A stretch of DNA of 64,000 nt from Cryomorphaceae bacterium. GTDB lineage: Bacteria > Bacteroidota > Bacteroidia > Flavobacteriales_D > Cryomorphaceae. Position numbers and translations under genes: made by a program. The DNA lies in contig PXBH01000059.1 in the NCBI GenBank assembly GCA_003565555.1, positions 1 through 64,000 of the forward strand, in the 5' to 3' direction. Positions 1 through 64,000 of this stretch are shown piece after piece. The notes under the pieces were generated by a model. That model ran no database searches and was not told where the DNA came from. It worked only from the letters and a program-made list of their open reading frames with translations. Numbering within the stretch: the stretch's first letter is position 1; each line of letters opens with the position of its first letter.

Positions 1-1894
1 AGTCGAAGATGTTTGGCTGACACTCGCAGTTTTCGTCCACCGTACCTGTCAGGGCTTGTGAGCCTTCGGGGTAGCAAGGTTGGGGTTCAGCGCTTGGTAT
101 TTCAGCCAGAGTGAGGTATAGATTGTAAACCAGAGGACACGTTTGACCGGGGATAGGATACTCCACCGTAAACTCACCTGACTCGGTGAAAGTCGTTCCG
201 ACCTCATTCGTGTAAGATGCGTCACATGTCGTGATAAATTCTTCAATCACAGTTTGCTCTGCGATTGTTAAAATCAACGTAGCTGTACTGTCACATTTAC
301 CGTCTTCTCCGTCAAAAACAAAAGGATAAGAGCCGCTTTCTTCGTAAACTGTTCCGTTCCACTCGAAGCTTCCGCAAGCCGTAACTGTCTCAGTACCGGA
401 TGTAGGTTGATTAATGGTCAGAACGAGGGTCTCCAAAGTGGGGCAACCGTTCTCATTCGTTCCTTCAAAGGTGTAAGTGTCCGAAACAGTGTAAACCTCA
501 CCATTCCACTCGTACTCTTCGCAAGCAGATACTTCGAGGGTAGAAGTTACCACATCGGTTTTCTCTACGCTTGCCTCGGCTTGTACCGAATTGGCATTAA
601 GGGCATCAGCGCTCGCTGTGTTCAGGAAAATACCGTTAGCTCCCGGCAAATTAGCCTGGATTTCGATAGATGCCGATTGACCGGTTTCCAAAACTCCCAC
701 TTCATACGTGAGGGTCTGACCGTTGATCTCAGCACCTGCAACGGGCGCTCCGACGATGGTCAAATTGGCAAAGGCAGCAGGAAATTCATCTGTGATAACG
801 ACATTGGCTGCGTCAATTTGTGTAGTTCCCGTATTTTCCACAGTTATAGTGAAGGTGATGGTTTCATCGTCACACACTTGGTCGAAATCAACTGTTTTAG
901 TCAGGGAGAGTTCTGTTCCGCAGATCGCATTGATACCTTCAGAAAGGCTTGCGGTGAGGTTTTCAAATGATGTTGTTGAGAAATCATCGGTGAAAATATC
1001 ACCAAACTGAGGAGTGAACTGGTCAGGACCTGCGATAAAAGGGATGTTGGCAACATTGATAAAATTGCTGACCCCTACTACAAAGATGTGAGCACCGTTT
1101 GTTTTAAGCGCGTTGGCAGCTACGATTGAAGCTTCCAAGGCAGGCTCAAAGCTTGTGGTGTAACCACATGCATTACCTGTATTGTAAGTGTTGGGGTCTC
1201 CGTCGGTCACGAAAAGTACCAGGTTTGGGTCAAAAGGTGCACTTTTCAGCAATGCATCCTCCCAGTTCGTGTAGCCTGTAGGGCAGGCATCACTGTTGTC
1301 CGGGGACTGCGGGTCATAAAACTGACCAAGCGCGTCGCCGTCATACAGGTAGGTTTCCAGATTGTCCAAAAATGTTTGGTCTACAACGTAACCCACGGAG
1401 GGTACGGGAGCACCGCCGCCCAAATTAATAACTCGCGCCTGTGAATCGAATTCGATCACCGAAACGCGGGCATCGGTGCCAAAGAAAACTTGGGCAAGGG
1501 CCAAAGTCGACTCACGTACTTGTTCCACTCCGTTACGGGTCAATATTGAACCTGACTTGTCGAGAACAAAAGTTACCCTCAGGTCTCCGCAGGCAATATT
1601 GGTAGATAGATCGGGATTCGGAAGCGGTGTGGTGAAATCACGTGCATCCATGTTAAAGTCTGAAGTCTTGATGGCTGCGGCTTCAGGGTCCCAACCTGCT
1701 TCAGGATCGCCTTCACCGACATATACGCCGGGAGAGGTAAGCATCTTCTGAACGGACTGATCCGCCTGTGCAGGCTCTTGGGCTTGCACCTGTGTAATTT
1801 GAAACAGTGCCGCTACCGTGAAAAGCGTTAGCACTTTCATGAAGTTTCCGAAGGATTTGACGCCTTGCGGATAAGAAATCGTAAAGTCTTTCAT
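1..1894 (-). CDS. Secreted von Willebrand factor A / DUF11 repeat protein, C-terminus cut by window edge
   Basis: No stop is met from the ATG at 1894 to the window edge, so at least 631 residues are present and the C-terminus is missing. A signal peptide ends near QVQAQ; an internal ATG at 1840 (MKVLTLF...) would give a more ordinary signal peptide and is an alternative start. A vWA domain follows with the MIDAS motif DKSGS and the later VTDGDP segment. Next comes a DUF11-like beta-sandwich (about 915-640) and then three degenerate repeats of roughly 45-50 residues (about 545-110), the first two containing EWNG and SG.Y/F patterns. This architecture is typical of Bacteroidota surface adhesins exported by type IX secretion; the sorting domain would lie off the window, so that part is inference. 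Function as an adhesin is not proven by the sequence. Confidence 0.85.
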   Translation of the reverse strand, partial: MKDFTISYPQGVKSFGNFMKVLTLFTVAALFQITQVQAQEPAQADQSVQKMLTSPGVYVGEGDPEAGWDPEAAAIKTSDFNMDARDFTTPLPNPDLSTNIACGDLRVTFVLDKSGSILTRNGVEQVRESTLALAQVFFGTDARVSVIEFDSQARVINLGGGAPVPSVGYVVDQTFLDNLETYLYDGDALGQFYDPQSPDNSDACPTGYTNWEDALLKSAPFDPNLVLFVTDGDPNTYNTGNACGYTTSFEPALEASIVAANALKTNGAHIFVVGVSNFINVANIPFIAGPDQFTPQFGDIFTDDFSTTSFENLTASLSEGINAICGTELSLTKTVDFDQVCDDETITFTITVENTGTTQIDAANVVITDEFPAAFANLTIVGAPVAGAEINGQTLTYEVGVLETGQSASIEIQANLPGANGIFLNTASADALNANSVQAEASVEKTDVVTSTLEVSACEEYEWNGEVYTVSDTYTFEGTNENGCPTLETLVLTINQPTSGTETVTACGSFEWNGTVYEESGSYPFVFDGEDGKCDSTATLILTIAEQTVIEEFITTCDASYTNEVGTTFTESGEFTVEYPIPGQTCPLVYNLYLTLAEIPSAEPQPCYPEGSQALTGTVDENCECQPNIFD

Positions 1895-1966
1895 AGCCTT
1901 TAGTTTTAGTTGTTAATGATACCTTTCGAGATTTGTTTGTTTAGACGAAAGGTTGATTTTCGTCGA

Positions 1967-1997
1967 CAAATATAGAGCAGAAAAAATGTGATGTCAA
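1967..1997 (-). promoter_or_regulatory. Bacteroidota-type promoter of the vWA gene
   Basis: On the minus strand TTG (1997-1995) is followed after exactly 20 bases by TATATTTG (1974-1967), matching the TTG-N(17-23)-TAnnTTTG consensus. The -33 element reads TTGACA, as in the promoter at 54488-54518. The leader to the ATG at 1894 is about 65 bases and A-rich near the start. Confidence 0.75.
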
Positions 1998-2297
1998 CCC
2001 AAATCTAATTTTTTTTGTATTTCGTCGGTTAATATGGCGTATATATCGAATAAGACCGCATAAAAATCTTTGCTGTAGTACGTCTCGGGAGGAGGAAATA
2101 ATCCGTAAGCAGGTATTCGGGAGTATACCTTATACATAAGTCAAAACACTTTTCCCGTTCAGTACCTAATACCGGAGTCCTTTATGACAGGTATGTGGAT
2201 GCATCCGAGGACTTGCTTCCTCGGTGATACGGCCCCTCGGAAGTCTTAAAAGGACAGGCGGGAAGTCTCAGATTCACTCGGGATGCGGTAACCTTCC
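1998..2297. other. Intergenic stretch with one hairpin
   Basis: No gene is seen in these 300 bases. They contain a 7-bp hairpin (CCGAGGA at 2205-2211, TCCTCGG at 2218-2224, 6-base loop) downstream of the ABC-F gene's stop on the minus strand. It has no T-tract, so a role as terminator is only possible. CGACGAAATA on the minus strand at about 2020-2029 is also found upstream of the promoter at 54488. Confidence 0.35.
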
Positions 2298-3911
<1,614 letters not shown>

Positions 3912-4122
3912 TTATTTCACGTTTTTTACCGCATTGCACCCGACCTGCACGACGGCGGCGGTCACCGTCTTTTTCGGAGAGACTTTCGTCGAAATTGTGT
4001 GTCTCAAAGCAGCTGTTTTGCCGGCAGTTCGTTTTGAATTCGGGAATCTTCGAAACAGTGAGCGTGTTTTGTTCGATGCCCGCCATGCATGAGAATTTCC
4101 GTACCTTTCTCCTCAGCCGAAA

Positions 4123-4650
4123 ATGCGCCTTGTGAACGCTCCGCTTTCCTTACTCCGTCTTACGGGAACTGCATTGATTGCAGCGCTCCTCTCGTGCTGT
4201 ACGCCACCGCCGTCCGCCACGGTTACCAAAACTATGAAAGTGCGCGTCACCGCATACAATTCAGTATCTTGGCAAACCACTGCGACTGATCCTGACATCG
4301 CCGCCTGGGGTGATACCCTCAAGCCCGGCATGAAGGCTGTAGCCGTATCCCGAGACCTTATCCCGCTCGGGCTGAAGCACGGTACCGCCGTGCGCATCGA
4401 TGGCTTGGAAGGGGAGTACATCGTACTCGATAAGATGAACCGACGCTTCAAGCGCAGAATCGACCTCTATATGGGCACGGACGTGAAGGCCGCGCGGGAG
4501 TGGGGCGTGCGCAAGCTGGAGATAGCGTGGGAGGTAGAGCGCGACAGTCCCGCCGATCGGCGCTACATGTATTCGGGCGCCGATTCATCCGATGTCGCCG
4601 CCTTACGCCTGCCCGATGTCATCCGGTGCAACTTGCAAACATTTCATTAA
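4123..4650 (+). CDS. 3D (Asp-Asp-Asp) domain lipoprotein
   Basis: A 175-residue protein with a lipoprotein signal peptide; the lipobox LLSC places the lipidated cysteine at residue 25. The remainder is a 3D domain, the double-psi beta-barrel found in lytic transglycosylase MltA and in YuiC/Rpf2-like proteins: it starts KVRVTAYNS, has an early DTLKPGM, and ends in the typical IDLYMGTDVKAAREWGVRKL. The two aspartates of the family's core are visible in VLDK and IDLYMGTD. A cell-envelope role, perhaps binding or cleaving peptidoglycan, follows from the family. A near-consensus box TACCTTTC sits at 4102-4109, 13 bases before the ATG. No partner gene is evident. Confidence 0.8.
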   Translation: MRLVNAPLSLLRLTGTALIAALLSCCTPPPSATVTKTMKVRVTAYNSVSWQTTATDPDIAAWGDTLKPGMKAVAVSRDLIPLGLKHGTAVRIDGLEGEYIVLDKMNRRFKRRIDLYMGTDVKAAREWGVRKLEIAWEVERDSPADRRYMYSGADSSDVAALRLPDVIRCNLQTFH

Positions 4651-4655
4651 ATTTG
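4648..4655 (+). promoter_or_regulatory. -7 promoter box for the pirin gene
   Basis: TAAATTTG matches TAnnTTTG and overlaps the TAA stop of the upstream lipoprotein gene, 31 bases before the pirin ATG. No TTG at optimal spacing. Confidence 0.5.
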
Positions 4656-4686
4656 CATTGTATGTACCAACATTAATTGTTTTGTC

Positions 4687-5829
4687 ATGGAGGAGAATAT
4701 CAATCAGCGGCGAAGTTTTTTGACCAAAGTGGGAGCGGGGATCGGCACGCTGCTCGCGTTACCTTTCGTAAGCGCGGCCAAGAGTTTCAGAGACGGTGTG
4801 AACCCGCAAGCGCGGCGCGGTCCGATCAAAAGCATGAAAGCCATGGGCTTCCAATGGGAGACCAAAGACCCCTTCCTGTTCTGCGTGCACCACGAAGACT
4901 TTTTCCCGAAAGGCAATGCCAAGATGGGGCCCGCCGAAAGCTTGGCGGGTCGCTCCCTCGGCGACGACTTCATCGTAAAGGACGGATACCGCATGTACCA
5001 CGGCAAGACCGTCCCCGGATTTCCCGGCCATCCCCACCGCGGCTTTGAGACGGTCACTGTGGTGAGAAAAGGGGTGGTAGACCATGCCGATTCCCTCGGA
5101 GCGGCGGGTCGCTACGGATACGGCGATGTGCAGTGGATGACCGCCGGTAAAGGCGTGCAGCACTCCGAGATGTTTCCCCTTCTTCACGAAGACAAGGAGA
5201 ATACCATGGAGCTCTTCCAAATTTGGCTCAACCTGCCGCGCAAAAATAAAATGACCGATCCGCATTTTGCCATGCTGTGGGGCGATTCCATCCCCAACCA
5301 CTACCACACCAATGCCGACGGTGCCAAAACCCGCACGGAGGTTATCGCGGGCAAAATCGGGGATAAAAAGGCCCCGACGCCCCCGCCCAAATCTTGGGCC
5401 GCCGATCCCGCCAATGAGGTCACCATCCTGAACATTACCATGGATCCGGGAGCGGCATGGACCCTCCCCGCTGCTTCGCCCGGGGTGAATCGTACGCTCT
5501 ACTGCTACACGGGTCACCACCTCAAAATCGACGGTACGGCAATACCGCATTACCATATGGTCGAAACATCCCCGGAGGCGGCCCTGCGCTTGGAAAACGG
5601 TGCCGATGAAGCCCGCATCCTCGTCCTTCAGGGCAAGCCCATCAATGAACCTGTCATTAAGTACGGCCCCTTCGTGATGAACACCAAGGCCGAGATCAAA
5701 GAAGCCTTCGATGATTACCACCGTACGCAGTTTGGCGGCTGGCCCTGGCCTAAGCGCGATCAGGTACACGACCGCAATTCCGGTCGCTTTGCCCTCCACG
5801 CCGACGGGCGAAAGGAGGTGAAGGGCTGA
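4687..5829 (+). CDS. Pirin family protein with Tat signal peptide
   Basis: The 380-residue protein belongs to the pirin branch of the cupins (bicupin fold, metal in the N-terminal barrel; some members are quercetin dioxygenases). The metal ligands are in the expected order: HPHRGFET gives two histidines, QHSE gives a third histidine and the glutamate, and GDVQWMTAG is diagnostic. Unlike typical cytosolic pirins it begins with a twin-arginine export signal, NQRRSFLTKVGAG, followed by a short hydrophobic stretch and an alanine-rich cleavage region, so the protein is probably exported folded with its metal. The domain itself is about 330 residues, longer than the 230-290 of common pirins. Its gene is followed by a peptidase gene on the same strand 72 bases away; no functional link is visible. 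Confidence 0.88.
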   Translation: MEENINQRRSFLTKVGAGIGTLLALPFVSAAKSFRDGVNPQARRGPIKSMKAMGFQWETKDPFLFCVHHEDFFPKGNAKMGPAESLAGRSLGDDFIVKDGYRMYHGKTVPGFPGHPHRGFETVTVVRKGVVDHADSLGAAGRYGYGDVQWMTAGKGVQHSEMFPLLHEDKENTMELFQIWLNLPRKNKMTDPHFAMLWGDSIPNHYHTNADGAKTRTEVIAGKIGDKKAPTPPPKSWAADPANEVTILNITMDPGAAWTLPAASPGVNRTLYCYTGHHLKIDGTAIPHYHMVETSPEAALRLENGADEARILVLQGKPINEPVIKYGPFVMNTKAEIKEAFDDYHRTQFGGWPWPKRDQVHDRNSGRFALHADGRKEVKG

Positions 5830-5901
5830 TTTTTGCGCTCGGTATTCCCCTTTCCGGGAAATCCGGCCCTCCGTTTGCCCCGCAATGGGTAAATTGGCCC
5901 C

Positions 5902-7554
5902 GTGAAGCAATTTCTCATCCTCCTCGCATTCGCCTGCACGCTCGCGCCGCAGGCCGCCACAGCTCAAGCGCACGAATTCACCCGCGCGGATACCCTCCGC
6001 GGCAGCATCACCCCCGAGCGGGCATGGTGGAATGTACTGCGCTACGACCTGGCTTTCGCCCCCGACCTTGCGGCAAAAACAATCGCCGGAAGGCAGGTCA
6101 TCACCTTCAATGCACTAGACTCCGGCAGCGTGATGCAAATCGACTTGCAAGAACCGATGCAGCTCGAAGAAGCAATGCTGGGAGAGCGTTCCGTGTCCTT
6201 CCGTCGCGACGGCAACGTGTATTACATCCGCTCAGATGCGCCCCTTGCACAGGGTGATACGGCGCGGCTCACCCTCAATTTTTCGGGAAAACCGAGAGAA
6301 GCGGTACAGCCGCCCTGGGACGGAGGCTGGGTGTGGTCGAGCGATGACCGCGGCAGACCGTGGGCGGGCGTAGCCTGTCAGGGTATCGGGGCGAGCGTAT
6401 GGTTTCCCTGCAAGGACCACCAAAGTGATGAGCCCGATCTCGGCGCCTCGATTTCTGTTACGGTTCCGGATACCCTGAGCGCTGTGTCTAACGGGCGCCT
6501 CCTCGGCGCGGAAGAGGTAGACGAGGGCCTGCGCGGGTATGCCTGGGAAGTGGTGAGCCCGATCAATGCATACAATTTGACCGTGTATATCGGAAATTAC
6601 GCACATTGGTCAGAAACTTTCGAAGGTGAGGACGGTGCGCTTGATTTGGACTTCTTTGTGCTCGACTATGAGAAGGAGCGCGCAGCGCCCCATTTTTCAC
6701 AGGTGCACGGGATGCTGGCCTGCTTCGAGGAGTGGTTCGGTCCTTATCCTTTCTATGCCGACGGTTACAAGCTTGTACAGTCTCCCTACTTGGGCATGGA
6801 GCACCAGAGTGCCATTGCTTACGGCAACAGGTTCAAAAACGGGTATATGGGCATGGACCTTTCCGGTTCCGGCTGGGGCTTGAAATGGGATTTCATCATC
6901 GTTCACGAAAGCGGACATGAGTGGTTCGGCAATAATATCACCTCTGCAGATATTGCCGATATGTGGATACACGAGGGCTTCACGGCTTATTCAGAGGCCC
7001 TGTATGTAGAATGCAAATACGGGAAGGACGCAGGAGCGGACTACATCGTGGGTACGCGACGCAATGTGATGAACGACCGGCCCGTCATCGGGCCCTACGG
7101 AGTCAATAAAGAAGGCAGCGGCGATATGTACTTTAAGGCAGCCAATATGATCCACATGATCCGCACCGTGATGGACGATGACAGCCTCTTCACTGCTTTG
7201 CTCCGCGAGATGAACCGGAAATGGTACCACGGAATCACCACCTCCGCGGAAACGGAAGCCTTTATCAATGAATTTTCCGGAAAGGACTTCACCGGCGTTT
7301 TTGATCAATACCTGCGCAGCACCGAGATACCCGTGCTCGAATACACCATCTACGAAGGCCGGCTCCATTACAGATACCGCGAAACAGTTGAGAATTTTAA
7401 CTTGGAGATACCGCTCACCGACGGCACCAGTCTGAGGCCTCTGAAGGAGTGGCGGAGTATGCCTTGGAACCGGAACCCTGCCGAACCCCTGCGCATCGAC
7501 AGGAATTATTTTATGTTCACCCGTATGTTCATCGGTCCGCCCGAGGAAAACTGA
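5902..7554 (+). CDS. Secreted M1 family zinc metallopeptidase
   Basis: The 550-residue protein begins with a signal peptide (cleavage near TAQA) and has the M1 fold: an N-terminal beta-domain and the zinc site HESGHEWFGN (His335, Glu336, His339) followed by Glu358 in IHEGF, a perfect HExxH-x18-E. The exopeptidase motif GAMEN of aminopeptidase N is replaced by GMEHQ, as in many Bacteroidota M1 proteins, so aminopeptidase specificity is less certain. The C-terminal helical domain of full-length aminopeptidase N is absent or very short. The start is GTG, chosen because it gives the signal peptide directly. It likely degrades peptides in the periplasm or outside the cell. Confidence 0.88.
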   Translation: MKQFLILLAFACTLAPQAATAQAHEFTRADTLRGSITPERAWWNVLRYDLAFAPDLAAKTIAGRQVITFNALDSGSVMQIDLQEPMQLEEAMLGERSVSFRRDGNVYYIRSDAPLAQGDTARLTLNFSGKPREAVQPPWDGGWVWSSDDRGRPWAGVACQGIGASVWFPCKDHQSDEPDLGASISVTVPDTLSAVSNGRLLGAEEVDEGLRGYAWEVVSPINAYNLTVYIGNYAHWSETFEGEDGALDLDFFVLDYEKERAAPHFSQVHGMLACFEEWFGPYPFYADGYKLVQSPYLGMEHQSAIAYGNRFKNGYMGMDLSGSGWGLKWDFIIVHESGHEWFGNNITSADIADMWIHEGFTAYSEALYVECKYGKDAGADYIVGTRRNVMNDRPVIGPYGVNKEGSGDMYFKAANMIHMIRTVMDDDSLFTALLREMNRKWYHGITTSAETEAFINEFSGKDFTGVFDQYLRSTEIPVLEYTIYEGRLHYRYRETVENFNLEIPLTDGTSLRPLKEWRSMPWNRNPAEPLRIDRNYFMFTRMFIGPPEEN

Positions 7555-7617
7555 GGGGCTTTCCGTGTTTATTATCTTTACAAACGCGGAAGCACAGGTC
7601 TGCTGTCGGAATAAAAT

Positions 7618-8691
7618 ATGGATACAGAGCGAGAAAAACATATCAAAGGCCGCGGAGCGCAGGTAAATACGCATAACCGTTTTGCCCGGCACAGCTACGA
7701 GCGTGTGCATGAGGAGGCACTCGATCTCCCGCCGGACAACGATGCGGGCCGCACCTCATTTATTCCCGTGCATCCGAAAACGATTGTGAACACCGTGAGG
7801 AGTCCGGATGTGGGCATGGTTTTCTCGATCAATCCCTACCAAGGATGCGAGCACGGGTGCGTGTACTGCTATGCCCGCAACTCCCACGAGTATTGGGGAT
7901 ACTCGGCGGGCAAAGACTTCGAAGAGAAAATCTTGGTGAAAGAGCGCGCCTCCGAACTCCTGCGCAAAAAGCTTTCTTCTCCTTCGTGGCGTCCCCGACC
8001 CATCGCCCTTTCGGGAAATACGGACTGCTATCAGCCCGTTGAAAAGAAGCTTGAGATCACCCGATCCTTGTTAGAGGTCTTTTCTGAATTCGGGCATCCC
8101 GTCGGGATCATCACGAAGAATGCCCTTGTACAGCGGGACCTCGATATCTTGGCACCGATGGCTGAGCGCAACCTCGTGAAGGTGGTACTTTCCGTGACCA
8201 CCTTGGATGAGAACCTGCGCCGAATTTTGGAGCCGCGCACGGCTTCGGTTGCCAAACGGCTCGAGACGATTGAGAAACTGTCTAAAGCGGGAATACCCTT
8301 GCAGGTGATGGTGGCGCCGATCATCCCCGGGCTCAACAGCAATGAGGTGCTGCCCGTGATTAAGGAAGCTGCGGCGCGGGGTGCCTTAAATGCCGGATAC
8401 ACCATGGTTCGGCTCAACGGTGCCGTTGCTGAGGTATTCGAAGAGTGGCTGCTTCGAACCATGCCTGACCGTGCGGCCAAGATCTTGCGGTACATTGCAG
8501 AAACCCACGGGGGCAAATTGGGGGACAGCCGCTTCAAAACAAGGATGAAAGGGGAAGGAAACTTTGCGGACGCCGTTCGGCAGAGTTTTCAAATCGCACG
8601 AAAGCGATATATGTCAGGCCGCAGCATGCCGGAATATGACTTTTCTCATTTTCGAAGGCCGCCCCGCGACGGGCAGCTATCCTTTTTCTGA
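7618..8691 (+). CDS. Radical SAM protein, PA0069 / spore photolyase-like family
   Basis: A 357-residue cytosolic protein with the [4Fe-4S] cluster motif C77-x3-C81-x2-C84 (GCEHGCVYC), preceded by the characteristic NPYQG. SAM-binding elements follow (SGNTDCYQP, then the PVGIITKN and VAPIIPGLN strands). This matches the PA0069 family of radical SAM enzymes related to spore photoproduct lyase. The substrate of the family is not settled, so none is assigned. An imperfect inverted repeat and a near-consensus box (TATCTTTA, 7573-7580) lie in the 63-base gap upstream. The gene is convergent with the subtilase gene, ending 9 bases from it. Confidence 0.85.
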   Translation: MDTEREKHIKGRGAQVNTHNRFARHSYERVHEEALDLPPDNDAGRTSFIPVHPKTIVNTVRSPDVGMVFSINPYQGCEHGCVYCYARNSHEYWGYSAGKDFEEKILVKERASELLRKKLSSPSWRPRPIALSGNTDCYQPVEKKLEITRSLLEVFSEFGHPVGIITKNALVQRDLDILAPMAERNLVKVVLSVTTLDENLRRILEPRTASVAKRLETIEKLSKAGIPLQVMVAPIIPGLNSNEVLPVIKEAAARGALNAGYTMVRLNGAVAEVFEEWLLRTMPDRAAKILRYIAETHGGKLGDSRFKTRMKGEGNFADAVRQSFQIARKRYMSGRSMPEYDFSHFRRPPRDGQLSFF

Positions 8692-8700
8692 TCCTCGGCC

Positions 8701-10293
8701 CTACTGCGCGGCAGTTTCAGCATTGATTCGTCCCCATCCGAATTCGCTGTCTCGGGTCGGGTAAAAGTTTGACGCCTCCTTCATCCGGTCGAACACTTCT
8801 TCGCGGGATTGGTTGAGGTCGGTGCTCCATACCAGTGCGGCGATTCCGGCGGCGGTGGCCGTTGCCACCGATGAGCCCCCCGTGTAGGTGGGTGCGATAC
8901 CCGAATTGGCCAAGGTAAGCGGACGTTTGCTTTCATCGTTTTGGTCTTCCATGGTCACGGCAAAGTCTACCTGTGAGCCGCTGTGGCAGCTTGTACACTT
9001 TTGCATATTGTTCAGGCTGCCTGTCTTGATGCCGGTTACGGCAATGGTATTGTTCAGGTTGGCAGGAAAAATAACGCCCACGAAAGTGGTCCAGCTAAAA
9101 GATGTTCCCGCGGCGCAGAAGATCATTTTTTCTTGGTTGTGCGCGTAGTTGACGGCATCGGTGATCTGACCGCTTGAAAACAGGTCACCGAGCGACATGG
9201 AGATAATATCCACATCTTCGCGGCTGCCCAGGTAGTAGTATGCGTCACTTACTCCGTTTTTCTCCGCAGAAGTGTTGTGTACCACATCCTCGGTGGCGCG
9301 AATGCTGATCATATTGCTTCTGAAGGCCACCCCGGAGGGTGCGCCGTCGCCGCTGAACGGACCGGCCAGTACACCGCCCATACTCGTACCGTGTCCGCAG
9401 AGGTCATACGGGCCGTCGTTTTCACAAAAGAAAAACCAGCTGCAGGGGGTGTGAAAGCCGAGGGTTTCGATGGTTCGGTTTCCCGAAAATCCGCCTGAAA
9501 ATTCATCGTTTAACTTTGCCTGATCAGGGGAATTGCCGGTGTCAATCAGTCCCACCGTCACCCCTGCACCGCGTGCTCCCGCTTTCCAGGCGCGCTGTAT
9601 CCGCATCGGGATGTAATTCCAGCTGAATGTGGCGCCCTGCGGAGCGGTGTGGAAGTGATCGGAAGGCACAAAGGGTGCCGGCATATTGCCGCCGCAGCCG
9701 CTGTCAGAGCGGTCACCGTAGTCGGGATCGATGCCGAAACCCATGGGTTCGCAGTATCGGGTCACGGTGAAGTTTCTCAGATGGGCCAGGGTCTCGTAAT
9801 CCCACACGCGAAGGTTGAGGTAGGGCAAAGGCTTCTCCCCGAAGGCCACCACATCCTCCGTGCGCCAATTGCGGTCGGGGTAGAGCCGTCGGTAGCGCTC
9901 GAGCACATAGTTGATGAGCCGTCTCCGCAAATTTTGCCATTCGCCGCTCCGCACATCAATCTCGTGGATGGCCTCGTCAAGGCCCGCAAAACCCGCCGGT
10001 TGATAGCCGAGTGAAATGATGCTGTCTGTGGCGATTACGGCGCTCCACACCGTGAAGTCGTCTGCCTCGCCCCAGTCGAAAACTCCGCGGCTCTCGATAA
10101 AGCTTTTGGTGCGACGTATCAGTTCGGATTTTTCCAACGGTTCGCGCCCGTTCAGGGGCTCGATTTCACGTTTCAGCTCAAGGGGCGGTTGGTTGGCGTC
10201 GGGATTCGCTTCGCGCGGGGGCAGGTCTTTTTGGCAGCCGGCCAGCAGAAGTACGGCAGCTGCAGCCGTGAAAATTTTGTGAAAAGCATTCAT
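8701..10293 (-). CDS. S8 family subtilisin-like serine protease, lipoprotein
   Basis: I start it at the ATG at 10293 (MNAFHKIF), which yields a lipoprotein signal with lipobox LLAGC; upstream in-frame residues are not signal-like. The catalytic triad of subtilases is complete: Asp251 in LIDTGN, His301 in CGHGT and Ser475 in GGSSVA. A propeptide-like region of about 220 residues precedes the catalytic domain, which ends at the C-terminus without an added sorting domain. It is expected to be anchored in the envelope and to cleave proteins in the periplasm or at the surface. Cysteine pairs around the His segment (CSWFFFCENDGPYDLC) and in CTSCHSG suggest disulfides. It is divergent from the TonB-type receptor gene. 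Confidence 0.88.
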   Translation of the reverse strand: MNAFHKIFTAAAAVLLLAGCQKDLPPREANPDANQPPLELKREIEPLNGREPLEKSELIRRTKSFIESRGVFDWGEADDFTVWSAVIATDSIISLGYQPAGFAGLDEAIHEIDVRSGEWQNLRRRLINYVLERYRRLYPDRNWRTEDVVAFGEKPLPYLNLRVWDYETLAHLRNFTVTRYCEPMGFGIDPDYGDRSDSGCGGNMPAPFVPSDHFHTAPQGATFSWNYIPMRIQRAWKAGARGAGVTVGLIDTGNSPDQAKLNDEFSGGFSGNRTIETLGFHTPCSWFFFCENDGPYDLCGHGTSMGGVLAGPFSGDGAPSGVAFRSNMISIRATEDVVHNTSAEKNGVSDAYYYLGSREDVDIISMSLGDLFSSGQITDAVNYAHNQEKMIFCAAGTSFSWTTFVGVIFPANLNNTIAVTGIKTGSLNNMQKCTSCHSGSQVDFAVTMEDQNDESKRPLTLANSGIAPTYTGGSSVATATAAGIAALVWSTDLNQSREEVFDRMKEASNFYPTRDSEFGWGRINAETAAQ

Positions 10294-10458
10294 TGCGCAT
10301 CGGTTTAAGCGGTGATGGGTGAAGACAAGAAACAAAAAACCCCCGGTAATCCCAAAGCACAAACAAATACGGGCGGTGCATACCGCATTTTATCGGAAAT
10401 CCGGTAAACAACTTTTCTGCCTCCGCGTTATGAAAACTTTGAAACCTAAAAGACCGAG

Positions 10459-12864
10459 ATGCGGTTCACCCTGTTGTTGATCTTCACAGTTTTCGCTACG
10501 ATTTCCTTTGCGCAGCGCGGCAGCATCAAAGGCCGAATTTTCGACAAAACTACCAACGAAGAGATTCCGTTCGCGAATATTGCCCTGCAAAATACCACGC
10601 TCGGGGCGGTCAGTGACATCGACGGAAATTACGAGATCACGGGAATCGAACCGGGCTTGTACAATGTGCAGACCAGCTACGTGGGGTACCAATCGCGCAC
10701 CATTTTTGAGATTGAGGTATCGGCCAAGCAGCCCGTGACCCTGAACATCGCCCTCACCCCGAGCGGCACCGACCTCCAAACGGTTGAAATCACCACACAG
10801 GTATTCGAGCGGGATGAGCAGAGCCCGCTCTCCTTGCAGAAGATCGGCAAGAACGAGATCCAGCGCAATCCCGGAGGAAACCGAGATATCTCACGTGCCA
10901 TTCAGGTGCTGCCCGGTGTCGCTTCCTCCCTCTCGTTTCGCAATGACATCATTATCCGCGGTGGTGCACCGAATGAGAACCGTTTTTACCTTGACGGCAT
11001 TGAGATTCCTATCATCAACCACTTCGCTACGCAAGGGTCTTCGGGTGGCCCTGTGGGTATTCTGAATGTCAATTTTATCGAAAACGTGGATTTCTACTCG
11101 GGTGCCTTTCCGGCAAATCGGGGAGACGCCCTCAGTGCCGTGCTCGAATTCACACAGAAAGACGGAAACGAAGAGCGGCTCAAAACCAACTTCACCCTCA
11201 GCGCTACCGATGTAGGGCTCACTTTTGACGGCCCGATCGGCGATAAAACCACCTTTATTTTTTCAGCGAGAAGGTCCTACCTGCAGCTTTTGTTCGGAGT
11301 GATCGGACTGCCTTTTCTGCCCACTTTCAATGATTCACAATTCAAAGTCAAGCACCGCATTAACAAGAAAAACGAGATCACCTTTATCGGTATCGGAGCC
11401 TATGACCAATTTCGCCTTAATGAAAGCGCTGTGGAGGATGAAGATGATCCCGAACGCCGCAGAAGAAACCAATTTATCCTCGGTAACATTCCGATTAACG
11501 AACAGTGGAACTACACTGTGGGCGCGAATTACAAGCATTTTTCAAAGCGGGGCTTTCAGAACGTGGTTATCAGCCGCACCCATTTGCAGAACAGCGCATT
11601 TAAGTATGAAGACAATGACGACTCCCGTCCCGAGAACCTCATTTTGGATTACCTCTCGGAAGAAATTGAGAACAAGCTGCGCCTCGAACATACCGAGCGG
11701 AGAAACGGATACCGCATCAATGTGGGGCTCAATGCGGAAGATGTCACTTTTTTCGCATCTACTTTCAACCGTATCAACTTGCCGGGCGGCGAACTCCGCA
11801 CGGTTGATTTTGATTCCCGCGTTCGTTTTCAACGCTTCGGGCTTTTCGGATCGGTAAGCCGCACCATCCTCGAAGAGCGGCTCCTGCTTTCTCTCGGTGT
11901 GCGTACCGATTGGAACAATTTTGTGTCGAGCATGGCCAACCCGATCGATCAATTTTCCCCGCGATTTTCAGTTTCCTATAACCTCACCCCCGAGCTTACA
12001 GTCAATGCCAACGTGGGCAGATATTTTCAGCTTCCGCCCTACACCGTTTTCGGGTTCAGAGATGAGGACGATAGGCTCGTAAACCGCGACAACCAAATCA
12101 AATACATTACCAACGACCATCTCGTAGCGGGCTTGCAGTATGTCTTTCCCCGAAATACAAAGGTTTCTGTCGAGGGCTTTTACAAGGTTTACGACAATTA
12201 TCCTTTCAGCTTGCGCGACAGTATTTCTTTGGCCAATCAGGGTGCTGATTTCGGCGTAATCGGAAACGAGGCGGTCATCTCTGCGGGGCAGGGCAGGGCA
12301 TACGGGGTAGAGTTTTTGGTACAGCGAAAGCTCTACAAGGGCTTGTACGGAATTGCGGCACTTACATTGGTGCGCAGCGAGTTCAGTGACTTGGACGGTA
12401 ATTTTGCCCCATCCACCTGGGACAACGGCTACATCCTGAGCATAACGGCCGGAAAAAAATTCAAAAAGAACTGGGAGTTCGGTACCCGAATTCGCGCGCT
12501 CGGCGGCACACCTTTTACACCCTTTGATCGGCAGACTTCATCGCTCCGCTCGGTTTGGGACATCCGCGGACAGGGCGTGTTCGATTTTGCACGGCTTAAT
12601 ACGGGCCGCAATCCGGACGTGTACCAGATTGATGTGCGGCTTGACAAGAAGTACTTCTTCGATAAGTGGAGCCTCAATGTGTACATTGATATCGAGAATG
12701 TGACCAACAATATATTCGAGTTGGAACCCTTCCTCGACGTGGTGCGCGACCCGAACGGTGCTCCCGTGGTGGATCAGAATGATGCCTCACGGTACGAGCT
12801 CACTTCCATCCAAAATTCGGTAGGGACCTTCCTGCCGAGCATCGGGGTGGTCATCGAGTTCTGA
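10459..12864 (+). CDS. TonB-dependent receptor-like outer membrane protein with carboxypeptidase-like domain
   Basis: 801 residues with a signal peptide ending FAQ. An N-terminal carboxypeptidase-regulatory-like domain follows (GSIKGRIFDKTTNEEIPFAN, ending around residue 100), then a plug domain with IIRGGAPNENRFYLDGIEI, then a beta-barrel of alternating strands ending in the aromatic terminus VIEF that outer-membrane insertion favours. This is the usual Bacteroidota arrangement for TonB-dependent uptake or for barrel proteins of unknown substrate. No SusD partner gene lies next to it, so glycan uptake is not indicated. The substrate is unknown. It is convergent with the Bat operon, whose last gene ends 26 bases downstream. 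Confidence 0.87.
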   Translation: MRFTLLLIFTVFATISFAQRGSIKGRIFDKTTNEEIPFANIALQNTTLGAVSDIDGNYEITGIEPGLYNVQTSYVGYQSRTIFEIEVSAKQPVTLNIALTPSGTDLQTVEITTQVFERDEQSPLSLQKIGKNEIQRNPGGNRDISRAIQVLPGVASSLSFRNDIIIRGGAPNENRFYLDGIEIPIINHFATQGSSGGPVGILNVNFIENVDFYSGAFPANRGDALSAVLEFTQKDGNEERLKTNFTLSATDVGLTFDGPIGDKTTFIFSARRSYLQLLFGVIGLPFLPTFNDSQFKVKHRINKKNEITFIGIGAYDQFRLNESAVEDEDDPERRRRNQFILGNIPINEQWNYTVGANYKHFSKRGFQNVVISRTHLQNSAFKYEDNDDSRPENLILDYLSEEIENKLRLEHTERRNGYRINVGLNAEDVTFFASTFNRINLPGGELRTVDFDSRVRFQRFGLFGSVSRTILEERLLLSLGVRTDWNNFVSSMANPIDQFSPRFSVSYNLTPELTVNANVGRYFQLPPYTVFGFRDEDDRLVNRDNQIKYITNDHLVAGLQYVFPRNTKVSVEGFYKVYDNYPFSLRDSISLANQGADFGVIGNEAVISAGQGRAYGVEFLVQRKLYKGLYGIAALTLVRSEFSDLDGNFAPSTWDNGYILSITAGKKFKKNWEFGTRIRALGGTPFTPFDRQTSSLRSVWDIRGQGVFDFARLNTGRNPDVYQIDVRLDKKYFFDKWSLNVYIDIENVTNNIFELEPFLDVVRDPNGAPVVDQNDASRYELTSIQNSVGTFLPSIGVVIEF

Positions 12865-12890
12865 TCAGAGGAAACGAAAGATCGCACCCG

Positions 12891-13658
12891 TCAGATTTTG
12901 CGCAAGTCTTCTTCTTTGATCCATCCGCGGTTACCGCTGGCTATTTCGATGTGGTACCAGTCGCCTTCGCTCCGCAGCAGACTGACCCGAGTGCCGGCGT
13001 GCAGCACGAAGACCTCTGTACTTTCTTGGCGGGGTTCACTTTTTACATCGACTTTATCGGTAAAAATTACAGCAGAAAAGGGGGTATAGCGAAACGCCTC
13101 TGCAGAGCTGCTCAGGGTGATACCTGCGATGAGCAGGAAAACGCAGATCAGCCCGGTGAAAAAACCGAACCTCCGTAAGCCCGAATTTTTTCCGAAGGCA
13201 AACAGGAAAAAGAACAAAGCGGCCGCAATGCTCAGAATCACCGTAATATATGCCCAGCCGTCCGGCCCCATGCCGAACCTGAAATCTTCCCACCACAAGG
13301 CGAGTTTGGTTTTGGGCAGGCTTTCGATGCGATCGGCGATGCGTTCATTGGCAAGGCGCAAATTGTAGCGGGCGTCCTCGTTGGCCGGATCAAACTTAAG
13401 TGCGCGTTCCAGGTAGAGGATGCTCTCCGGAATTTTGTTGAGTTTGTAGCAGGTATTGCCGAGGTTGTAATTGATGGCAAAGCCTTCCGTATCGGTCTCC
13501 GCTTCTTTGAAGTACGCCAGCGCTTCGAGGTACTCCCCGTTTTTATAGGCCGCTGTTCCCTGCTCGAAAGATGCGCGCGCATTTTCTGTGCCGCCTGCCG
13601 TTGCACTGAGGTAAGCGACTGTCAAAAGCAGCAGAGCTATATGTTTTATCTGCTTCAT
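12891..13658 (-). CDS. batE: BatE, TPR and SH3-like domain membrane protein
   Basis: The last gene of the Bat operon. Its 255 residues comprise a signal peptide (ends near SATAGG), TPR repeats (about 25-105, including NYNLGNTCYKLNKIPESILYLERAL), two transmembrane helices (about 135-185), and a C-terminal bacterial SH3 domain ending RGWIKEEDL. This is the family's standard order. In Bacteroides the Bat proteins were linked to aerotolerance; in other bacteria to envelope integrity. The ATG overlaps the batD stop (ATGA), so translation is probably coupled. Confidence 0.85.
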   Translation of the reverse strand: MKQIKHIALLLLTVAYLSATAGGTENARASFEQGTAAYKNGEYLEALAYFKEAETDTEGFAINYNLGNTCYKLNKIPESILYLERALKFDPANEDARYNLRLANERIADRIESLPKTKLALWWEDFRFGMGPDGWAYITVILSIAAALFFFLFAFGKNSGLRRFGFFTGLICVFLLIAGITLSSSAEAFRYTPFSAVIFTDKVDVKSEPRQESTEVFVLHAGTRVSLLRSEGDWYHIEIASGNRGWIKEEDLRKI

Positions 13659-15436
13659 TTCTTAAAATGGGCTTCGAGTTTCTCAATAAATTCCGCTGTC
13701 CTTTCGTAAAATACGGCATCGCTCTGTCCCGCGGCCGGCGCGAAGCGCGCCATCTCGCAGGTTTCTATGAGGTAAACGGCCTCTCGGCCCAAATGGTCGG
13801 GGACCTCATGGTCTGCCAGTTTCTGCCGGATTACGGGTTTTGTCAGGGCTGCCTTTTCTTCGCCGAGTTTATCAGAGAGAAAACCGTAGAGGGCACTGAA
13901 AATTTCGCTGTAGAAGGTGCTGCTGTCTCCTTTTGCCATGGCCTTTTTGGCTTCACTCAGGCGTTTTTTGGCCGCTTGATGGGCTTTCTTTTTACGGATG
14001 GTTTTGACATCGCCGAGGATGGCATCTCGCTTTTTATGAAAAAGTACGAAGCCGATCAGAAACAAGAGGGGACCTGCAGTGAGCAGGTAGTACCAAAAGC
14101 TTCGAAAGAACATTTTTCCCGCCGGGCGGAGCAAGTCGGCATCGGTTACAATGTAGCGGATATCTCTGCGGGTCGGTTCCACCCGCGTGCGGGCAATTGC
14201 CCCCGGCTCTGAAGGCACAAGCCCGTCCTCACCGCTTACTTTGATTTCAAAAGGCCCTGCCTTTTCTGTGATGTATTTTTTGTTCTTGGGGCTGAAATAA
14301 GTGTATTCGATGGCGGGAATCTCATATTTTCCGGGATAGCGCGGAATGACGAGATACGCGTAAGTGCGGCTGCCGCTCATCCCGTTGGCTGCCAAAGATA
14401 TGCGGTCTTTCAGCTCGGGATCATAGACTTCGAAGTCAGAAGGGAATCCGATTTCCGGTGTTTTGATGAGGCGGAGATTTCCGCGTCCCGTAAGGGTGAG
14501 CGAAAGGTCGATGGCGTCATTTGCGGTGACCTCCGTCTGACCGATATTTGCAGAGAAATTGTATTCGCCTACGGCACCCTTGAAGCTCTCGGGAGCACCG
14601 CCGGGAAGGGGCAGTACTTCGATTTCCATGGCGTAGCTCTCTGCTTTTACCTCCGTACCGGGATTAAAGAAAGAGCGGTTTACACGGGCAGTCACGCTGA
14701 AGGGGGCGATCTCAATGGTACCCGAGCGCTGCGGAAAGAGGAGCTGCTTCCGCAAAACGGCTTTCCGGTAAGGGACACGGTCGATGTAGGTGTAGTCTTG
14801 CTCCCACGAGGTTTGTCCGGTCTTGATGTCTTCGGACCAGAATCCGTCTAAGCTCGGAAAGTTGGTTTCCCCCAAATCGATATTGTTATAGCGGCTCAAG
14901 AGTTCGAAGGTCACCACCAGTGCTTCACCTCGGTAAAGCTTTGATTTGGAAATCAAGGTGCGCACGAAGAGGTTTTTATCCGTGGAGGGTCGCTGTTGTT
15001 GCCGTCCCTGTCCGGGCTGTGTTCCGCCTGCGGAAGGACTTCGGCCCGCGGTCACTTCAATTTTCAGGGGTTCGCTCTGCAGCCGGGTATTGCCCACTTT
15101 GGCCGTTGCGGATCCGATGGTGTAGGTTCCTTCTTTCACAGCGCGAAGGGTATAGCTGAGCGTCATGGTGGAGGTCTGTCGGCCGTTGATGAGCTGAAAG
15201 CTGGAAGACCGTGCCGGCCCCATCATCACCCTGAAATCCGAAAAATCGGGCGGAGAGATCTCACCGCGTCCGTTTTCAATTGTGAATTTCACATTGAAGG
15301 TTTCACCGGCAGCCACGGTCTGTTTGTCCGTTGACGCGGAAAAAACAGGATCCTGCGCATTGCCCCCTGGCACGCAGAAGAGCACGGAGAATGCAGGGAT
15401 AAGGCAATAAAACAAGTATTTACCAGTCTTTTTCAA
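13655..15436 (-). CDS. batD: BatD, membrane protein of the Bat complex
   Basis: 593 residues: a signal peptide, a long periplasmic beta-rich region (BatD/oxygen tolerance family) beginning PVFSASTDKQTVAAGETFNV, one strong transmembrane helix near residue 435-460 (FWYYLLTAGPLLFLIGFVLF), and a cytosolic helical tail of about 130 residues. The start codon is TTG at 15436, inside the last codons of batC (17-base overlap); no ATG or GTG in frame gives a signal peptide as good. It ends in an ATGA overlap with batE. Role as a scaffold for the vWA proteins BatA and BatB is a family-based inference. Confidence 0.85.
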   Translation of the reverse strand: MKKTGKYLFYCLIPAFSVLFCVPGGNAQDPVFSASTDKQTVAAGETFNVKFTIENGRGEISPPDFSDFRVMMGPARSSSFQLINGRQTSTMTLSYTLRAVKEGTYTIGSATAKVGNTRLQSEPLKIEVTAGRSPSAGGTQPGQGRQQQRPSTDKNLFVRTLISKSKLYRGEALVVTFELLSRYNNIDLGETNFPSLDGFWSEDIKTGQTSWEQDYTYIDRVPYRKAVLRKQLLFPQRSGTIEIAPFSVTARVNRSFFNPGTEVKAESYAMEIEVLPLPGGAPESFKGAVGEYNFSANIGQTEVTANDAIDLSLTLTGRGNLRLIKTPEIGFPSDFEVYDPELKDRISLAANGMSGSRTYAYLVIPRYPGKYEIPAIEYTYFSPKNKKYITEKAGPFEIKVSGEDGLVPSEPGAIARTRVEPTRRDIRYIVTDADLLRPAGKMFFRSFWYYLLTAGPLLFLIGFVLFHKKRDAILGDVKTIRKKKAHQAAKKRLSEAKKAMAKGDSSTFYSEIFSALYGFLSDKLGEEKAALTKPVIRQKLADHEVPDHLGREAVYLIETCEMARFAPAAGQSDAVFYERTAEFIEKLEAHFKK

Positions 15437-16193
15437 TGTCCGTTCGTGTGGCTTTGTGTCGTTTTTTGTCGACCTGCTCCTGCAGATCTTTTTCGCGTTG
15501 CATCATGGCTTCGAGCAGCTTCTCCGCTTCTTCCTTGCTCAGTTGGTCCGGGCGCTGCTCTTGCTGATCGTTTTGGTTCTGATCTTCTCGATTGTCCGTG
15601 TCTTGTTGATCATCTTGATCCTGCTCTTGCTCTTGGTCCTGATCCTGATCCTGATCCTGATCTTGGTCTTGATCCTGCTGCTGCTCTTCCTCTTGCTTTT
15701 TGAGGTGTTGGGCATAGGCCAAATTGTACCGCGCGGCATCGTCTTCCGGGTCGATGCGCAGCGCTTCTTTGTAGGCATCGATACTCTCATCGAGTTCTCC
15801 CCCCAAAAGGTGTGCATTTCCCTGATTGAAGCGTGCTTTATTCCGGTCTTCATCGGATTCGGCCAACTTGGCGATGCTTTCAAAATCCGACGCTGCCTTT
15901 TTACTGAGCGCTACGGCCCGTTCGGCGGCATCGGCGCGCAGACTGTCGTCTTCAAGTTTTGCCGCTTCTGCAGCTGTTTTTGCCGAAAGGCGTACCATAG
16001 CATTCGCGCGGTTAAATCGCGCAGCGGACAGGTCCCCGTCGTTTTCCAGCGCCAGGTCATAGCGCTCCAGCGCCTTTTGGAAAGCACTGTCGCGGTAGGC
16101 TTCATTCCCCTTGCTCAGCTCCAGTTTTTCGCGCTGTGCATGTGCTGTCAATGTGACAGCAGAGACAAAAATGAAGGTCAAAACCGTTCTCAT
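15420..16193 (-). CDS. batC: BatC, TPR protein with Gln/Asp repeat tract
   Basis: 257 residues from ATG 16193, which overlaps the batB stop as ATGA. A signal peptide (ends AHAQ) is followed by TPR repeats (about 25-150) and then a low-complexity tract of alternating Asp and Gln, made at DNA level by a tandem hexanucleotide. A conserved-looking acidic/basic C-terminus, LLEAMMQREKDLQEQVDKKR, ends the protein and fits the Bat C family. The tract should be a flexible, negatively charged linker in the periplasm. The long antisense reading frame opposite it encodes only Leu/Ile repeats and is a shadow. Confidence 0.85.
   Translation of the reverse strand: MRTVLTFIFVSAVTLTAHAQREKLELSKGNEAYRDSAFQKALERYDLALENDGDLSAARFNRANAMVRLSAKTAAEAAKLEDDSLRADAAERAVALSKKAASDFESIAKLAESDEDRNKARFNQGNAHLLGGELDESIDAYKEALRIDPEDDAARYNLAYAQHLKKQEEEQQQDQDQDQDQDQDQDQEQEQDQDDQQDTDNREDQNQNDQQEQRPDQLSKEEAEKLLEAMMQREKDLQEQVDKKRHKATRTDIEKDW
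15637..15662. repeat. Perfect (TCCTGA)4 hexanucleotide microsatellite within batC
   Basis: Four perfect TCCTGA units plus two bases, flanked on both sides by degenerate units (about 15600-15690). On the coding strand it encodes Asp-Gln pairs. Because the unit is six bases, slippage would change the linker length without breaking the frame. Confidence 0.9.
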
Positions 16194-17338
16194 TCGAAAA
16201 TATTTAATCGTTTGGCCCACTTGCCTTTTCTCTCCGTAATCAACGCTTCTGCCAACAGACACAACAAAGCAAGTACCAAAAATATTTGAAAACGATCTTC
16301 GTACTCCGCATAGCTTACGGTGCCCATATCTGTTTTCTCCAATTCGTTGAGCTCGTCGAGAATGGTGTTAAGCCCTACTTCCGCAGCGGAGGCGCGCACG
16401 TAACGCCCGCCCCCCGCTGATGCTATTTCTTTCAGCATGTCCTCATTGAGACGTGTAATGACGGTATTTCCCGCGCGGTCTTTTCGGAACCCGACTTTTC
16501 TTCCGTTTCTGTATTCGGGAATCGGACTTCCTTTAGGTGATCCGATGCCTATGGTGTGCACCACCACTCCGCGGGCGGCAGCACTTTCTGCAGCGCCCAC
16601 CGCATCGTCCTCGTGATTCTCTCCGTCGCTGATGATGATGATGGCTTTTTTGGCCTTGCTTGAGAAGTCAAAACTGCCCAAGCTTTTCTCAATAGCGGCA
16701 CCGATGGCCGTTCCCTGCGTAGGCACGATATCGGGTTTCACAGAGTTCAGAAAGAGTTTGGCAGCACCGTAATCATTGGTGATAGGCAGTTGTACATAGG
16801 CCTCTCCGGCAAAAACCACGATACCGACACGGTCGCCGCGGAGCCGATCGATGAACCGCTCAATGGAGCGACGGGCCAGGGTGATTCTGTCGGGGCGGGG
16901 ATCTTCCGCCAGCATACTGTTGGATACATCCACCGCGATCATCACTTCGATACCTTCCACTTTGGCTTCCGTCATCTTGGACCCCAGTTGCGGATTCACG
17001 AGGGCTGTCACTGCAAAGGCCGCAGCAAGCCGCCAGAGAATGTATTTCACCGTTACATTGACACTCGAGATATCTTTGACCATAAAACCGAGCAGGCCCG
17101 TTGATGCAAAACGCTCCAGCCGGCGGTTCTTGGCCGGGATCATGAGGGCGAATACGATAAACATAAAGGGTCCTGCCGTGAAAAGCCACATCATGCCGGG
17201 ACGCTCAAAGCGCAATCCGGGCACGGCACCTTTGACCCAGAGCAGCACCAGCGCCAATGCAGCCCAAAATACCGACTCGGTGATGAGCGCTGCGGCAAAC
17301 ATGCCGCCGTATTTGTATTTGGCCTCTTTAATTTTCAC
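16190..17338 (-). CDS. batB: BatB, membrane-anchored vWA domain protein
   Basis: 382 residues: two N-terminal transmembrane helices (about 12-35 and 50-66), a third before the vWA domain, and a final helix near 350-372. The MIDAS is complete: DVSNS (DxSxS), TQGTA threonine region, and SDGENHEDD. The start is GTG at 17338, whose GTGA overlaps the batA stop; the first residues MKIKEAKYKYGG precede the first helix. Family knowledge places it in the inner membrane, with the metal-binding domain in contact with BatA, TPR proteins and probably the MoxR ATPase. Confidence 0.85.
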   Translation of the reverse strand: MKIKEAKYKYGGMFAAALITESVFWAALALVLLWVKGAVPGLRFERPGMMWLFTAGPFMFIVFALMIPAKNRRLERFASTGLLGFMVKDISSVNVTVKYILWRLAAAFAVTALVNPQLGSKMTEAKVEGIEVMIAVDVSNSMLAEDPRPDRITLARRSIERFIDRLRGDRVGIVVFAGEAYVQLPITNDYGAAKLFLNSVKPDIVPTQGTAIGAAIEKSLGSFDFSSKAKKAIIIISDGENHEDDAVGAAESAAARGVVVHTIGIGSPKGSPIPEYRNGRKVGFRKDRAGNTVITRLNEDMLKEIASAGGGRYVRASAAEVGLNTILDELNELEKTDMGTVSYAEYEDRFQIFLVLALLCLLAEALITERKGKWAKRLNIFE

Positions 17339-18411
17339 GGCAGGGTTTGCATGATCAGGTAACGAAAAATAAATTCTGTCAGGAGAATACCCGCAGCGAG
17401 GGCCACGAACCAGAAAAACTTTTCTGCACGTCGGCTGTGCTCCGTCACGTTAATACGTGTTTTCTCCATTCGGTCAATTTCTTGAAAAATAGACTGAAGC
17501 ACTCCTTCATCGGTGGCCCTGAAGTACGCGGCATCCGTCATGTCGGCAATTTCTTTCAGAAGCTCCTCGTCGATGCGGACGTCCACCATTTCATACTTGT
17601 AGGATCCGTCGGGATAGATGGCCGTGGGCGACATGGCCCGGCCGATGGCACCCACTCCGATGGTGTAGACCCGGACACCGAAGCTTTTGGCAATTTCTGC
17701 GGCCGTCATCGGGGAGATGGTTCCGCTGTTGTTTTCGCCGTCGGTCATCAGAATAACCACCTTGCTTTTGGCATCGCTCTCTCTCAATCGGTTTACGGCT
17801 GTGGCCAGTCCCATTCCGATGGCGGTGCCGTCCTTAATCATACCGGTGCGAACATCCTTGAGCAGGTTGATCAATACGGTGTGGTCTGTAGTAAGCGGGC
17901 ATTGCGTAAAGGCTTCGCCTTCGTATACCACCAAGCCGATGCGGTCATTGGGACGTCCGCGGATGAATCTTGCCGCCACTTCTTTAGAGCTTTCCAGGCG
18001 GTCGGGTTTAAAATCTTTGGCCAGCATAGATGCCGAAATATCCATAGAGATCACGATATCAATCCCCTCCGTAGATACGTTTTGCCAAGACATCAGGCTC
18101 TGCGGCCTCGCCGTGGCTATGATGAGCAGTGCCAACGCCGCACTGCGGAGAAAAAAGGGGAGGTGCACCTGAATCTCCGTAAGCAGGGCAGTATCCCGAC
18201 TGAAGTCGGTGAGGGTGGAAAGGGGCACTTCGGGATGCTTCCGGAGGGCCGTCCATACATGATAAATACCGTACAGCGGGATGAGCAGCAGGACCCAGAA
18301 TACCTCTTTGTTTTGATAGACGTAACGGTCCTTGAAGTACATCAAGGCGCCCAAGGCGGCAAAGCTCGAGATTACCGCAAATACAACCGCTATTTTTCGT
18401 CTCGGGCTCAT
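17335..18411 (-). CDS. batA: BatA, membrane-anchored vWA domain protein
   Basis: 358 residues with transmembrane helices at about 7-25, 36-55 and 85-103, then a vWA domain with DISAS (DxSxS MIDAS), DGTAIG and TDGENN, and a C-terminal helix near 330-350. It is paralogous to BatB downstream. The ATG at 18411 overlaps the stop of the preceding gene as ATGA, and its own stop overlaps batB, so the three genes are translationally linked. Confidence 0.86.
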   Translation of the reverse strand: MSPRRKIAVVFAVISSFAALGALMYFKDRYVYQNKEVFWVLLLIPLYGIYHVWTALRKHPEVPLSTLTDFSRDTALLTEIQVHLPFFLRSAALALLIIATARPQSLMSWQNVSTEGIDIVISMDISASMLAKDFKPDRLESSKEVAARFIRGRPNDRIGLVVYEGEAFTQCPLTTDHTVLINLLKDVRTGMIKDGTAIGMGLATAVNRLRESDAKSKVVILMTDGENNSGTISPMTAAEIAKSFGVRVYTIGVGAIGRAMSPTAIYPDGSYKYEMVDVRIDEELLKEIADMTDAAYFRATDEGVLQSIFQEIDRMEKTRINVTEHSRRAEKFFWFVALAAGILLTEFIFRYLIMQTLP

Positions 18412-19388
18412 GATGGATCAGGGGTGTCATCAGCGGGCGGCGCCACATAAAAGGTTCGGTGCACTTCTCGGACAAAGTCCGCGGCATCTTCAACCGATTT
18501 GTCATTTTCTGCTCCTTCAGGCTGCTCCTTGGCGAACTTTACCATGTCGGCAAGGGTGAAAATTCTTTGGAGCTTTTTGATTTGGTCCGGCGGGAGGTCT
18601 TGGTAGCGCAGACGTTGCATAATTTGGCCCGAAGTGAGCTCGTGCGCGGGCATTTCAAATATTTCTTCAATGTAGGTACGCAGCGCATCGGTTATTTCCG
18701 TGTGGTGCTGCTTGACCCGTCCACGGAGGTAATTTCTCTCTCTTTTGGTTTTCTCCAGTGATTCGAGGGCCACCAAATGCGCAGGGCGCTTTTTGACAAC
18801 GGGCGGTGCCTCCTCTTTCATGCGTGCCTGCTTCCTCGCGCGCATGATCAGGAAAATAATTGCCGCCGCCAAAGCGAGCAATCCGATTCCCCCGGCGATA
18901 TACGGAAAGTAGGCCGAGAGGTAATCGCGCCAGCCCAATTCGATTTCGTAAATATCGCGGATGTCGTAAATTCCTTTGGTGGTATCGATCTCCACGGACC
19001 GCACGGTGAGGAGAAAGGCTTCCGTTTTTACTTCACGGTCGTCTATCTCAAAGGTGAAAGGAGGAATTGCATAGAATCCCGTATCAAAACTAGTGATGTA
19101 GACCTTTTGCTCCAAGCGGGTTTCTTTTACTTCCTCACCTGTGGCCAAGGTATCTACACCGGTTTTGCGCACCACTTCCACGTGCTTCACCAAGGTGTCA
19201 CCCACCGACGGGAACACTACCGATGGCGGGCTGTCCTTCATAAATGGCACGGAGAGCCGCAAGGTCACCTGCTCGCCGATGAGAATTTCTTTCCGGTCGG
19301 GGAGGGCCTCGGCCTTCTGCCCGTAGGCGGCGAGCATACACAGCATTGCTGCTGCAAACATGACTGTATGTAAGGTACGGCCGGGCAT
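18408..19388 (-). CDS. Bat-operon membrane protein, unassigned
   Basis: 326 residues that I do not recognise beyond their place in Bat operons. Visible parts are a signal peptide (ends AAYGQ), a periplasmic beta-rich domain of about 130 residues containing EILIGEQVTLRLSVP, which resembles the BatD-type beta domain, one transmembrane helix near 162-185, and a cytosolic helical domain with many charged residues. It is similar in plan to DUF4381 proteins of MoxR/vWA operons. One base separates it from the DUF58 stop, and its own stop overlaps batA. A role tied to the DUF58 and BatA proteins is inferred from this coupling. Confidence 0.7.
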   Translation of the reverse strand: MPGRTLHTVMFAAAMLCMLAAYGQKAEALPDRKEILIGEQVTLRLSVPFMKDSPPSVVFPSVGDTLVKHVEVVRKTGVDTLATGEEVKETRLEQKVYITSFDTGFYAIPPFTFEIDDREVKTEAFLLTVRSVEIDTTKGIYDIRDIYEIELGWRDYLSAYFPYIAGGIGLLALAAAIIFLIMRARKQARMKEEAPPVVKKRPAHLVALESLEKTKRERNYLRGRVKQHHTEITDALRTYIEEIFEMPAHELTSGQIMQRLRYQDLPPDQIKKLQRIFTLADMVKFAKEQPEGAENDKSVEDAADFVREVHRTFYVAPPADDTPDPS

Positions 19389-19389
19389 C

Positions 19390-20262
19390 TCAGGTTCGCT
19401 TACCGAATAAGTTTCTCAGCGGGGTGATGTAAGATTCGTCCGTAGCGATTTGCGCCAGATCCACGCCTGCCCGCTTGCAGGCCTGCACCACGCGCTCCGA
19501 GCGCTCTTTCCCCTTTTTCGCATAAGCGGCCCTTACACCCGAGGCGTGGGTATTGACCCAGCGTACATGCCCCGTCTCGGGATCGCGAAACTGTACCAAG
19601 CCCACGGCGGGCATTTCCTGCTCGCGCTTGTCGTAAATATGCAGGGCCACGAGGTCGTGCTTTTTATTGGCGAGGCGCAAGGCATCTTCGTAGCCTTCTG
19701 TAATGAAGTCGCTGATCAAAAATGCGATGCTGCGCTTCTTGACCACATTGTTCAGGTAGCGCACCGCTTCTGTGATGTCGGTGCCTTTATTTTCGGTTTT
19801 GTACTCGATCAGCTCCCGAATAATGCGGAGGATGTGCTGTTTACCCTTTTTGGGAGGAATAAACTTTTCCGGCGTCTCACTGAAAAAAATGACCCCGATT
19901 TTATCGTTGTTGGTAATTGCCGAGAAAGAAAGCACAGCGCAGATTTCCGTGATGAGGTCCCGCTTGATCTGACCGCGGGTGCCGAAATCATTTGATCCGG
20001 AAACATCCACCAGAAGAATCACGGTAAGCTCACGCTCCTCCTCGAATATTTTTACGAAAGGCGTTCCGAAGCGCGCCGTGACGTTCCAGTCGATGGTACG
20101 CACTTCATCACCCACCGCGTATTCGCGGACTTCACTGAAGGCCATACCGCGCCCTTTGAAGGCGGAGTGGTACTCTCCGGAAAAGATCTGGTTGGAGAGC
20201 CCTTTGGTCTTCAGCTCTATGCGACGAACCTTCTTGAGGAGTTCCGCTGTATCGACGGCCAT
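19390..20262 (-). CDS. DUF58 domain protein (vWA-like)
   Basis: 290 residues without membrane segments. The DUF58 core is present: GRGMAFSEVREYAVGDEVR followed by DWNVTARFGTPFVK, then a vWA-like region with DVSGS (DxSxS) and FLISDF. These proteins are universal partners of MoxR ATPases. The gene begins 6 bases after moxR and ends 1 base before the next gene, so it is part of the same transcript. Confidence 0.88.
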   Translation of the reverse strand: MAVDTAELLKKVRRIELKTKGLSNQIFSGEYHSAFKGRGMAFSEVREYAVGDEVRTIDWNVTARFGTPFVKIFEEERELTVILLVDVSGSNDFGTRGQIKRDLITEICAVLSFSAITNNDKIGVIFFSETPEKFIPPKKGKQHILRIIRELIEYKTENKGTDITEAVRYLNNVVKKRSIAFLISDFITEGYEDALRLANKKHDLVALHIYDKREQEMPAVGLVQFRDPETGHVRWVNTHASGVRAAYAKKGKERSERVVQACKRAGVDLAQIATDESYITPLRNLFGKRT

Positions 20263-20268
20263 ATTTCT

Positions 20269-21324
20269 TTACGGTACTTCTACTGCGTTCAATACTTTGT
20301 CGATCACATCTTCGACGGTCACATTTTCCGCTTCGGCTTCATAGGTCAGACCGATGCGGTGGCGCATGACGTCCGGACATACGGCCCTGACATCTTCCGG
20401 CACAACGAAGCCGCGGTGGTTCATGAATGCAAAGGCTTTGGCTGCAAGTGCCATACTGATCCCCGCGCGGGGTGAGGCACCGAAGCTGATCAGTTCTTTG
20501 AGCTCTTTGAGCTTGTAATCTTCCGGGGTACGGGTGGCATATACAAGGTCTACGATGTAGCGCTCGATCTTCTCATCCATGTACACCTCCTTCACGGTTT
20601 CACGCGCCCGAACCACCTCTGCCGCGCTTACCGCCGGTTTTGGTTTGGGAAAGGGCGTTTTCGACACGTTGTTTCGAATGATGAGTTTCTCTTCGTCACG
20701 CTTGGGGTAGGTGAGTACCACCTTCAACATGAAACGGTCGGTCTGCGCTTCCGGCAGGGGGTAAGTCCCTTCCTGCTCAATGGGGTTTTGGGTGGCCAAG
20801 ACCAGAAAGGGTTCGGGCAGGGAGAAAGTCTGCCCCCCGATGGTCACCTGCCTTTCCTGCATGGCTTCGAGCAGCGCACTCTGCACTTTGGCCGGGGCGC
20901 GGTTGATCTCATCAGCGAGTACGAAGTTGGCAAAAATGGGCCCCTGCTTTACGCTGAAATCTTGTGTTTTGGGATTGTAGATCATGGTACCCACCACGTC
21001 GGCGGGAAGAAGATCAGGAGTGAATTGCAAGCGACTGAAATCAACACTGATGCAGCCTGATAAAGCTTTTATCGCCAGGGTCTTTGCCAGACCGGGTACG
21101 CCTTCCAAAAGAATGTGTCCGTTGGCCAAAAGGGCGATCATCAGCTTGTCGATCATGTCGTGCTGCCCTACGATGACCTTTTCCATCTCTGAACGGATCA
21201 GGTCTGTGAAGGCACTTTCTTCTTTAATCTTGGTATTGAGCGCTCTGATGTCGCCGTCGGGGGCCGATGACTGCGGCGTTTCAGGAGGCATACCGCTGTT
21301 TTGTGGGTTTTCTTCCGAACTCAT
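20269..21324 (-). CDS. MoxR family AAA+ ATPase
   Basis: First gene of the Bat operon. With start ATG 21324 (MSSEENPQN) it has 351 residues. Walker A is GVPGLAKT (a MoxR variant with Ala-Lys-Thr), Walker B is ADEINRAPAKVQSALLEAM, sensor 1 is ATQNPIEQEGTYPLPEAQ, and the C-terminal lid has SPRAGISMALAAKA. MoxR proteins act as chaperones that load metals or remodel vWA-domain partners. A GTG 63 bases upstream is also in frame, but its extra residues look unstructured. No full TAnnTTTG box is seen in the first 100 bases upstream; GACTTTTG is the closest. Confidence 0.9.
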   Translation of the reverse strand: MSSEENPQNSGMPPETPQSSAPDGDIRALNTKIKEESAFTDLIRSEMEKVIVGQHDMIDKLMIALLANGHILLEGVPGLAKTLAIKALSGCISVDFSRLQFTPDLLPADVVGTMIYNPKTQDFSVKQGPIFANFVLADEINRAPAKVQSALLEAMQERQVTIGGQTFSLPEPFLVLATQNPIEQEGTYPLPEAQTDRFMLKVVLTYPKRDEEKLIIRNNVSKTPFPKPKPAVSAAEVVRARETVKEVYMDEKIERYIVDLVYATRTPEDYKLKELKELISFGASPRAGISMALAAKAFAFMNHRGFVVPEDVRAVCPDVMRHRIGLTYEAEAENVTVEDVIDKVLNAVEVP

Positions 21325-21577
21325 TTTGAGCGTTTTTGGCTGTAAGGTTTGGCGGAAATCAAGACGTACACAGATTTTCTGCGACACGCAAAAGTCAGCA
21401 TATTGGCTTCCGCGGGCGGAGGTAGCGCAGTTAAAATGTGTTAATGAAATGGTATTGAGAGAAGTATCGGTCCCGGGCAGCCGAGAAATCGGAAGTTATC
21501 GACACCTTACTCAGCACGGTTGAAAACATCCCCGCCGATGGATGCATTGAATCCTTACATTCGCAAAAAACACGCTT

Positions 21578-21979
21578 ATGACCCTTCGAGAAGCTGTAGG
21601 TATGGTGCGCGAATTTCACGATGCCTTCCGAATTGAAAATGCAGAACGCCCCGTAGCCGACATCGGTATCGAAGAGGCCCTGCTCCGCTACAAGCTTATG
21701 CGTGAGGAAAATGAAGAATACCTCACCGCTGCGCAAAACGGTGACTTGACTGAAGTGGCTGATGCCCTCGGTGATATGCTCTACATCCTCTGCGGCACCA
21801 TGCTCAAGCACGGTCTCGATGGGAAGATGGAGGCGGTGTTTCGGGAGATTCAGCGGAGCAATATGAGCAAGCTGAATGCAGACGGAACCCCGATTTTTCG
21901 CGAAGACGGAAAGGTGCTCAAGAGCAACCTCTATAAGAAGCCCGATATTGCCGCTATCCTCGAATGTGAAGAATACTGA
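21578..21979 (+). CDS. MazG-like nucleotide pyrophosphohydrolase
   Basis: A 133-residue all-alpha protein with the metal-binding pattern of MazG-type NTP pyrophosphatases: REENEEY (ExxE) and EVADALGDMLYILCG (ExxD). Length and the trailing LYKKPDIAAIL match phosphoribosyl-ATP pyrophosphohydrolase-like/Cof-like family members. It probably hydrolyses a (d)NTP or related nucleotide to the monophosphate, a house-cleaning role by family. A near-consensus box TACATTCG lies at 21556-21563, 15 bases before the ATG. It is divergent from the moxR operon. Confidence 0.8.
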   Translation: MTLREAVGMVREFHDAFRIENAERPVADIGIEEALLRYKLMREENEEYLTAAQNGDLTEVADALGDMLYILCGTMLKHGLDGKMEAVFREIQRSNMSKLNADGTPIFREDGKVLKSNLYKKPDIAAILECEEY

Positions 21980-22122
21980 TCGCCTCAGATCGGTGCGGCA
22001 TTCCTCTTAAAATGTCAAAAACGACCTTCGAGACCGGTATCCTCTTCTGCTGTGTCCGACGGCGGGGCACACTTTGCTCGGTGCATGATGTTGCACCTGC
22101 CGTATCGACTTCAGGCTCAGGT

Positions 22123-22626
22123 TCAATTTCCGGTCCCGGAGAGTGAAGCTCTCAGGGCAGCCATTTTTACCGCTGCCACGGCTGCTTCCGCTCCCTTATT
22201 GCCGTGGCGCCCGCCCGAGCGGTCACGCGCTTGGCTGATATTGTCATCGGTGAGTACACAGAAAATGGCGGGAATACCCGTTTTGATGCTGACATCCTTG
22301 ACGCCCTGAGCAACGGCCTGACAAACGAATTCAAAGTGGCGGGTCTCCCCCTGAATCACCGATCCCACCGCTATCACGGCGTCGATTTTTCCCGATTCGG
22401 CCAACCAAAGTGCCGCAGCGGGCAGCTCAAAACTTCCCGGCACCCGGAGTGAAACGATATTCTTTGGTAGGGCGCCCAGTTTTTTCAGGGTTTCTTCGGC
22501 GCCCGAAAGCAGTGCATCCGTGATTTCAGCATTCCATTCGGAGGTTACAATGCCGAATCGGTAAGGGGCCGCAGACGGAACGTCTGCTTCTGTGTAGTCG
22601 GACAGGTTTTTACCCGCAGTAGCCAT
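22123..22626 (-). CDS. ribH: 6,7-dimethyl-8-ribityllumazine synthase
   Basis: Cytosolic riboflavin enzyme that joins 5-amino-6-ribitylamino-uracil with dihydroxybutanone phosphate. At 167 residues it has the usual length and motifs: SEWN near residue 29, the GSFELP loop, AVGSVIQGET for phosphate binding, and RHFEFVC with the catalytic histidine. It starts 3 bases after the TPR gene stop, so the two are one transcript. The TPR-ribH pairing is common in Bacteroidota. Confidence 0.93.
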   Translation of the reverse strand: MATAGKNLSDYTEADVPSAAPYRFGIVTSEWNAEITDALLSGAEETLKKLGALPKNIVSLRVPGSFELPAAALWLAESGKIDAVIAVGSVIQGETRHFEFVCQAVAQGVKDVSIKTGIPAIFCVLTDDNISQARDRSGGRHGNKGAEAAVAAVKMAALRASLSGTGN

Positions 22627-22629
22627 CCT

Positions 22630-23307
22630 TTATCCGCCCACGCGGGCGATGTAACTTTCGATGTTTTTTGCTTCCTTGCTTTCGCCGAATTTTTCTTTGA
22701 TCTTGCGGTAGTTCTTCAGCGCCTTATCGGCCTGCCCCAAGTCTTCGTGCACCAAGGCGGCTTTTTTCAGGTACAAGGGTGCTGTCAGCGGATTGTCACT
22801 GTGGCTCACGGCACGTTCGTAATACTTCAAGGCTTTGCTCATGTTTCCGAGCTCCACGTAGCAATCGCCGATGGCACCGCGCGATACTGCACCCAACATC
22901 TGGTCGGAAAGGTCAGCGCGCTCCAGGTAGTAAATGGCCCGGTCAAAATCTCCCGCTTCCATATAGATAATTCCCGTGTAGTACGATGCGAGCTCACCGG
23001 CCTGCGTATTACCGTACTCTTCGGCAATGTACTCGAAGCCGTAGTAGGATTCGTCGCCGTAGAGCGCCTTCTCCAGACTGTCTATTTCAAACCAATACTC
23101 TGCTTTCCACAGCAGCTCCATACCTTCCTCATTTTTCGGCTGAAGGTAAAGACGCGTTACCGCAAAATAACCCGCAAAAAGCACCACAAGGATGGCACCG
23201 ATAATGAGGATCACTTTGCTGTTGTCCTCAACGTATTGCTCCGTTTTTGAATAAGCAGATTGGACGTCTACAATGGTTTCCTCTCCGTCTTTTTTCTTTT
23301 TGGCCAT
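22630..23307 (-). CDS. Membrane-anchored tetratricopeptide repeat protein
   Basis: 225 residues: a short charged cytosolic N-terminus (MAKKKKDGEE), one transmembrane helix (about 33-52), then TPR repeats to the end (for example YYTGIIYMEAGDFDRAIYYL and GDCYVELGNMSKALKYYE). The topology resembles the YfgM/PpiD-interacting family: N-in anchor with a periplasmic TPR domain. That would suggest a chaperone-like envelope role, but it is an analogy. It is divergent from recF and cotranscribed with ribH. Confidence 0.8.
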   Translation of the reverse strand: MAKKKKDGEETIVDVQSAYSKTEQYVEDNSKVILIIGAILVVLFAGYFAVTRLYLQPKNEEGMELLWKAEYWFEIDSLEKALYGDESYYGFEYIAEEYGNTQAGELASYYTGIIYMEAGDFDRAIYYLERADLSDQMLGAVSRGAIGDCYVELGNMSKALKYYERAVSHSDNPLTAPLYLKKAALVHEDLGQADKALKNYRKIKEKFGESKEAKNIESYIARVGG

Positions 23308-23331
23308 AGGAAGGGTTTAAAATTCAAACGG

Positions 23332-23339
23332 CAAAAATA
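23332..23339 (-). promoter_or_regulatory. -7 box of the TPR-ribH operon
   Basis: TATTTTTG on the minus strand, 25 bases before the ATG at 23307. It is paired back to back with the same octamer for recF on the other strand (23373-23380). Confidence 0.5.
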
Positions 23340-23372
23340 GACTTTTTATCCGTTCGCCGCAGGAAGAATTGG

Positions 23373-23380
23373 TATTTTTG
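23373..23380 (+). promoter_or_regulatory. -7 box of recF
   Basis: TATTTTTG on the plus strand, 10 bases before the recF ATG, implying a very short leader. Confidence 0.5.
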
Positions 23381-23390
23381 CAGCCGCGCC

Positions 23391-24503
23391 ATGGTATTGT
23401 CCGAACTGAATCTTGTAAATTTTAAAAATTACCCGGAGGCCGGGCTCGAGTTTGATCCTAATGTGAATATATTCACGGGGTTAAACGGACAGGGGAAAAC
23501 CAACCTTCTGGATGCCGTACACTACCTATCTGCCTGTAAAAGCTACTTCAACCCCATCGATTCACAGAATATCCGTCACGGTGAAGACTTTTTCGTGGTC
23601 GAGGGCATTTTCGAAAACGGCGAGGGGCGTGATAAAATCTACTGCGGGGTAAAGCGCGGACAGAAAAAGGTTTTTCGGCGAAACAAAGCAGATTACGAGC
23701 GTCTCGCCGAGCACATCGGCCGCTATCCGGCAGTGGTGATCTCGCCTTACGATAAGGACCTGATCAGCGAAGGAAGCGATGTGCGCAGAAGATTTACCGA
23801 CAGCATCATCTCCCAATACAACCGACGCTACCTCGATCATTTGATCGATTACAATAAGGTGCTCAGGCAGCGCAACAGTCTGCTCAAGTATTTTTGGGAA
23901 AACCGCACCTTCGACGCGGACAACCTCGAGGTGTGGAGTGCTCAATTGCGCGATCTCGGCGCAGCGGTTTTTGCCGAAAGGCAGCGCTTCATTGAGTCTT
24001 TTATTCCCGTGTTTCAAAAACATTATTCCGCAGTGAGCGGAGATGCGGAAATGCCGGGACTCGAATACAGCAGCGACCTTGCCCGGGGAGATTTTGCGGA
24101 AACGCTCTCCGCGAGCCTCGAAAAAGACCGACGGACATCTTACACCAATACGGGGGTGCACAAAGACGACCTGAAGTTCAGCGTGGGCGGACATCCGCTT
24201 AAAAAATTCGGCTCACAAGGACAGCAGAAAACTTTTCTCATCGCCCTGAAGCTCGCACAGTTCGATCTGATTAAAGAAGCCACCGGCCGCAAGCCCGTGC
24301 TCTTGCTCGACGATATTTTCGACAAAATCGACGACGTGCGGGTGCAACACTTGATGCGCTTGGTGAACGACCGTAACTTCGGACAAATTTTTATCACCGA
24401 TACGCACGCCGGCAGGGTTCGTGATATTTTTTCCGATATGGCCGACAGCGTGAAGGTATTTGATGTAGACAAGGGAAAGGTGTATGAAGCGAAAAGACAA
24501 TGA
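23391..24503 (+). CDS. recF: DNA replication and repair protein RecF
   Basis: 370 residues of an SMC-like ABC ATPase that loads RecA at gaps with RecO and RecR. Walker A is GLNGQGKTN (residues 29-37), the signature is FGSQGQQKT, and Walker B is VLLLDDIFDKID. The early NLVNFKNY is typical. The gene overlaps the following DUF721 gene by 20 bases. This recF-DUF721 pairing recalls the recF/DciA neighbourhood seen near replication genes elsewhere. Confidence 0.95.
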   Translation: MVLSELNLVNFKNYPEAGLEFDPNVNIFTGLNGQGKTNLLDAVHYLSACKSYFNPIDSQNIRHGEDFFVVEGIFENGEGRDKIYCGVKRGQKKVFRRNKADYERLAEHIGRYPAVVISPYDKDLISEGSDVRRRFTDSIISQYNRRYLDHLIDYNKVLRQRNSLLKYFWENRTFDADNLEVWSAQLRDLGAAVFAERQRFIESFIPVFQKHYSAVSGDAEMPGLEYSSDLARGDFAETLSASLEKDRRTSYTNTGVHKDDLKFSVGGHPLKKFGSQGQQKTFLIALKLAQFDLIKEATGRKPVLLLDDIFDKIDDVRVQHLMRLVNDRNFGQIFITDTHAGRVRDIFSDMADSVKVFDVDKGKVYEAKRQ

Positions 24504-24777
24504 AGAGCCCCTCGGCGCGGTGATTGACAGGCTGCTCAAAGCTTACGGGCTGGAGGACGGATACTATGCGGCCGCGGTGATCACCCATTGGGAAAAAATG
24601 ATGGGGGCCGCCGTAGCGCGCCGTACCAAAGAGGTCAGGCTCGAAGACGGAAAGCTCATTATCTTCCTCGATTCTGCTACCCTTCGGCAGGAGCTCAGCT
24701 ATGCCGGGGAAAAAATTGCCGCGCGAATCAACCGGGAGATCATGCCCGGATTGGTCAAGGAAGTAGAATTGCGGTAA
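24484..24777 (+). CDS. DUF721 / DciA-like protein
   Basis: A 97-residue protein of the DUF721 family, whose DciA members help load the replicative helicase DnaB in bacteria without DnaC. It has the family core: a helix, then WEKMMGAAVARRTKEVRLEDG, then LIIFLDSATLRQELSYAGEKI. It starts inside the end of recF and is probably translated by coupling. A helicase-loading role is a family-level inference. Confidence 0.75.
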   Translation: MKRKDNEEPLGAVIDRLLKAYGLEDGYYAAAVITHWEKMMGAAVARRTKEVRLEDGKLIIFLDSATLRQELSYAGEKIAARINREIMPGLVKEVELR

Positions 24778-24809
24778 AAAAAAACGCGAACCTGTTGAGG
24801 TTCGCGTTT
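24776..24809 (-). terminator. Rho-independent terminator of ndk
   Basis: An 11-bp perfect stem (24782-24792 with 24799-24809) and 6-base loop. Read on the minus strand it is followed by a run of T (the A-run at 24776-24784), so it ends ndk. The convergent DUF721 gene stops at its edge, and the stem could serve that transcript less efficiently. Confidence 0.9.
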
Positions 24810-24831
24810 CCGGTTCATTTATTGACTGCAC

Positions 24832-25254
24832 TCAGCCTACCATTTCGCGCTCGGAAAAGTGAAAAGCCGATTCGATGGCGGCATTTTCATCGCTGTCAGA
24901 TCCGTGTACGGCATTTTTAGCTTTGCTTTCGGCGTACAGCTTGCGCACGGTGCCTTCTTCCGCTTCTGCAGGGTCGGTAGCACCGATCAACTTGCGGAAA
25001 TCCTCTACGGCATTCTCCTTCTCGAGCACGGCGGCCACGACAGGACCTGAGATCATGTAATCTACGAGCTCGCCGAAGAAGGGACGTTCTTTATGCACGG
25101 CGTAGAAAGTTTCTGCATCCCTTCGCGAGAGGTGGGTGAATTTCATTGCTTTAATGCGGAATCCGGCATCTGTTATCATGGCCAAAATATGGCCGATGTG
25201 GTTGCCTTCGACCGCGTCGGGCTTAATCATTGTAAAAGTTCTGTCGGTAGCCAT
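24832..25254 (-). CDS. ndk: Nucleoside diphosphate kinase
   Basis: 140 residues; transfers the gamma phosphate between nucleoside tri- and diphosphates through a phosphohistidine. The catalytic histidine is in NAVHGSDS. The N-terminus [11 protein letters not shown] and [11 protein letters not shown] are hallmark motifs. It is a single gene with its own promoter box (25289-25296) and terminator. Confidence 0.96.
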
Positions 25255-25288
25255 GGGCTCGGAGTTTTTTCGGTGTTAAAAATCGGCG

Positions 25289-25296
25289 CAAAGGTA
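25289..25296 (-). promoter_or_regulatory. -7 promoter box of ndk
   Basis: TACCTTTG on the minus strand matches TAnnTTTG, 35 bases before the ATG. No TTG at the usual spacing. Confidence 0.55.
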
Positions 25297-25363
25297 ATTT
25301 TTTGAATGGCTGCACAGCCTCATTTTAACTACTTTTTTCCGAAAGGTGAACAGCCCTCCGGAA

Positions 25364-26182
25364 TTACTCCACCGGATACTTCCGCATGAGCATCTTTTGG
25401 AACAGGTGTTTCGGCAGAATTCGGTTGAGGGTGAGCGACAGCCGCTGAATGAAGCTCGCCGTGGGGTAGCGCATTTTGGGACGCGCGATGTTCATGACCT
25501 CGTATACCGTGCGTGCGACTGTTTCGGGGCTTTTGGCTGAGGACACTTCCTCGGATATTTCGCGGTAGATTTGCTGAAACCTTTTGTAATGCGGAGACTC
25601 GGGACTTTTGCTCCGACGGGCGATGATCCGGTTGGTGTTAATTTCCGTGCGGATATCTCCCGGTTGTATATAGCTCACGTGTATATTTGCCGGGCTGAGC
25701 TCCATCCGCATGGTTTCGGACAGCAAGTCTAAAGCACTTTTGGTGGCGCAGTACACGCCGCGAAAAGGGAGGCCGAATTCCCCCGCAATGCTGGATATAT
25801 TGATGATGCGGCCTCCGCCTTGTTTCCGCATTTGCGGGATCACGGCCCTGCAACACTCCAAAACACCGAAAACATTGGTGCGAAAGACGCTTTCTGTTTC
25901 TTCCGAAGAAGTGTCTTCAACCGCTCCGGCAATGCCTACCCCGGCATTGTTTACCAATACATCCAAGCGCCCCTCTTTTTCGATGAGGTAAGCTACCGCT
26001 TTTTGTATGGTGGAATGGTCATTGAGGTCCAGACGAAGCATCTTGATGCCGTTCAGTGTATCACCGTTGGCTGTCTTTCTGCTCGTGCCGTAAACGGTAC
26101 ACCCCTTGTCATGAAGAAATCGACAGGTGGCCGATCCGATGCCCGATGAGCCTCCTGTAACCAGAACGACTTTGTGCGTCAT
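25364..26182 (-). CDS. Short-chain dehydrogenase/reductase
   Basis: 272 residues of a classical SDR: the cofactor loop TGGSSGIG (residues 9-16), NNAGV, the catalytic serine in ISSIAGEFG, and YCATK with the Tyr and Lys. After the first strand the segment GTSRKT carries an Arg-Lys that favours NADPH. A C-terminal extension of about 40 residues (RPKMRYPTASFIQRL) is typical of the membrane-associated retinol dehydrogenase-like and acyl-lipid SDRs. The substrate cannot be told. Confidence 0.85.
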   Translation of the reverse strand: MTHKVVLVTGGSSGIGSATCRFLHDKGCTVYGTSRKTANGDTLNGIKMLRLDLNDHSTIQKAVAYLIEKEGRLDVLVNNAGVGIAGAVEDTSSEETESVFRTNVFGVLECCRAVIPQMRKQGGGRIINISSIAGEFGLPFRGVYCATKSALDLLSETMRMELSPANIHVSYIQPGDIRTEINTNRIIARRSKSPESPHYKRFQQIYREISEEVSSAKSPETVARTVYEVMNIARPKMRYPTASFIQRLSLTLNRILPKHLFQKMLMRKYPVE

Positions 26183-26297
26183 AGTAAAAAAAAAGTGGGC
26201 AAGCTACTCACATCGCACCGCTACAACCGCATACCCTTGCTCCGTTCCCGGCCTGGGGGAGTTCTGCAGGAGCTGGTCGTATGAGACTTGCCCGGCG

Positions 26298-26327
26298 CAA
26301 AAGTACAACAGAATTGGTTCCGCGCAA
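26298..26327 (-). promoter_or_regulatory. Promoter of the SDR gene
   Basis: On the minus strand TTG (26327-26325), 19 bases, then TACTTTTG (26305-26298). The leader to the ATG at 26182 is about 115 bases. It is back to back with the DUF4199 promoter at 26358-26365. Confidence 0.6.
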
Positions 26328-26357
26328 TAAAAATCCCGTTTCATTGCGGTCGCTTCC

Positions 26358-26365
26358 TATATTTG
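26358..26365 (+). promoter_or_regulatory. -7 promoter box of the DUF4199-GT2 operon
   Basis: TATATTTG, 17 bases before the ATG at 26383. It fixes the start: the longer in-frame reading from 26281 would place this promoter inside the coding region. Confidence 0.55.
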
Positions 26366-26382
26366 TCCAAAACCTGAGCGCC

Positions 26383-26952
26383 ATGTTATCCAAAAATGCA
26401 ATCTCGTTGGGCATTTACTTCGCCATTCTCCTGATCGTTATATTTCTCGTGCAGGCCATTTTCGACGGCGGACTGGTGCTGTCATTGATTATGGGAACCG
26501 TTTCCCTCGCGGCTACCATCGCTTTTCCGGTCATCTTTGTGCGGAAAGAGCGACTGGAAAACGGGGGAAGCATCTCCTTCGGCGCTGCTTTTAAAACCGC
26601 CTTTATCGGCATGCTTATAGGCGGGGCGCTGTCTACCGCATTTAATTATCTCTACGTGGAGTTTGTGGACCCGTCTTACCCGGAAAGAACCGTAGAGAAT
26701 ACCATCAAGTCTCAGCAACGCTTCATGGAGGGCAACGTAAGCCACGAACAAATGGAGGAAACCATGCGCGTCACCGAGGACGGCATCCGAAAAGGCTTTA
26801 CTTTTACGGGTATGGTGTCATCCTTTCTGTACTACGCGCTGTTCTTTTTGGTGCTTAGCCTTATCTTTGCCGCGTTCCTGAAAAAAGATCCCCCGCCGTC
26901 GGCCGTTATAGAAGAGGAGGATTATGAAAACGGTACAAGCCCTTTGAATTGA
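26383..26952 (+). CDS. DUF4199 family membrane protein
   Basis: 189 residues beginning MLSKNAISLGIYFAIL. Four transmembrane helices are visible (about 7-24, 30-46, 70-90 and 145-168), with a soluble loop between the third and fourth that includes MEETMRVTEDGIRKG. Length, N-terminus and topology fit DUF4199, a Bacteroidota membrane family without known function. Its TGA stop overlaps the TTG start of the following glycosyltransferase, a pairing I would expect to be functionally linked. Confidence 0.78.
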   Translation: MLSKNAISLGIYFAILLIVIFLVQAIFDGGLVLSLIMGTVSLAATIAFPVIFVRKERLENGGSISFGAAFKTAFIGMLIGGALSTAFNYLYVEFVDPSYPERTVENTIKSQQRFMEGNVSHEQMEETMRVTEDGIRKGFTFTGMVSSFLYYALFFLVLSLIFAAFLKKDPPPSAVIEEEDYENGTSPLN

Positions 26953-27905
26953 TTACCATAGCCATACCCCTTTACAACGAAGCTGAGTCCCTCCCTGAGC
27001 TCATGGATTGGATTCACCGCGTGTCGCAAGATTTCGGACTCGAGTTGGAAGTGGTTATGGTGGATGACGGGAGTACCGATGAGAGCTGGAATGTGATCTT
27101 GGAATTGAGGAAGAAGTATCCGTACCTCAAGGGTATACGCTTTTCGCGTAATTACGGAAAGGCGGCGGGCTTGCAATCTGCTTTCGCCGCAGCTTCAGGA
27201 GATGTGGTCATCACCATGGATGCCGATCTTCAGGATTCGCCCGATGAAATTCCCGAGCTTGCTCGGCTGATTCGGGAAGAAGGTTACGACCTGATTTCGG
27301 GCTGGAAGAAGAAACGCTACGATCCGATTTCCAAAACTGTGCCTACCAAACTTTACAACTGGGCCACGCGGAAGATGTCCGGAATTGAACTCCACGATTT
27401 CAATTGCGGCTTGAAAGCATACAAGGCAAAAGTGGTGAAGGAGGTGGAGCTGTACGGCGATATGCATCGCTACATTCCTGTGCTTGCCAAGCGGCTGGGC
27501 TACACGAAAATAGGGGAGAAGGTGGTGCAGCATCAGGCGCGTAAATACGGCACCACAAAGTACGGCCTGTCGAGGTTTATCAAAGGCCCCCTTGATCTGC
27601 TTACGCTCAGCTTTGTGAGTACTTACGGAAAGCGACCCATGCACCTTTTCGGGACCCTCGGTGTGCTCTCTTTTCTTTTGGGGGCTGTGATGTTTGCATA
27701 CTTGGCCGTATCGAAGCTGTTTGCAATGTACCACGGGATTGCCGCCAAGAATATCGCGACGATGTCTGCATTTTACGTGGCCCTGACGGCCATGATCATC
27801 GGGTCCCAACTCTTTATCGGCGGGTTTATTGCCGAGCTGGTCCGCGGTACCGATCCCGGGCGCAACCGATATGTGATCGAAGAAGAGGTGGGATTCAGCG
27901 AATAA
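26949..27905 (+). CDS. Family 2 glycosyltransferase, polyprenyl-phosphate type
   Basis: 318 residues: a GT-A catalytic domain starting [14 protein letters not shown], with VDDGSTD and MDADLQD (DxD-type metal site), [10 protein letters not shown], and two C-terminal transmembrane helices (about 235-257 and 270-290). This is the ArnC/GtrB/DPM1-like group, which moves a sugar from a nucleotide donor to undecaprenyl phosphate at the inner membrane. The start is TTG overlapping the previous stop (TTGA); no ATG would keep the first beta strand. The 3' end overlaps mnmA by 11 bases on the opposite strand. Confidence 0.88.
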
Positions 27906-29061
27906 CTCCCGAACCGATCAGCTCATCTCCTTCATACCAAGCGGCAAATTGACCGGGCGCTACCCCCCGTTGGGGCCTGTCAAAAATAATGTAAAGGCGC
28001 TGCCCGTCGTACTTGAGCGTCGCTTCTTCCAAAGGTTGGCGGTAGCGGATTCTGACCTGATATCGGCGCTGCTCTCCCGACTTCAGGGCCTGATCGGGCC
28101 GCACATAATGAATGTCAGCATCGGCCACGCTTAAACCTTTGCGGTACAATCCCGGGTGGTCGTCCCCTTGGCCCGTGTATACTGTATTTTCTTCGATGTC
28201 CGTTCCCAAAACGAAAAGCGGCTTTTTTGTTCCGCCCACGGCCAGGCCCTTGCGCTGCCCCACAGTAAAGTAATGGGCCCCGCTGTGGGTACCCACTTTT
28301 TTTCCGTCTGCTCTGCTGAAAACGCGCGGAGAAGAGAGGTCAGCATCTTCCTCGCTCGGGTAATCGAGTACAGCCTCCGCGGGAACCTCGATAATATCTC
28401 CCTCCTTCGGCTTAAGCTGTTGCTGCAAAAAGTCGGGGAGGCTGATCTTGCCTACAAAGCACAAGCCTTGAGAATCTTTTTTGTCGGCAGTGACTAAACC
28501 GATATCGGCCGCAATTTTGCGCACTTCGGATTTCTCCAGGTCGCCGATCGGAAACAGGGCTTTGGCAAGCTGATCTTGGCTGACCTGACAAAGAAAATAG
28601 CTCTGATCCTTTTTCGGGTCTTTTCCGGTCAGGAGCCTGTACACGGTCTTTCCGTGAGCAGCAGTCTCACCCTTTCTGCAGTAATGCCCCGTGGCCACGT
28701 AATCTGCCCCGAGTGAGAGGGCGGTTTTCAGAAAGACGTCGAATTTGATCTCCCTGTTGCAGAGTACATCCGGATTCGGGGTGCGGCCGGCCGCGTATTC
28801 GGCAAACATGTAGTCCACGATTCGCTCCTTGTAATCGGCACTCATGTCGACCACCTGAAACGGAATGTCAAGCGCCTGTGCTACGAGCATGGCATCATTG
28901 CTGTCCTCAATCCACGGGCACTCATTGGCCAGAATGACCGACTCATCGTGCCAATTTTTCATGAAAAGGCCGATGACCTCATACCCTGCTTCTTTCAGAA
29001 GCCATGCCGCTACGCTGGAGTCAACACCTCCCGAAAGGCCTGCTACTACCCGTTTTTTCAT
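27895..29061 (-). CDS. mnmA: tRNA-specific 2-thiouridylase MnmA
   Basis: 388 residues; adds sulfur to uridine 34 of tRNAs for Lys, Glu and Gln. The PP-loop SGGVDSS is at residues 10-16; the catalytic cysteines are in NPDVLCN and QGLCFVG; ATGHY and SYFLCQV are also conserved. It has its own promoter box and no downstream partner. The 11-base tail overlap with the convergent glycosyltransferase gene is unusual but small. Confidence 0.95.
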
Positions 29062-29077
29062 CTTGAGAATTCGAATG

Positions 29078-29085
29078 CAAAGATA
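29078..29085 (-). promoter_or_regulatory. -7 promoter box of mnmA
   Basis: TATCTTTG on the minus strand, 17 bases before the ATG, in the 42-base gap behind the upstream glycosyltransferase gene. Confidence 0.55.
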
Positions 29086-29103
29086 CGCAGGATTCAGCCA
29101 CGA

Positions 29104-30258
29104 TCAGAGCGAGCGCAGGGAGGTGGTATAATCCCCGCTTCCGTGCGTCAAGTCACGATAAAATTCGGCATACTCCTCAATCGTTCGCTCAGCATGCAAG
29201 ATTTCACTGATCCGCTCGGCAGCCTTCCTCCCCAAATCTGCGCACCAGGTTCTTTTTTCGATGAGTGCTTTGACGGCCTCTGCAAGTGCGGCAGGATTTT
29301 TCGGCGGTACCACCATCCCGGTCTGCCCGTGCTCGACCAGGTATTTATTTCCGGGAATATCCGTGATGATCGGCGCCGTGCCCAGATGCATGGCCTCAAC
29401 CACTGCTTTTGTCAGAGATTCAGCTCCGATGGAGGGCATGACGAAAGCATCTGATGCACGCACCAGTGAAGCCGCATCCTCTTTGAAACCGGTGAAAAAA
29501 ATGCGCGATCCGCGACCTGATTGCTCGGCCGATTTTTTGAACGTTGGCGTGTCCAACCCGCGACCTATCAATAGAAGGGCGATATCCGCAGATTTCGGGA
29601 TCAGCGCCATGGCCTTCAGAAGGTATTTTACGCCCTTCACCCTTCTGGCATTGGCCACGCAGGTGAGCACGAAGGTATCAGGTTCCGTTTTGTATTCTGA
29701 CAGGTCAGCGGCGGGTATATTTGCGTACCATTCCGGGCGGTGACCCTTGTTGACGGTCACAAGTTTTCCACTTGTTTTTTTCAGAGACTGACGCCGAAAT
29801 TCATCCTCAACTGAGCGTGAATTGCATACCACCTTGTCGGTACGCGGGTGGTAATATTTGGTGTACATCCCGATGTCATACCACTTCATATTGGCTTGGG
29901 TGCCGCGGTACATCACGACTTTTACGTTCAGTCCTTTCGCGGCGCGCAATCCGTTCTGATAGGCTTTGCTGTTGAACATGTGCAAGATGTCATATTCCCC
30001 TTCCTTCAGGTGCTTGCGGATAAATGCGGAAGCATTGCGGTCAAATTTTCTTTCGGGATGAAAATCGATGACTTTGATCCCCGCCGCTCGGAAATTCGCT
30101 GTGTACGGCGCGTCGCCGTAAGTCATTACCGTAATTTCAAAGCCCTTCCGCGCCAGACCGATGAAGATTTCGGCTTCGGGTCTTACACTCAGTGTTGACC
30201 TGTAATTGCTGATCACCAAAATTTTAGGTGGTGTCAGGGGGGAGGGGTTACCGTCCAT
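29104..30258 (-). CDS. Family 4 glycosyltransferase
   Basis: 384 residues with a GT-B fold. The N-terminal half has the strand KILVISNYRS and an acceptor region with many basic residues. The C-terminal half holds the GT4 donor site: CVANARRVKGVKYLLKAM, then EX7E as ESLTKAVVE, followed by GTAPIITDIPGN. No signal peptide or membrane helix is evident. The sugar and acceptor cannot be read from sequence. It stands alone, next to but divergent from the polyketide operon; a joint role in glycolipid formation is possible but unproven. Confidence 0.85.
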   Translation of the reverse strand: MDGNPSPLTPPKILVISNYRSTLSVRPEAEIFIGLARKGFEITVMTYGDAPYTANFRAAGIKVIDFHPERKFDRNASAFIRKHLKEGEYDILHMFNSKAYQNGLRAAKGLNVKVVMYRGTQANMKWYDIGMYTKYYHPRTDKVVCNSRSVEDEFRRQSLKKTSGKLVTVNKGHRPEWYANIPAADLSEYKTEPDTFVLTCVANARRVKGVKYLLKAMALIPKSADIALLLIGRGLDTPTFKKSAEQSGRGSRIFFTGFKEDAASLVRASDAFVMPSIGAESLTKAVVEAMHLGTAPIITDIPGNKYLVEHGQTGMVVPPKNPAALAEAVKALIEKRTWCADLGRKAAERISEILHAERTIEEYAEFYRDLTHGSGDYTTSLRSL

Positions 30259-30262
30259 TCCG

Positions 30263-30293
30263 CAAAGTTAGGCCTTCGAACGCAACCCGCAAA
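30263..30293 (-). promoter_or_regulatory. Promoter of the GT4 gene
   Basis: Minus-strand TTTG (30293-30290), a 19-base spacer, then TAACTTTG (30270-30263), just 4 bases before the ATG, so the transcript would be leaderless or start within the first codons; a downstream start is possible. Confidence 0.5.
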
Positions 30294-30470
30294 GGGCGCG
30301 GTACAGAGACAAATGTTCCCCGCGAAATTTTCTTTGACCGGAAAGTAACCCCGCAGCCTGTTTTGCGGTATTTAACTTTTAATGAATACCGGCGGAGAAT
30401 CTCTGTCTCGGAATTCTCTATTTTCGTTCGCTGATTTGGTGTACAAACCCTTAAACAAAAAACAAAAAGG

Positions 30471-31637
30471 ATGACTGCTGAAAACAAGATAAAGTCGGAC
30501 GCTTGGGTGCTTTATCAAGGCCCCGAAGAAGGCGGTGTCGGATCCTTGGTTCGGGAAGAATTTGAATTTTCCGGTATCTCAGATGGTGAGGTACTTACGG
30601 AACCTCTTTACGGATGCTGGGAAGGAAACATGAGCCATTCGATTGAACGAAAACCTATCGACATAGCACGACACAGGGGAGAAGAGAAGGTAGTCATCGG
30701 CAATGCCGGTGTGGTTCGAATCCTGGAAAAAGGGAAATCGGTCACCACCTGTGAGGTGGGAGATGTTTGCATTGTGTTTTGCGTGGGAAAAGTGGACAGA
30801 CGCGGCTACCCCGAAAAAATATTGGGGTACGATGCCCCGGGGACGATGGGCGTACTTTCGAAGAAGAGTAAAATGCCCGGACATTCGGTCATTCCCATCC
30901 CCGCAAACTCGAAGTACAGTTACGAACAGTGGGCCGCCTTTTCTTTAAGGTACGTCACCGCATGGTCCAACTGGAAAGCCGCATTGAGCTGCTGGAAGTC
31001 TCAAATGGACGGTGTAGATCCTTCACAAGAATATGTGCTCGCATGGGGTGGAGGTGTTTCCTACGCGGAGGCTCTTCTGGCTAAAAATGAAGGGTTTAAT
31101 GTGGTTATGGTGGCCTCGAGTGATGCCCGAATAGCAGCCCTTGAAGCCGACGGCATCACAGCCCTGGATCGACGGGAATTTTCGGATTTGAAATTCGACC
31201 CGGTCGCATACCGCAAAGATCCCGATTACAAGGCGCGGTACCTTGCCGCCGAAAAATTGTTTGTCGAAAAGGTCAGGGAATTCTCCCGTGAAAATAATAT
31301 CGCGATTCTGGTCGATTTTGTGGGCCTGCCCGTTTACCGTGCTTCTCTGAAAGTGCTGGCCAGACAAGGGGTCATCACCACTGCGGGGTGGAAAGACGGG
31401 ATGGTCTTGACAAATTTCAGGGCCATTGAGTGCATCAGCAGACATATACACGTTCACACCCATTACGCGCGGTATTCCGAAGGCTTGGAAGCCGTCGATT
31501 ACGCAGAAAAAAACGGCTGGATGCCGGACCTTTCTCGTGATAAAGTGTACGGTTTTGACGAAATTATGCAGGTGCATGAAGACTTCAATACCGGCAAGAT
31601 CGACACTTATTTTCCCATTTTCAGGGTGAACGATTGA
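30471..31637 (+). CDS. MDR-superfamily reductase, crotonyl-CoA reductase/carboxylase-like
   Basis: 388 residues of the medium-chain dehydrogenase/reductase superfamily. The nucleotide-binding loop reads AWGGGVSYAEALLAKNEG (about 190-207). The C-terminal part (HTHYARYSEGLEAVDYAEKN, then W.P.L......FDEI) lines up by eye with the C-terminus of crotonyl-CoA carboxylase/reductases, keeping a histidine at the place of the CO2-binding His but with Tyr and Asp where CCR has Phe and Glu. Zinc ligands of alcohol dehydrogenases are not seen. First gene of the polyketide operon, 143 bases before the synthase, which has no enoylreductase domain. It could make an alkylmalonyl-CoA extender or act as an enoyl reductase in trans. 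A near-consensus box TATTTTCG lies at 30419-30426; the leader is A-rich. Confidence 0.6.
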   Translation: MTAENKIKSDAWVLYQGPEEGGVGSLVREEFEFSGISDGEVLTEPLYGCWEGNMSHSIERKPIDIARHRGEEKVVIGNAGVVRILEKGKSVTTCEVGDVCIVFCVGKVDRRGYPEKILGYDAPGTMGVLSKKSKMPGHSVIPIPANSKYSYEQWAAFSLRYVTAWSNWKAALSCWKSQMDGVDPSQEYVLAWGGGVSYAEALLAKNEGFNVVMVASSDARIAALEADGITALDRREFSDLKFDPVAYRKDPDYKARYLAAEKLFVEKVREFSRENNIAILVDFVGLPVYRASLKVLARQGVITTAGWKDGMVLTNFRAIECISRHIHVHTHYARYSEGLEAVDYAEKNGWMPDLSRDKVYGFDEIMQVHEDFNTGKIDTYFPIFRVND

Positions 31638-31780
31638 TAAGGAATTCGGGAGGTGTATCTTTAGGCCCGGCAAGCGCCTGTCTCTTGCATCCTCTCCGAC
31701 GGACTGCGCTCAGCGTATTTGCCCGCGATAAACCCCGATAGCCTCAGATTAGGTTTTAACGAAAGTATCCCCGATAGCAA

Positions 31781-34700
31781 ATGCCCCTTAAACAAGAGCC
31801 TCAATTCACCACGATAACTGAAGCGCTTTCGACCCACAGTCGAAAGCAGCCTGAGAAAACCGCTTTTCGATTCTTGATTGACGGCGAGGAGGAAGGCCCC
31901 GTGCTTTCCTATGCGCAACTTTACCGCGAAGCCGGGCGCATTGCTTTTACCTTGCTGAAAGATGTAAACCCGGGAGATCGTGTTGTATTGCTCTACCCGC
32001 AGGGCTTGGACTTCGTTTCTGCTTTATTCGGTTGTTTTTTGGCAGGCGTTATCGCTGTACCCGTTTTTCCGCCTGCCGGCCGGCGGCGCACGGAGCGGTT
32101 GGAGAATGTGTTGAAAGACAGCGATCCTGTCGCAATACTCGCTACGGCTCAGATCGAAAAATCTGTGAGTCGCCTGCTCAGCGAAAAGAATATCGAGAAA
32201 AAATATCTCCGGATCATCACTGATCAGCAGCTTGATGAAAGTGTAAACCTGACCGAACTTCCGGCAGCGGCACCGGACCATACCGCACTGCTTCAGTACA
32301 CTTCAGGTTCCACCGGAAATCCGAAAGGCGTTGAAGTAAGCCACGACAATCTCGTGCACAACAACCATGCACTTTACCTCGCGAGCGACGGACAACCCGA
32401 TACGGTATGCTGGCTGCCGGTATACCACGACATGGGGCTTATCGGCAATCTCATTTATGTGGTCTATTGCGGCGGCACTCTCACTTTGATGTCGCCCGCC
32501 GACTTTATTCGCAAGCCTGTACGTTGGTTCCGGGCGCTCACCAAGTACAAAGCGTCGGCTTCGGGATCACCCAATTTCGGATACGATTTGTGTACGCGCC
32601 ACATTTCGGATGAAGACCTTAAGGACATGGACCTCTCCGGTTTGATGGCCTCGGTCAACGGAGCGGAACCGATAAAACCCCGCACGGTCCGCAGATTCAA
32701 AGATAGATTTGCCAAAGCAGGTTTTCGCGAAGATGCTTTCATGCCCTGTTACGGTATGGCCGAGGCTACTGCGCTGATTTCGGGAACACGCGGCGAAGAT
32801 GCAGACCTTATTTTGGACGCGCAGGCGCTGGGCAATAAGAAGGTGGTGCCCGTGCGTGAGCATGAGCCGGGCATGACACGAACCGTTGCATCTTGCGGCA
32901 AGCCTGCAACAGGGATGCGCATTATTGCGGTCGATCCGGACACCGGCGTGGCCTGTCCGCCTGATACCGTGGGTGAATTATGGGTGCAGGGCCGCAGTGT
33001 GGCCAAGGGGTATTGGCGAAGGCAGGAGCTGACCGAAAGTGTTTTTCGCGCCGTGCTTAAAGAGGAAAGCGGCCGCTTACGCGAAGAAGAAGGATTCTTT
33101 TTGCGAACCGGTGATATGGGCTTTCTGCGCGAAGGCTCGGTCTATATTACCGGTCGCTTGAAAGAAATGTTTGTTATCAACGGCGCCAACGTTTTTCCGC
33201 AGGATATCGAACGCAGCATTCAGGAAGACAATCCGGTGCTGCAGGAAAATGCAGGAGCCGTATTTGCGGTGGATTCCGAAGAAGGCCAAGACGACGTGAT
33301 TGTCATGCAAGAAATTGCAAGATCTAAGCTGAAGGATTGTAACCCGAGGGCCGAAATACGTAAAATTGTTGACCGGGTATTGGCCATTCATGAGATATCC
33401 CTTTCGGGCGTCTTTTTGCTTGCGCCCGGAGCTTTGCCCAAAACAACGAGCGGAAAAATCAGACGCCTGAAATGTGCAGAACTGTACATTTCGGGTCAGA
33501 TTCCCGGAATAACAGATCATTTGCTGCTCAATAAACGAGCGATTAAAAATCCATTTGATATGAGTGAAAACAGTCTTAGCGCGGATGCTCCGAAGGTTCC
33601 CGCTTTCGAATTGATTACGGAGGCCTTGGCTTATCATGCCGAGCATAGCCCCGATCAAACGGCTTATCGATTTTTGGAGGACGGAGAGACCGTCAAGGCT
33701 ACGCTCACTTACCGCGAGCTATACGAAGCTTCCCGAAAGCTGGCCGCTAAGATCGCCGAAACTGCGGCCCCGGGTGACCGCGCCATGCTTGTGTTTCCCT
33801 CCGGTCTCGATTTCCCGACGGCGTTTTTTGCCTGTCTCTATGCAGGCGTCATAGCGGTTCCTATGTATTTGCCTTCCGGAAAAAGAAGGTTAGGCAGGTT
33901 CAAAACAGTGTCGCAGGATTGCGCCCCTGTTTTGGCCATCGGCGAGTCCTCCAGCTCAGAAAAGGCCAAAGAGTGGTTTGCGGAAACGGAAGTTTTGAGT
34001 GATCTCAAATGGATTGATGCGGACCGAATGGGGGAGGACACTCAGATTTCGCTGCCGACCCCGGAGCCACAGCATACAGCGTTTCTCCAGTACACCAGCG
34101 GCAGTACCGGGGATCCGAAAGGGGTAGAGGTGTCCCACGCCAATATCGTACACAACAACCGCCTTTCCATGTTGTCAACACGGACTGCGCGAAATTATGT
34201 GAGCTGGCTTCCGATTTACCACGACATGGGCCTCATCGGCAAGATTTTGGCAAATGTCTACGGCGGAGAAACACTCACCTTCATGGCGCCGGTCGATTTC
34301 ATTACCAAGCCTGTGCGTTGGTTACGCGCGCTTTCGGAATACGGAGGGCAGACTTCGGCTGCTCCTAACTTTGCCTTTGACCATTGTGTCAAGTACATTT
34401 CTGATAAGGAGATGGAAGGCGTTGACCTCTCCGGCTGGAAGGCGGCAAGCAACGGTGCGGAGCCGATCAAGGCATCCACGATCAGAAAATTTACGGAGCG
34501 CTTCGGAAAATACGGTTTTCAACCCTCTACCTTCATGCCTTGCTACGGGATGGCTGAGACTACGCTGATCGTGAGCGGAACGGCCGGTGTGATTGAAATT
34601 ATCCGGGCGGATAAAAAATCTCTCCTCGACGGCAAAATTGCAGAGGTATCAGGTTCGGAGGAAGAAGCCTCCGAGCTGGTCGGAAGCGGTCCCGTCCTCG

Positions 34701-37700
34701 GCGGATTCACCGTGGTCATCGTGGACCCGGAAACCAAGCACGCATGCCCGCCCGATTCGATCGGTGAGATCTGGGTGCAAGGCCCGAGCGTGACCAAAGG
34801 CTATTGGCAGCGGCCCCAATTGACAGAAGAGATTTTCAGGGCCCAAATCGAAGGTGAGGAGGAGCGCGGACACTTCCTCCGCACGGGCGACTTGGGTTTT
34901 TTGCGCAAAAACAACCTCTTCGTCACCGGACGGCTCAAAGAATTGATCATTATCAACGGGGCAAATATCTATCCTCAAGATGTGGAGCGTTCTATTCAGG
35001 AGGAAGATCCCGTACTCCAAGAGAATGCGGGCGCTGTGTTCAGCGTGGAGTCCGAATCCGGCATGGATGAGGTGGTGGTTTTCCAAGAAATCTCCCGTCA
35101 GCACGTGCGTGACTTCAATGCAGAGGAAGTCATTGACAATATTATAAAACGCGTTATTGCCAACCACGAAATCCCTGTGCTTGCAGTTTTCCTGATCAGT
35201 CCGGGCAGGCTGCCCAAAACCACGAGCGGCAAAATCCAGCGCATGAAATGCCGGGCGGAATACCTCGCGGGCAATCCTCAGGGTGTTTTGGCATCCAGAG
35301 ACCGCTCCGCACTGAAAAGTGCGAAAGATGAAGGCAAACGCAAAGCTTCCGAAGAAACCCCCGCATCAGATTCGGCCTTGAGAAAAGAGCTGAGCGATCG
35401 GATCGTTAACGAAATCGCAGAGCTTACGGAAGTTCCCGAATCTGCTGTAGATGTGAATACCTCTTTTGCCTCTCTGGGAGTGTCATCCATTCAGGGAATT
35501 CAGCTTGCCGAACGCCTCGGAAGGTTTCTCGGGCGTAGGGTGGAGACCACGGATCTGTACAATTACAGCACCGTCAATGAGCTGGTGAATCATTTAACTG
35601 CTGAAACCGCCGAAACAAAAGCAGAGGAGCCGCGTGCTTCCGCAAACGATTCCGGAGCGACAGTCGGCGATGAGCCCGTAGCGGTGATCGGCATTTCGTG
35701 CCGCTTTCCGGGTGCCGACGATTTATCCGCTTTTGAAAAACTGATCAGCAAGGGAGAGGACGGAATAACCGAGGTGCCCGAAGACCGCTGGAATTGGAGC
35801 GAATACTATGATACCGCCGGAGGCCCCGGTAAAATGGTCACGAAGTGGGGCGGCTTTATCAGCAACCACGACAAGTTTGACCCGCAATTCTTCGAAATTT
35901 CCCCCAGAGAGGCAGTGCTCATGGATCCTCAACAGCGGATACTTCTGGAAGAAACGTACAAACTTTTTGAATCTTCAGGCTATCCTTCCGCACAGCTTCG
36001 CGGAAAGGATGTCGGTGTATTCATCGGCATTGCCGGCAGTGACTATACGGGTAGGGTGCTTCAGCATTCAGATGAGAGAAACATATATACCGCCACGGGA
36101 AGCTCCTACAGCATTGCTGCCAACAGACTTTCCTATTTCTACAACTTTACCGGTCCGAGCGTATCCGTTGATACGGCCTGCTCATCTTCTCTTGTGGCAC
36201 TGGGCCAAGCGGTAAAAGCACTTCGCGACGGTGACTGCCCCATGGCCGTGGCGGGCGGTATTAACCTCATTCTTTCTCCCGAAGGCACCCTCAGCTTTTC
36301 GCAAAGCGGACTCATGGCCGCCGACGGACGGTGCAAAACTTTCGATGCTGCCGCAGACGGTATCGTGCGCAGCGACGGCTGCGGCGTAGTCTTGCTGAAG
36401 CCGCTTTCTGCTGCTTTGAAAGACGGTGATCGAATACACGCCGTAATCCGCGGCGTCGGGGTCAATCAAGACGGAAGAAGCAACGGGCTCACTGCGCCCA
36501 ACGGTCTTTCTCAGGAGGCCTGCATCAGAAAAGCGCTCAAAGATGCAAAACTGAATCCCCGCGAAGTGAACTTTGTGGAAGCCCACGGTACGGGCACCAT
36601 CTTGGGTGATCCGATCGAGGTGAACGCACTGCACGCGGTATACGGGTCGGGCCGAAAAGATCCGCTGTACGTGGGTTCGGTGAAAGCCAATATCGGTCAT
36701 ACCGAGGCGGCTGCGGGAATCGCCGGATTCATCAAGGCTGTGCTCGCGGTGAAAAACAGAGCGCTTCCCGTTCAGGCCAATTACAATGCACCGAATCCCC
36801 AAATCGATTGGGACAACATTGCCGTAAGGGTGCTGCGGGAAGTCAAGAAATTTAACCCCGGAGGTCCGCCGCTGCGGGCCGGTGTAAGCTCCTTCGGATT
36901 CGGAGGAACCAACGCCCATATTATTTTGGAGTCGGCGCCGGAAATCGATGAACAGGCGGAAGAAACGCAAAATGCTGCACGCTCCGTTCAAATTTTGCCC
37001 GTTTCGGCCAAGGACGCGCCCACACTGCGCCGCAAGCTCACTGAACTGGACCGTTTCTTAGAGCGAAACAGCACGGTGACTTTAGATGACCTTGCCTTCA
37101 CCCTTTTTTCCGGAAGGGACCATTTCAACCACAGGACCGCACTGATCGGCAAAAATGCAGAAGACCTCAGAAAGGGAATTGCTGATGCGCGGGAAGGAGA
37201 AGAATCACTTTACTCCTTTTCAGACCTCGCGGTGAAGGGCAAGAAAGTGCATGCTTTTTTCTTTACGGGTGCAGGTCCGCAGTACCCCGGAATGGGGAAG
37301 CACCTCTATGAGACAGAGCCCGTTTTTCGCACACACCTGGATCGATGCGCCGAAATAGCTTCGGAATACATGGAGAAAGACCTTCGCGAGGTCATCTTCT
37401 GCACCCCGGGATCAGAGGAGCATAAACTTCTCGATAGGATCGACTACATGCAGCCCGCAGTATTTGCTTTTGAATATGCCCTTTATAAATGGTGGGAGCA
37501 TCTCGGCGTCACTGCCGATATTGTGATCGGTCACAGCCTCGGTGAACTCGCGGCAGCCTGCATCGCGGGCGTATTTGATCTCGAATCGGCAGTGAAGCTT
37601 ACCGTGAAGCGGGGGGAGCTGATCTACAAGATGCCTGTCCCCGGGACCATGGCCTCCGTGCAGGCGAGCGAGAAAGAGGTGCGCGATGTGATCAAAGACC

Positions 37701-40700
37701 GAAAGGACGTATCTGTGGCCGTGCTGAACAGCAAGACGCAGACCGTGGTTTCCGGCGAGACGGAAGGCGTGGACTTTGTCGTAAAACACTTTGATGCTGC
37801 AGGACGCAAGACCAAGGTGCTCAACATCAGCAGGGCCGGCCACTCTCCGCTGATGGATGCCATATCCGATGAATTCCGCAAAGTAGCGGAAAGCTTTGAG
37901 ATGGCACCCGCACGCATACCGCTGGTCAGCAATGTGACCGGAAAAACAGCGGGTGACGACATTGCAACTGCAGAATATTGGGTGAACCACCTCAGGCAGC
38001 CCGTTCGATTCGCAGACGGTTTGCAGACGGTGAGTGATTTCGGCGCAAATTTGCTGATCGAAGTGGGGCCGAACCCTGTACTTCTCGGCATTTCGCGTCA
38101 GGCGGGACTCCCCGGAGAGGGAACGGTACACATCGCCTCGGCAAGTGAGGATGACAAAGACGGCACTGCACTTTACACCGCATTGGCAAAGTACTACGCC
38201 GCCGGCGGGGATATCAATCCCGAAGCTTTCCTTGCAGGACGGCCGGGAAGCTTTACAGATGCTCCGCTTTATCCCTTTACGGGAAAAAGGTTGATGGTCG
38301 AGGCTTCTGCCCGGACGGAAGCTTCCGGCGAAGCCACGGGAATGCCCCTTCTCGGGCGTGCCGTGAAGGTGGCGGGGCTCTACGGTGTATTTGAATCTGC
38401 CGTGAGTCAGGAAACCGTACCCTATCTGCGTGACCACCGCATTATTGACTCCGTGATTGCACCTGGCTCTTTCCATATTGAACTCCTCCTCGAGTTTGCG
38501 GCTTACGCCAAAAAAGATTTGATGATCCGCGAACTCTCCATTCAGCGGCCGCTTTTTGCGGATGAAACCGCACCGCGAAGAGTTCAGGTCATCGCAGAAG
38601 AGCAGGAGCTGAGCGATGCGCTAAAGGTGAGTGTGTTCAGTACGGATGCCTTAGGTGCAGACTGGACCTTGCACGTAGCGGCTACGATGCAGAAGCGCTC
38701 CGGCGAATTACCCCCGTCTGCAGACCTCGGGAAATTGTCCGATGCGCATACGGAGGCCGTGGATGTCGCGCAATTTTACCGCGATCTCGCGGAAATCGGG
38801 TTTCATTACGGACCGAGTTTTCAGGGCGTGAAAGTACTGAAGCGCGGAGCATCTTCCGTATATGCCGAGTTGGAGATTGCTCCCGAGGGGCAAGATGCAG
38901 CAGAGGCTGCAGGAGCACAACTCCACCCCGCACTGCTCGATGCGGCCTTCCAAATGCTGGCCGGCCTCTCCGCGGGGACTGAGCAGAAAGAGACTTACTT
39001 GCCCTTTGCGGTAGAAAACCTCGAAGTGACCGTGCCTCATCTTACCCGTTGTAAAGGTGTGCTCAAGGTACATGACCGCGAACCGGATTCGGAGATCATG
39101 CGCTGCGATATCACCCTGTACACCGAGGAGGGAGATTTTGCCGGAAGGCTGGACTTCAGTTGCAAAAAAGCCTCACCGGAGCAAATCACGGCGGGAGGCT
39201 CGCGCCTGCGCACCGACTGGATGTATGATGCCCGCTGGTCTGAACCTACCGGAGTCCCGCCCGAAGAAGTGCGGCCCGAAAATATGCTTCTGCTCTGTCA
39301 CGATGATATCGCCGCCGATTACGAAGGCTTTTTGATGGAGATTAAATCGCGCGGAATTCCACATACCGTGGTGAGCGATTGGGGCCAAGCCAACGCCATG
39401 ATGTTCAACACAGACTATGACGCCCTGACCGTACTTTGGGGAAATCCCGAGGGAGAGGGTTCTGTGGCCGAGCAATCTCGGCAATGGGCCCTGGACGGGC
39501 TGAAGATGCTCCAAGACCTGATATCGACAGGAGCGGCAAAAGGGCCGAAATTTCTGAAGAAAATATACTGGGTTACCGAGGGCTTTGCTTCCGGAGCGAC
39601 CGATCTGCGATCGGCACCGCTCTGGGGATTGGGACGCACTTTCGTCAAGGAAACCGATTTTGATCTTAAGCTCATCGATATTGACCGCAAATCCTACAGC
39701 ACTGAGCACTTGGCGGAAACCATCTTTTCCCTCGGTACAGAGAGCCAAGTGCGTCTGACAGGTAAGAAGGCGGAAGTACTGCGACTTGAAAAGCACCGCG
39801 CAACCGAGGCAGGTCAAAAGACCTTTACCTCGCGTGCCACTTGGATCATTACCGGCGGAACGGGAGATCTGGGATTGCAGGCCGCACGTGCCGTGGCGAC
39901 CCGTACGGATGTGGCGCGTATTGAGCTTTGGGCCCGGCGTGAACCTTCTGAAGAAGTGAAGGCTTTCGCGGCCGAAGCTGAAGCGCTCGGCACTTCCGTC
40001 GTAGTGCGCAGTGTGGACGTGGCCGATGCGGATGCGGTAAGCCAAGCTGTGGCCTCCGTGCCCGCTGAATTTCCCGTGAAGGGTGTGCTCCACATCGCCG
40101 GTGTCGCCGAAGATGCCCGTATTCCCGAGCAGAATGAGGATACTTTTGATAAGGTATTGAATCCAAAAATACGCGGCGCGTGGAATTTGCACCGGGCCAC
40201 TGAGGGTGCAGACCTTGAGGCTTTTGTACTTTACAGTTCCCTGTCGGCACTTGCCGGAGTGCCCGGTGTGGCAAATTACGCCGCTGCCAATACCTTCTTG
40301 GATGCCTTGGCACGGTACCGTCGCGAACACGGCTTGGCCGGACATTCCCTGAATTGGGGTGCCTGGGCCACGGCCACAGGACTCCTTGACGCTTCGCGTG
40401 CAGATGACTTCAGGAAATACATGCGTGCACGCGGTGTGGACTTGATCGACGGAGATTCAGGAACAGACATATTGATTTACAGCTTGATGAGCGGATCGCT
40501 GCCATCGCAGGTATTCGTAGCGCCGCTTATTTTGGAAAGTGCTTCTCCTTTTGAGTTGCCTTCCGGCGAAATACAGCCCCTCTACAGAAAACTGTTGGGA
40601 GGAGATGCCACGGATAGTGAAGCGGCGGCTGCAAAGTCTAACCTCCGCGCCGAGCTTTTCAAAGCTGATCCCGAAGAACGCCGCGCACTTTTGGCATCCG

Positions 40701-41197
40701 CTGTCAAGAAGCAGGTGGGCCTTGTGGTACGCCACGAAAATCCGGAAGCTATAGATCCTGACGCAGATATCTTCTCCCTCGGCGTTGACTCCCTGATGGC
40801 GGCCGAAATGGTTTCAAGACTCTCTAAAATGATCAAAGAGCCGTTGGCACCCACCATTCTCTTTGATCAGCGAACAGTGAATGAGCTGACCTCTTTCCTC
40901 TTGGAGGTAACCATAGATTTCTCAGCGGAAGAGCAGGGGCTTACCGAGGATCCCGAAGAGGATGTAAAAGCGGCAGCGCCGCGTGAAGCCGCTGCGGCTC
41001 CGCAAGGGGCATCCGTCCCGAAGGAGGCTCCGACCGACAACGGAGCACTTCAGCGGGAGGATTGGGAGCGCAAGCTCAAAGCCCTGCTTGCGGAAGAGCT
41101 GAAGGCCCTCGGTAAAAACCCTGATGCCCTGGAGGAAAGCCGAATCCTTCGACGAAACATTGCAAAACTCGCGGCATCATTGAAAAAGCGTTTATAA
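31781..41197 (+). CDS. Polyketide synthase with tandem fatty acyl-AMP ligases: FAAL-FAAL-ACP-KS-AT-DH-KR-ACP
   Basis: 3138 residues, one uninterrupted frame. FAAL1 (about 15-580) and FAAL2 (about 605-1165) both hold YTSGSTG.PKG, GRLKE..(I/V)INGAN..PQD and the lysine in PKTTSGKI, so both look able to make acyl-AMP. ACP1 carries Ser1236 (LGVSSIQ). KS (from 1298) has Cys1467, His1602, His1640. AT has GHSLGE (Ser1919) and the specificity box RAGH (2018-2021). DH has His2219 and Asp2387 (LLDAAFQ) with GFHYGPSFQG, though the Gly of HxxxGxxxxP is Asp. KR has GGTGDLG (about 2692), Ser2820, Tyr2833, Asn2837. ACP2 carries Ser3004 (LGVDSLM). The tail of about 90 residues ends in a charged helix that may be a docking element. 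There is no ER, methyltransferase or thioesterase domain; a reductase gene precedes and a thioesterase gene follows. Expected chemistry: load a fatty acid, extend with a malonyl-type unit, reduce and dehydrate. Whether it iterates is unknown. Confidence 0.93.
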   Translation: MPLKQEPQFTTITEALSTHSRKQPEKTAFRFLIDGEEEGPVLSYAQLYREAGRIAFTLLKDVNPGDRVVLLYPQGLDFVSALFGCFLAGVIAVPVFPPAGRRRTERLENVLKDSDPVAILATAQIEKSVSRLLSEKNIEKKYLRIITDQQLDESVNLTELPAAAPDHTALLQYTSGSTGNPKGVEVSHDNLVHNNHALYLASDGQPDTVCWLPVYHDMGLIGNLIYVVYCGGTLTLMSPADFIRKPVRWFRALTKYKASASGSPNFGYDLCTRHISDEDLKDMDLSGLMASVNGAEPIKPRTVRRFKDRFAKAGFREDAFMPCYGMAEATALISGTRGEDADLILDAQALGNKKVVPVREHEPGMTRTVASCGKPATGMRIIAVDPDTGVACPPDTVGELWVQGRSVAKGYWRRQELTESVFRAVLKEESGRLREEEGFFLRTGDMGFLREGSVYITGRLKEMFVINGANVFPQDIERSIQEDNPVLQENAGAVFAVDSEEGQDDVIVMQEIARSKLKDCNPRAEIRKIVDRVLAIHEISLSGVFLLAPGALPKTTSGKIRRLKCAELYISGQIPGITDHLLLNKRAIKNPFDMSENSLSADAPKVPAFELITEALAYHAEHSPDQTAYRFLEDGETVKATLTYRELYEASRKLAAKIAETAAPGDRAMLVFPSGLDFPTAFFACLYAGVIAVPMYLPSGKRRLGRFKTVSQDCAPVLAIGESSSSEKAKEWFAETEVLSDLKWIDADRMGEDTQISLPTPEPQHTAFLQYTSGSTGDPKGVEVSHANIVHNNRLSMLSTRTARNYVSWLPIYHDMGLIGKILANVYGGETLTFMAPVDFITKPVRWLRALSEYGGQTSAAPNFAFDHCVKYISDKEMEGVDLSGWKAASNGAEPIKASTIRKFTERFGKYGFQPSTFMPCYGMAETTLIVSGTAGVIEIIRADKKSLLDGKIAEVSGSEEEASELVGSGPVLGGFTVVIVDPETKHACPPDSIGEIWVQGPSVTKGYWQRPQLTEEIFRAQIEGEEERGHFLRTGDLGFLRKNNLFVTGRLKELIIINGANIYPQDVERSIQEEDPVLQENAGAVFSVESESGMDEVVVFQEISRQHVRDFNAEEVIDNIIKRVIANHEIPVLAVFLISPGRLPKTTSGKIQRMKCRAEYLAGNPQGVLASRDRSALKSAKDEGKRKASEETPASDSALRKELSDRIVNEIAELTEVPESAVDVNTSFASLGVSSIQGIQLAERLGRFLGRRVETTDLYNYSTVNELVNHLTAETAETKAEEPRASANDSGATVGDEPVAVIGISCRFPGADDLSAFEKLISKGEDGITEVPEDRWNWSEYYDTAGGPGKMVTKWGGFISNHDKFDPQFFEISPREAVLMDPQQRILLEETYKLFESSGYPSAQLRGKDVGVFIGIAGSDYTGRVLQHSDERNIYTATGSSYSIAANRLSYFYNFTGPSVSVDTACSSSLVALGQAVKALRDGDCPMAVAGGINLILSPEGTLSFSQSGLMAADGRCKTFDAAADGIVRSDGCGVVLLKPLSAALKDGDRIHAVIRGVGVNQDGRSNGLTAPNGLSQEACIRKALKDAKLNPREVNFVEAHGTGTILGDPIEVNALHAVYGSGRKDPLYVGSVKANIGHTEAAAGIAGFIKAVLAVKNRALPVQANYNAPNPQIDWDNIAVRVLREVKKFNPGGPPLRAGVSSFGFGGTNAHIILESAPEIDEQAEETQNAARSVQILPVSAKDAPTLRRKLTELDRFLERNSTVTLDDLAFTLFSGRDHFNHRTALIGKNAEDLRKGIADAREGEESLYSFSDLAVKGKKVHAFFFTGAGPQYPGMGKHLYETEPVFRTHLDRCAEIASEYMEKDLREVIFCTPGSEEHKLLDRIDYMQPAVFAFEYALYKWWEHLGVTADIVIGHSLGELAAACIAGVFDLESAVKLTVKRGELIYKMPVPGTMASVQASEKEVRDVIKDRKDVSVAVLNSKTQTVVSGETEGVDFVVKHFDAAGRKTKVLNISRAGHSPLMDAISDEFRKVAESFEMAPARIPLVSNVTGKTAGDDIATAEYWVNHLRQPVRFADGLQTVSDFGANLLIEVGPNPVLLGISRQAGLPGEGTVHIASASEDDKDGTALYTALAKYYAAGGDINPEAFLAGRPGSFTDAPLYPFTGKRLMVEASARTEASGEATGMPLLGRAVKVAGLYGVFESAVSQETVPYLRDHRIIDSVIAPGSFHIELLLEFAAYAKKDLMIRELSIQRPLFADETAPRRVQVIAEEQELSDALKVSVFSTDALGADWTLHVAATMQKRSGELPPSADLGKLSDAHTEAVDVAQFYRDLAEIGFHYGPSFQGVKVLKRGASSVYAELEIAPEGQDAAEAAGAQLHPALLDAAFQMLAGLSAGTEQKETYLPFAVENLEVTVPHLTRCKGVLKVHDREPDSEIMRCDITLYTEEGDFAGRLDFSCKKASPEQITAGGSRLRTDWMYDARWSEPTGVPPEEVRPENMLLLCHDDIAADYEGFLMEIKSRGIPHTVVSDWGQANAMMFNTDYDALTVLWGNPEGEGSVAEQSRQWALDGLKMLQDLISTGAAKGPKFLKKIYWVTEGFASGATDLRSAPLWGLGRTFVKETDFDLKLIDIDRKSYSTEHLAETIFSLGTESQVRLTGKKAEVLRLEKHRATEAGQKTFTSRATWIITGGTGDLGLQAARAVATRTDVARIELWARREPSEEVKAFAAEAEALGTSVVVRSVDVADADAVSQAVASVPAEFPVKGVLHIAGVAEDARIPEQNEDTFDKVLNPKIRGAWNLHRATEGADLEAFVLYSSLSALAGVPGVANYAAANTFLDALARYRREHGLAGHSLNWGAWATATGLLDASRADDFRKYMRARGVDLIDGDSGTDILIYSLMSGSLPSQVFVAPLILESASPFELPSGEIQPLYRKLLGGDATDSEAAAAKSNLRAELFKADPEERRALLASAVKKQVGLVVRHENPEAIDPDADIFSLGVDSLMAAEMVSRLSKMIKEPLAPTILFDQRTVNELTSFLLEVTIDFSAEEQGLTEDPEEDVKAAAPREAAAAPQGASVPKEAPTDNGALQREDWERKLKALLAEELKALGKNPDALEESRILRRNIAKLAASLKKRL

Positions 41198-41223
41198 CGC
41201 CTGAAGGATGATATGATCTACCC

Positions 41224-41940
41224 ATGGAAAATACTGTAGTTGCTATACCCTTCGCGGGAGGAGATCGGTACGCTTATCGCGCGCTGATTGCCGCCGCCCC
41301 CGCGGATTGGAAGTGGATGGTATTGGACCTGCCCGGGAGGGGACCGCGAGGAAAGGAGCCCCGACTGCGCAATATTGCCCTGATGGCAGACGCGCTCTTC
41401 GCTGATTTTCGTGCGGATGTACCCGTCGGACCTTATATCTTGCTGGGCCACAGCATGGGCGCCATTCTGGCCTTTGAACTCCTGTGGCGCATCAGAGCCG
41501 CCGACTTGCCCATGCCCGCTGCCGCTCATTTTTCGAGCATGGCAGCGCCGAACGTGGTTCGGAACAAAGCGGTATCGCACCTTCCGTCCGATGAATTTTG
41601 GGAAGCCATGAAAACCTACGACGGTGTTCCGACGGGTATTTTGGCCAATGAAGCTTTAAGAAATTACTTCGAGCCGATTCTCAGAGACGATTTCGCGGCA
41701 GCTGAGGTGTACTTCCGTGAGGCCGGAGAAGAGCCGCCTTTTGATCTGCCGTTTTTTATTTCGGCGGGGGAGGAGGAGGATATTCCGGAGGCGAACCTCA
41801 TGAAATGGCAGGATTTTTCCGCAAAGCCCATTTCTGTGGAGCGCCCTCCGGGTCGGCATTTTTTTCTTTTGAAGCAGCCTGAAAATGCGGTGGCCCGGAT
41901 TGCAGGGACTTTCGATTCGAACTGTAAATCGCAGCGGTGA
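41224..41940 (+). CDS. Type II thioesterase
   Basis: 238 residues of the alpha/beta-hydrolase GrsT/TEII family. The first strand and oxyanion region read AIPFAGGDRYAYRAL, the nucleophile is Ser77 in GHSMG, and the catalytic histidine is His212 in GRHFFLL; the acid is probably in the SAGEEED loop. Such enzymes clear stalled acyl groups from carrier proteins, or release the product when the synthase has no thioesterase of its own, as here. It begins 26 bases after the synthase, and its TGA overlaps the GTG of the next gene (GTGA). Confidence 0.87.
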   Translation: MENTVVAIPFAGGDRYAYRALIAAAPADWKWMVLDLPGRGPRGKEPRLRNIALMADALFADFRADVPVGPYILLGHSMGAILAFELLWRIRAADLPMPAAAHFSSMAAPNVVRNKAVSHLPSDEFWEAMKTYDGVPTGILANEALRNYFEPILRDDFAAAEVYFREAGEEPPFDLPFFISAGEEEDIPEANLMKWQDFSAKPISVERPPGRHFFLLKQPENAVARIAGTFDSNCKSQR

Positions 41941-42593
41941 TTGCCCTTCTTTATACGAATTTGGTCGGGAAATTTGACAGTTGCGATCCCGACGTTATAC
42001 GCGGCTTGTTGCCTCCCGAGTTGGGCCGGTTAGCCGAGAAATACCGCCGCCCCGACGATCAAATACGTAGCTTGGCCTCTAAGTACCTCCTGTTAAAGGC
42101 TCTTGAACTTTTCGGCATATCCGGTCCCTACCGCTACATTGCAGAAACCGCAAGATCAAAACCCATTTTGGAGGGGGTGACCGATTTCTCATTTAATATT
42201 ACGCACAGTGCGAATATTGTGATTTGTGCCGCATCTGACGGTGCGGAGTTGGGGGTCGATGCGGAGCAGGTACGCCCCGCTCCTGATATTGTTCATCGCG
42301 GGGTGTTTACACAAAATGAGCTGGAACTATTGCAGCGTGATGCAAACGATCCGCAGGCCTACCTGCGGCTGTGGACACGCAAAGAGGCACTCTCGAAAGC
42401 CGACGGCAGGGGTATGCGCCTTCAATTTCGAGAAACCGATGCGACGGAAAATTCAGTCGAGGTCGGGGACATGCGCTACGCAATAGTTGATATACATGGG
42501 CTGCCTGACGGATACGTCGGTGCGCTCGCATATGCGCAGGGTGAAGCTGCGGTCGACATTGAGCTTCGGGAAGTGCCGATTCCCTCAATTTAG
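41937..42593 (+). CDS. Sfp-type 4'-phosphopantetheinyl transferase
   Basis: 218 residues. It attaches the phosphopantetheine arm of CoA to carrier-protein serines; the two ACPs of the neighbouring synthase are the evident targets. The family motifs are in order: FNITHSANIV, LGVDAEQV (metal-binding Asp/Glu), and WTRKEALSKADGRGM. The start is GTG overlapping the thioesterase stop. The last 9 bases overlap the end of the convergent SGNH gene. A dedicated transferase within the operon means the pathway does not depend on a transferase elsewhere. Confidence 0.92.
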   Translation: MIALLYTNLVGKFDSCDPDVIRGLLPPELGRLAEKYRRPDDQIRSLASKYLLLKALELFGISGPYRYIAETARSKPILEGVTDFSFNITHSANIVICAASDGAELGVDAEQVRPAPDIVHRGVFTQNELELLQRDANDPQAYLRLWTRKEALSKADGRGMRLQFRETDATENSVEVGDMRYAIVDIHGLPDGYVGALAYAQGEAAVDIELREVPIPSI

Positions 42594-43679
42594 GGTTCTG
42601 CTTCCGTCTTGGCGAATGCCGGTCAGTGCTTCAAAATCCTTCGCAAAAGCGGAAGAGAAAATGCGGGCACCCTTGGCACTGAAGTGCGTCGGATCCTTGT
42701 AGTAATCGAGTTCCGTGGGAAAATCCGAATAGTCGAGGTAGTACGCATTTTCATGTGCATCGGCGAGGTCGGTAGCAAACCTTACGAATTCGTCAAAATT
42801 CGGGAGACTTTCCTTCAGCAGCGGATTGGTCGGGACGGTGACCAGTATAAACTTTCGTTGCTTTGAGCCCCGCAGGTAGCCTTCAAACTCTTCGAGATAG
42901 GCGGTGTCCACAGAGAAGTATACCATGGCGTTGATGGAGTTCAGGGCGTATTCATCTTCCGGGCTGAACACCTTGTTCGGATCGTCGAATTTATCCTGAA
43001 GCTCTATACGACGGCTGTTGAGGTTAGCCAAGCGTTGCACAAAGATTTCTACATCTTTTTCGGACTGGCTTTTTTCTTCCAGCATTACGCCTCGATTGTC
43101 GCGCTTGTCGCCCCGGAGTCTTCGCAGGGGGCCTACGGCATAATTGAAATAATTGCCGTAATACCTCATCCCCGGCACCGTGTAATGGGCATTGAATACC
43201 CCGCTTTCGCGCATGAAGTTTTCAATAACCTCATGGTGCAGCAAGGGGATGAAGGTCGATGAGTTGATCGTTGTTTCGGGATTTCTGATGAAGGTGCGCG
43301 GATTGATTTCAAAGATGATCGGAGCATCTTTGTCTTTTTCGCATTCTACCTTCATCAGCACCCGGGTTACATCGAAGAGGGCCTTGCCCATTCCGTAATT
43401 GAAACAATCCGGGCTGATGGAATCGGGCGTAAATGAGCTTCGGGCCACCGAGGCTCCGAATACGGGGATTTCGTTCGGATTGGGATCATCGAGCAGGCGC
43501 TTGACTTTGCTCTGATTCGACCAGGAATTCGCAAAAATGATGTACCGGTCGAAGATATAATCCGCTCCGAGGAGAAAAATTACGAGCACCGCGGCAAGCG
43601 GCCAAAGTTTCTTGACCAGCAGCTTCGGAGTAACTTCGTCGTTCTCAGAATTGGAAATATATAAATTGCTGATTCGCAT
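42585..43679 (-). CDS. Membrane-anchored SGNH hydrolase-like protein (MBOAT partner)
   Basis: 364 residues: a cytosolic N-terminus, one transmembrane helix (about 27-46), and an extracytoplasmic SGNH-like domain. The block I position reads VFGASVARSSF (GAS where classic members have GDS) and the C-terminal DPTHFSAKG provides the Asp-x-x-His pair. This is the plan of proteins paired with MBOAT acyltransferases in acetylation of alginate, peptidoglycan or teichoic acid (AlgJ/AlgX, PatB, DltD). It starts 35 bases inside the MBOAT gene on the same strand. The acceptor is unknown. Confidence 0.78.
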   Translation of the reverse strand: MRISNLYISNSENDEVTPKLLVKKLWPLAAVLVIFLLGADYIFDRYIIFANSWSNQSKVKRLLDDPNPNEIPVFGASVARSSFTPDSISPDCFNYGMGKALFDVTRVLMKVECEKDKDAPIIFEINPRTFIRNPETTINSSTFIPLLHHEVIENFMRESGVFNAHYTVPGMRYYGNYFNYAVGPLRRLRGDKRDNRGVMLEEKSQSEKDVEIFVQRLANLNSRRIELQDKFDDPNKVFSPEDEYALNSINAMVYFSVDTAYLEEFEGYLRGSKQRKFILVTVPTNPLLKESLPNFDEFVRFATDLADAHENAYYLDYSDFPTELDYYKDPTHFSAKGARIFSSAFAKDFEALTGIRQDGSRTLN

Positions 43680-45051
43680 CTTCTCCGAGCATTAGGATTA
43701 AGAAAAGCATGACGGCCAGATAGACCAAGTTGTTTTTGAATTTCAATTCACGGTTAAACCATGTGGTAGGGATGAGGATCAGGCAGAGCAAGACAAGAAT
43801 ATAGAAATTTGAGCCCCCGCCGAATCCCGCAGTTACGTCACTTGGATTCCAAGACCAATCCGTAAAAATCTTTCCGTAGCCGGTAAAGACGTCATCCAAA
43901 GATTGGGCGCGAAAAAACAAGGTGCTGAGACAAATCAATACCATATTCCACAAGGGAACAAGGGCATTTCTGTATATCTTATTCTGTATGCGCGGAATAG
44001 ATCGCATGATCTCAATATGCCCCTGAATCCCCATGATCACACCGTGATAGACGCCGAAAAGGATGAAGGTCCAATTGGGGCCGTGCCAAAACCCGATCGT
44101 TGCGAGCACCAGTACATTAATCCAAAACCGTTTTTGATTGCTCGGATTATTGCCGAGAAGGGGGTACTGCATATAGATGAAAATCCACTGGGTCAAGGAC
44201 ATGTGCCACCGGCTCCAGAAATCCCTGAAACTTTTCACCCAGTAAGGCCGGTTGAAATTTTCTATCAGGTTAATGCCGAGCAGGCGTGCCGAGCCGATCG
44301 CGATATCGGTGTATCCGCTGAAGTCGCAGAAGATCTGCACGCCGAAGAAAATGAGGGCTACAAAGACCTGCATGCCGTTTGAAACGGAAAGATCGATGAA
44401 GACATAATCGACGAAAACGCCCACATTGTCCGCAATGACGAGCTTTTTAAAAAAGCCCAGTACTATCTTGTTCAGGCCGTAACGGACATCTTGGAGCTTG
44501 AGGTTGGCTCCCTTTTTCAACTGGGGTATCAGGTGTGAACTACGTTCAATCGGACCGGCGATCAGCTGAGGGAAAAAAGATACGTAAAGGGCGAAGTAAC
44601 CGAAGTTGCGCTCGGGCTTGATGCTGCCGTTGTACAGGTCTATGGAGTAGCTCAGCGTCTGGAAGGTGTAAAATGAAATACCGAGCGGGAGCAGTACATA
44701 GTGCGTCACGGGCGGAAAGGGTGCGCCTAAGAGCGTGGCAGCCTCGTGTATATTGAGGCTGAAGAAGTTGAAGTATTTGAAATAGAAAAGAATCCCGAGA
44801 TTTGAGCAACAGCTCAAGATCAGGTAGGGGAGCCGTTCCCTTTTGGTTTTGAACTTGCTCATTTGGAGTCCGGCCCAGAAATCGATCGTGGTGCTTCCCA
44901 AGAGCAGTAAAGCGTACACAGGCTTCCACGACATGTAGAAGTAGTAGCTTCCCGCCAAAAGCAATAACCACCTCCAATTCCTGTTGAGTGCAAAATAGAG
45001 CACCAACACAACAGGAAAAAATATGATGAATTCCAGCGAATTAAATAGCAT
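43645..45051 (-). CDS. MBOAT family O-acyltransferase
   Basis: 468 residues with about 11 transmembrane helices, from FNSLEFIIFFPVVLVLYFAL onwards. The catalytic histidine is in GFWHGPNWTF, and conserved FFPQLIAGPIERSS and NFNRPYWVKSFRDFWSRWH are the AlgI/PatA/DltB hallmarks. It moves an acyl group across the inner membrane for attachment to an extracytoplasmic acceptor by the downstream SGNH partner. It has its own promoter (45224-45254) and a leader of about 165 bases. Its closeness to the polyketide operon is suggestive only. Confidence 0.9.
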   Translation of the reverse strand: MLFNSLEFIIFFPVVLVLYFALNRNWRWLLLLAGSYYFYMSWKPVYALLLLGSTTIDFWAGLQMSKFKTKRERLPYLILSCCSNLGILFYFKYFNFFSLNIHEAATLLGAPFPPVTHYVLLPLGISFYTFQTLSYSIDLYNGSIKPERNFGYFALYVSFFPQLIAGPIERSSHLIPQLKKGANLKLQDVRYGLNKIVLGFFKKLVIADNVGVFVDYVFIDLSVSNGMQVFVALIFFGVQIFCDFSGYTDIAIGSARLLGINLIENFNRPYWVKSFRDFWSRWHMSLTQWIFIYMQYPLLGNNPSNQKRFWINVLVLATIGFWHGPNWTFILFGVYHGVIMGIQGHIEIMRSIPRIQNKIYRNALVPLWNMVLICLSTLFFRAQSLDDVFTGYGKIFTDWSWNPSDVTAGFGGGSNFYILVLLCLILIPTTWFNRELKFKNNLVYLAVMLFLILMLGEDANQQFIYFQF

Positions 45052-45223
45052 AGGTATGCTTTAGTTTAAAGGGGCTGTGCGCCTCGGGACGGCGGCACGT
45101 TTCACGCATACGGCTTACAGCATGCTTTGGATACATCACCCGGCATTTTCTCATGCGGCAAGTTTTGTGTGCTGTTTTGAAAATTTTGAAGGCAAATCGA
45201 ATTAACCTATGTTAAGAAAACCG

Positions 45224-45254
45224 CAAATCTAATTAAAAACCTATGCGGCATCAA
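45224..45254 (-). promoter_or_regulatory. Promoter of the MBOAT-SGNH operon
   Basis: Minus-strand TTG (45254-45252), exactly 20 bases, then TAGATTTG (45231-45224): a full match to TTG-N(17-23)-TAnnTTTG. So the acyltransferase pair has its own transcript, separate from the polyketide operon. Confidence 0.7.
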
Positions 45255-45462
45255 TACGCTTGAGGTTGGTTGAAAACTCCGTTCCCGAGATGTTGAGGTT
45301 TTGTTAAGTTACTGTTTTTCAGATTTGGAAACCTGTCATGGCCGCGTGCTGATCTGATTGGCGGCAGCATTCGCAGCGGAATATTGTCTGCTTCAGTATT
45401 TTTTTGAGCGCACTCCCCGGTTGCGATTCTGTTTTCCGCAATGTAACCTGCCGTTCAAACCC

Positions 45463-45470
45463 TATCTTTG
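45463..45470 (+). promoter_or_regulatory. -7 promoter box of the 45485 gene
   Basis: TATCTTTG, 14 bases before the first ATG. No TTG at suitable spacing. Confidence 0.55.
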
Positions 45471-45484
45471 CAACGAAAAATTAA

Positions 45485-45988
45485 ATGACCATGGAAACCT
45501 TTTCACCTGAAATAAAACCCGGTGCCGGATTTGGAAAAATACTCTTCGGCATGGGCCGAGAACAAGTCAAAAAAATACTCGGTGAGCCCAATGAAATTGA
45601 GCGAAATGTACACGATGACAATGAGGAAGACGTTACTGAATCATGGCATTACGACGACATTGAAGTTTCGCTGAGTTTCGAAAAGACAGAAGACTGGAAA
45701 CTCTGCACCATTGCGGTTAGTGATCCGGAAGCCACCATCAACGGCAAAAAAGTTGTCGGAATGAGCACCGAGGAAGTCAAGGCCCTGCTCAAATCACTCG
45801 ACGTGAAAAATCCGACCCTCGAAGATTGGTCCACCGCTGAGGACCCCGACTATTTTTCCCTGACGGCAGAGGAGTTGGAAATGGTCTTTTGGATCGAAGG
45901 AGACGAAGTTATGGATATCCAGTGGGGGCCCTATTTCATCGATGAAGATACCATTCGCTGGCCGATCAACGGATTAAAGGTCGTTTGA
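45485..45988 (+). CDS. Small acidic cytosolic protein, function unknown
   Basis: 167 residues, no signal peptide or helix in the membrane. I do not recognise the family with confidence. It begins with GAGFGKILFGMGREQVKKILGEP, a segment that recalls BamE/SmpA-type or immunity-protein-like small domains in which the protein binds a partner, and has a second similar half (VVGMSTEEVKALLKSL), so it may contain two copies of a short beta-alpha-alpha unit. Strongly acidic (many Asp/Glu). An ATG six bases downstream (METFSPEIK) is an alternative start. It precedes ettA by 66 bases. Confidence 0.65.
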   Translation: MTMETFSPEIKPGAGFGKILFGMGREQVKKILGEPNEIERNVHDDNEEDVTESWHYDDIEVSLSFEKTEDWKLCTIAVSDPEATINGKKVVGMSTEEVKALLKSLDVKNPTLEDWSTAEDPDYFSLTAEELEMVFWIEGDEVMDIQWGPYFIDEDTIRWPINGLKVV

Positions 45989-46054
45989 CCCCTGTGTTTG
46001 GCTTGTCTGAGCACTTCTTAAATGTTTAGTACGCGAACCCATTAAATTTTTGCC

Positions 46055-47743
46055 ATGAGCGACGATAAAAAAGTGATCTTTTCCATGGTCAAGGTCAACA
46101 AGACCACACCCACGGGAAAACATATTCTCAAGGACATTTATCTCTCTTTCTATTACGGGGCCAAAATCGGTATTCTCGGTCTTAACGGGGCGGGAAAATC
46201 TACGGTGATGAAAATTATCGCCGGGCTCGATAAGTCCTTTCAGGGAGATGTTGTTTGGTCGCCCGGTTACAGTGTAGGCTATCTGCCTCAAGAGCCTACC
46301 CTCGATGACTCCAAAACCGTGAAAGAGGTGGTCATGGAAGGTGTGAAAGAAATCACCGACGTATTGGCCGAATACGAGCACATCAACAACAGCTTCACCG
46401 ATGAGGCCGTGATGAGCGATCCGGATAAAATGCAAAAGCTGATTGACCGTCAGGCCGAAGTGCAGGACAAGATAGAAGCACTCGGCGCATGGGATCTCGA
46501 TACAAAACTCGAAATCGCGATGGATGCGCTCCGCACGCCTGAAGGAGATACCCCGATTATGAATCTCTCCGGGGGAGAGCGCAGGCGGGTAGCGCTGTGC
46601 AGGCTCCTTTTGCAACAGCCCGACGTATTGCTCCTCGATGAGCCCACCAACCACCTTGACGCGGAGTCCGTGCAGTGGCTTGAGCAGCACCTTTCACAGT
46701 ACAAAGGCACCGTACTCGCGGTGACCCACGACCGCTATTTCCTCGACAATGTGGCCGGCTGGATTCTCGAACTCGACCGCGGTGAAGGTATCCCTTGGAA
46801 GGGCAATTACAGCTCTTGGCTGGATCAAAAAGCCAAACGTCTGGCCCAAGAGGAAAAGCAGGAAAGCAAGCGGCGTAAGGAATTGGAGCGTGAGCTGGAA
46901 TGGGTGCGCATGAACCCGAAAGGCAGGCACGCCAAGAACAAAGCCCGACTGAGCAATTATGAAAAAATGCTCTCCGAAGGCAGTGCTGAGAAAGAAGCCC
47001 GCCTTGCGCTTCCCATCCCCAACGGTCAGCGCCTCGGGAATGAGGTAATCGAGGCCGTCGATATTTCGAAAGCCTACGGAGATCGCCTGCTTTACGAAGG
47101 CCTCAATTTCAAGCTCCCGCCCGCCGGCATCGTGGGCATCATCGGGCCCAACGGTGCGGGTAAAACCACCCTTTTCCGTCTGATTATGGGTGAAGAAAAG
47201 CCGGATTCGGGAGAGATCAAAATCGGAGATACGGTGCAAATCGGTTATGTGGATCAGCGCCACGAAGACCTGGATCCTGAAAAAACCGTTTGGGAAGTGG
47301 TCAGCGGAGGTACCGAATTTGTGGAAGTGGGCGGCGCCAAAATAAATTCTCGCGCCTATGTCTCTAAATTCAACTTTAACGGTTCCGATCAGAATAAAAA
47401 GGTGGGCGTGCTTTCGGGCGGAGAGCGCAACCGACTCCACCTTGCCATGACCCTCAAGACCGAAGCCAACGTTTTGCTCCTCGATGAGCCTACCAACGAC
47501 ATTGATGTCAACACCCTACGGGCACTTGAGGAGGGGATTATGAATTTTGCCGGATGCGCCGTGGTCATTTCTCACGACCGATGGTTCCTCGACCGTATTT
47601 GTACGCACATTCTCGCTTTTGAAGGCGATTCATCTGTCTACTACTTCGAGGGAACCTACAGCGAATACGAAGAAAACAAAAGGAAGCGGCTCGGAGAAAC
47701 CGGGCCGAAACGCATTAAATACAAAAAGTTGGTGCGGGGCTGA
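46055..47743 (+). CDS. ettA: Energy-dependent translational throttle protein EttA
   Basis: 562 residues, the usual EttA length, with two ABC domains. Domain 1: [35 protein letters not shown]. Domain 2: GPNGAGKTT, LSGGERNRLHLAM, LLLDEPTNDID. The linker has the basic region ESKRRKELERELEWVRM and the arm insertion characteristic of EttA. It binds the ribosomal E site and gates the first elongation steps according to the ATP/ADP ratio. Both P-loops are intact, unlike the ABC-F protein at 2298. Confidence 0.93.
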   Translation: MSDDKKVIFSMVKVNKTTPTGKHILKDIYLSFYYGAKIGILGLNGAGKSTVMKIIAGLDKSFQGDVVWSPGYSVGYLPQEPTLDDSKTVKEVVMEGVKEITDVLAEYEHINNSFTDEAVMSDPDKMQKLIDRQAEVQDKIEALGAWDLDTKLEIAMDALRTPEGDTPIMNLSGGERRRVALCRLLLQQPDVLLLDEPTNHLDAESVQWLEQHLSQYKGTVLAVTHDRYFLDNVAGWILELDRGEGIPWKGNYSSWLDQKAKRLAQEEKQESKRRKELERELEWVRMNPKGRHAKNKARLSNYEKMLSEGSAEKEARLALPIPNGQRLGNEVIEAVDISKAYGDRLLYEGLNFKLPPAGIVGIIGPNGAGKTTLFRLIMGEEKPDSGEIKIGDTVQIGYVDQRHEDLDPEKTVWEVVSGGTEFVEVGGAKINSRAYVSKFNFNGSDQNKKVGVLSGGERNRLHLAMTLKTEANVLLLDEPTNDIDVNTLRALEEGIMNFAGCAVVISHDRWFLDRICTHILAFEGDSSVYYFEGTYSEYEENKRKRLGETGPKRIKYKKLVRG

Positions 47744-47923
47744 TCATTTTTTGATCGGAATTCATTCGCTGAACAATTCTTTTTGTTCTCCCTTTCGGGA
47801 AATCTGTTTGGCCGGAACACCCGCGGGCGGCAGGCGATCCCATTGTTTGCCCGCTCCGTGCAAAGACTGTAAATTCGCAGCCTGCTGCCGGCCTGTCCGG
47901 CGGTGGTTTTGATAAAGAATACC

Positions 47924-49279
47924 ATGAGAAAACCATCCGTTCCCAAAGGTACCCGAGACTTCCTTCCGGGCACCATGCGCAAGCGCAATTACATCTTCGG
48001 GGTGATCCGTGATGTGTTCGAACGTTACGGTTATCAGCCGATTGAGACACCGGCAACGGAGCATTTGGATACCCTCACGGGAAAATACGGCGAGGAGGGG
48101 GATCGGTTGATTTTCAAAATATTGTCGCGCGGAGATAAGCTGAGAAAGGCCATTGCCGCCGGTTCAGATTCAGCGCTCTCCGAGGAGGCATTGCGCTACG
48201 ATCTCACAGTTCCCTTTGCCCGCTTCACCGTGCAGCACCAAAACGATTTGACTTTTCCCTTCAGACGCTACCAAATCCAACCCGTGTGGAGAGCCGACCG
48301 GCCCCAGAAGGGGCGTTACCGCGAATTTTATCAGTGCGATGCGGATGTAGTGGGTACGGGTTCATTGCGTTGTGAGGCGGAGTTTGTACGGATATTCGAC
48401 GAAGTATTCACGGCGCTCGGCATTCCGGTGGACATCCGCATCAACAACAGAAAGCTGCTCTCAGCCGTCGCCTCGTCCGTAGGCGCCCCGGAGCGCATGA
48501 CGGAACTCGTCACCGCCATGGATAAGCTGGACAAGCTGCCCTTAGAGCGGGTGAAAGACGAACTGCGCCAAAAGGAATTTTCAGAAGAGGCCCTCACAGC
48601 ACTGGAGCGTATTCTTGCCTCGGCAGCGCGGGGCGATGCAGCTTCGGGAGTTCCGGATGCACTTGCCGAGCTGCTCGGTGAATTTCCGGAAGGGAAAAAA
48701 GGCTTGGAAGAACTGCAGTACATTTTTTCTAAAACGGACAAACCGGGCCTTGCAACCGCGCGTCTGCGTTTTGACCTGAGTCTGGCCCGAGGACTGAACT
48801 ACTACACGGGTGCCATTTTCGAGGTAGTACCGCGCACGGACGCGCAGGTGGGAAGCATATGCGGGGGCGGTCGCTACGATGACCTGACGGGTATTTTCGG
48901 CATGCCGGACATGTCCGGTGTGGGAATCTCTTTCGGGGCGGACCGCATCTATGACCTCTTGGAGGCAGTAGGCGGTTTTCCCGAAAAGGAGACCGAAGGC
49001 ACGACCGTACTTTTCGTAAATTTCGGTGAGGCTGAAGGGGATTATTGCGCGGAAAGGGTACACGCACTTCGGGCCGAAGGCATCAAGGCCGAGCTCTATC
49101 CCGATGCCGTGAAGATGAAAAAGCAGATGAAGTATGCCGACGATCTTAACATAGCTTTTACGGTCTTGGCCGGAGAGGATGAGATTAGGCGCAGTGTATT
49201 GAAAGTGAAGCAGATGAAGACAGGTGTGCAGGAGGAAATTCCGGAGGCAGAGCTCGGGAAGTACATTAAAAATATTTAG
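47924..49279 (+). CDS. hisS: Histidine--tRNA ligase
   Basis: 451 residues from ATG 47924 (MRKPSVPKGTRDFLP, the family's N-terminus). Class II motif 2 is QIQPVWRADRPQKGRYREF, the histidine site motifs are LARGLNYYTG and GGGRYDDL, and motif 3 is GVGISFGADRI. The anticodon-binding domain closes the protein. A near-consensus box TAAATTCG lies at about 47870. hutH follows after 39 bases on the same strand. Confidence 0.95.
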   Translation: MRKPSVPKGTRDFLPGTMRKRNYIFGVIRDVFERYGYQPIETPATEHLDTLTGKYGEEGDRLIFKILSRGDKLRKAIAAGSDSALSEEALRYDLTVPFARFTVQHQNDLTFPFRRYQIQPVWRADRPQKGRYREFYQCDADVVGTGSLRCEAEFVRIFDEVFTALGIPVDIRINNRKLLSAVASSVGAPERMTELVTAMDKLDKLPLERVKDELRQKEFSEEALTALERILASAARGDAASGVPDALAELLGEFPEGKKGLEELQYIFSKTDKPGLATARLRFDLSLARGLNYYTGAIFEVVPRTDAQVGSICGGGRYDDLTGIFGMPDMSGVGISFGADRIYDLLEAVGGFPEKETEGTTVLFVNFGEAEGDYCAERVHALRAEGIKAELYPDAVKMKKQMKYADDLNIAFTVLAGEDEIRRSVLKVKQMKTGVQEEIPEAELGKYIKNI

Positions 49280-49318
49280 AAGCACTCAACCGCTTCGAAA
49301 ACATACACCATCAACTCC

Positions 49319-50818
49319 ATGCACGAAATTTCAGACCGACTGCTCACGCTGCGGCGCATTTCAGATATCATTCAAGGCGGTGAAAAAATTGCCCTGAGCC
49401 GGGATGCTGCCGAAAAAATAGACGCTTGTCGGGCTTATCTCGAGAAAAAAACCTCAGAATCAGATGAGGCTGTATACGGCATCAATACAGGATTCGGTTC
49501 GCTGTGCAATACCAAGATTGATCGATCCAATTTGGAGCAGCTCCAGAGTAATCTGGTAATGTCGCATGCCTGCGGAACGGGCCGTGAAATTGCACCCGAA
49601 ACCGTCAAGCGGATGCTGCTTTTAAAAGTGCAGGGACTTTCCTACGGCCACAGTGGTGTGAGACGGGAATTGGTCGAGCGCCTGATTTGGCATTTCAATG
49701 AGGAGGTGCTCCCCGTCGTTTATGAGCAGGGCAGCTTGGGCGCATCCGGCGACTTGGCGCCTTTGGCGCACTTGGCCCTCCCGTTGATCGGCATGGGCGA
49801 GGTCAATTACCGCGGCGAGAAGCGGCCTTCGGAGGAGGTGCTGCGCGAATACGGGTCAGCTCCGCTCACGCTCAAGTCGAAAGAGGGCCTGGCACTGCTG
49901 AACGGCACCCAGTTTATGTCGGCATTCGGTACCTTGGTATGCAATGAAGCGGAGCGAATACTCGATTGGGCAGACTTGATTTCCGCTCTGTCTATAGAGG
50001 CCTTTGATGCGCGTCCCGAGTCTTTCCATCCGAGTGTACATGCCGTAAGACGCCACAAAGGCCAACCTGAAACAGCGGCCAATGTGCTGTGCATTCTCTC
50101 GGGCAGCTTCAACTTTTTGAAGCCCAAGGCGCATGTGCAGGACCCTTACAGCTTCAGGTGTATACCCCAGGTGCACGGTGCATCCCGTGACGCCTTTCGG
50201 CATATCTGTGAGGTGTTTGAAAATGAGGTGAATGCCGTGACCGATAATCCCACTGTTTTTCCCGATGCCGATGAAATCATTTCAGCGGGAAATTTTCACG
50301 GACAGCCGCTTGCCTTGGCATTGGATTACGCTGCCGTCGCCTTGGCCGAGATTGGGAGTATATCGGAAAGGCGCATTTATAAATTGGTGAGCGGAGAGCG
50401 CGGGCTGCCCGCTTTTTTGGTAGCCAATCCCGGGCTGAATTCCGGATTTATGATCCCTCAGTACACGGCAGCCTCCGTAGTGAGCAAGAATAAGCAGCTG
50501 TGTACGCCCGCTTCAGTGGACACCATTGATTCCTCTAACGGGCAGGAAGACCATGTGAGCATGGGAGCCAACGGAGCGGTGCGCACGCTTGAGGTCTTGG
50601 AAAATGTGCAAAAAGTCCTCGCAGTTGAGTTGCTCAGCGCAGCCCAAGCCGTTGATCTTCGCGGCAAAGAAGGTGTAGCTCCGAAGGTCACAGACCTTCA
50701 CCTCCGATTCCGTGAATCGGTAAGTTTTATGGAGGAGGACCGCCCCTTGTATCCGGATATGGCTGCAGCCCTCCGTTTTGTAAAGGAAAATGATCCTCGC
50801 GAATGGATGATGCCCTGA
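49319..50818 (+). CDS. hutH: Histidine ammonia-lyase
   Basis: 499 residues; removes ammonia from histidine to give urocanate. The MIO cofactor forms from Ala-Ser-Gly in GSLGASGDLAPLAHLALP. The substrate loop reads NLVMSHACG: Ser-His favours histidine over tyrosine or phenylalanine. GINTGFGSL and NGTQFMSAFG are conserved. The rest of the hut pathway (hutU, hutI) is not in this window. It lies directly after hisS and overlaps the next gene by 16 bases. Confidence 0.93.
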   Translation: MHEISDRLLTLRRISDIIQGGEKIALSRDAAEKIDACRAYLEKKTSESDEAVYGINTGFGSLCNTKIDRSNLEQLQSNLVMSHACGTGREIAPETVKRMLLLKVQGLSYGHSGVRRELVERLIWHFNEEVLPVVYEQGSLGASGDLAPLAHLALPLIGMGEVNYRGEKRPSEEVLREYGSAPLTLKSKEGLALLNGTQFMSAFGTLVCNEAERILDWADLISALSIEAFDARPESFHPSVHAVRRHKGQPETAANVLCILSGSFNFLKPKAHVQDPYSFRCIPQVHGASRDAFRHICEVFENEVNAVTDNPTVFPDADEIISAGNFHGQPLALALDYAAVALAEIGSISERRIYKLVSGERGLPAFLVANPGLNSGFMIPQYTAASVVSKNKQLCTPASVDTIDSSNGQEDHVSMGANGAVRTLEVLENVQKVLAVELLSAAQAVDLRGKEGVAPKVTDLHLRFRESVSFMEEDRPLYPDMAAALRFVKENDPREWMMP

Positions 50819-51288
50819 ACGACGAGAATAAAGTTTCGACCCCCGTTTTTCTGAATGTCCTGTGCATTCTTACCATGCTGAACGGAGCTTACGGCATGTT
50901 TTCGGGAGTGGTAAATGCCGTATCCCCGCCCGATGTGGATGAGCGCATGATCGAATCTGTGTTTTCTCGGCTGGAATCGCTTTCACTGCCGCTTGATGAT
51001 GTGCGCGGTGAAGCGGAAACCTTCATGCTGAATACCATGCTGAACATAGGCAATATCGCTGCTGCAAACTTTTTGTTCTACGGCATGAGCCTGATCGCGG
51101 CGCTGTTGATGATCAACCGGAACAAGGTCGGGTTCGCACTTTATGTGGCGGCGCAAATCGGACTTGCATTTATCCCCTCCTTTTTCGGCGGGTTTAACGT
51201 CGTGGGAAAAGTCAACTTCATCGTCCTTATGGTGTGGAACGGAATTTGGATCGCCGCCTACGCCTCACAGCGCAAGCACCTCAGCTGA
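50803..51288 (+). CDS. Small four-helix membrane protein, function unknown
   Basis: 161 residues with four predicted transmembrane helices: about 16-35, 83-102, 107-125 and 136-154, with a soluble loop between the first and second. The frame overlaps hutH by 16 bases (ATG at 50803), supporting coupled translation, and codon use looks the same as that of its neighbours. I do not recognise a family. It may be a minor partner in the hisS-hutH transcript. Confidence 0.65.
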   Translation: MDDALNDENKVSTPVFLNVLCILTMLNGAYGMFSGVVNAVSPPDVDERMIESVFSRLESLSLPLDDVRGEAETFMLNTMLNIGNIAAANFLFYGMSLIAALLMINRNKVGFALYVAAQIGLAFIPSFFGGFNVVGKVNFIVLMVWNGIWIAAYASQRKHLS

Positions 51289-51296
51289 AGCTGTGC

Positions 51297-52037
51297 TTAC
51301 CGGCCTTCCTGCGATCCGAAAACCCTGCGCAGAATATCGTTGACCCGCGCTGACGGGTTTTCCCTGATTTTGGCCTCTTCTTCGGCGACGAGCAAAAACA
51401 GTCCGTCCATGGCATGGTCTGTCACATAACCGGTCAGGTCGGGATTTACAGCTTGACCTCCTGTGAACGCTGCGGCCGTGTTGTAGGCAGATGCAAGCGG
51501 ATTCCAGTAGGCTGTGAGCTCCACTTGCTCTACAGCGTCGTCTACGCGGGGCCTGAACCTGCGAATCAGTTCCTCTTCTGTCCTCGACCGCAAGTATGCG
51601 GTGGCCGCTTCTTTATTGTCGTTGCGCAGCAGACCGAAGGCATCCTCTACGGTCATGGAGGTGATTGCGTTAGTGAAAATGGGCACAGCTTCTTTCACGG
51701 CTTCCTCGGCCGCCCGGTTCATGGTTTCTTCAAATTTCTCCACCTGTGATCGCATTCCCAGGTTGAGTGCAGCAGACTTTACTTTTTGGGCCTCTTCGGG
51801 AAAAGGGATAAAAAGACGGGGATTCTTATAGAATCCGTCTTTGGCAGAAGAGGCTTCAGCGGCATTGGTGATCCCTACCCGCAAGGCCTCCTTCAGGCCG
51901 GCGGTGACTTCGGCCGAACTGAGCGCCGGCTCGTCTTCCAATGATCGATTGACGGTCTCAAGTGTTTTTCGGAGGGTCTCATCCGAACAGCTGCTGAGCA
52001 TTGAAGCAGCCAAAAAGAAGAAAGTGCAAAGTCGCAT
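51297..52037 (-). CDS. DUF4197 lipoprotein
   Basis: 246 residues from ATG 52037 (MRLCTFFFLAASMLSSCSDETL). The lipobox is MLSSC. The mature protein is all helical: GLKEALRVGITNAAE near residue 47, FIPFPEEAQKV, MNRAAEEAVKEAVPIF, and YVTDHAMDGLFLLVAEEE near the end, all hallmarks of DUF4197, an envelope family without known function. Longer upstream readings only add non-signal residues. The gene is convergent with the 50803 gene. Confidence 0.83.
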   Translation of the reverse strand: MRLCTFFFLAASMLSSCSDETLRKTLETVNRSLEDEPALSSAEVTAGLKEALRVGITNAAEASSAKDGFYKNPRLFIPFPEEAQKVKSAALNLGMRSQVEKFEETMNRAAEEAVKEAVPIFTNAITSMTVEDAFGLLRNDNKEAATAYLRSRTEEELIRRFRPRVDDAVEQVELTAYWNPLASAYNTAAAFTGGQAVNPDLTGYVTDHAMDGLFLLVAEEEAKIRENPSARVNDILRRVFGSQEGR

Positions 52038-52050
52038 GGTAAGTTTTGCC

Positions 52051-52058
52051 CAAAAGTA
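52051..52058 (-). promoter_or_regulatory. -7 promoter box of the DUF4197 gene
   Basis: TACTTTTG on the minus strand, 13 bases before the ATG at 52037; it supports that start. Confidence 0.45.
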
Positions 52059-52120
52059 AGGATATGATCGAATTCGATGGTTATGCATTTCGAACGTCGT
52101 GCCTGATTTGAATAAAAACG

Positions 52121-52150
52121 AAAGCCGCTGCACAGGCGTGCAGCGGCTTT
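52121..52150 (-). terminator. Terminator of the T9SS protein gene
   Basis: A 13-bp perfect stem (52121-52133 with 52138-52150) and 4-base loop, 26 bases after the stop. On the minus strand it is followed by TTTCGTTTTT, giving the usual T-rich tail. Confidence 0.9.
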
Positions 52151-52175
52151 TACATGCATTTGGCATATAGGTGAC

Positions 52176-54464
52176 TTATCTTGCGATCATCACTTTCTTC
52201 ACCACAATTTCGTCCTCTGTTGTCATTCGTGTGATGTAAATACCGTTGGGAAGGCCCGCTCCGTTAAACTCGGTGCGGTACATTTGGTCAGCATTTACTT
52301 CTGCATTGAAGAGGGTGCTTACGGTCCTTCCGCTCAGGTCGGTCACCTCTACGGTGATGCGTTGGCCGCGTTCTGATACAAACTCAACATTTACAGCTCC
52401 GGGAGAAGGGTTGGGGTAAGTCTCCAAACTGATGCCGGGGGTGAGCTGACCGGATACGGGAACCGGCGTTTCGGGGCATCCTTCCCCGCAGTCTGCCAGA
52501 TCTTTTGTGCTTCCGCCGTGGGCTTTCACATCCACTTGGTCACCGTCTACAAAGATGCGCATCGTTCCTCCGCCTTGTGCCGACTGACCGAATCCGGTTG
52601 TGAAGTGCACTTCTTCGTCACCTTCAAGGTTAAAAGGTCCCTGAAGCTCCGGGGCGCCTGCAAAGTTGTAGAAAACCTCGCGGGGCTCTCCGCTCTCGTT
52701 ACGAATTCTCCAGCGGTAGCCGAAGAGGCCGTCGCATTCGAGGTGGTAACCCATCGAAGTCAGGCGCACGTTTCCGTCGGTTACGTTGTGTTGTTGAACC
52801 ACCGTTTCATTGGTGCAGAAAGGATCGGGAGTTTCAACCTGCTCTGAGCTTGCGCAGTCAATGATGCCTGTTCCCTGATCGTCGCCGTCGGTATAAGCAT
52901 TGTTGATGTCGTCGAGAATGCTGTTGATTTGCTGAGCGCTGTAGGCCTGGCTACATCCGCCGAATACTTCGTTGGCGAGGTCAAACAGCTCGCCGACTGT
53001 GAAGCCTTCAAAAGTTCCCGACTGTACCGTGAGGTCGGCGAGAAGTGTTTGTGACGCTGAGAATTCTGAATCATTGGCATCAAATCCGAGGCTCAAGGCA
53101 AGGGCGGTAAGATTGCCCGCCAGGGTTCCCTGATTGCCTGTGGGGTCGGTCAATGAATTGCTGAGTGACGAAGGTTGGCCGCCGCTGGGGAGAAAAGCTT
53201 GCACTGCGGCAGCAGAAGTCAGCGTGAGGGTGTTTCCTTCTTCACATCCCAATACCAGTCCGTCGGGGAATGCAGCATCAAAGTTGGCGTTTCGGTATGC
53301 ACCGGGATTGTTGCCTGCGGCAGGTGATCCCCAGCCTCCTTGGGTTTGTGTTCTCCAAGGGCCTTCGCATACGGGTGCCGGTTCTTCGCCGAGGTCGGGA
53401 ACGGGAGCGCAACCGTGAAGTGCCACGATTCCGTCTACATCATAACCGTCGCGGTTGGAAAACTGCGCAGCTTCAGGTGTTACGTCTACTATTTTCACCA
53501 GGGTGAAGTACTCGAAGCCTGTTTCGGCGTAGACATCAAAAAATTCGCCGTTGGTGCAGCTCTCGCCTACATATACAAACTGACTGTCGTCAATTTCTGA
53601 CGCGTCGAGAACCACTTGCTGTGAAACGTACACGTCGGCACGCTCTTCGTAACTCTGGCAGGTCTGATTACCGAAGGTGGTTTCAACCACTTCAAGGTCA
53701 TCAGCGCCTTCAACGGCGATTGCGGCATCTTCAAAACCGAGGATCAGGGTTCCGCCGAAACCGAGCGACACAAAGTTGATGGTATTGTCTCTTTCGGGTG
53801 CTCCGAGCGCTTGCTCGGGGTTCATCCTGTCGGCGGGAATATTGCCCGTGCCGGGTTCATAAAGCAGGACCTCATGGCCGTAGCATTCCTCCGAATCAAA
53901 GAAGTCAAAGTCCTCGCATCCGTTCAGGGCAATTACCCCGTCTACATCATAGCCGTCAAGGGTGGTCGTAATTTCTGAGTTGGTGATGCGGATGGCTGTG
54001 ATGTAATCCAGCCCCACATCGGCAATATCGATTTCCTCGTTTCTGCAGATTGTTCCGTAAAATTCCCAGTTGATTCCGTCGCTGCTCAACTCGATGTCGG
54101 CAAATTCATCATCGTTCAAGCCGCAGTTGTTACCGGAAAAGGAGGTTTCAACCACTTTGATGTCGTTTCCGGGCAGGTCAAGGACGATCCCGCCGAAGCC
54201 GATTTCAATAAAACCGCCTACACCGAGAGAGAAAAAGTTGCCCGCGCTGTTATTCAAAGAAGGCGCTCCGAGAGTGATTTCGGGATTGCTTCGGTCTGCG
54301 GCTACAGGTTGGCCGTTGGTCTGCGGGCCCTGTTCATAGTTGAGCACTTCAGCTCCGTAGCAAGGCTCGCTGTTCATACTGTCGGCATCCTGTGCAAGCA
54401 CGGGAGCGCAAACAAATGCTGCAGCTGCAGCAAAAATGATGTTTTTGGTAAATCTGTTTTTCAT
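52176..54464 (-). CDS. Type IX-secreted protein with duplicated N-terminal domain
   Basis: 762 residues from ATG 54464 (MKNRFTKN...); signal peptide ends APVLAQ. Two copies of a domain of about 150 residues follow (54363-53917 and 53886-53409), each beginning ECYG.EVL.YE, containing (P/A)DR.NPE..LGAP and closing with GYDVDG(V/I)(I/V)AL.GC. Then a central region (about 370-580), then a cysteine-rich DUF-like domain (RLTSMGYHLECDG), and finally a type A T9SS sorting domain: LETYPNPSPGAVNVEF, VTDLSGR, LPNGIYITRM and VVKKVMIAR. The product should cross the outer membrane and be anchored or released. The duplicated unit binds nothing I can identify. It has a strong promoter and a terminator of its own. 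Confidence 0.88.
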   Translation of the reverse strand: MKNRFTKNIIFAAAAAFVCAPVLAQDADSMNSEPCYGAEVLNYEQGPQTNGQPVAADRSNPEITLGAPSLNNSAGNFFSLGVGGFIEIGFGGIVLDLPGNDIKVVETSFSGNNCGLNDDEFADIELSSDGINWEFYGTICRNEEIDIADVGLDYITAIRITNSEITTTLDGYDVDGVIALNGCEDFDFFDSEECYGHEVLLYEPGTGNIPADRMNPEQALGAPERDNTINFVSLGFGGTLILGFEDAAIAVEGADDLEVVETTFGNQTCQSYEERADVYVSQQVVLDASEIDDSQFVYVGESCTNGEFFDVYAETGFEYFTLVKIVDVTPEAAQFSNRDGYDVDGIVALHGCAPVPDLGEEPAPVCEGPWRTQTQGGWGSPAAGNNPGAYRNANFDAAFPDGLVLGCEEGNTLTLTSAAAVQAFLPSGGQPSSLSNSLTDPTGNQGTLAGNLTALALSLGFDANDSEFSASQTLLADLTVQSGTFEGFTVGELFDLANEVFGGCSQAYSAQQINSILDDINNAYTDGDDQGTGIIDCASSEQVETPDPFCTNETVVQQHNVTDGNVRLTSMGYHLECDGLFGYRWRIRNESGEPREVFYNFAGAPELQGPFNLEGDEEVHFTTGFGQSAQGGGTMRIFVDGDQVDVKAHGGSTKDLADCGEGCPETPVPVSGQLTPGISLETYPNPSPGAVNVEFVSERGQRITVEVTDLSGRTVSTLFNAEVNADQMYRTEFNGAGLPNGIYITRMTTEDEIVVKKVMIAR

Positions 54465-54487
54465 AGCTGTCGTTTTTATTGACGGCC

Positions 54488-54518
54488 CAAAGATATGCCG
54501 GTAAAACACCGCTGTCAA
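54488..54518 (-). promoter_or_regulatory. Promoter of the T9SS protein gene
   Basis: Minus-strand TTG (54518-54516, reading TTGACA), exactly 20 bases, then TATCTTTG (54495-54488), 23 bases before the ATG. It is the same arrangement as the promoter at 1967-1997; CGACGAAATA lies directly upstream of the TTGACA. Confidence 0.75.
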
Positions 54519-54764
54519 TATTTCGTCGATAAAAAAAGCCTGTTCGTCTATATTTTAGTCTGATTCGGGTGGCCATATGGTCGGTTTCTGTTTTAGGATT
54601 CCCTCCTGTATTCCGAGGGCAATGCTTCGTGCACTGACATTTAGCGGAGATATTTCAAACCGTGCACCTCAATACAGGTCACGCAGTAAGGTCAATAAGG
54701 AGATTTGCGGAGGCACGGCAATTGCAACTGCCGATCGACTGTTTGTGCCCGACGCAGAGAAGGA

Positions 54765-54794
54765 GCAAAAAAAACCCGCTTCGGAGAGCGGGTT
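54765..54794 (-). terminator. Terminator of the GLPGLI-like operon
   Basis: An 8-bp perfect stem (54773-54780 with 54787-54794), 6-base loop. On the minus strand the stem is followed by a run of T from the A-tract at 54767-54774. It lies 130 bases past the stop at 54925. Confidence 0.85.
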
Positions 54795-54924
54795 GAAAAA
54801 TCAAGCTTTGCATTCTTTGTACCTTGCCTTAATCATAGCAGCCGGCCGATTTCTTCTGTGAGGATAATCAGACCGCAGGCGCTTTTTTTGCGTGGGAAGT
54901 TGATCGTTTTGCATGGGTACGATT

Positions 54925-55593
54925 TTAAGAGTCCTTTTTGTAGGCGAAATTTTTTGCGAAGTCTTCAAAGGAGATTTCGCGGATGATATCAGATATTTCA
55001 AAGGTGTCCATGGCTACCGTTTCTGAATGCATCTCACGGGCCTTAAAGCGTGTATGAAGGCCGTCTTGGATGGTTTCATATTCGAGAACCAGCCCGCGGA
55101 TCTCCTTGAATTGGGGAAGCATATTGCCCGAATACAGTTCGGGACTGTAATACACAGACAGGGTATCGTTTCCCACGACTGCAATGGCTTGTCGGCAACT
55201 TACCCCGAGTATTTCTTTGGTTTTTCCCGAGGGCACTGTATTAAATGAAATATTCTCTTCCAGCATTGCGAGGTTTTGACGGGTCAATACCACCTTAAAG
55301 CTTTCTCCGAGGAAGCGCATGACGAGGATATTCTTGTTTTCATCTTCATTGTTGATGAAAATTTGCTGTCCGCCTCCGCTCACATTTTGTTGAAAGCGCG
55401 AATTGGCGCCGTTGATAAAGAGCTCGCTCTCCTTCGGAAAGTGCCTTGCAAGTGAAGCGAGGCCGGGATCATCTGAGCAGTAGGCCACATCGTAAATGAC
55501 TTTCCCCTCAAACTGCCCGTAGCCCGCCGTGAAAGCGAGCATAAATGACAGAAAGCAGAGCAGGTGACAGTTCTTCATCGATGTTCTTCTCAT
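54925..55593 (-). CDS. GLPGLI family secreted protein
   Basis: 222 residues. After MRRTSMKN a signal peptide ends GYGQ (an in-frame ATG five codons later also fits). The mature part begins FEGKVIYDV, has GVSCRQAIAV, LSVYYSPEL, and IRGLVLEYE, the pattern of the GLPGLI/DUF4412 group of Bacteroidota envelope proteins with unknown function. The ATG overlaps the preceding stop (ATGA), and the protein is a paralogue of that gene's product. Confidence 0.75.
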   Translation of the reverse strand: MRRTSMKNCHLLCFLSFMLAFTAGYGQFEGKVIYDVAYCSDDPGLASLARHFPKESELFINGANSRFQQNVSGGGQQIFINNEDENKNILVMRFLGESFKVVLTRQNLAMLEENISFNTVPSGKTKEILGVSCRQAIAVVGNDTLSVYYSPELYSGNMLPQFKEIRGLVLEYETIQDGLHTRFKAREMHSETVAMDTFEISDIIREISFEDFAKNFAYKKDS

Positions 55594-56327
55594 AGTTCAA
55601 ATGTTTCTACCAACTGAGCCAGTTCTACTTCCATCATTTCTTTGGAGACGGAAGTGTAAGCGTCATTGCCCTCAAAAATACTCGGATCTGATTTCAACGA
55701 TTTTACGGAAGTGGCTTCGAGTCGCATCCGTATACCGAATTCTTCCACCTCATAGGCCATCAGCACTCCGTCAATTTCGTGGTATTGTGTGCACCAATTG
55801 GGGTTGTGCATTTTGATTTTGTCCGTGTAGTACACCTCTATTTCTCGCATATCGTGGGCCTCGAATACGATCAAGGCCTTTTTACAGGGATATCCGGCAA
55901 TGGTATCCGTATCAGGAGTGTGGATAATGGTCATTCGGGGGTAGTCTGCCAGCATTTTATGCACATCGGTCTCCGTCATTTTTACCCGAATTTTCTTTCT
56001 GAAAACTTTGAGTTGATGTTCGACTTGTTTGCTCTTCTCATCAGCGATGATGTTGTTTTTGAATACACCCCCGGCCGTTTCGAAATTGGAGGCAAAGCCC
56101 GATTCTCGAAATGCATAAGTCATCTTATCGGGGAGTAGGCTGGCAGTAATACTTTCTCCCGTTACTTCTGGAAAAGTGATTTGATATTCAATTACTCCTT
56201 CGCTGATTCTGCTGTCGAAGACCTGATCGGAAATCTTACTGCAGGCAGCGACGAGCATCGTCATAATGAACAAAGGAGCCGCCCAAAGGAAGAACACGGC
56301 AATCTTTGTGAGTCTGTTTTTTTCCAT
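55590..56327 (-). CDS. GLPGLI-like lipoprotein
   Basis: 245 residues from ATG 56327 (MEKNRLTK). Lipobox LVAAC at the end of the signal peptide. The mature protein begins EGVIEYQITFPEV and later shows IAGYPCKKALIVF, IEVYYTDKI and IDGVLMAYEVEEFGIRMRLEA, which align by eye with the paralogue encoded downstream. The longer frame upstream (to 56507) crosses the control region of the divergent gene and is not used. No full promoter box was found in the 274-base gap. Confidence 0.72.
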   Translation of the reverse strand: MEKNRLTKIAVFFLWAAPLFIMTMLVAACSKISDQVFDSRISEGVIEYQITFPEVTGESITASLLPDKMTYAFRESGFASNFETAGGVFKNNIIADEKSKQVEHQLKVFRKKIRVKMTETDVHKMLADYPRMTIIHTPDTDTIAGYPCKKALIVFEAHDMREIEVYYTDKIKMHNPNWCTQYHEIDGVLMAYEVEEFGIRMRLEATSVKSLKSDPSIFEGNDAYTSVSKEMMEVELAQLVETFEL

Positions 56328-56568
56328 AAGCGGTTGCTTTTGTGTGGCATCACTTCTTTTCGAATTGGCTTCGGACTGCGGTCCCGACCATTCGGTCTGC
56401 TCTGATACGCTGTTGGTCGGGCAAGGTTTCGCTTTTATCCGCAAGTCGGATGTCCGTTTAGCTTTTACGGCAGTTAATAAAGAAACCGGGGGAGTTTGCC
56501 CGATCAACCGCGCAGAATTTCGGTGCTGCAGATTGCCGCAATCCGGAGATTCACATCGCTCCTTTAAT

Positions 56569-56576
56569 TACCTTTG
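56569..56576 (+). promoter_or_regulatory. -7 promoter box of the guanidino-hydrolase/argS operon
   Basis: TACCTTTG, 25 bases before the ATG at 56602. It supports that start over the long upstream frame beginning at 56266. Confidence 0.55.
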
Positions 56577-56601
56577 CAACGCCATCAACCATCCTTACTT
56601 T

Positions 56602-57522
56602 ATGCTCGAATTGAATGTGCTCAATGAAACGGACAAATTGGAAGCCGTAATTCTCGGAATAGCGGATTCCCCGGGTCCGCCGCCTTCCGTTGAGGAAGCT
56701 TATGACCCGAAAAGCAAGGAGTTTATAAAAAAAGGTGCCTATCCTAAAGAAGCTGATATGGTTGCGGAAATGAGTGCCGTAGCCGAAGTGCTTGAGCGCT
56801 ATGGTGTCAAGGTGTATCGACCTGAGCTTTTGGAAAATGTGAATCAGATATTTTCTCGGGACATCGCCTTCGTGATCGGTAATCAACTGGTGGTTGCCAA
56901 TGTGGTGAAGGATCGTGCTCAGGAAAAGCGCGCAATTTCCGGACTTTTGGCGCAGATTGATCCTAAGTGTATTACGGAACTCCCGGGCGAGGTGAGGATA
57001 GAAGGAGGTGATGTTATGCCGTGGAACGGTAAGATATTCATGGGATATTCGGAGGAGGAGGATTTTGCAAAATACAAAGTGGCACGTACCAACCGGGCCG
57101 GTGTGGATTTTATCCGAGAGAAATTCCCGGATTGGGAGGTGCATGCATTTGAGTTAGAAAAATCCGATGATGATCCGCGCCGCAATGCGCTTCATCTGGA
57201 TTGCTGTTTTCAGCCTTTCGGCCGCGATATGGCGGTTATTTTTCCCGGCGGGTTTAAGCATGGCAGAGATGCCGATTTCCTCATCGATTTTTTCGGAAAG
57301 GATAAAGTGATCGAAATAGACCGCGAAGAAATGTACAATATGGCGAGCAATTTTTTCTCGATCAGTCCGGAAGTGGTCATTTCCGAGCGCGGGCTTACCC
57401 GCTTGAATGAAGCGCTGAGGGCCCGCGGGCTTACCGTTGAAGAAGTGCCCTATGCCGAAATTGCCAAACAAGAGGGGCTGCTGAGATGCTCCACACTACC
57501 TTTGAGAAGAATAAAAGTATGA
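56602..57522 (+). CDS. Arginine deiminase / dimethylarginase-like amidinotransferase-fold protein
   Basis: 306 residues of the guanidino-group modifying superfamily. Visible catalytic features: RIEGGDVM (Glu/Asp region), the histidine in NALHLDCCF, and the cysteine in LLRCSTLPL near the C-terminus; FSRDIAFVIGNQLVV is typical. It probably acts on arginine or a derivative, releasing ammonia or an amine through a thiouronium intermediate on the cysteine. The exact substrate cannot be told; peptidyl-arginine deiminase is less likely because of the short length. Its stop overlaps the start of ctlX as ATGA, and argS follows. Confidence 0.78.
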   Translation: MLELNVLNETDKLEAVILGIADSPGPPPSVEEAYDPKSKEFIKKGAYPKEADMVAEMSAVAEVLERYGVKVYRPELLENVNQIFSRDIAFVIGNQLVVANVVKDRAQEKRAISGLLAQIDPKCITELPGEVRIEGGDVMPWNGKIFMGYSEEEDFAKYKVARTNRAGVDFIREKFPDWEVHAFELEKSDDDPRRNALHLDCCFQPFGRDMAVIFPGGFKHGRDADFLIDFFGKDKVIEIDREEMYNMASNFFSISPEVVISERGLTRLNEALRARGLTVEEVPYAEIAKQEGLLRCSTLPLRRIKV

Positions 57523-58460
57523 GCAAACAGATTACATCGCACATTATGATGGTGAGGCCCGCCTCCTTCCGCATGAACGAGCAGACGGCGGTCAACAATT
57601 ATTATCAGCGCGTCTTGGACGGACTGAAACCGGAAGAGGCCAATGCACGCGCGCAGCAAGAGTTCGACACCTTTGTCGACAAGCTGCGAAAAGCGGGGGT
57701 GCAGGTCTATGTGTTTCAGGATGACAAAAATCCTGATACCCCTGACTCCGTTTTCCCGAACAATTGGGTGTCTTTTCACGAAGACGGTCGCGTGGCTATG
57801 TACCCCATGTATGCTGAGAACAGAAGGTTGGAAAGAAGAGAGGAAATGTTCGATATCTTGGCCGACGATTTCGGGTTTGGAATTACGGAAATAGAAGATT
57901 TCACACATTTCGAGGATATGGGTCTCTATCTTGAAGGTACGGGCAGCATGATTCTTGATCGGGAAAACAGAATTGCCTACGCCGCAATTTCGGAGCGTAC
58001 CGATCCGCATGTGCTGGAAACTTTCTGTGACCGTTTTGATTACGAGAAGGTCATGTTTACCGCAAATCAAACGGTAAACGGAGCACGTTTGCCGATTTAC
58101 CATACCAATGTGATGATGTGTCTCGGCACAGGCTTTTCGGTGGTATGTATGAATGCCGTGGATGACCCGAAAGACAAGCAAGTCCTTTTGCAGACACTCA
58201 AGGATACGGGAAAAAAGGTGATCGAAATTACTGAGAATCAAAAAGAACATTTCGCGGGAAACATGCTCAATGTGGCGGATGCCGAGGGAAAGGAATACTG
58301 CATAATGAGTGAGGCGGCCTTCAAAGCGCTGCGTCCGGACCAAATACAAGCCATTGAGAAGCACGCGGAAATCCTTTACAGCTCACTCGATACCATCGAA
58401 GCCCTCGGAGGCGGAAGCGCCCGCTGTATGATGGCAGAAATATTTTTGCCGAAAAACTGA
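57519..58460 (+). CDS. ctlX: CtlX-like citrulline hydrolase / amidinotransferase
   Basis: 313 residues from ATG 57519 (MSKQITSHIMMVRPASF). The same superfamily as the gene before: substrate acid in LEGTGSM, histidine in LPIYHTNVM, and catalytic cysteine in GGGSARCMMAE. MVRPASFR.NEQTAVNNYYQ and DSVFPNNW are hallmarks of CtlX, described as a citrulline-utilising hydrolase in Francisella. It begins at the ATGA overlap and ends with a TGATG overlap into argS, so all three are translationally coupled. Together with the previous gene it could run arginine to citrulline to ornithine. Confidence 0.82.
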   Translation: MSKQITSHIMMVRPASFRMNEQTAVNNYYQRVLDGLKPEEANARAQQEFDTFVDKLRKAGVQVYVFQDDKNPDTPDSVFPNNWVSFHEDGRVAMYPMYAENRRLERREEMFDILADDFGFGITEIEDFTHFEDMGLYLEGTGSMILDRENRIAYAAISERTDPHVLETFCDRFDYEKVMFTANQTVNGARLPIYHTNVMMCLGTGFSVVCMNAVDDPKDKQVLLQTLKDTGKKVIEITENQKEHFAGNMLNVADAEGKEYCIMSEAAFKALRPDQIQAIEKHAEILYSSLDTIEALGGGSARCMMAEIFLPKN

Positions 58461-60253
58461 TGCCCTATCCGATGAATTTTGAAAAGCAAATAGCCGAAGA
58501 AGTTGTAGCGGGAGTGCTTCATCTTTACGGAAAGAATGTGTCGCCCGAATCTGTTCAGATACAACCTACCAGAAAAGAATTTGCCGGTGAATTCACCGTG
58601 GTCACATTTCCTCTCACCCGCTCGGCAGGAAAAAAACCTGAAGAAGTCGCCGAAGATCTCGGCGGTTATCTGACCGCCGGCGGGGGCGTCGCCCAAGATT
58701 TTGAAGTGGTTAAAGGCTTTCTGAACCTCACTCTGCGGGCTGATTTGTGGCAGTCTTTTCTCTCAGAGGCATTAGGCAATGAAAATTACGGCCGTTCACC
58801 CGGCGCCGATCAAGGTACCGTGGTGGTAGAATACTCTTCGCCGAACACCAATAAGCCTTTGCATCTCGGTCACTTGCGGAATAATTTTCTCGGTTGGTCA
58901 GTGGCGGAGATTCTCAAAGCCGTAGGGTACGATGTAAAGAAGGTACAAATTATCAATGACCGCGGTATTCACATCTGTAAATCCATGGTGGCTTGGAAGA
59001 AATTCGGCGGCGGAGAAACTCCCGAGTCGGGAGGGCTGAAGGGAGACCACCTTGCCGGAAAGTACTACGTAGCCTTCGATAAAGCCTACAAAGCTGAAGT
59101 GGAAGCCCTTATCAACAGAGGTAAAACTAAAGTGGAAGCTGAGTCTGAGGCACCCCTGATGCGCGAAGCTCGGGAAACCTTGCTGAAATGGGAATCAGGC
59201 GATCCCGAGACCTATGCCCTCTGGGAAAAGATGAACGGATGGGTGTACGAAGGATTTGAGGAGACCTACCGAAATATGGGTGTTGATTTTGACAAGCTTT
59301 ACTACGAAAGCGATACCTGGGTACTCGGCAAAGAAGTGGCGATGAAGGGAGTGGATGCCGGTATTTTCCAAAAGCGTGAAGACGGATCCGTTTGGGCCGA
59401 CCTCAGGGATGAGGGCATGGACGAAAAGCTCCTTTTGAGAAGAGACGGTACAGCGGTATATATGACCCAAGACCTCGGCACGGCAATTTTGCGACAGCGG
59501 GATTTCCCCGACCTTGTTAAGATGGTCTACACGGTGGGGAATGAGCAGGAGTATCACTTTAAAGTGCTTTTCTCACTCCTGAAGAAGCTCGGCTACGCTT
59601 GGGCGGACGATTGTCACCACCTGTCTTACGGCATGGTGGAGCTGCCTGACGGCAAAATGAAATCGCGCGAGGGCAATGTAGTGGATGCCGATGATTTAAT
59701 GCGTGAAATGGTAGCGACAGCTGCAGATATCACACAGGCGCTCGGGAAGTTGGACGATATGACCGAGTCGCAGAAGGAGGAGCTGTACCAAATGATCGGC
59801 ATGGCTGCCCTCAAGTTTTTTCTGCTTCGTGTAGATCCCCGCAAGGGAATGCTTTTCGATCCTGAGGAAAGTGTTGATTTTAACGGCCACACCGGTCCTT
59901 TTATTCAATACGGCTATGCCCGCACACGTGCTTTGCACCGCAAATTCGGAAAGGAAGTGCCCGCGACGGTTTCCGGCATAAATCCCGAACCTGCGGAAAG
60001 GGCATTGCTCACGAAGCTTTACCAATACAAGAAAGCCTTGACCGACGCCGCTCAGGCCTATAATCCTGCTATTGCGGCTAATTATGTCTTTGAACTGGTA
60101 AAAGAATTTAACGCGTTTTACGGAAAAATGCCTGTGATTCAAGCAGAAACTGAGGACCAGCAAGTATTCAGGATGCAGCTGGTTGCCCTCACGGGAAGGG
60201 TGATAGAATCCTGCAGTGCCCTGCTGGGGATTCGTGTTCCCGAGCAAATGTAG
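58460..60253 (+). CDS. argS: Arginine--tRNA ligase
   Basis: 597 residues. The class I signature HIGH is NTNKPLHLGHLRNN and KMSK is GKMKSREGN. The Arg-specific N-terminal Add1 domain and the C-terminal DALR anticodon domain (ending LLGIRVPEQ) are present. The ATG overlaps the ctlX stop by one base. A long transcript starting at 56569 would therefore carry arginine use and arginine charging together. Confidence 0.95.
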   Translation: MPYPMNFEKQIAEEVVAGVLHLYGKNVSPESVQIQPTRKEFAGEFTVVTFPLTRSAGKKPEEVAEDLGGYLTAGGGVAQDFEVVKGFLNLTLRADLWQSFLSEALGNENYGRSPGADQGTVVVEYSSPNTNKPLHLGHLRNNFLGWSVAEILKAVGYDVKKVQIINDRGIHICKSMVAWKKFGGGETPESGGLKGDHLAGKYYVAFDKAYKAEVEALINRGKTKVEAESEAPLMREARETLLKWESGDPETYALWEKMNGWVYEGFEETYRNMGVDFDKLYYESDTWVLGKEVAMKGVDAGIFQKREDGSVWADLRDEGMDEKLLLRRDGTAVYMTQDLGTAILRQRDFPDLVKMVYTVGNEQEYHFKVLFSLLKKLGYAWADDCHHLSYGMVELPDGKMKSREGNVVDADDLMREMVATAADITQALGKLDDMTESQKEELYQMIGMAALKFFLLRVDPRKGMLFDPEESVDFNGHTGPFIQYGYARTRALHRKFGKEVPATVSGINPEPAERALLTKLYQYKKALTDAAQAYNPAIAANYVFELVKEFNAFYGKMPVIQAETEDQQVFRMQLVALTGRVIESCSALLGIRVPEQM

Positions 60254-60277
60254 GAGCGGGGTTGCTGCTGAATTCAT

Positions 60278-60285
60278 TACCTTTG
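60278..60285 (+). promoter_or_regulatory. -7 promoter box of ffh
   Basis: TACCTTTG, 25 bases before the ATG. A TTG 13 bases upstream is too close for the consensus spacing. Confidence 0.5.
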
Positions 60286-60310
60286 CGGGCCTAATTATGC
60301 AGCAGCGCCT

Positions 60311-61657
60311 ATGTTTGATAATTTAACCGAGAAATTTGACAGAGCCTTTAAAGTCCTTAAAGGACAGGGGCAAATCACCGAAGTCAATGTCGCAGAGACC
60401 CTCAAGGAGGTAAGAAGAGCCCTTCTCGATGCCGACGTAAATTACAAAATTGCCAAGGATTTCACCAACGACATCAAGGAGAAGGCCTTGGGTCGGGATG
60501 TGCTTACAGCCGTAAAGCCCGGTCAACTCTTGGTCAAGATTACCCAAGAGGAGCTCACCGCCCTGATGGGAGGACAGCACGAGGAAATTAACCTGACGGG
60601 AAATCCTGCGGTTATCCTTATGTCCGGACTTCAGGGCTCGGGTAAGACCACCTTTTCCGGCAAGCTTGCCAACTACCTCAAAAACAAAAAAGGAAAAAAG
60701 CCCTTGCTGGCAGCTTGCGATGTATACCGACCTGCAGCCATCGATCAGCTTCACGTGGTGGGTGACCAAATCGGCGTCGAAGTTTTTTCCGACAAGGATG
60801 ATAAAGATCCCGTAAGTATTTCTACGAGAGCCATACAGCATGCCAAAAGCAACGGCTTCAATGTGGTTATTATCGATACGGCGGGCCGCTTGGCCGTTGA
60901 CGAGCAGATGATGAATGAAATCGCTGCCGTAAAGACGGCGATTTCACCTTCCGAAACCCTCTTTGTGGTGGACGCCATGACAGGGCAAGATGCCGTCAAC
61001 ACGGCAAAGGCCTTTAACGAGCGGCTCGATTTTGACGGAGTGGTACTCACCAAATTGGACGGTGACACCCGCGGGGGTGCCGCCATCTCCGTGAAGTCAG
61101 TGGTCAATAAGCCGATCAAATTTATCGGGACGGGTGAAAAGATGGAGGCCATGGACCTCTTCTACCCGGAGCGTATGGCCGACCGCATTCTCGGTATGGG
61201 CGATGTGGTGTCCCTTGTGGAACGGGCGCAGGAAAACTACGACGAGGAAAAAGCGAAAAAGCTTCAGCGAAAAATCGCCAAAAACGAGTTTAATTTCGAC
61301 GATTTTCTGGATCAAATCCAGCAAATCAAGAAAATGGGGAATGTGAAGGACTTGATGGGCATGATACCGGGGATGGGAAAAGCGGTGAAGAATTTGGATA
61401 TTGATGACGATGCATTCAAAGGAATCGAAGCTATCATTCGCTCGATGACTCCGCAGGAGCGTGAAAACCATAAAATCATCAACGGCAGCCGCAGAAAACG
61501 CATCGCGCGCGGCAGCGGCAGCGAGGTTCAAGATGTCAACCGATTGATCAAGCAGTTTGAAGAAACCCGTAAGGTCATGCAATTGATGTCGAACAAAAAG
61601 AATATGGCAAGCCTCATGAGCCAAATGGGCGGCATGAAAGGAATGCCGAAGTTTTAA
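60311..61657 (+). CDS. ffh: Signal recognition particle protein Ffh (SRP54)
   Basis: 448 residues. The N domain has ALLDADVNYKI; the G domain has the P-loop GLQGSGKTT, DVYRPAAIDQL, DTAGRL and TKLDGDTRGG; the M domain has MGMIPGMGK, GSRRKRIARGSG and ends in a methionine-rich tail. It binds signal peptides and 4.5S RNA and targets ribosomes to the membrane with FtsY. folD follows after 55 bases. Confidence 0.96.
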   Translation: MFDNLTEKFDRAFKVLKGQGQITEVNVAETLKEVRRALLDADVNYKIAKDFTNDIKEKALGRDVLTAVKPGQLLVKITQEELTALMGGQHEEINLTGNPAVILMSGLQGSGKTTFSGKLANYLKNKKGKKPLLAACDVYRPAAIDQLHVVGDQIGVEVFSDKDDKDPVSISTRAIQHAKSNGFNVVIIDTAGRLAVDEQMMNEIAAVKTAISPSETLFVVDAMTGQDAVNTAKAFNERLDFDGVVLTKLDGDTRGGAAISVKSVVNKPIKFIGTGEKMEAMDLFYPERMADRILGMGDVVSLVERAQENYDEEKAKKLQRKIAKNEFNFDDFLDQIQQIKKMGNVKDLMGMIPGMGKAVKNLDIDDDAFKGIEAIIRSMTPQERENHKIINGSRRKRIARGSGSEVQDVNRLIKQFEETRKVMQLMSNKKNMASLMSQMGGMKGMPKF

Positions 61658-61712
61658 ACTCTTCGCTTGCAAAAGCGATGAGACGAGCGAAAGAATCGGG
61701 AAAAATCGAAAT

Positions 61713-62591
61713 ATGGGACAGGCGGAGATTATTGACGGCAAGAAAACGGCAGGAGAAATAAGGAAGGAAATCGCCGAAGCCGTGAGGGATATGAAAGAGG
61801 CAGGGCGCAGGCCTCCGCATCTTGCTGCCGTGCTTATAGGAAATGACGGGGCAAGCGAGACCTACGTTAATTTCAAAGTAAAAGATTGCCGGGAAGTCGG
61901 CTTCAAATCTACTTTGATCAGAAAGCCGGAAAATATCTCCGAGCAGGAATTATTGAACCTCGTCGCGGACTTAAACGCTGATGAGGAGATCGATGGGTTT
62001 ATTGTTCAGCTTCCGTTGCCTCGTCATATCGATGCGCAGCGTGTGATCACTGCAATTGACCCGCGCAAAGATGTGGATGGGTTTCATCCCGAAAATGTGG
62101 GCAATATGGTATTGGGATTGCCCGGTTTTCTTCCGGCTACACCATTCGGGATTACTGAGTTGCTCAGAAGGCACGGGATTTCAGCTTCCGGGAAGCACTG
62201 CGTGGTCATCGGTCGAAGCAATATCGTGGGCACCCCGATGAGCATTTTGCTTTCGAGGAATTCCGAGGTGGGAAATGCCACTGTCACCCTTTGCCACAGC
62301 CGCTCGCAAAATGTGGTTGAAATCGCTGCTTCTGCCGACATTCTTATTGCCGCTACGGGAAGACCCGGTTCGGTAACCGCCGAAATGGTCAAAAGCGGTG
62401 CGGTTGTCATTGATGTGGGAACGACGCGCGTGCCCGACCCGCAGAAAAAATCGGGGTATGCATTGCGCGGAGATGTTGATTTTAAAGCGGTCAGCCGCAA
62501 GGCCCGAGCTTTGACGCCCGTTCCCGGCGGTGTGGGCCCCATGACCCGTGTCGGCCTGCTGCTGAATACCATGAAGGCAGCAAAGGGATAA
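61713..62591 (+). CDS. folD: Bifunctional methylenetetrahydrofolate dehydrogenase/cyclohydrolase
   Basis: 292 residues; interconverts 5,10-methylene- and 10-formyl-tetrahydrofolate with NADP. Conserved features: YVNFKVKDC with the catalytic lysine, VQLPLPRHI, PRKDVDGFHPENVG, GRSNIVGTPM for the cofactor, and TPVPGGVGPMT at the end. It probably shares a transcript with ffh. Confidence 0.96.
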   Translation: MGQAEIIDGKKTAGEIRKEIAEAVRDMKEAGRRPPHLAAVLIGNDGASETYVNFKVKDCREVGFKSTLIRKPENISEQELLNLVADLNADEEIDGFIVQLPLPRHIDAQRVITAIDPRKDVDGFHPENVGNMVLGLPGFLPATPFGITELLRRHGISASGKHCVVIGRSNIVGTPMSILLSRNSEVGNATVTLCHSRSQNVVEIAASADILIAATGRPGSVTAEMVKSGAVVIDVGTTRVPDPQKKSGYALRGDVDFKAVSRKARALTPVPGGVGPMTRVGLLLNTMKAAKG

Positions 62592-62637
62592 GTTTCCGTA
62601 ACCCTCTATTTTTATATTCGTTTAATCGATTGAATAA

Positions 62638-62664
62638 CATCGACCCCTTAAACTATGGTCGATG
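62638..62664. promoter_or_regulatory. Perfect 8-bp inverted repeat before the LamG-like gene
   Basis: CATCGACC at 62638-62645 and GGTCGATG at 62657-62664 with an 11-base loop, ending 7 bases before the -7 box. It covers the position where the -33 element would lie. It could be an operator, or a folD terminator with a poor T-tail. Confidence 0.5.
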
Positions 62665-62671
62665 AATTTTG

Positions 62672-62679
62672 TATATTTG
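62672..62679 (+). promoter_or_regulatory. -7 box of the LamG-like gene
   Basis: TATATTTG ends 8 bases before the ATG, so transcription would start at or next to the start codon (leaderless). Confidence 0.5.
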
Positions 62680-62687
62680 TCGACAGT

Positions 62688-64000
62688 ATGGCTAAGTTGA
62701 TCAGAGTCCGCTTTCATTTGCTGCACCTTGGTGCCGCTGCATGCCTTCTGCTTACAGGGGCTAATTTCGCGTCAGCGCAATATGGCCCCATGGGGATCGG
62801 AAATGCGGACGGCAGCGAAGGGCAACCGAAACTTCTTTTGTGGTTGGACGGCAGCACTCCCGGCGTTGCGAGCGGGCAGGACGTTCTGTTATGGCCCGAC
62901 AAGTCCGGTAACGGAAATGATTTTTCTGCTGACCAGGCCACATCGCCCGTGCTTCGTACGTCTTCAGGCCCGAACGGTAAGCCGTACCTCGAATTTTCAA
63001 GGGCCGACAACAGGATGGCTCTTGATAACCTGGAAATCGGAGACCAAGGTATTTCTGTTTTTTACGTGGTTCGCACTTCTGACGGCAATTACGGTATGTT
63101 CTCCTATGCCGATGCTTCAGAACCGCGCAAAGTGTTGGTTCGGGAGAGCGGCGGGCAAAACAGGTTTACCGTTGACGGAGACGAGCACCAGACTAATATG
63201 GGCAGTGTCAGCAACGGAACCTGGCGCCATGTCGGATTCATATGGGACGGCGTAACCAACCCCACTTACTGGCACCGAAGCAACGGAACCAACAATCCTG
63301 AGAGCACCCAAAACAACGTCTTGAACGGCCGCTCTATTTCCACTACAGGCACGGCCATTATCGGTCACATCCAGAATTCCCTCAACGGCGGTTTTGACGA
63401 AGATGATGCTTTTCAGGGTGATATTGCAGAAATTTTTGTTTACGAGGGTAAGGTAAACCGGGCCATGTTACGGATGACGAACTCATACTTCCGTGCGAAA
63501 TACAACATCGGCGGTACGGGCGGCTGGGATAAGCTTGAAGCGCCTTCATCCTACAGAGAAACGCCGATTTTGATAGGGCGGGACAGCGGTTCGGATTCAG
63601 AACATCGCCATTCGCGTTCTGACGGTTTGGTACTTCGTGCGAACCCGGGTGGATTGCAGGGGAATTTTGCGTACGTGGGTGCTTCGCACAACGGAGTGGC
63701 CAATACCGAGTCCACGGCTAACCTTCCGGCAACTGCAGAGGCACGCTGGTCGAGAGATTGGTTTATTCGCAAAGACGGTTTGGGCAACAGCAGTGATATT
63801 CAAATCGGATTTTCCTTCGGCGAAGGCATCAACGGAGAATTTCCGACTACTGCTGATAATTATGTCTTGCTGTACCGAAGCGGGACATCGGGAAATTACA
63901 GCATTCGAACGGTAAATGAAGTTTTCATCCAGGATGATGAAGTCGTTTTCCGCCTTTCCGGCAGCCAAATTGCCAACAGCGGTTACTATACACTGGGAAC
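62688..64000 (+). CDS. Secreted LamG-like (concanavalin fold) protein, C-terminus cut by window edge
   Basis: At least 437 residues with no stop before the window end. From ATG 62688 a signal peptide (MAKLIRVRFHLLHL..., ending FASAQ) is followed by a LamG/concanavalin-like jellyroll: LLLWLDGSTPGV, LLWPDKSGNGNDFSADQA, NGKPYLEFSRADN, GTWRHVGFIWDG, and FQGDIAEIFVYEGKVN, then a linker and a second domain that continues beyond the edge. The LWLDG...W.DKSGNGND pattern is typical of large T9SS-secreted Bacteroidota proteins that carry gliding or adhesion modules. A sorting domain would be off the window. A binding partner cannot be named. Confidence 0.8.
   Translation, partial: MAKLIRVRFHLLHLGAAACLLLTGANFASAQYGPMGIGNADGSEGQPKLLLWLDGSTPGVASGQDVLLWPDKSGNGNDFSADQATSPVLRTSSGPNGKPYLEFSRADNRMALDNLEIGDQGISVFYVVRTSDGNYGMFSYADASEPRKVLVRESGGQNRFTVDGDEHQTNMGSVSNGTWRHVGFIWDGVTNPTYWHRSNGTNNPESTQNNVLNGRSISTTGTAIIGHIQNSLNGGFDEDDAFQGDIAEIFVYEGKVNRAMLRMTNSYFRAKYNIGGTGGWDKLEAPSSYRETPILIGRDSGSDSEHRHSRSDGLVLRANPGGLQGNFAYVGASHNGVANTESTANLPATAEARWSRDWFIRKDGLGNSSDIQIGFSFGEGINGEFPTTADNYVLLYRSGTSGNYSIRTVNEVFIQDDEVVFRLSGSQIANSGYYTLG

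Follow-up and report, generated by a model that had tools for sequence, protein, structure and literature searches.

A type I polyketide synthase with two tandem fatty acyl-AMP ligase domains ahead of one loading carrier in a Cryomorphaceae bacterium

In mycobacteria, the fatty acyl-AMP ligase (FAAL) FadD32 primes the N-terminal ACP of Pks13, a polyketide synthase (PKS) that performs a one-step condensation. In cyanobacteria, the olefin synthase is a FAAL-loaded KS-AT-KR-ACP protein that also carries a sulfotransferase and a thioesterase for decarboxylation (PMC11837247). Two FAAL-like domains in one protein are known from eukaryotic DIP2, in which a DMAP1-binding domain is followed by FLD1 and FLD2, each about 16% identical to bacterial FAALs, and which acts in diacylglycerol metabolism without an ACP or a PKS (PMC9342972, PMC8460268). 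DIP2 was the sole published tandem in the literature that we searched. We found there no description of tandem FAALs in a bacterial PKS and no occurrence of "FAAL-FAAL" or "two FAAL domains", and the word tandem is absent from a 2025 review of bacterial FAALs.

On an assembly line, choice of the starter unit is normally left to a single gatekeeper. Here we describe a PKS in which this gatekeeper has been naturally duplicated in frame, encoded in a 64,000-nucleotide stretch of a Cryomorphaceae genome (Bacteroidota, Flavobacteriales; contig PXBH01000059.1, hereafter the window), and compare it with the same locus in two congeners.

Architecture of the PKS and its operon

The PKS gene (31781–41197, plus strand) encodes 3138 aa without an internal stop, and Pfam placed its domains in the order FAAL1-FAAL2-ACP-KS-AT-DH-KR-ACP, with two AMP-binding domains (1.4e-137), two DIP2-like AMP C-terminal domains, two PP-binding domains, KS, AT, DH (as two halves), and KR. 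FAAL1 (31802–33520, aa 8–580) and FAAL2 (33599–35320, aa 607–1180) are both Pfam AMP-binding domains with complete FAAL and catalytic residues, and they are joined by a linker (33521–33598, about aa 581–606). The loading carrier ACP1 (35396–35596, aa 1206–1272; PF00550) has its serine in GVSSI. It is followed by the KS with a C-terminal extension (35672–37138, aa 1298–1786; PF00109, PF02801, PF16197; DTACSSS, EAHGTGT, NIGHTE), the AT (37256–38110, aa 1826–2110; PF00698), the DH (38345–39136, aa 2189–2452; PF21089, PF14765; HRIIDSVIAPG, DAAFQ), the KR (39836–40369, aa 2686–2863; PF08659; GGTGDLG, YAAAN), and ACP2 (40739–40900, about aa 2987–3040; PF00550), whose serine lies in GVDSL. All of these features are on the plus strand. 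The active-site residues were in place, namely the KS Cys/His/His, the AT GHSxG, the KR Y..N, the DH His and Asp, and both ACP serines. Because the Gly of the DH motif HxxxGxxxxP is replaced by Asp, DH activity is likely but not certain. A FAAL, an ACP and a KS-AT module with their active-site residues kept thus occur in a single protein, as in FAAL-loaded type I PKSs, but since two FAALs serve one loading ACP we regard this PKS as a variant rather than a typical member of that kind.

In the predicted structure of the FAAL1-FAAL2 segment (mean pLDDT 80, pTM 0.50), there were two folded domains, and the linker was unstructured, with pLDDT <50 at model positions 573–598 (protein aa 580–605). The model therefore suits beads on a string better than a rigid didomain.

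A free-standing thioesterase gene (41224–41940, plus strand; PF00975, 2e-30; GHSMG) begins 27 bp past the PKS gene and overlaps by 4 bp a gene for a 4'-phosphopantetheinyl transferase (PPTase; 41937–42593, plus strand; PF01648, 3e-13). From this spacing, the PKS, thioesterase and PPTase genes look like one operon. The thioesterase is absent from the locus in both congeners, and a PPTase gene was found there in 3/3 congeners by synteny. Upstream, a gene for a distant crotonyl-CoA carboxylase/reductase (CCR)-like protein (MDR; 30471–31637) ends about 144 bp before the PKS gene on the same plus strand; it matched TIGR01751 at 8.8e-16, far below the cut-off, and 3krt at 5.6e-07. A search of 39 related genomes, the two congeners among them, gave no counterpart of this gene (E ≤ 1e-15). 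Its product may act in trans as an enoyl reductase or may supply the PKS with alkylmalonyl-CoA. The specificity motif of the AT is RAGH, not HAFH or YASH, and may be tied to ethylmalonyl-type ATs, although an AGH motif was not listed in a review. Both this motif and the CCR-like gene next door suggest that the PKS may use a branched extender.

Origin and occurrence of the tandem

We read the same locus, with MnmA/GT2 and P167/EttA genes at its sides, in two congeners, of which L005/G001 is the closer (MBOAT and MnmA both 80% identical, versus 71% and 69% for G002). At this locus L005/G001 encodes a 1354-aa FAAL1-FAAL2-ACP protein with a PPTase gene directly after it, and none of the KS, AT, DH, KR, second ACP, thioesterase and CCR-like gene is present there. 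No KS-AT module was found elsewhere in this assembly, which is 81% complete. Identity to the L005 counterpart is 60% for FAAL1 and 55% for FAAL2, with all key residues kept; because both copies are conserved in this way, both appear to be under purifying selection, even in a species that lacks the PKS module. G002 has a single FAAL on an ACP-KS-AT... protein that is cut by the contig end (its FAAL is 58% identical to FAAL2 and its KS 55% to that of the window), and its last carrier lies on another contig, adjoining a PPTase gene. Single, double and PKS-less forms at one locus in one genus offer a ready comparison for the evolution of starter choice, and make the role of a second starter ligase directly testable.

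Two further features of L005 were observed. MnmA and a GT1 glycosyltransferase share one 760-aa frame (2117–4399), while they are separate genes in the window. Past its ACP, the FAAL-FAAL-ACP protein continues with low-complexity sequence and finishes with an amphipathic-looking GLLARIASLFNRKD tail (8570–8783), which may form a helix for docking or membrane binding.

The five FAALs of the genus formed one clade (100/99) in the tree, and the tandem therefore arose by in-frame duplication within the lineage; a fusion of two unrelated ligases was rejected on the same ground. An AU test did not separate a duplication before the G002 split from one after it (AU 0.46). FAAL1 and FAAL2 are 50% identical in protein, and their DNA is similar only locally (67% over 509 nt), so they are not an assembly duplicate. 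An assembly artefact was rejected on this divergence and on the same fused pair in the independent genome L005/G001. The preliminary description, which had read a single FAAL-FAAL-ACP-KS-AT-DH-KR-ACP frame, is borne out by the Pfam order, the lack of internal stops and this second fused pair.

Outside the window genome (G000) and G001, no fused FAAL pair was found among 100 relatives or in samples from the order (399 genomes), the class (395) and the phylum (395), about 1,300 genomes in total; the samples overlap in part, and two candidates per genome were scored in the order, class and phylum searches. Plasmid matches were rejected as tandems: the 30 matches listed span about 1.7–1.9 kb and are single FAALs, each matched by both halves of the query. 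A candidate in G249 was also rejected, being two separate neighbouring genes. One more distant case was a deltaproteobacterial NRPS (L006 729–11183) with the order FAAL-FAAL-FAAL-ACP-C-A-PCP-C. Its three FAAL-like domains are 66% and 48–56% identical to each other, and the third has a ~75-residue insertion. In the tree the first and second are nearest to each other; tandem FAALs therefore originated separately there, and the arrangement recurs in bacteria. Of the suggested novelty, the part that stands is that a tandem in a bacterial PKS was not found in the literature searched; the arrangement itself is not unique, given L005/G001 and L006. Other FAAL fusions seen in Bacteroidota were FAAL-ACP-aminotransferase (L085, L088) and a FAAL with a male-sterility-type reductase domain (L031).

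Active sites and divergence of the two ligases

The closest solved structures of both domains were FAALs (7r7e, E = 6.6e-131 for FAAL1; 7r7f, E = 7.2e-141 for FAAL2), and the Synechococcus olefin synthase FAAL (7R7E) was the top match of both, at 41–42% identity. The motifs reported at first sight were confirmed in each copy: YTSGSTG at aa 173 and 771, GRLKE at 458 and 1050, and the A10 lysine motif KTTSGK at 554 and 1146. When 39 FAALs were aligned with the 7R7E sequence and four further ANL proteins, FAAL1 and FAAL2 kept the A3, A5, A7, A8 and A10 residues, the equivalents of EcFAAL W224, P226, M231 and F279 at exact spacing, and the segment of the FAAL-specific helix (FSH) up to P259 (EcFAAL numbering). 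The CoA-pocket-blocking residues W224/M231/F279 and the FAAL-specific helix are the features by which FAALs reject CoA (EcFAAL numbering; PMC8460268), and the non-FAAL ANL proteins of the same genome and family lacked this residue set. The A5–A7 region, the site of the FAAL-specific insertion, is long in both copies (118 residues in FAAL1 and 112 in FAAL2, with 111 in 7R7E, versus 70–85 in non-FAAL ligases), so the insertion for which a check had been proposed is present in both. The possibility that one domain is a CoA ligase was rejected on these diagnostic residues and the insertion. Neither copy departed from the columns conserved in at least 95% of the aligned FAALs. By sequence, both copies are apparently active FAALs.

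One position bears on whether both copies transfer acyl chains to ACP1. The residue matching EcFAAL P107, where the phosphopantetheine tunnel opens, is Leu in FAAL2 and Val in the FAAL2 of L005. Bulky P107 mutants of EcFAAL adenylate but do not transfer to ACP (PMC8460268), and the missing proline could weaken transfer from FAAL2. This substitution in both species, together with the single ACP after the two FAALs, favours a division of labour in which one copy no longer loads ACP1 and instead has a structural or dimerising role or passes acyl-AMP to another acceptor, leaving a single primer. We nevertheless consider this doubtful, since Leu, Ile, Tyr or Phe also occur at the P107 site in other FAALs, including single ones, and since neither FAAL1 nor FAAL2 lacks a catalytic or 95%-conserved residue. 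The earlier suggestion that one copy had lost its function was thus not upheld, although FAAL2 has Leu at this site.

The two copies have diverged unequally. Relative to the outgroup state, there were 15 derived fixed sites in FAAL1 and 5 in FAAL2/G002 (p = 0.04), which by sequence makes FAAL1 the derived, diverged copy and FAAL2 the ancestral-type copy. The derived sites of FAAL1 include Ala267Gly, beside the F279 equivalent, and Leu331Ala, three residues past the A5 Glu, at what we take to be GrsA specificity position 330 of adenylation domains. The olefin synthase FAAL of Synechococcus has been crystallised as an A229I/R336A variant with palmitoyl-AMP and as R336A with stearoyl-AMP (7R7F/7R7G). 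The site of A229 is Gly232 in FAAL1 and Glu830 in FAAL2; FAAL2 alone among the aligned FAALs has Glu there, and the L005 FAAL2 has Ser. Specificity is not fixed by one pocket residue. Because this chain-length site is Gly in FAAL1 but Glu in FAAL2, and FAAL1 has diverged, the two domains probably favour different acyl chains, and the initial proposal that they select different fatty acids fits both the asymmetric divergence and the pocket changes.

Our preferred reading, to which we give a probability of roughly 0.45, is that a FAAL-primed type I PKS with a single extension step underwent an in-frame duplication of its loading ligase, and that both FAALs load ACP1 with different chains. Each FAAL would turn a free fatty acid into acyl-AMP and then charge the phosphopantetheine arm of ACP1 with it; FAAL2 would do so in cis, and FAAL1 across the flexible linker or in trans within a PKS dimer, such that two kinds of free fatty acid would compete for ACP1 through two ligases. 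The FAAL1 pocket would be the wider, and the FAAL2 site would be constricted or polar in this species. The KS would then elongate the loaded chain of either kind by one malonyl or alkylmalonyl unit, the KR and DH would reduce the product to an enoyl chain, and the chain would be released by the thioesterase or handed over to a separate acyltransferase. Two different fatty acids may thereby prime one assembly line, a possible part for mixed-starter lipids.

The single FAAL of G002 is a counterpoint to any need for two. That one FAAL suffices there, that the catalytic residues of FAAL1 and FAAL2 are identical, and that FAALs often accept a wide range of chain lengths (PMC11837247) would all suit a redundant duplication, in which both domains accept the same acids and the extra copy raises the loading rate or persists neutrally. 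Decay would be the expected fate of a redundant copy, however, and the 50% identity, the asymmetric divergence and the fixed pocket changes kept in two species make redundancy rather unlikely.

Dlt-like neighbours and comparison with known systems

Convergent with the PKS operon are two genes on the minus strand. The first (42585–43679) encodes a DltD-like SGNH protein with an N-terminal membrane helix and invariant Ser77 and His332; its ten best Foldseek matches were all DltD (E 5.4e-05 to 6.7e-04), but with low TM-scores of 0.33–0.40. The second (43645–45051) encodes an MBOAT acyltransferase (PF03062), which by sequence is homologous to DltB (TIGR04091 DltB at 6e-40, far below the equivalog cut-off; PDB DltB at 2e-26).

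Such neighbours suggest another fate for the chain on ACP1, which, whether extended by the PKS or not, could pass to the DltB-like MBOAT and the DltD-like protein and acylate a surface glycan or lipid. This export route concerns chain fate and can hold alongside our preferred reading. It would agree with the adjoining DltB-like and DltD-like genes in all three congeners, with the loss of the PKS module in L005, where FAAL-FAAL-ACP, PPTase, DltD-like and DltB-like genes were kept and would be its minimal form, and with the ACP and MBOAT that come next after the FAAL in distant Bacteroidota. Adjacency is weak evidence here, because synteny within the genus extends to all the flanking genes, and the DltB/DltD-like pair lies outside the PKS operon. 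A link to the PKS is possible but weak, because other genera have related pairs in exopolysaccharide loci: the MBOAT is 45–49% identical to MBOATs of such loci without a FAAL, versus 31–41% to those found with a FAAL and an ACP. We therefore consider export by this route unlikely. The broader idea that the tandem FAAL-ACP is a two-substrate loading unit, working also independently of a PKS and feeding DltB/DltD-like surface decoration as a fatty-acyl counterpart of Dlt in Bacteroidota, seems quite improbable.

A cassette was seen in a distant Bacteroidota FAAL clade, where an ACP (GWDSL) and an MBOAT gene directly followed the FAAL in 20/20 members examined (drawn from L042–L054, L056–L062, L084, L089–L092; e.g. 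L084 2557–7838), with a GDSL/SGNH gene neighbouring upstream in the 2 loci checked. By gene content this cassette is Dlt-like, its ligase being a fatty-acyl one. No mention of an MBOAT and a FAAL together was found in the literature searched, and the cassette merits separate study. In one member (G249; L084 4329–7838) the FAAL is duplicated in tandem as two separate 574-aa genes ahead of a single ACP and a single MBOAT, a parallel to the fused pair in the window.

Compared with the Dlt system (DltA-DltC-DltB-DltD), the locus by gene content likewise has an adenylating ligase, a carrier, an MBOAT and a DltD-like protein side by side; the ligase is a fatty-acyl FAAL rather than D-alanyl DltA, the carrier is inside a PKS, and the MBOAT/DltD-like pair forms a convergent, separate operon on the opposite strand. 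DIP2 shares the two FAAL-like domains in tandem, while the window PKS has ACP and PKS domains and, by Pfam, no DMAP1-binding domain. The L006 NRPS also has tandem FAALs ahead of one carrier, but in three copies, in an NRPS context and from an independent duplication. Within the genus, the L005/G001 protein has the same fused FAAL pair and ACP at the same locus without KS, AT, DH, KR or second ACP, and the G002 PKS has the same locus and neighbours with a single FAAL and no thioesterase or CCR-like gene alongside. FadD32/Pks13 resembles the window PKS in the FAAL priming of a single-step condensing PKS, but the mycobacterial FAAL is a separate protein and Pks13 lacks DH and KR. The olefin synthase is likewise a FAAL-loaded single-module PKS, with one FAAL and a sulfotransferase, whereas the window PKS has two FAALs and a DH, and its thioesterase is free-standing.

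Follow-up and report, generated by a model that had tools for sequence, protein, structure and literature searches.

Gene content of the locus

The window, by which we mean the whole 64,000-nt stretch of DNA analysed, comes from Cryomorphaceae bacterium GCA_003565555.1 (contig PXBH01000059.1, positions 1 to 64,000, forward strand), the assembly of which is 96.7% complete and is denoted G000. Our genus sample comprises three genomes: G000, G041 (81% complete) and G036, in the last of which the FAAL half of the locus lies on a different contig from the MBOAT-SGNH pair, so that the FAAL linkage crosses a contig gap. The features of the window are as follows.

29104..30258, minus strand: GT4 glycosyltransferase, present in G041 and not found at the G036 locus
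30471..31637, plus strand: zinc-type dehydrogenase, possible trans enoyl reductase (PF00107, below cut-off)
31781..41197, plus strand: FAAL-FAAL-ACP-KS-AT-DH-KR-ACP polyketide synthase, 3138 aa (Pfam, motifs)
41224..41940, plus strand: stand-alone thioesterase (PF00975, E 2e-30)
41937..42593, plus strand: 4'-phosphopantetheinyl transferase, PPTase (PF01648, E 3e-13), in all three genus loci
42585..43679, minus strand: SGNH-type partner, 364 aa, with an N-terminal membrane helix (alignment and fold)
43645..45051, minus strand: MBOAT acyltransferase of PatA/AlgI type, 468 aa (PF03062, E 6.7e-21)
45224..45254, minus strand (read 45254-45224): Bacteroidota-type promoter-like site TTG-N20-TAGATTTG, upstream of MBOAT
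45485..45988, plus strand: small BamE-like protein (weak PF04355, E 0.0015, below cut-off), divergent from MBOAT

As first noted, the SGNH gene ends 9 bases inside the convergent PPTase gene, and a TTG-N20-TAGATTTG promoter-like site, the single exact match in the window, precedes the MBOAT gene. The PPTase/SGNH overlap, which had been suggested to let one transcript dampen the other, is 9 bases in the window, 0 in G041 and 37 in G036; its length is not conserved, the convergent abutment is. The SGNH and MBOAT genes themselves overlap by 35 bases. Scoring with a relaxed form of what we take to be the promoter consensus gave 8 matches in the whole window, both strands combined, and Markov resampling of the 433-base intergenic stretch gave 0.025 matches on the minus strand. 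In G041 the TTG-N20-TAGATTTG site recurs 204 bases before MBOAT with the same −7 box and spacing; G036 has TATATTTG alone before MBOAT, with no TTG at the correct distance.

The MBOAT protein scores 75.4 bits against PF03062 (cut-off 27), which places it in the family, and is the sole match in the window's genome. Its active-site histidine pair, H283 and H323, is intact and kept in all 88 aligned MBOATs (3 from the genus and 85 others), and its C-terminal acyl-shuttle hexapeptide, FIYFQF with shuttle tyrosine Y465, assigns it to the PatA/AlgI type. The AlphaFold model (pLDDT 87) has DltB (6bug, E 2.3e-12) as its best solved match and contains extra transmembrane helices at 414-435 and 440-455 (last blocks pLDDT 52-84).

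Searches of the SGNH protein against Pfam and NCBIfam profiles gave zero matches. It carries the block I serine (Ser77, in GAS), the block V D-x-x-H (Asp329-x-x-His332, by alignment) and an SGNH fold, which together place it in the SGNH superfamily, the fold also matching SGNH esterases. Its model (pLDDT 78.5) puts the membrane helix at residues 19-64 and is closest among solved structures to DltD (3bma/6pfx, E 1e-5 to 4e-5). Asparagine takes the place of the block V aspartate in the other two genus proteins and also in several further relatives. Its shuttle motif, and the fact that DltB and DltD are its closest matches among solved structures, make the modelled pair look like an acyl exporter, in keeping with the acylating machine that had been proposed.

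The FAAL/PKS operon and its conservation

Both FAAL domains of the 3138-aa synthase keep their core motifs. The best models for FAAL1 are of the fatty-acyl-AMP ligase type, with up to 443 bits, under the model cut-offs, and by sequence the synthase is predicted to combine a FAAL-type AMP-binding domain with an ACP. The zinc-type dehydrogenase reaches 57.6 of 378 bits against the crotonyl-CoA reductase model and was not found at the G041 and G036 loci; nor was the thioesterase.

The pair is convergent with the PPTase and an ACP-bearing FAAL/PKS gene in 3/3 genus genomes (in G036 with the FAAL half on the other contig), and the FAAL enzyme architecture differs in each. In G036 the pair faces the PPTase and the synthase end. 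The G041 locus encodes FAAL-FAAL-ACP and the PPTase, without KS or thioesterase, and no KS-AT module was found elsewhere in that 81% complete assembly; some other enzyme must therefore unload the ACP there. The conserved part of the locus excludes the KS-AT-DH-KR module. Thus, of the expectation that the pair would accompany this PKS in other genomes, the association with an acyl-carrier operon held in all three genus genomes and that with the extension module did not.

Identity within the genus is 71-80% for MBOAT, 59-71% for SGNH, 44-60% for FAAL and 30-35% for the PPTase. The genus block sits between two synteny blocks, which are separate in each of the 4 sister-genus genomes that allowed placement of both. 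It is unlikely that the pair and the FAAL operon became neighbours through chance.

Exopolysaccharide-linked relatives of the pair

Outside the genus we found 16 SGNH matches, 10 among 299 order genomes (E 1e-3) and 6 among 395 class genomes (E 1e-15). Eight of these genomes share the order Wza-Wzc-GT4-MBOAT-SGNH. The G025 locus is truncated by the contig start, with the WecG-sulfotransferase-Wzy side present; G002 has the pair, with no exopolysaccharide query matching within its 20 kb; G602 and G550 have no MBOAT in the stretch examined around the SGNH match; and the remaining four (G007, G105, G034, G020), weak or partial, were left out of the order count. FAAL, ACP and PPTase profiles found nothing at the 10 loci to which they were applied (8 in the order above). 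G000 and G036 keep the orthologous exopolysaccharide cluster (L177, L180) but not the pair within it, which places the pair of these two genomes outside an exopolysaccharide operon. A Wza match is present in G041.

In the trees the genus pairs share a lineage with the exopolysaccharide pairs and form one separate, strongly diverged clade (stem branch 0.62 in the MBOAT tree, 1.36 in the pair tree); a clade uniting them with the exopolysaccharide pairs of their own family is neither established nor rejected (p-AU 0.177). Across the order and class samples the pair therefore occurs mostly without a PKS (8 exopolysaccharide-operon genomes), formally the outcome named beforehand as counting against a link between the two. 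This does not settle the matter for the genus clade, given its separate, strongly diverged position and the G000 and G036 clusters that lack the pair. Over 145 residues the window's GT4 and its counterpart in the exopolysaccharide operon are only 26% alike, so a joint move of the GT4 with the pair is not demonstrated.

The genus MBOATs also differ in the donor-side helix, residues 284-299, where the window's protein reads F-I-Y and most others [RK]-D-Y. Position 292 is Ile in 3/3 genus MBOATs and Asp in 83/85 others, and the Arg at 291 is missing already in two exopolysaccharide-locus relatives. Four of the 9 genus-specific changes fall in this helix, which holds 12 of the 127 conserved columns, an enrichment (p 0.005).

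These results bear on the possibility, which we consider rather unlikely, that the pair is a relocated exopolysaccharide acetyltransferase: having left the Wza-Wzc-GT4 operon, it would go on using acetyl-CoA to acetylate that operon's polymer in trans, and its position next to the FAAL operon would have no function. The eight-genome operon order, the clusters remaining without the pair, the p-AU value and the acetyl-CoA donor of PatA (PMC12148441) all favour such a move; the persistence of the arrangement in 3/3 genomes over 59-71% SGNH identity, the long stem branch and the hydrophobic residue that replaces the donor-helix Asp in the genus only argue against it.

Neighbouring glycosyltransferases

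The GT2 at 26949 and the GT4 at 29104 had been put forward as suppliers of the acceptor. The former adjoins mnmA without a PKS in 4/5 sister-genus genomes (not seen in G015) and the latter is absent from the G036 locus, so neither is dependable in this role, and we rejected both as general acceptor-supplying partners. It is quite improbable that the product of the FAAL/PKS is a free lipid or glycolipid whose headgroup the pair acetylates outside the cytoplasmic membrane. The thioesterase and GT4 at the window's locus would fit such tailoring, as would the acetylation activity of PatAB (PMC12148441); yet the pair is present in all three loci, the thioesterase was not found at two of them nor the GT4 at one, and the identified genes of the block include no exporter. 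An independent entry of two unrelated units into the region, to which separate strands and promoters and different rates of divergence would point, is very improbable for a single-copy pair conserved in 3/3 genomes despite a different FAAL architecture in each.

Carrier-linked MBOATs elsewhere

We screened 80 MBOAT loci (L125, without an ORF of 380 aa, was dropped from the motif counts). Queried by tblastn with proteins of the window and of the exopolysaccharide type, their surroundings showed no ACP, KS or PPTase. Screening with profiles, which is more sensitive, corrected this result, with a DltA-like ligase and a small carrier at 3/80 loci (L109, L095, L127), a carrier gene and FkbH protein at L107, a carrier-like gene at L121 and a distant AMP-binding gene at L088; it found no PPTase near the 80. 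In two other Bacteroidota the DltA-like ligase and carrier precede MBOAT. The carrier-linked MBOAT of Aquimarina matched in 70 of 395 genomes phylum-wide, and the 30 loci listed for this search comprise 29 with [RK]-D and one with R-H, one locus (L198) having a carrier gene in its flank. The Aquimarina DltA-like ligase matched in 3/395 genomes (E 1e-110), with no MBOAT nearby in the stretches examined.

The [RK]-D motif occurs in 101/114 MBOATs that have no charge module directly beside them vs 0/2 carrier-linked lineages outside the genus (nominal p 0.016, for related rows and an idea formed post hoc). The two lineages are L127 and L109/L095, the latter taken as one since they are 52% alike. 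L109 and L095 each have a second MBOAT, and these were put among the 114. DltB, although carrier-fed, keeps R-D in its donor helix, and counting it gives p 0.043. The motif change is therefore no marker of carrier use; we rejected it as such and keep it as a hint.

Comparison with known systems

PatA/PatB peptidoglycan O-acetyltransferase likewise combines an MBOAT bearing a C-terminal shuttle hexapeptide with a membrane-anchored SGNH protein of similar catalytic residues; the window pair differs in adjoining a FAAL-ACP gene and in lacking the donor-helix Asp of most other MBOATs. In the 2025 PatAB paper (PMC12148441), PatAB takes acetyl from acetyl-CoA with no carrier protein, and MBOAT-SGNH pathways other than Dlt are described as working without one. 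Within Bacteroidota, the Wza-Wzc-GT4-MBOAT-SGNH operon differs from the window in its retained donor-helix Asp and its lack of profile matches to FAAL, ACP and PPTase.

The Dlt system (DltA, DltC, DltB, DltD, DltX) shares an adenylating enzyme, a carrier protein, an MBOAT and an SGNH protein with the window; where the Dlt carrier feeds its MBOAT, a predicted ACP encoded next door may do so here. Unlike Dlt, the window has domains that profiles assign to the fatty-acyl-AMP ligase type, not to the D-alanine-specific DltA; its ACP is fused into a megaenzyme, its shuttle motif lies on the MBOAT and not on DltX, and its host, being Gram-negative, would not be expected to have teichoic acid. DltB is treated in PMC11035591. 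FAAL-initiated polyketide synthases (review PMC11837247) have the same FAAL-ACP-KS starter logic, whereas the window's synthase has a tandem FAAL; that review uses neither the word 'tandem' nor 'MBOAT'.

Proposed function

We propose that the pair, found among sugar-coat genes in relatives, may here have taken on the attachment of lipid chains in the envelope. The chances are about even that it acts as a carrier-protein-fed acyl exporter with a Dlt-like division of labour, the acyl-ACP donor, the acyl chain and the acceptor being inferred. One or both FAAL domains would adenylate a fatty acid and load it on the ACP, activated by the neighbouring PPTase; the KS-AT-DH-KR module of G000, which G041 lacks, would then extend the chain. 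At the cytoplasmic face the ACP would hand the chain to the MBOAT, which, if it works like its PatAB and Dlt homologues, would pass it through its tunnel to Y465, from which the membrane-anchored SGNH protein would receive it on Ser77 and esterify an extracytoplasmic hydroxyl. First candidates for the acceptor are the exopolysaccharide whose operon carries the pair in relatives, or a glycolipid.

In favour of a carrier-fed exporter we count the single MBOAT of the genome, its pair's convergence with a carrier-bearing gene in 3/3 genus genomes, the position of the genus block between two otherwise separate synteny blocks, the G041 ACP that needs another unloading enzyme, the exopolysaccharide clusters lacking the pair, the shuttle motif, the DltB and DltD folds, the donor-helix changes, and the DltA-like ligase and carrier before MBOAT in two other Bacteroidota. 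Against it, the neighbours do not share an operon, as the pair lies on the other strand with a promoter-like site of its own; the genus sample is three genomes, one with the FAAL linkage across a contig gap; and the PPTase and FAAL are less conserved than MBOAT and SGNH, which does not suggest tight co-evolution. The thioesterase in the window's genome could free the chain without the MBOAT, and the donor could be the housekeeping ACP (C174) or CoA.

Taking carrier feeding further, we suggest, with doubt slightly outweighing confidence, a lipid counterpart of Dlt in Bacteroidota, in which the FAAL/PKS loads a long or polyketide chain onto the ACP that it carries, the PatA-type MBOAT with its fused tyrosine shuttle unloads it across the membrane as the chain-release enzyme of the PKS, and the SGNH protein lipidates a surface polymer. 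If so, carrier-fed MBOAT-SGNH systems would have arisen more than once in the phylum (with DltA-like ligases in Aquimarina, Saprospiraceae and possibly Allomuricauda), and a pair supplied, in a Gram-negative host, by a carrier of fatty-acyl or polyketide chains would break the rule of no carrier outside Dlt. Polyketide synthases would gain a way of releasing their chains onto acceptors outside the cytoplasm, and MBOAT donor choice would be testable with natural relatives of the exopolysaccharide and FAAL-linked types.

The small BamE-like gene on the other side of the pair is absent from the sister-genus stretches and is a neighbour of MBOAT in the genus only (L016 and L017).

The locus in the window

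The genome that holds the window (3.72 Mb in 237 contigs, completeness 96.7%) carries an MBOAT-SGNH gene pair convergent with an operon for a FAAL/PKS synthase, a thioesterase and a PPTase.

41937-42593, + strand: PPTase, last gene of the row synthase (3138 aa), thioesterase, PPTase
42585-43679, - strand: SGNH-type gene, final 9 bases inside the PPTase gene
43645-45051, - strand: MBOAT gene, overlapping the SGNH gene

These coordinates bear out the original prediction that the SGNH gene ends 9 bases inside the PPTase gene. The promoter proposed for the MBOAT gene also stands, a promoter-like site being kept in one of the two sister genomes. The promoter type, the DUF4199 and Por_Secre_tail proteins and the relatives in the MBOAT tree point to Bacteroidota. 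A Bat-type operon (MoxR-type ATPase, DUF58, VWA, BatD and TPR proteins) lies at 12891-21387.

The synthase has the Pfam domain order AMP-binding (two copies), ACP, KS, AT, DH, KR, ACP, with core motifs intact in both AMP-binding domains. The top model for the first of these is NRPS/PKS (479 bits), followed by fatty-acid--AMP ligase (at most 443 bits), all below cut-offs. Tandem FAAL domains with intact core motifs precede one ACP at 31781-35638 and at the corresponding locus of G041, a second genome of the genus (L016:4722-8786); one A5 motif of the second G041 domain was unmatched by the search pattern. They resemble eukaryotic DIP2, which also has two FAAL-like domains according to a review of bacterial FAALs (PMC11837247), where the word 'tandem' is absent. 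Elsewhere in the window's genome, genes for a hexapeptide transferase and for an HMGL-like protein come after one for a further AMP-binding and ACP protein of 618 aa (L048, G000:C161:711-4253), a set that perhaps serves sugar N-acylation.

A stable core within the genus

SGNH matches occur in 13 of the 299 genomes of the order, including both other genus members examined, G041 and G036; the family of the window's genome contributes eight genomes to the sample. At both loci the SGNH and MBOAT genes converge on a PPTase gene, itself downstream of an ACP-bearing gene. The enzyme is FAAL-FAAL-ACP-KS-AT-DH-KR-ACP in the window's genome and FAAL-FAAL-ACP only (1354 aa) in G041. In G036 a FAAL-ACP-KS piece runs off one contig and the last ACP lies at the end of a second; judging by order and homology, the two pieces are probably one gene. 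The thioesterase and dehydrogenase were not found at either locus, nor GT4 at the G036 locus. No further KS-AT module was found in the G041 assembly (81% complete), where the single KS-AT search match is FabF-like by length and score. Because the enzyme architecture varies and thioesterase, dehydrogenase and GT4 are not constant, we take FAAL, ACP, PPTase, SGNH and MBOAT as the stable core.

Predicted acyl relay residues

The MBOAT matches PF03062 (75 bits), and its sole NCBIfam match is DltB at 138 bits, far under the cut-off of 375. Its C-terminal end is FIYFQF. In PatA, according to PMC12148441, the tyrosine of such a hexapeptide is auto-acetylated and the acetyl group is then passed to the SGNH partner. 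Among 88 aligned MBOATs, H283 and H323 are present in all and the C-terminal F-x-Y-F-x-F in 86. The best structural match of the MBOAT model (pLDDT 87) is DltB, a result that cannot tell DltB from AlgI because AlgI structures are absent from the matches. The SGNH protein has no match in Pfam or NCBIfam; its model (pLDDT 78.5) best matches DltD (3bma, 6pfx; E 1e-5 to 4e-5). In an alignment of nine sequences S77 and H332 are invariant, and position D329 is D or N.

Relation to exopolysaccharide pairs

Outside the genus, the pair stands in the order Wza-Wzc-GT4-MBOAT-SGNH in eight genomes of the order and class samples (G005, G018, G023, G030, G520, G503, G597, G478). A profile search of these loci and those of G025 and G002 (10 in all) found no AMP-binding, ACP or PPTase genes. 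The G030 operon holds an MBOAT-SGNH-MBOAT triple, with one SGNH gene between two MBOAT genes (L021:8643-12502). The orthologous cluster is present in the window's genome (L177, G000:C124) and in G036 (L180, G036:C82), with Wza-Wzc-GT4 facing WecG and a sulfotransferase. Both lack the pair, which in the sister genus lies between GT4 and WecG; in L177 the GT4 and WecG matches are 38 bases apart. As that cluster lacks the pair and the genome has one MBOAT match, its sole MBOAT is the one at the FAAL locus.

Among the five sister-genus genomes, GT2 adjoins mnmA in four; three of these also have DUF4199 and SDR there, and a contig end interrupts one. ABC-F, HisS and HutH are grouped in three of the five; in G015 only mnmA and ABC-F could be identified, at a distance of 41 kb, and ABC-F was not matched in G046. 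The genomes in which both flanks were located are G003, G015, G023 and G030. The flanks are adjacent in none of these, and no part of the GT4-to-BamE-like block lies beside them.

The three genus members are monophyletic (100/100, stem 0.62) in the 88-row MBOAT tree and nest in a group with the order's exopolysaccharide-locus MBOATs (100/99). The concatenated-pair tree gives a genus stem of 1.36 and does not reject one clade of the genus with its family's own exopolysaccharide pairs (p-AU 0.177).

A remodelled donor side

At 127 alignment columns at least 80% of other MBOATs agree; nine of these columns are changed in the genus in a way absent from five exopolysaccharide MBOATs of the order. 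Four of the nine lie among the 12 columns that helix 284-299 contributes to the 127 (p 0.005). The strongest replaces D292, an aspartate in 83 of 85 other MBOATs, with I; position 291 is F, against R or K in 73 of 85. In DltB, according to PMC11035591, residues that contact DltC where the donor tunnel opens lie on the homologous helix, whose register was set by alignment. Since DltB has R-D there, we read the change as remodelling rather than a mark of carrier use as such.

Proposed mechanism

Most likely, FAAL-loaded ACP feeds export of an acyl chain by the MBOAT and SGNH proteins. FAAL would load the acyl group on ACP, with or without polyketide extension; the MBOAT would move it to Y465, S77 of the SGNH protein would take it over, and an extracytoplasmic hydroxyl would finally receive it. 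Loading is what membership of the FAAL family implies, and the transfers are modelled on the PatAB and Dlt precedents. We infer that ACP is the MBOAT donor from genomic linkage, a G041 locus without other unloading gene, and the remodelled donor side. An obvious candidate acceptor is the exopolysaccharide of the cluster from which the pair is missing in the window's genome; if so, the product would be a lipidated polymer. Such a system would work in a Dlt-like way, yet would not be Dlt.

In the open-access literature we found no paper combining MBOAT and 'fatty acyl-AMP ligase' and none linking FAAL, exopolysaccharide, O-acyltransferase and acyl carrier protein. Open-access titles and abstract starts held nothing relevant on MBOAT with polyketide release, on Dlt genes in Bacteroidetes or, beyond the PatAB paper, on MBOAT-SGNH with a carrier protein. 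As subscription papers fall mostly outside that scope, these results are weak evidence of novelty.

Ligase and carrier genes beside MBOATs elsewhere in the phylum

Among 80 MBOAT loci listed from GTDB contigs, with the window's genus not represented among the matches listed, at least three have a DltA-like ligase and a small carrier protein. The phylum thus has other cases in which MBOATs of the window's type with the shuttle motif adjoin genes for a ligase and a carrier. The order is ligase, carrier, MBOAT, SGNH-like gene in Aquimarina algicola (L109), the last called by GDS motif and position only, and ligase, one gene, carrier, MBOAT, SGNH-like gene (SGNH profile match) in a Saprospiraceae genome (L095). 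Both loci (L109:1246-5370, L095:1498-6287) show a Dlt-like order in Gram-negative hosts, and their MBOATs have the shuttle motif. Each has a second MBOAT-SGNH pair alongside, without a directly adjacent carrier. In a small, post hoc sample, the donor helix reads M-M-D-Y, M-M-N-Y and F-R-H-Y in the carrier-linked MBOATs and F-R-D-Y in the second MBOATs of L109 and L095. In Allomuricauda abyssi (L127:10001-14181) the MBOAT gene is followed by a gene that has a GDS motif and matched no profile, and the two are convergent with the carrier and DltA-like ligase genes, a layout shared with the window.
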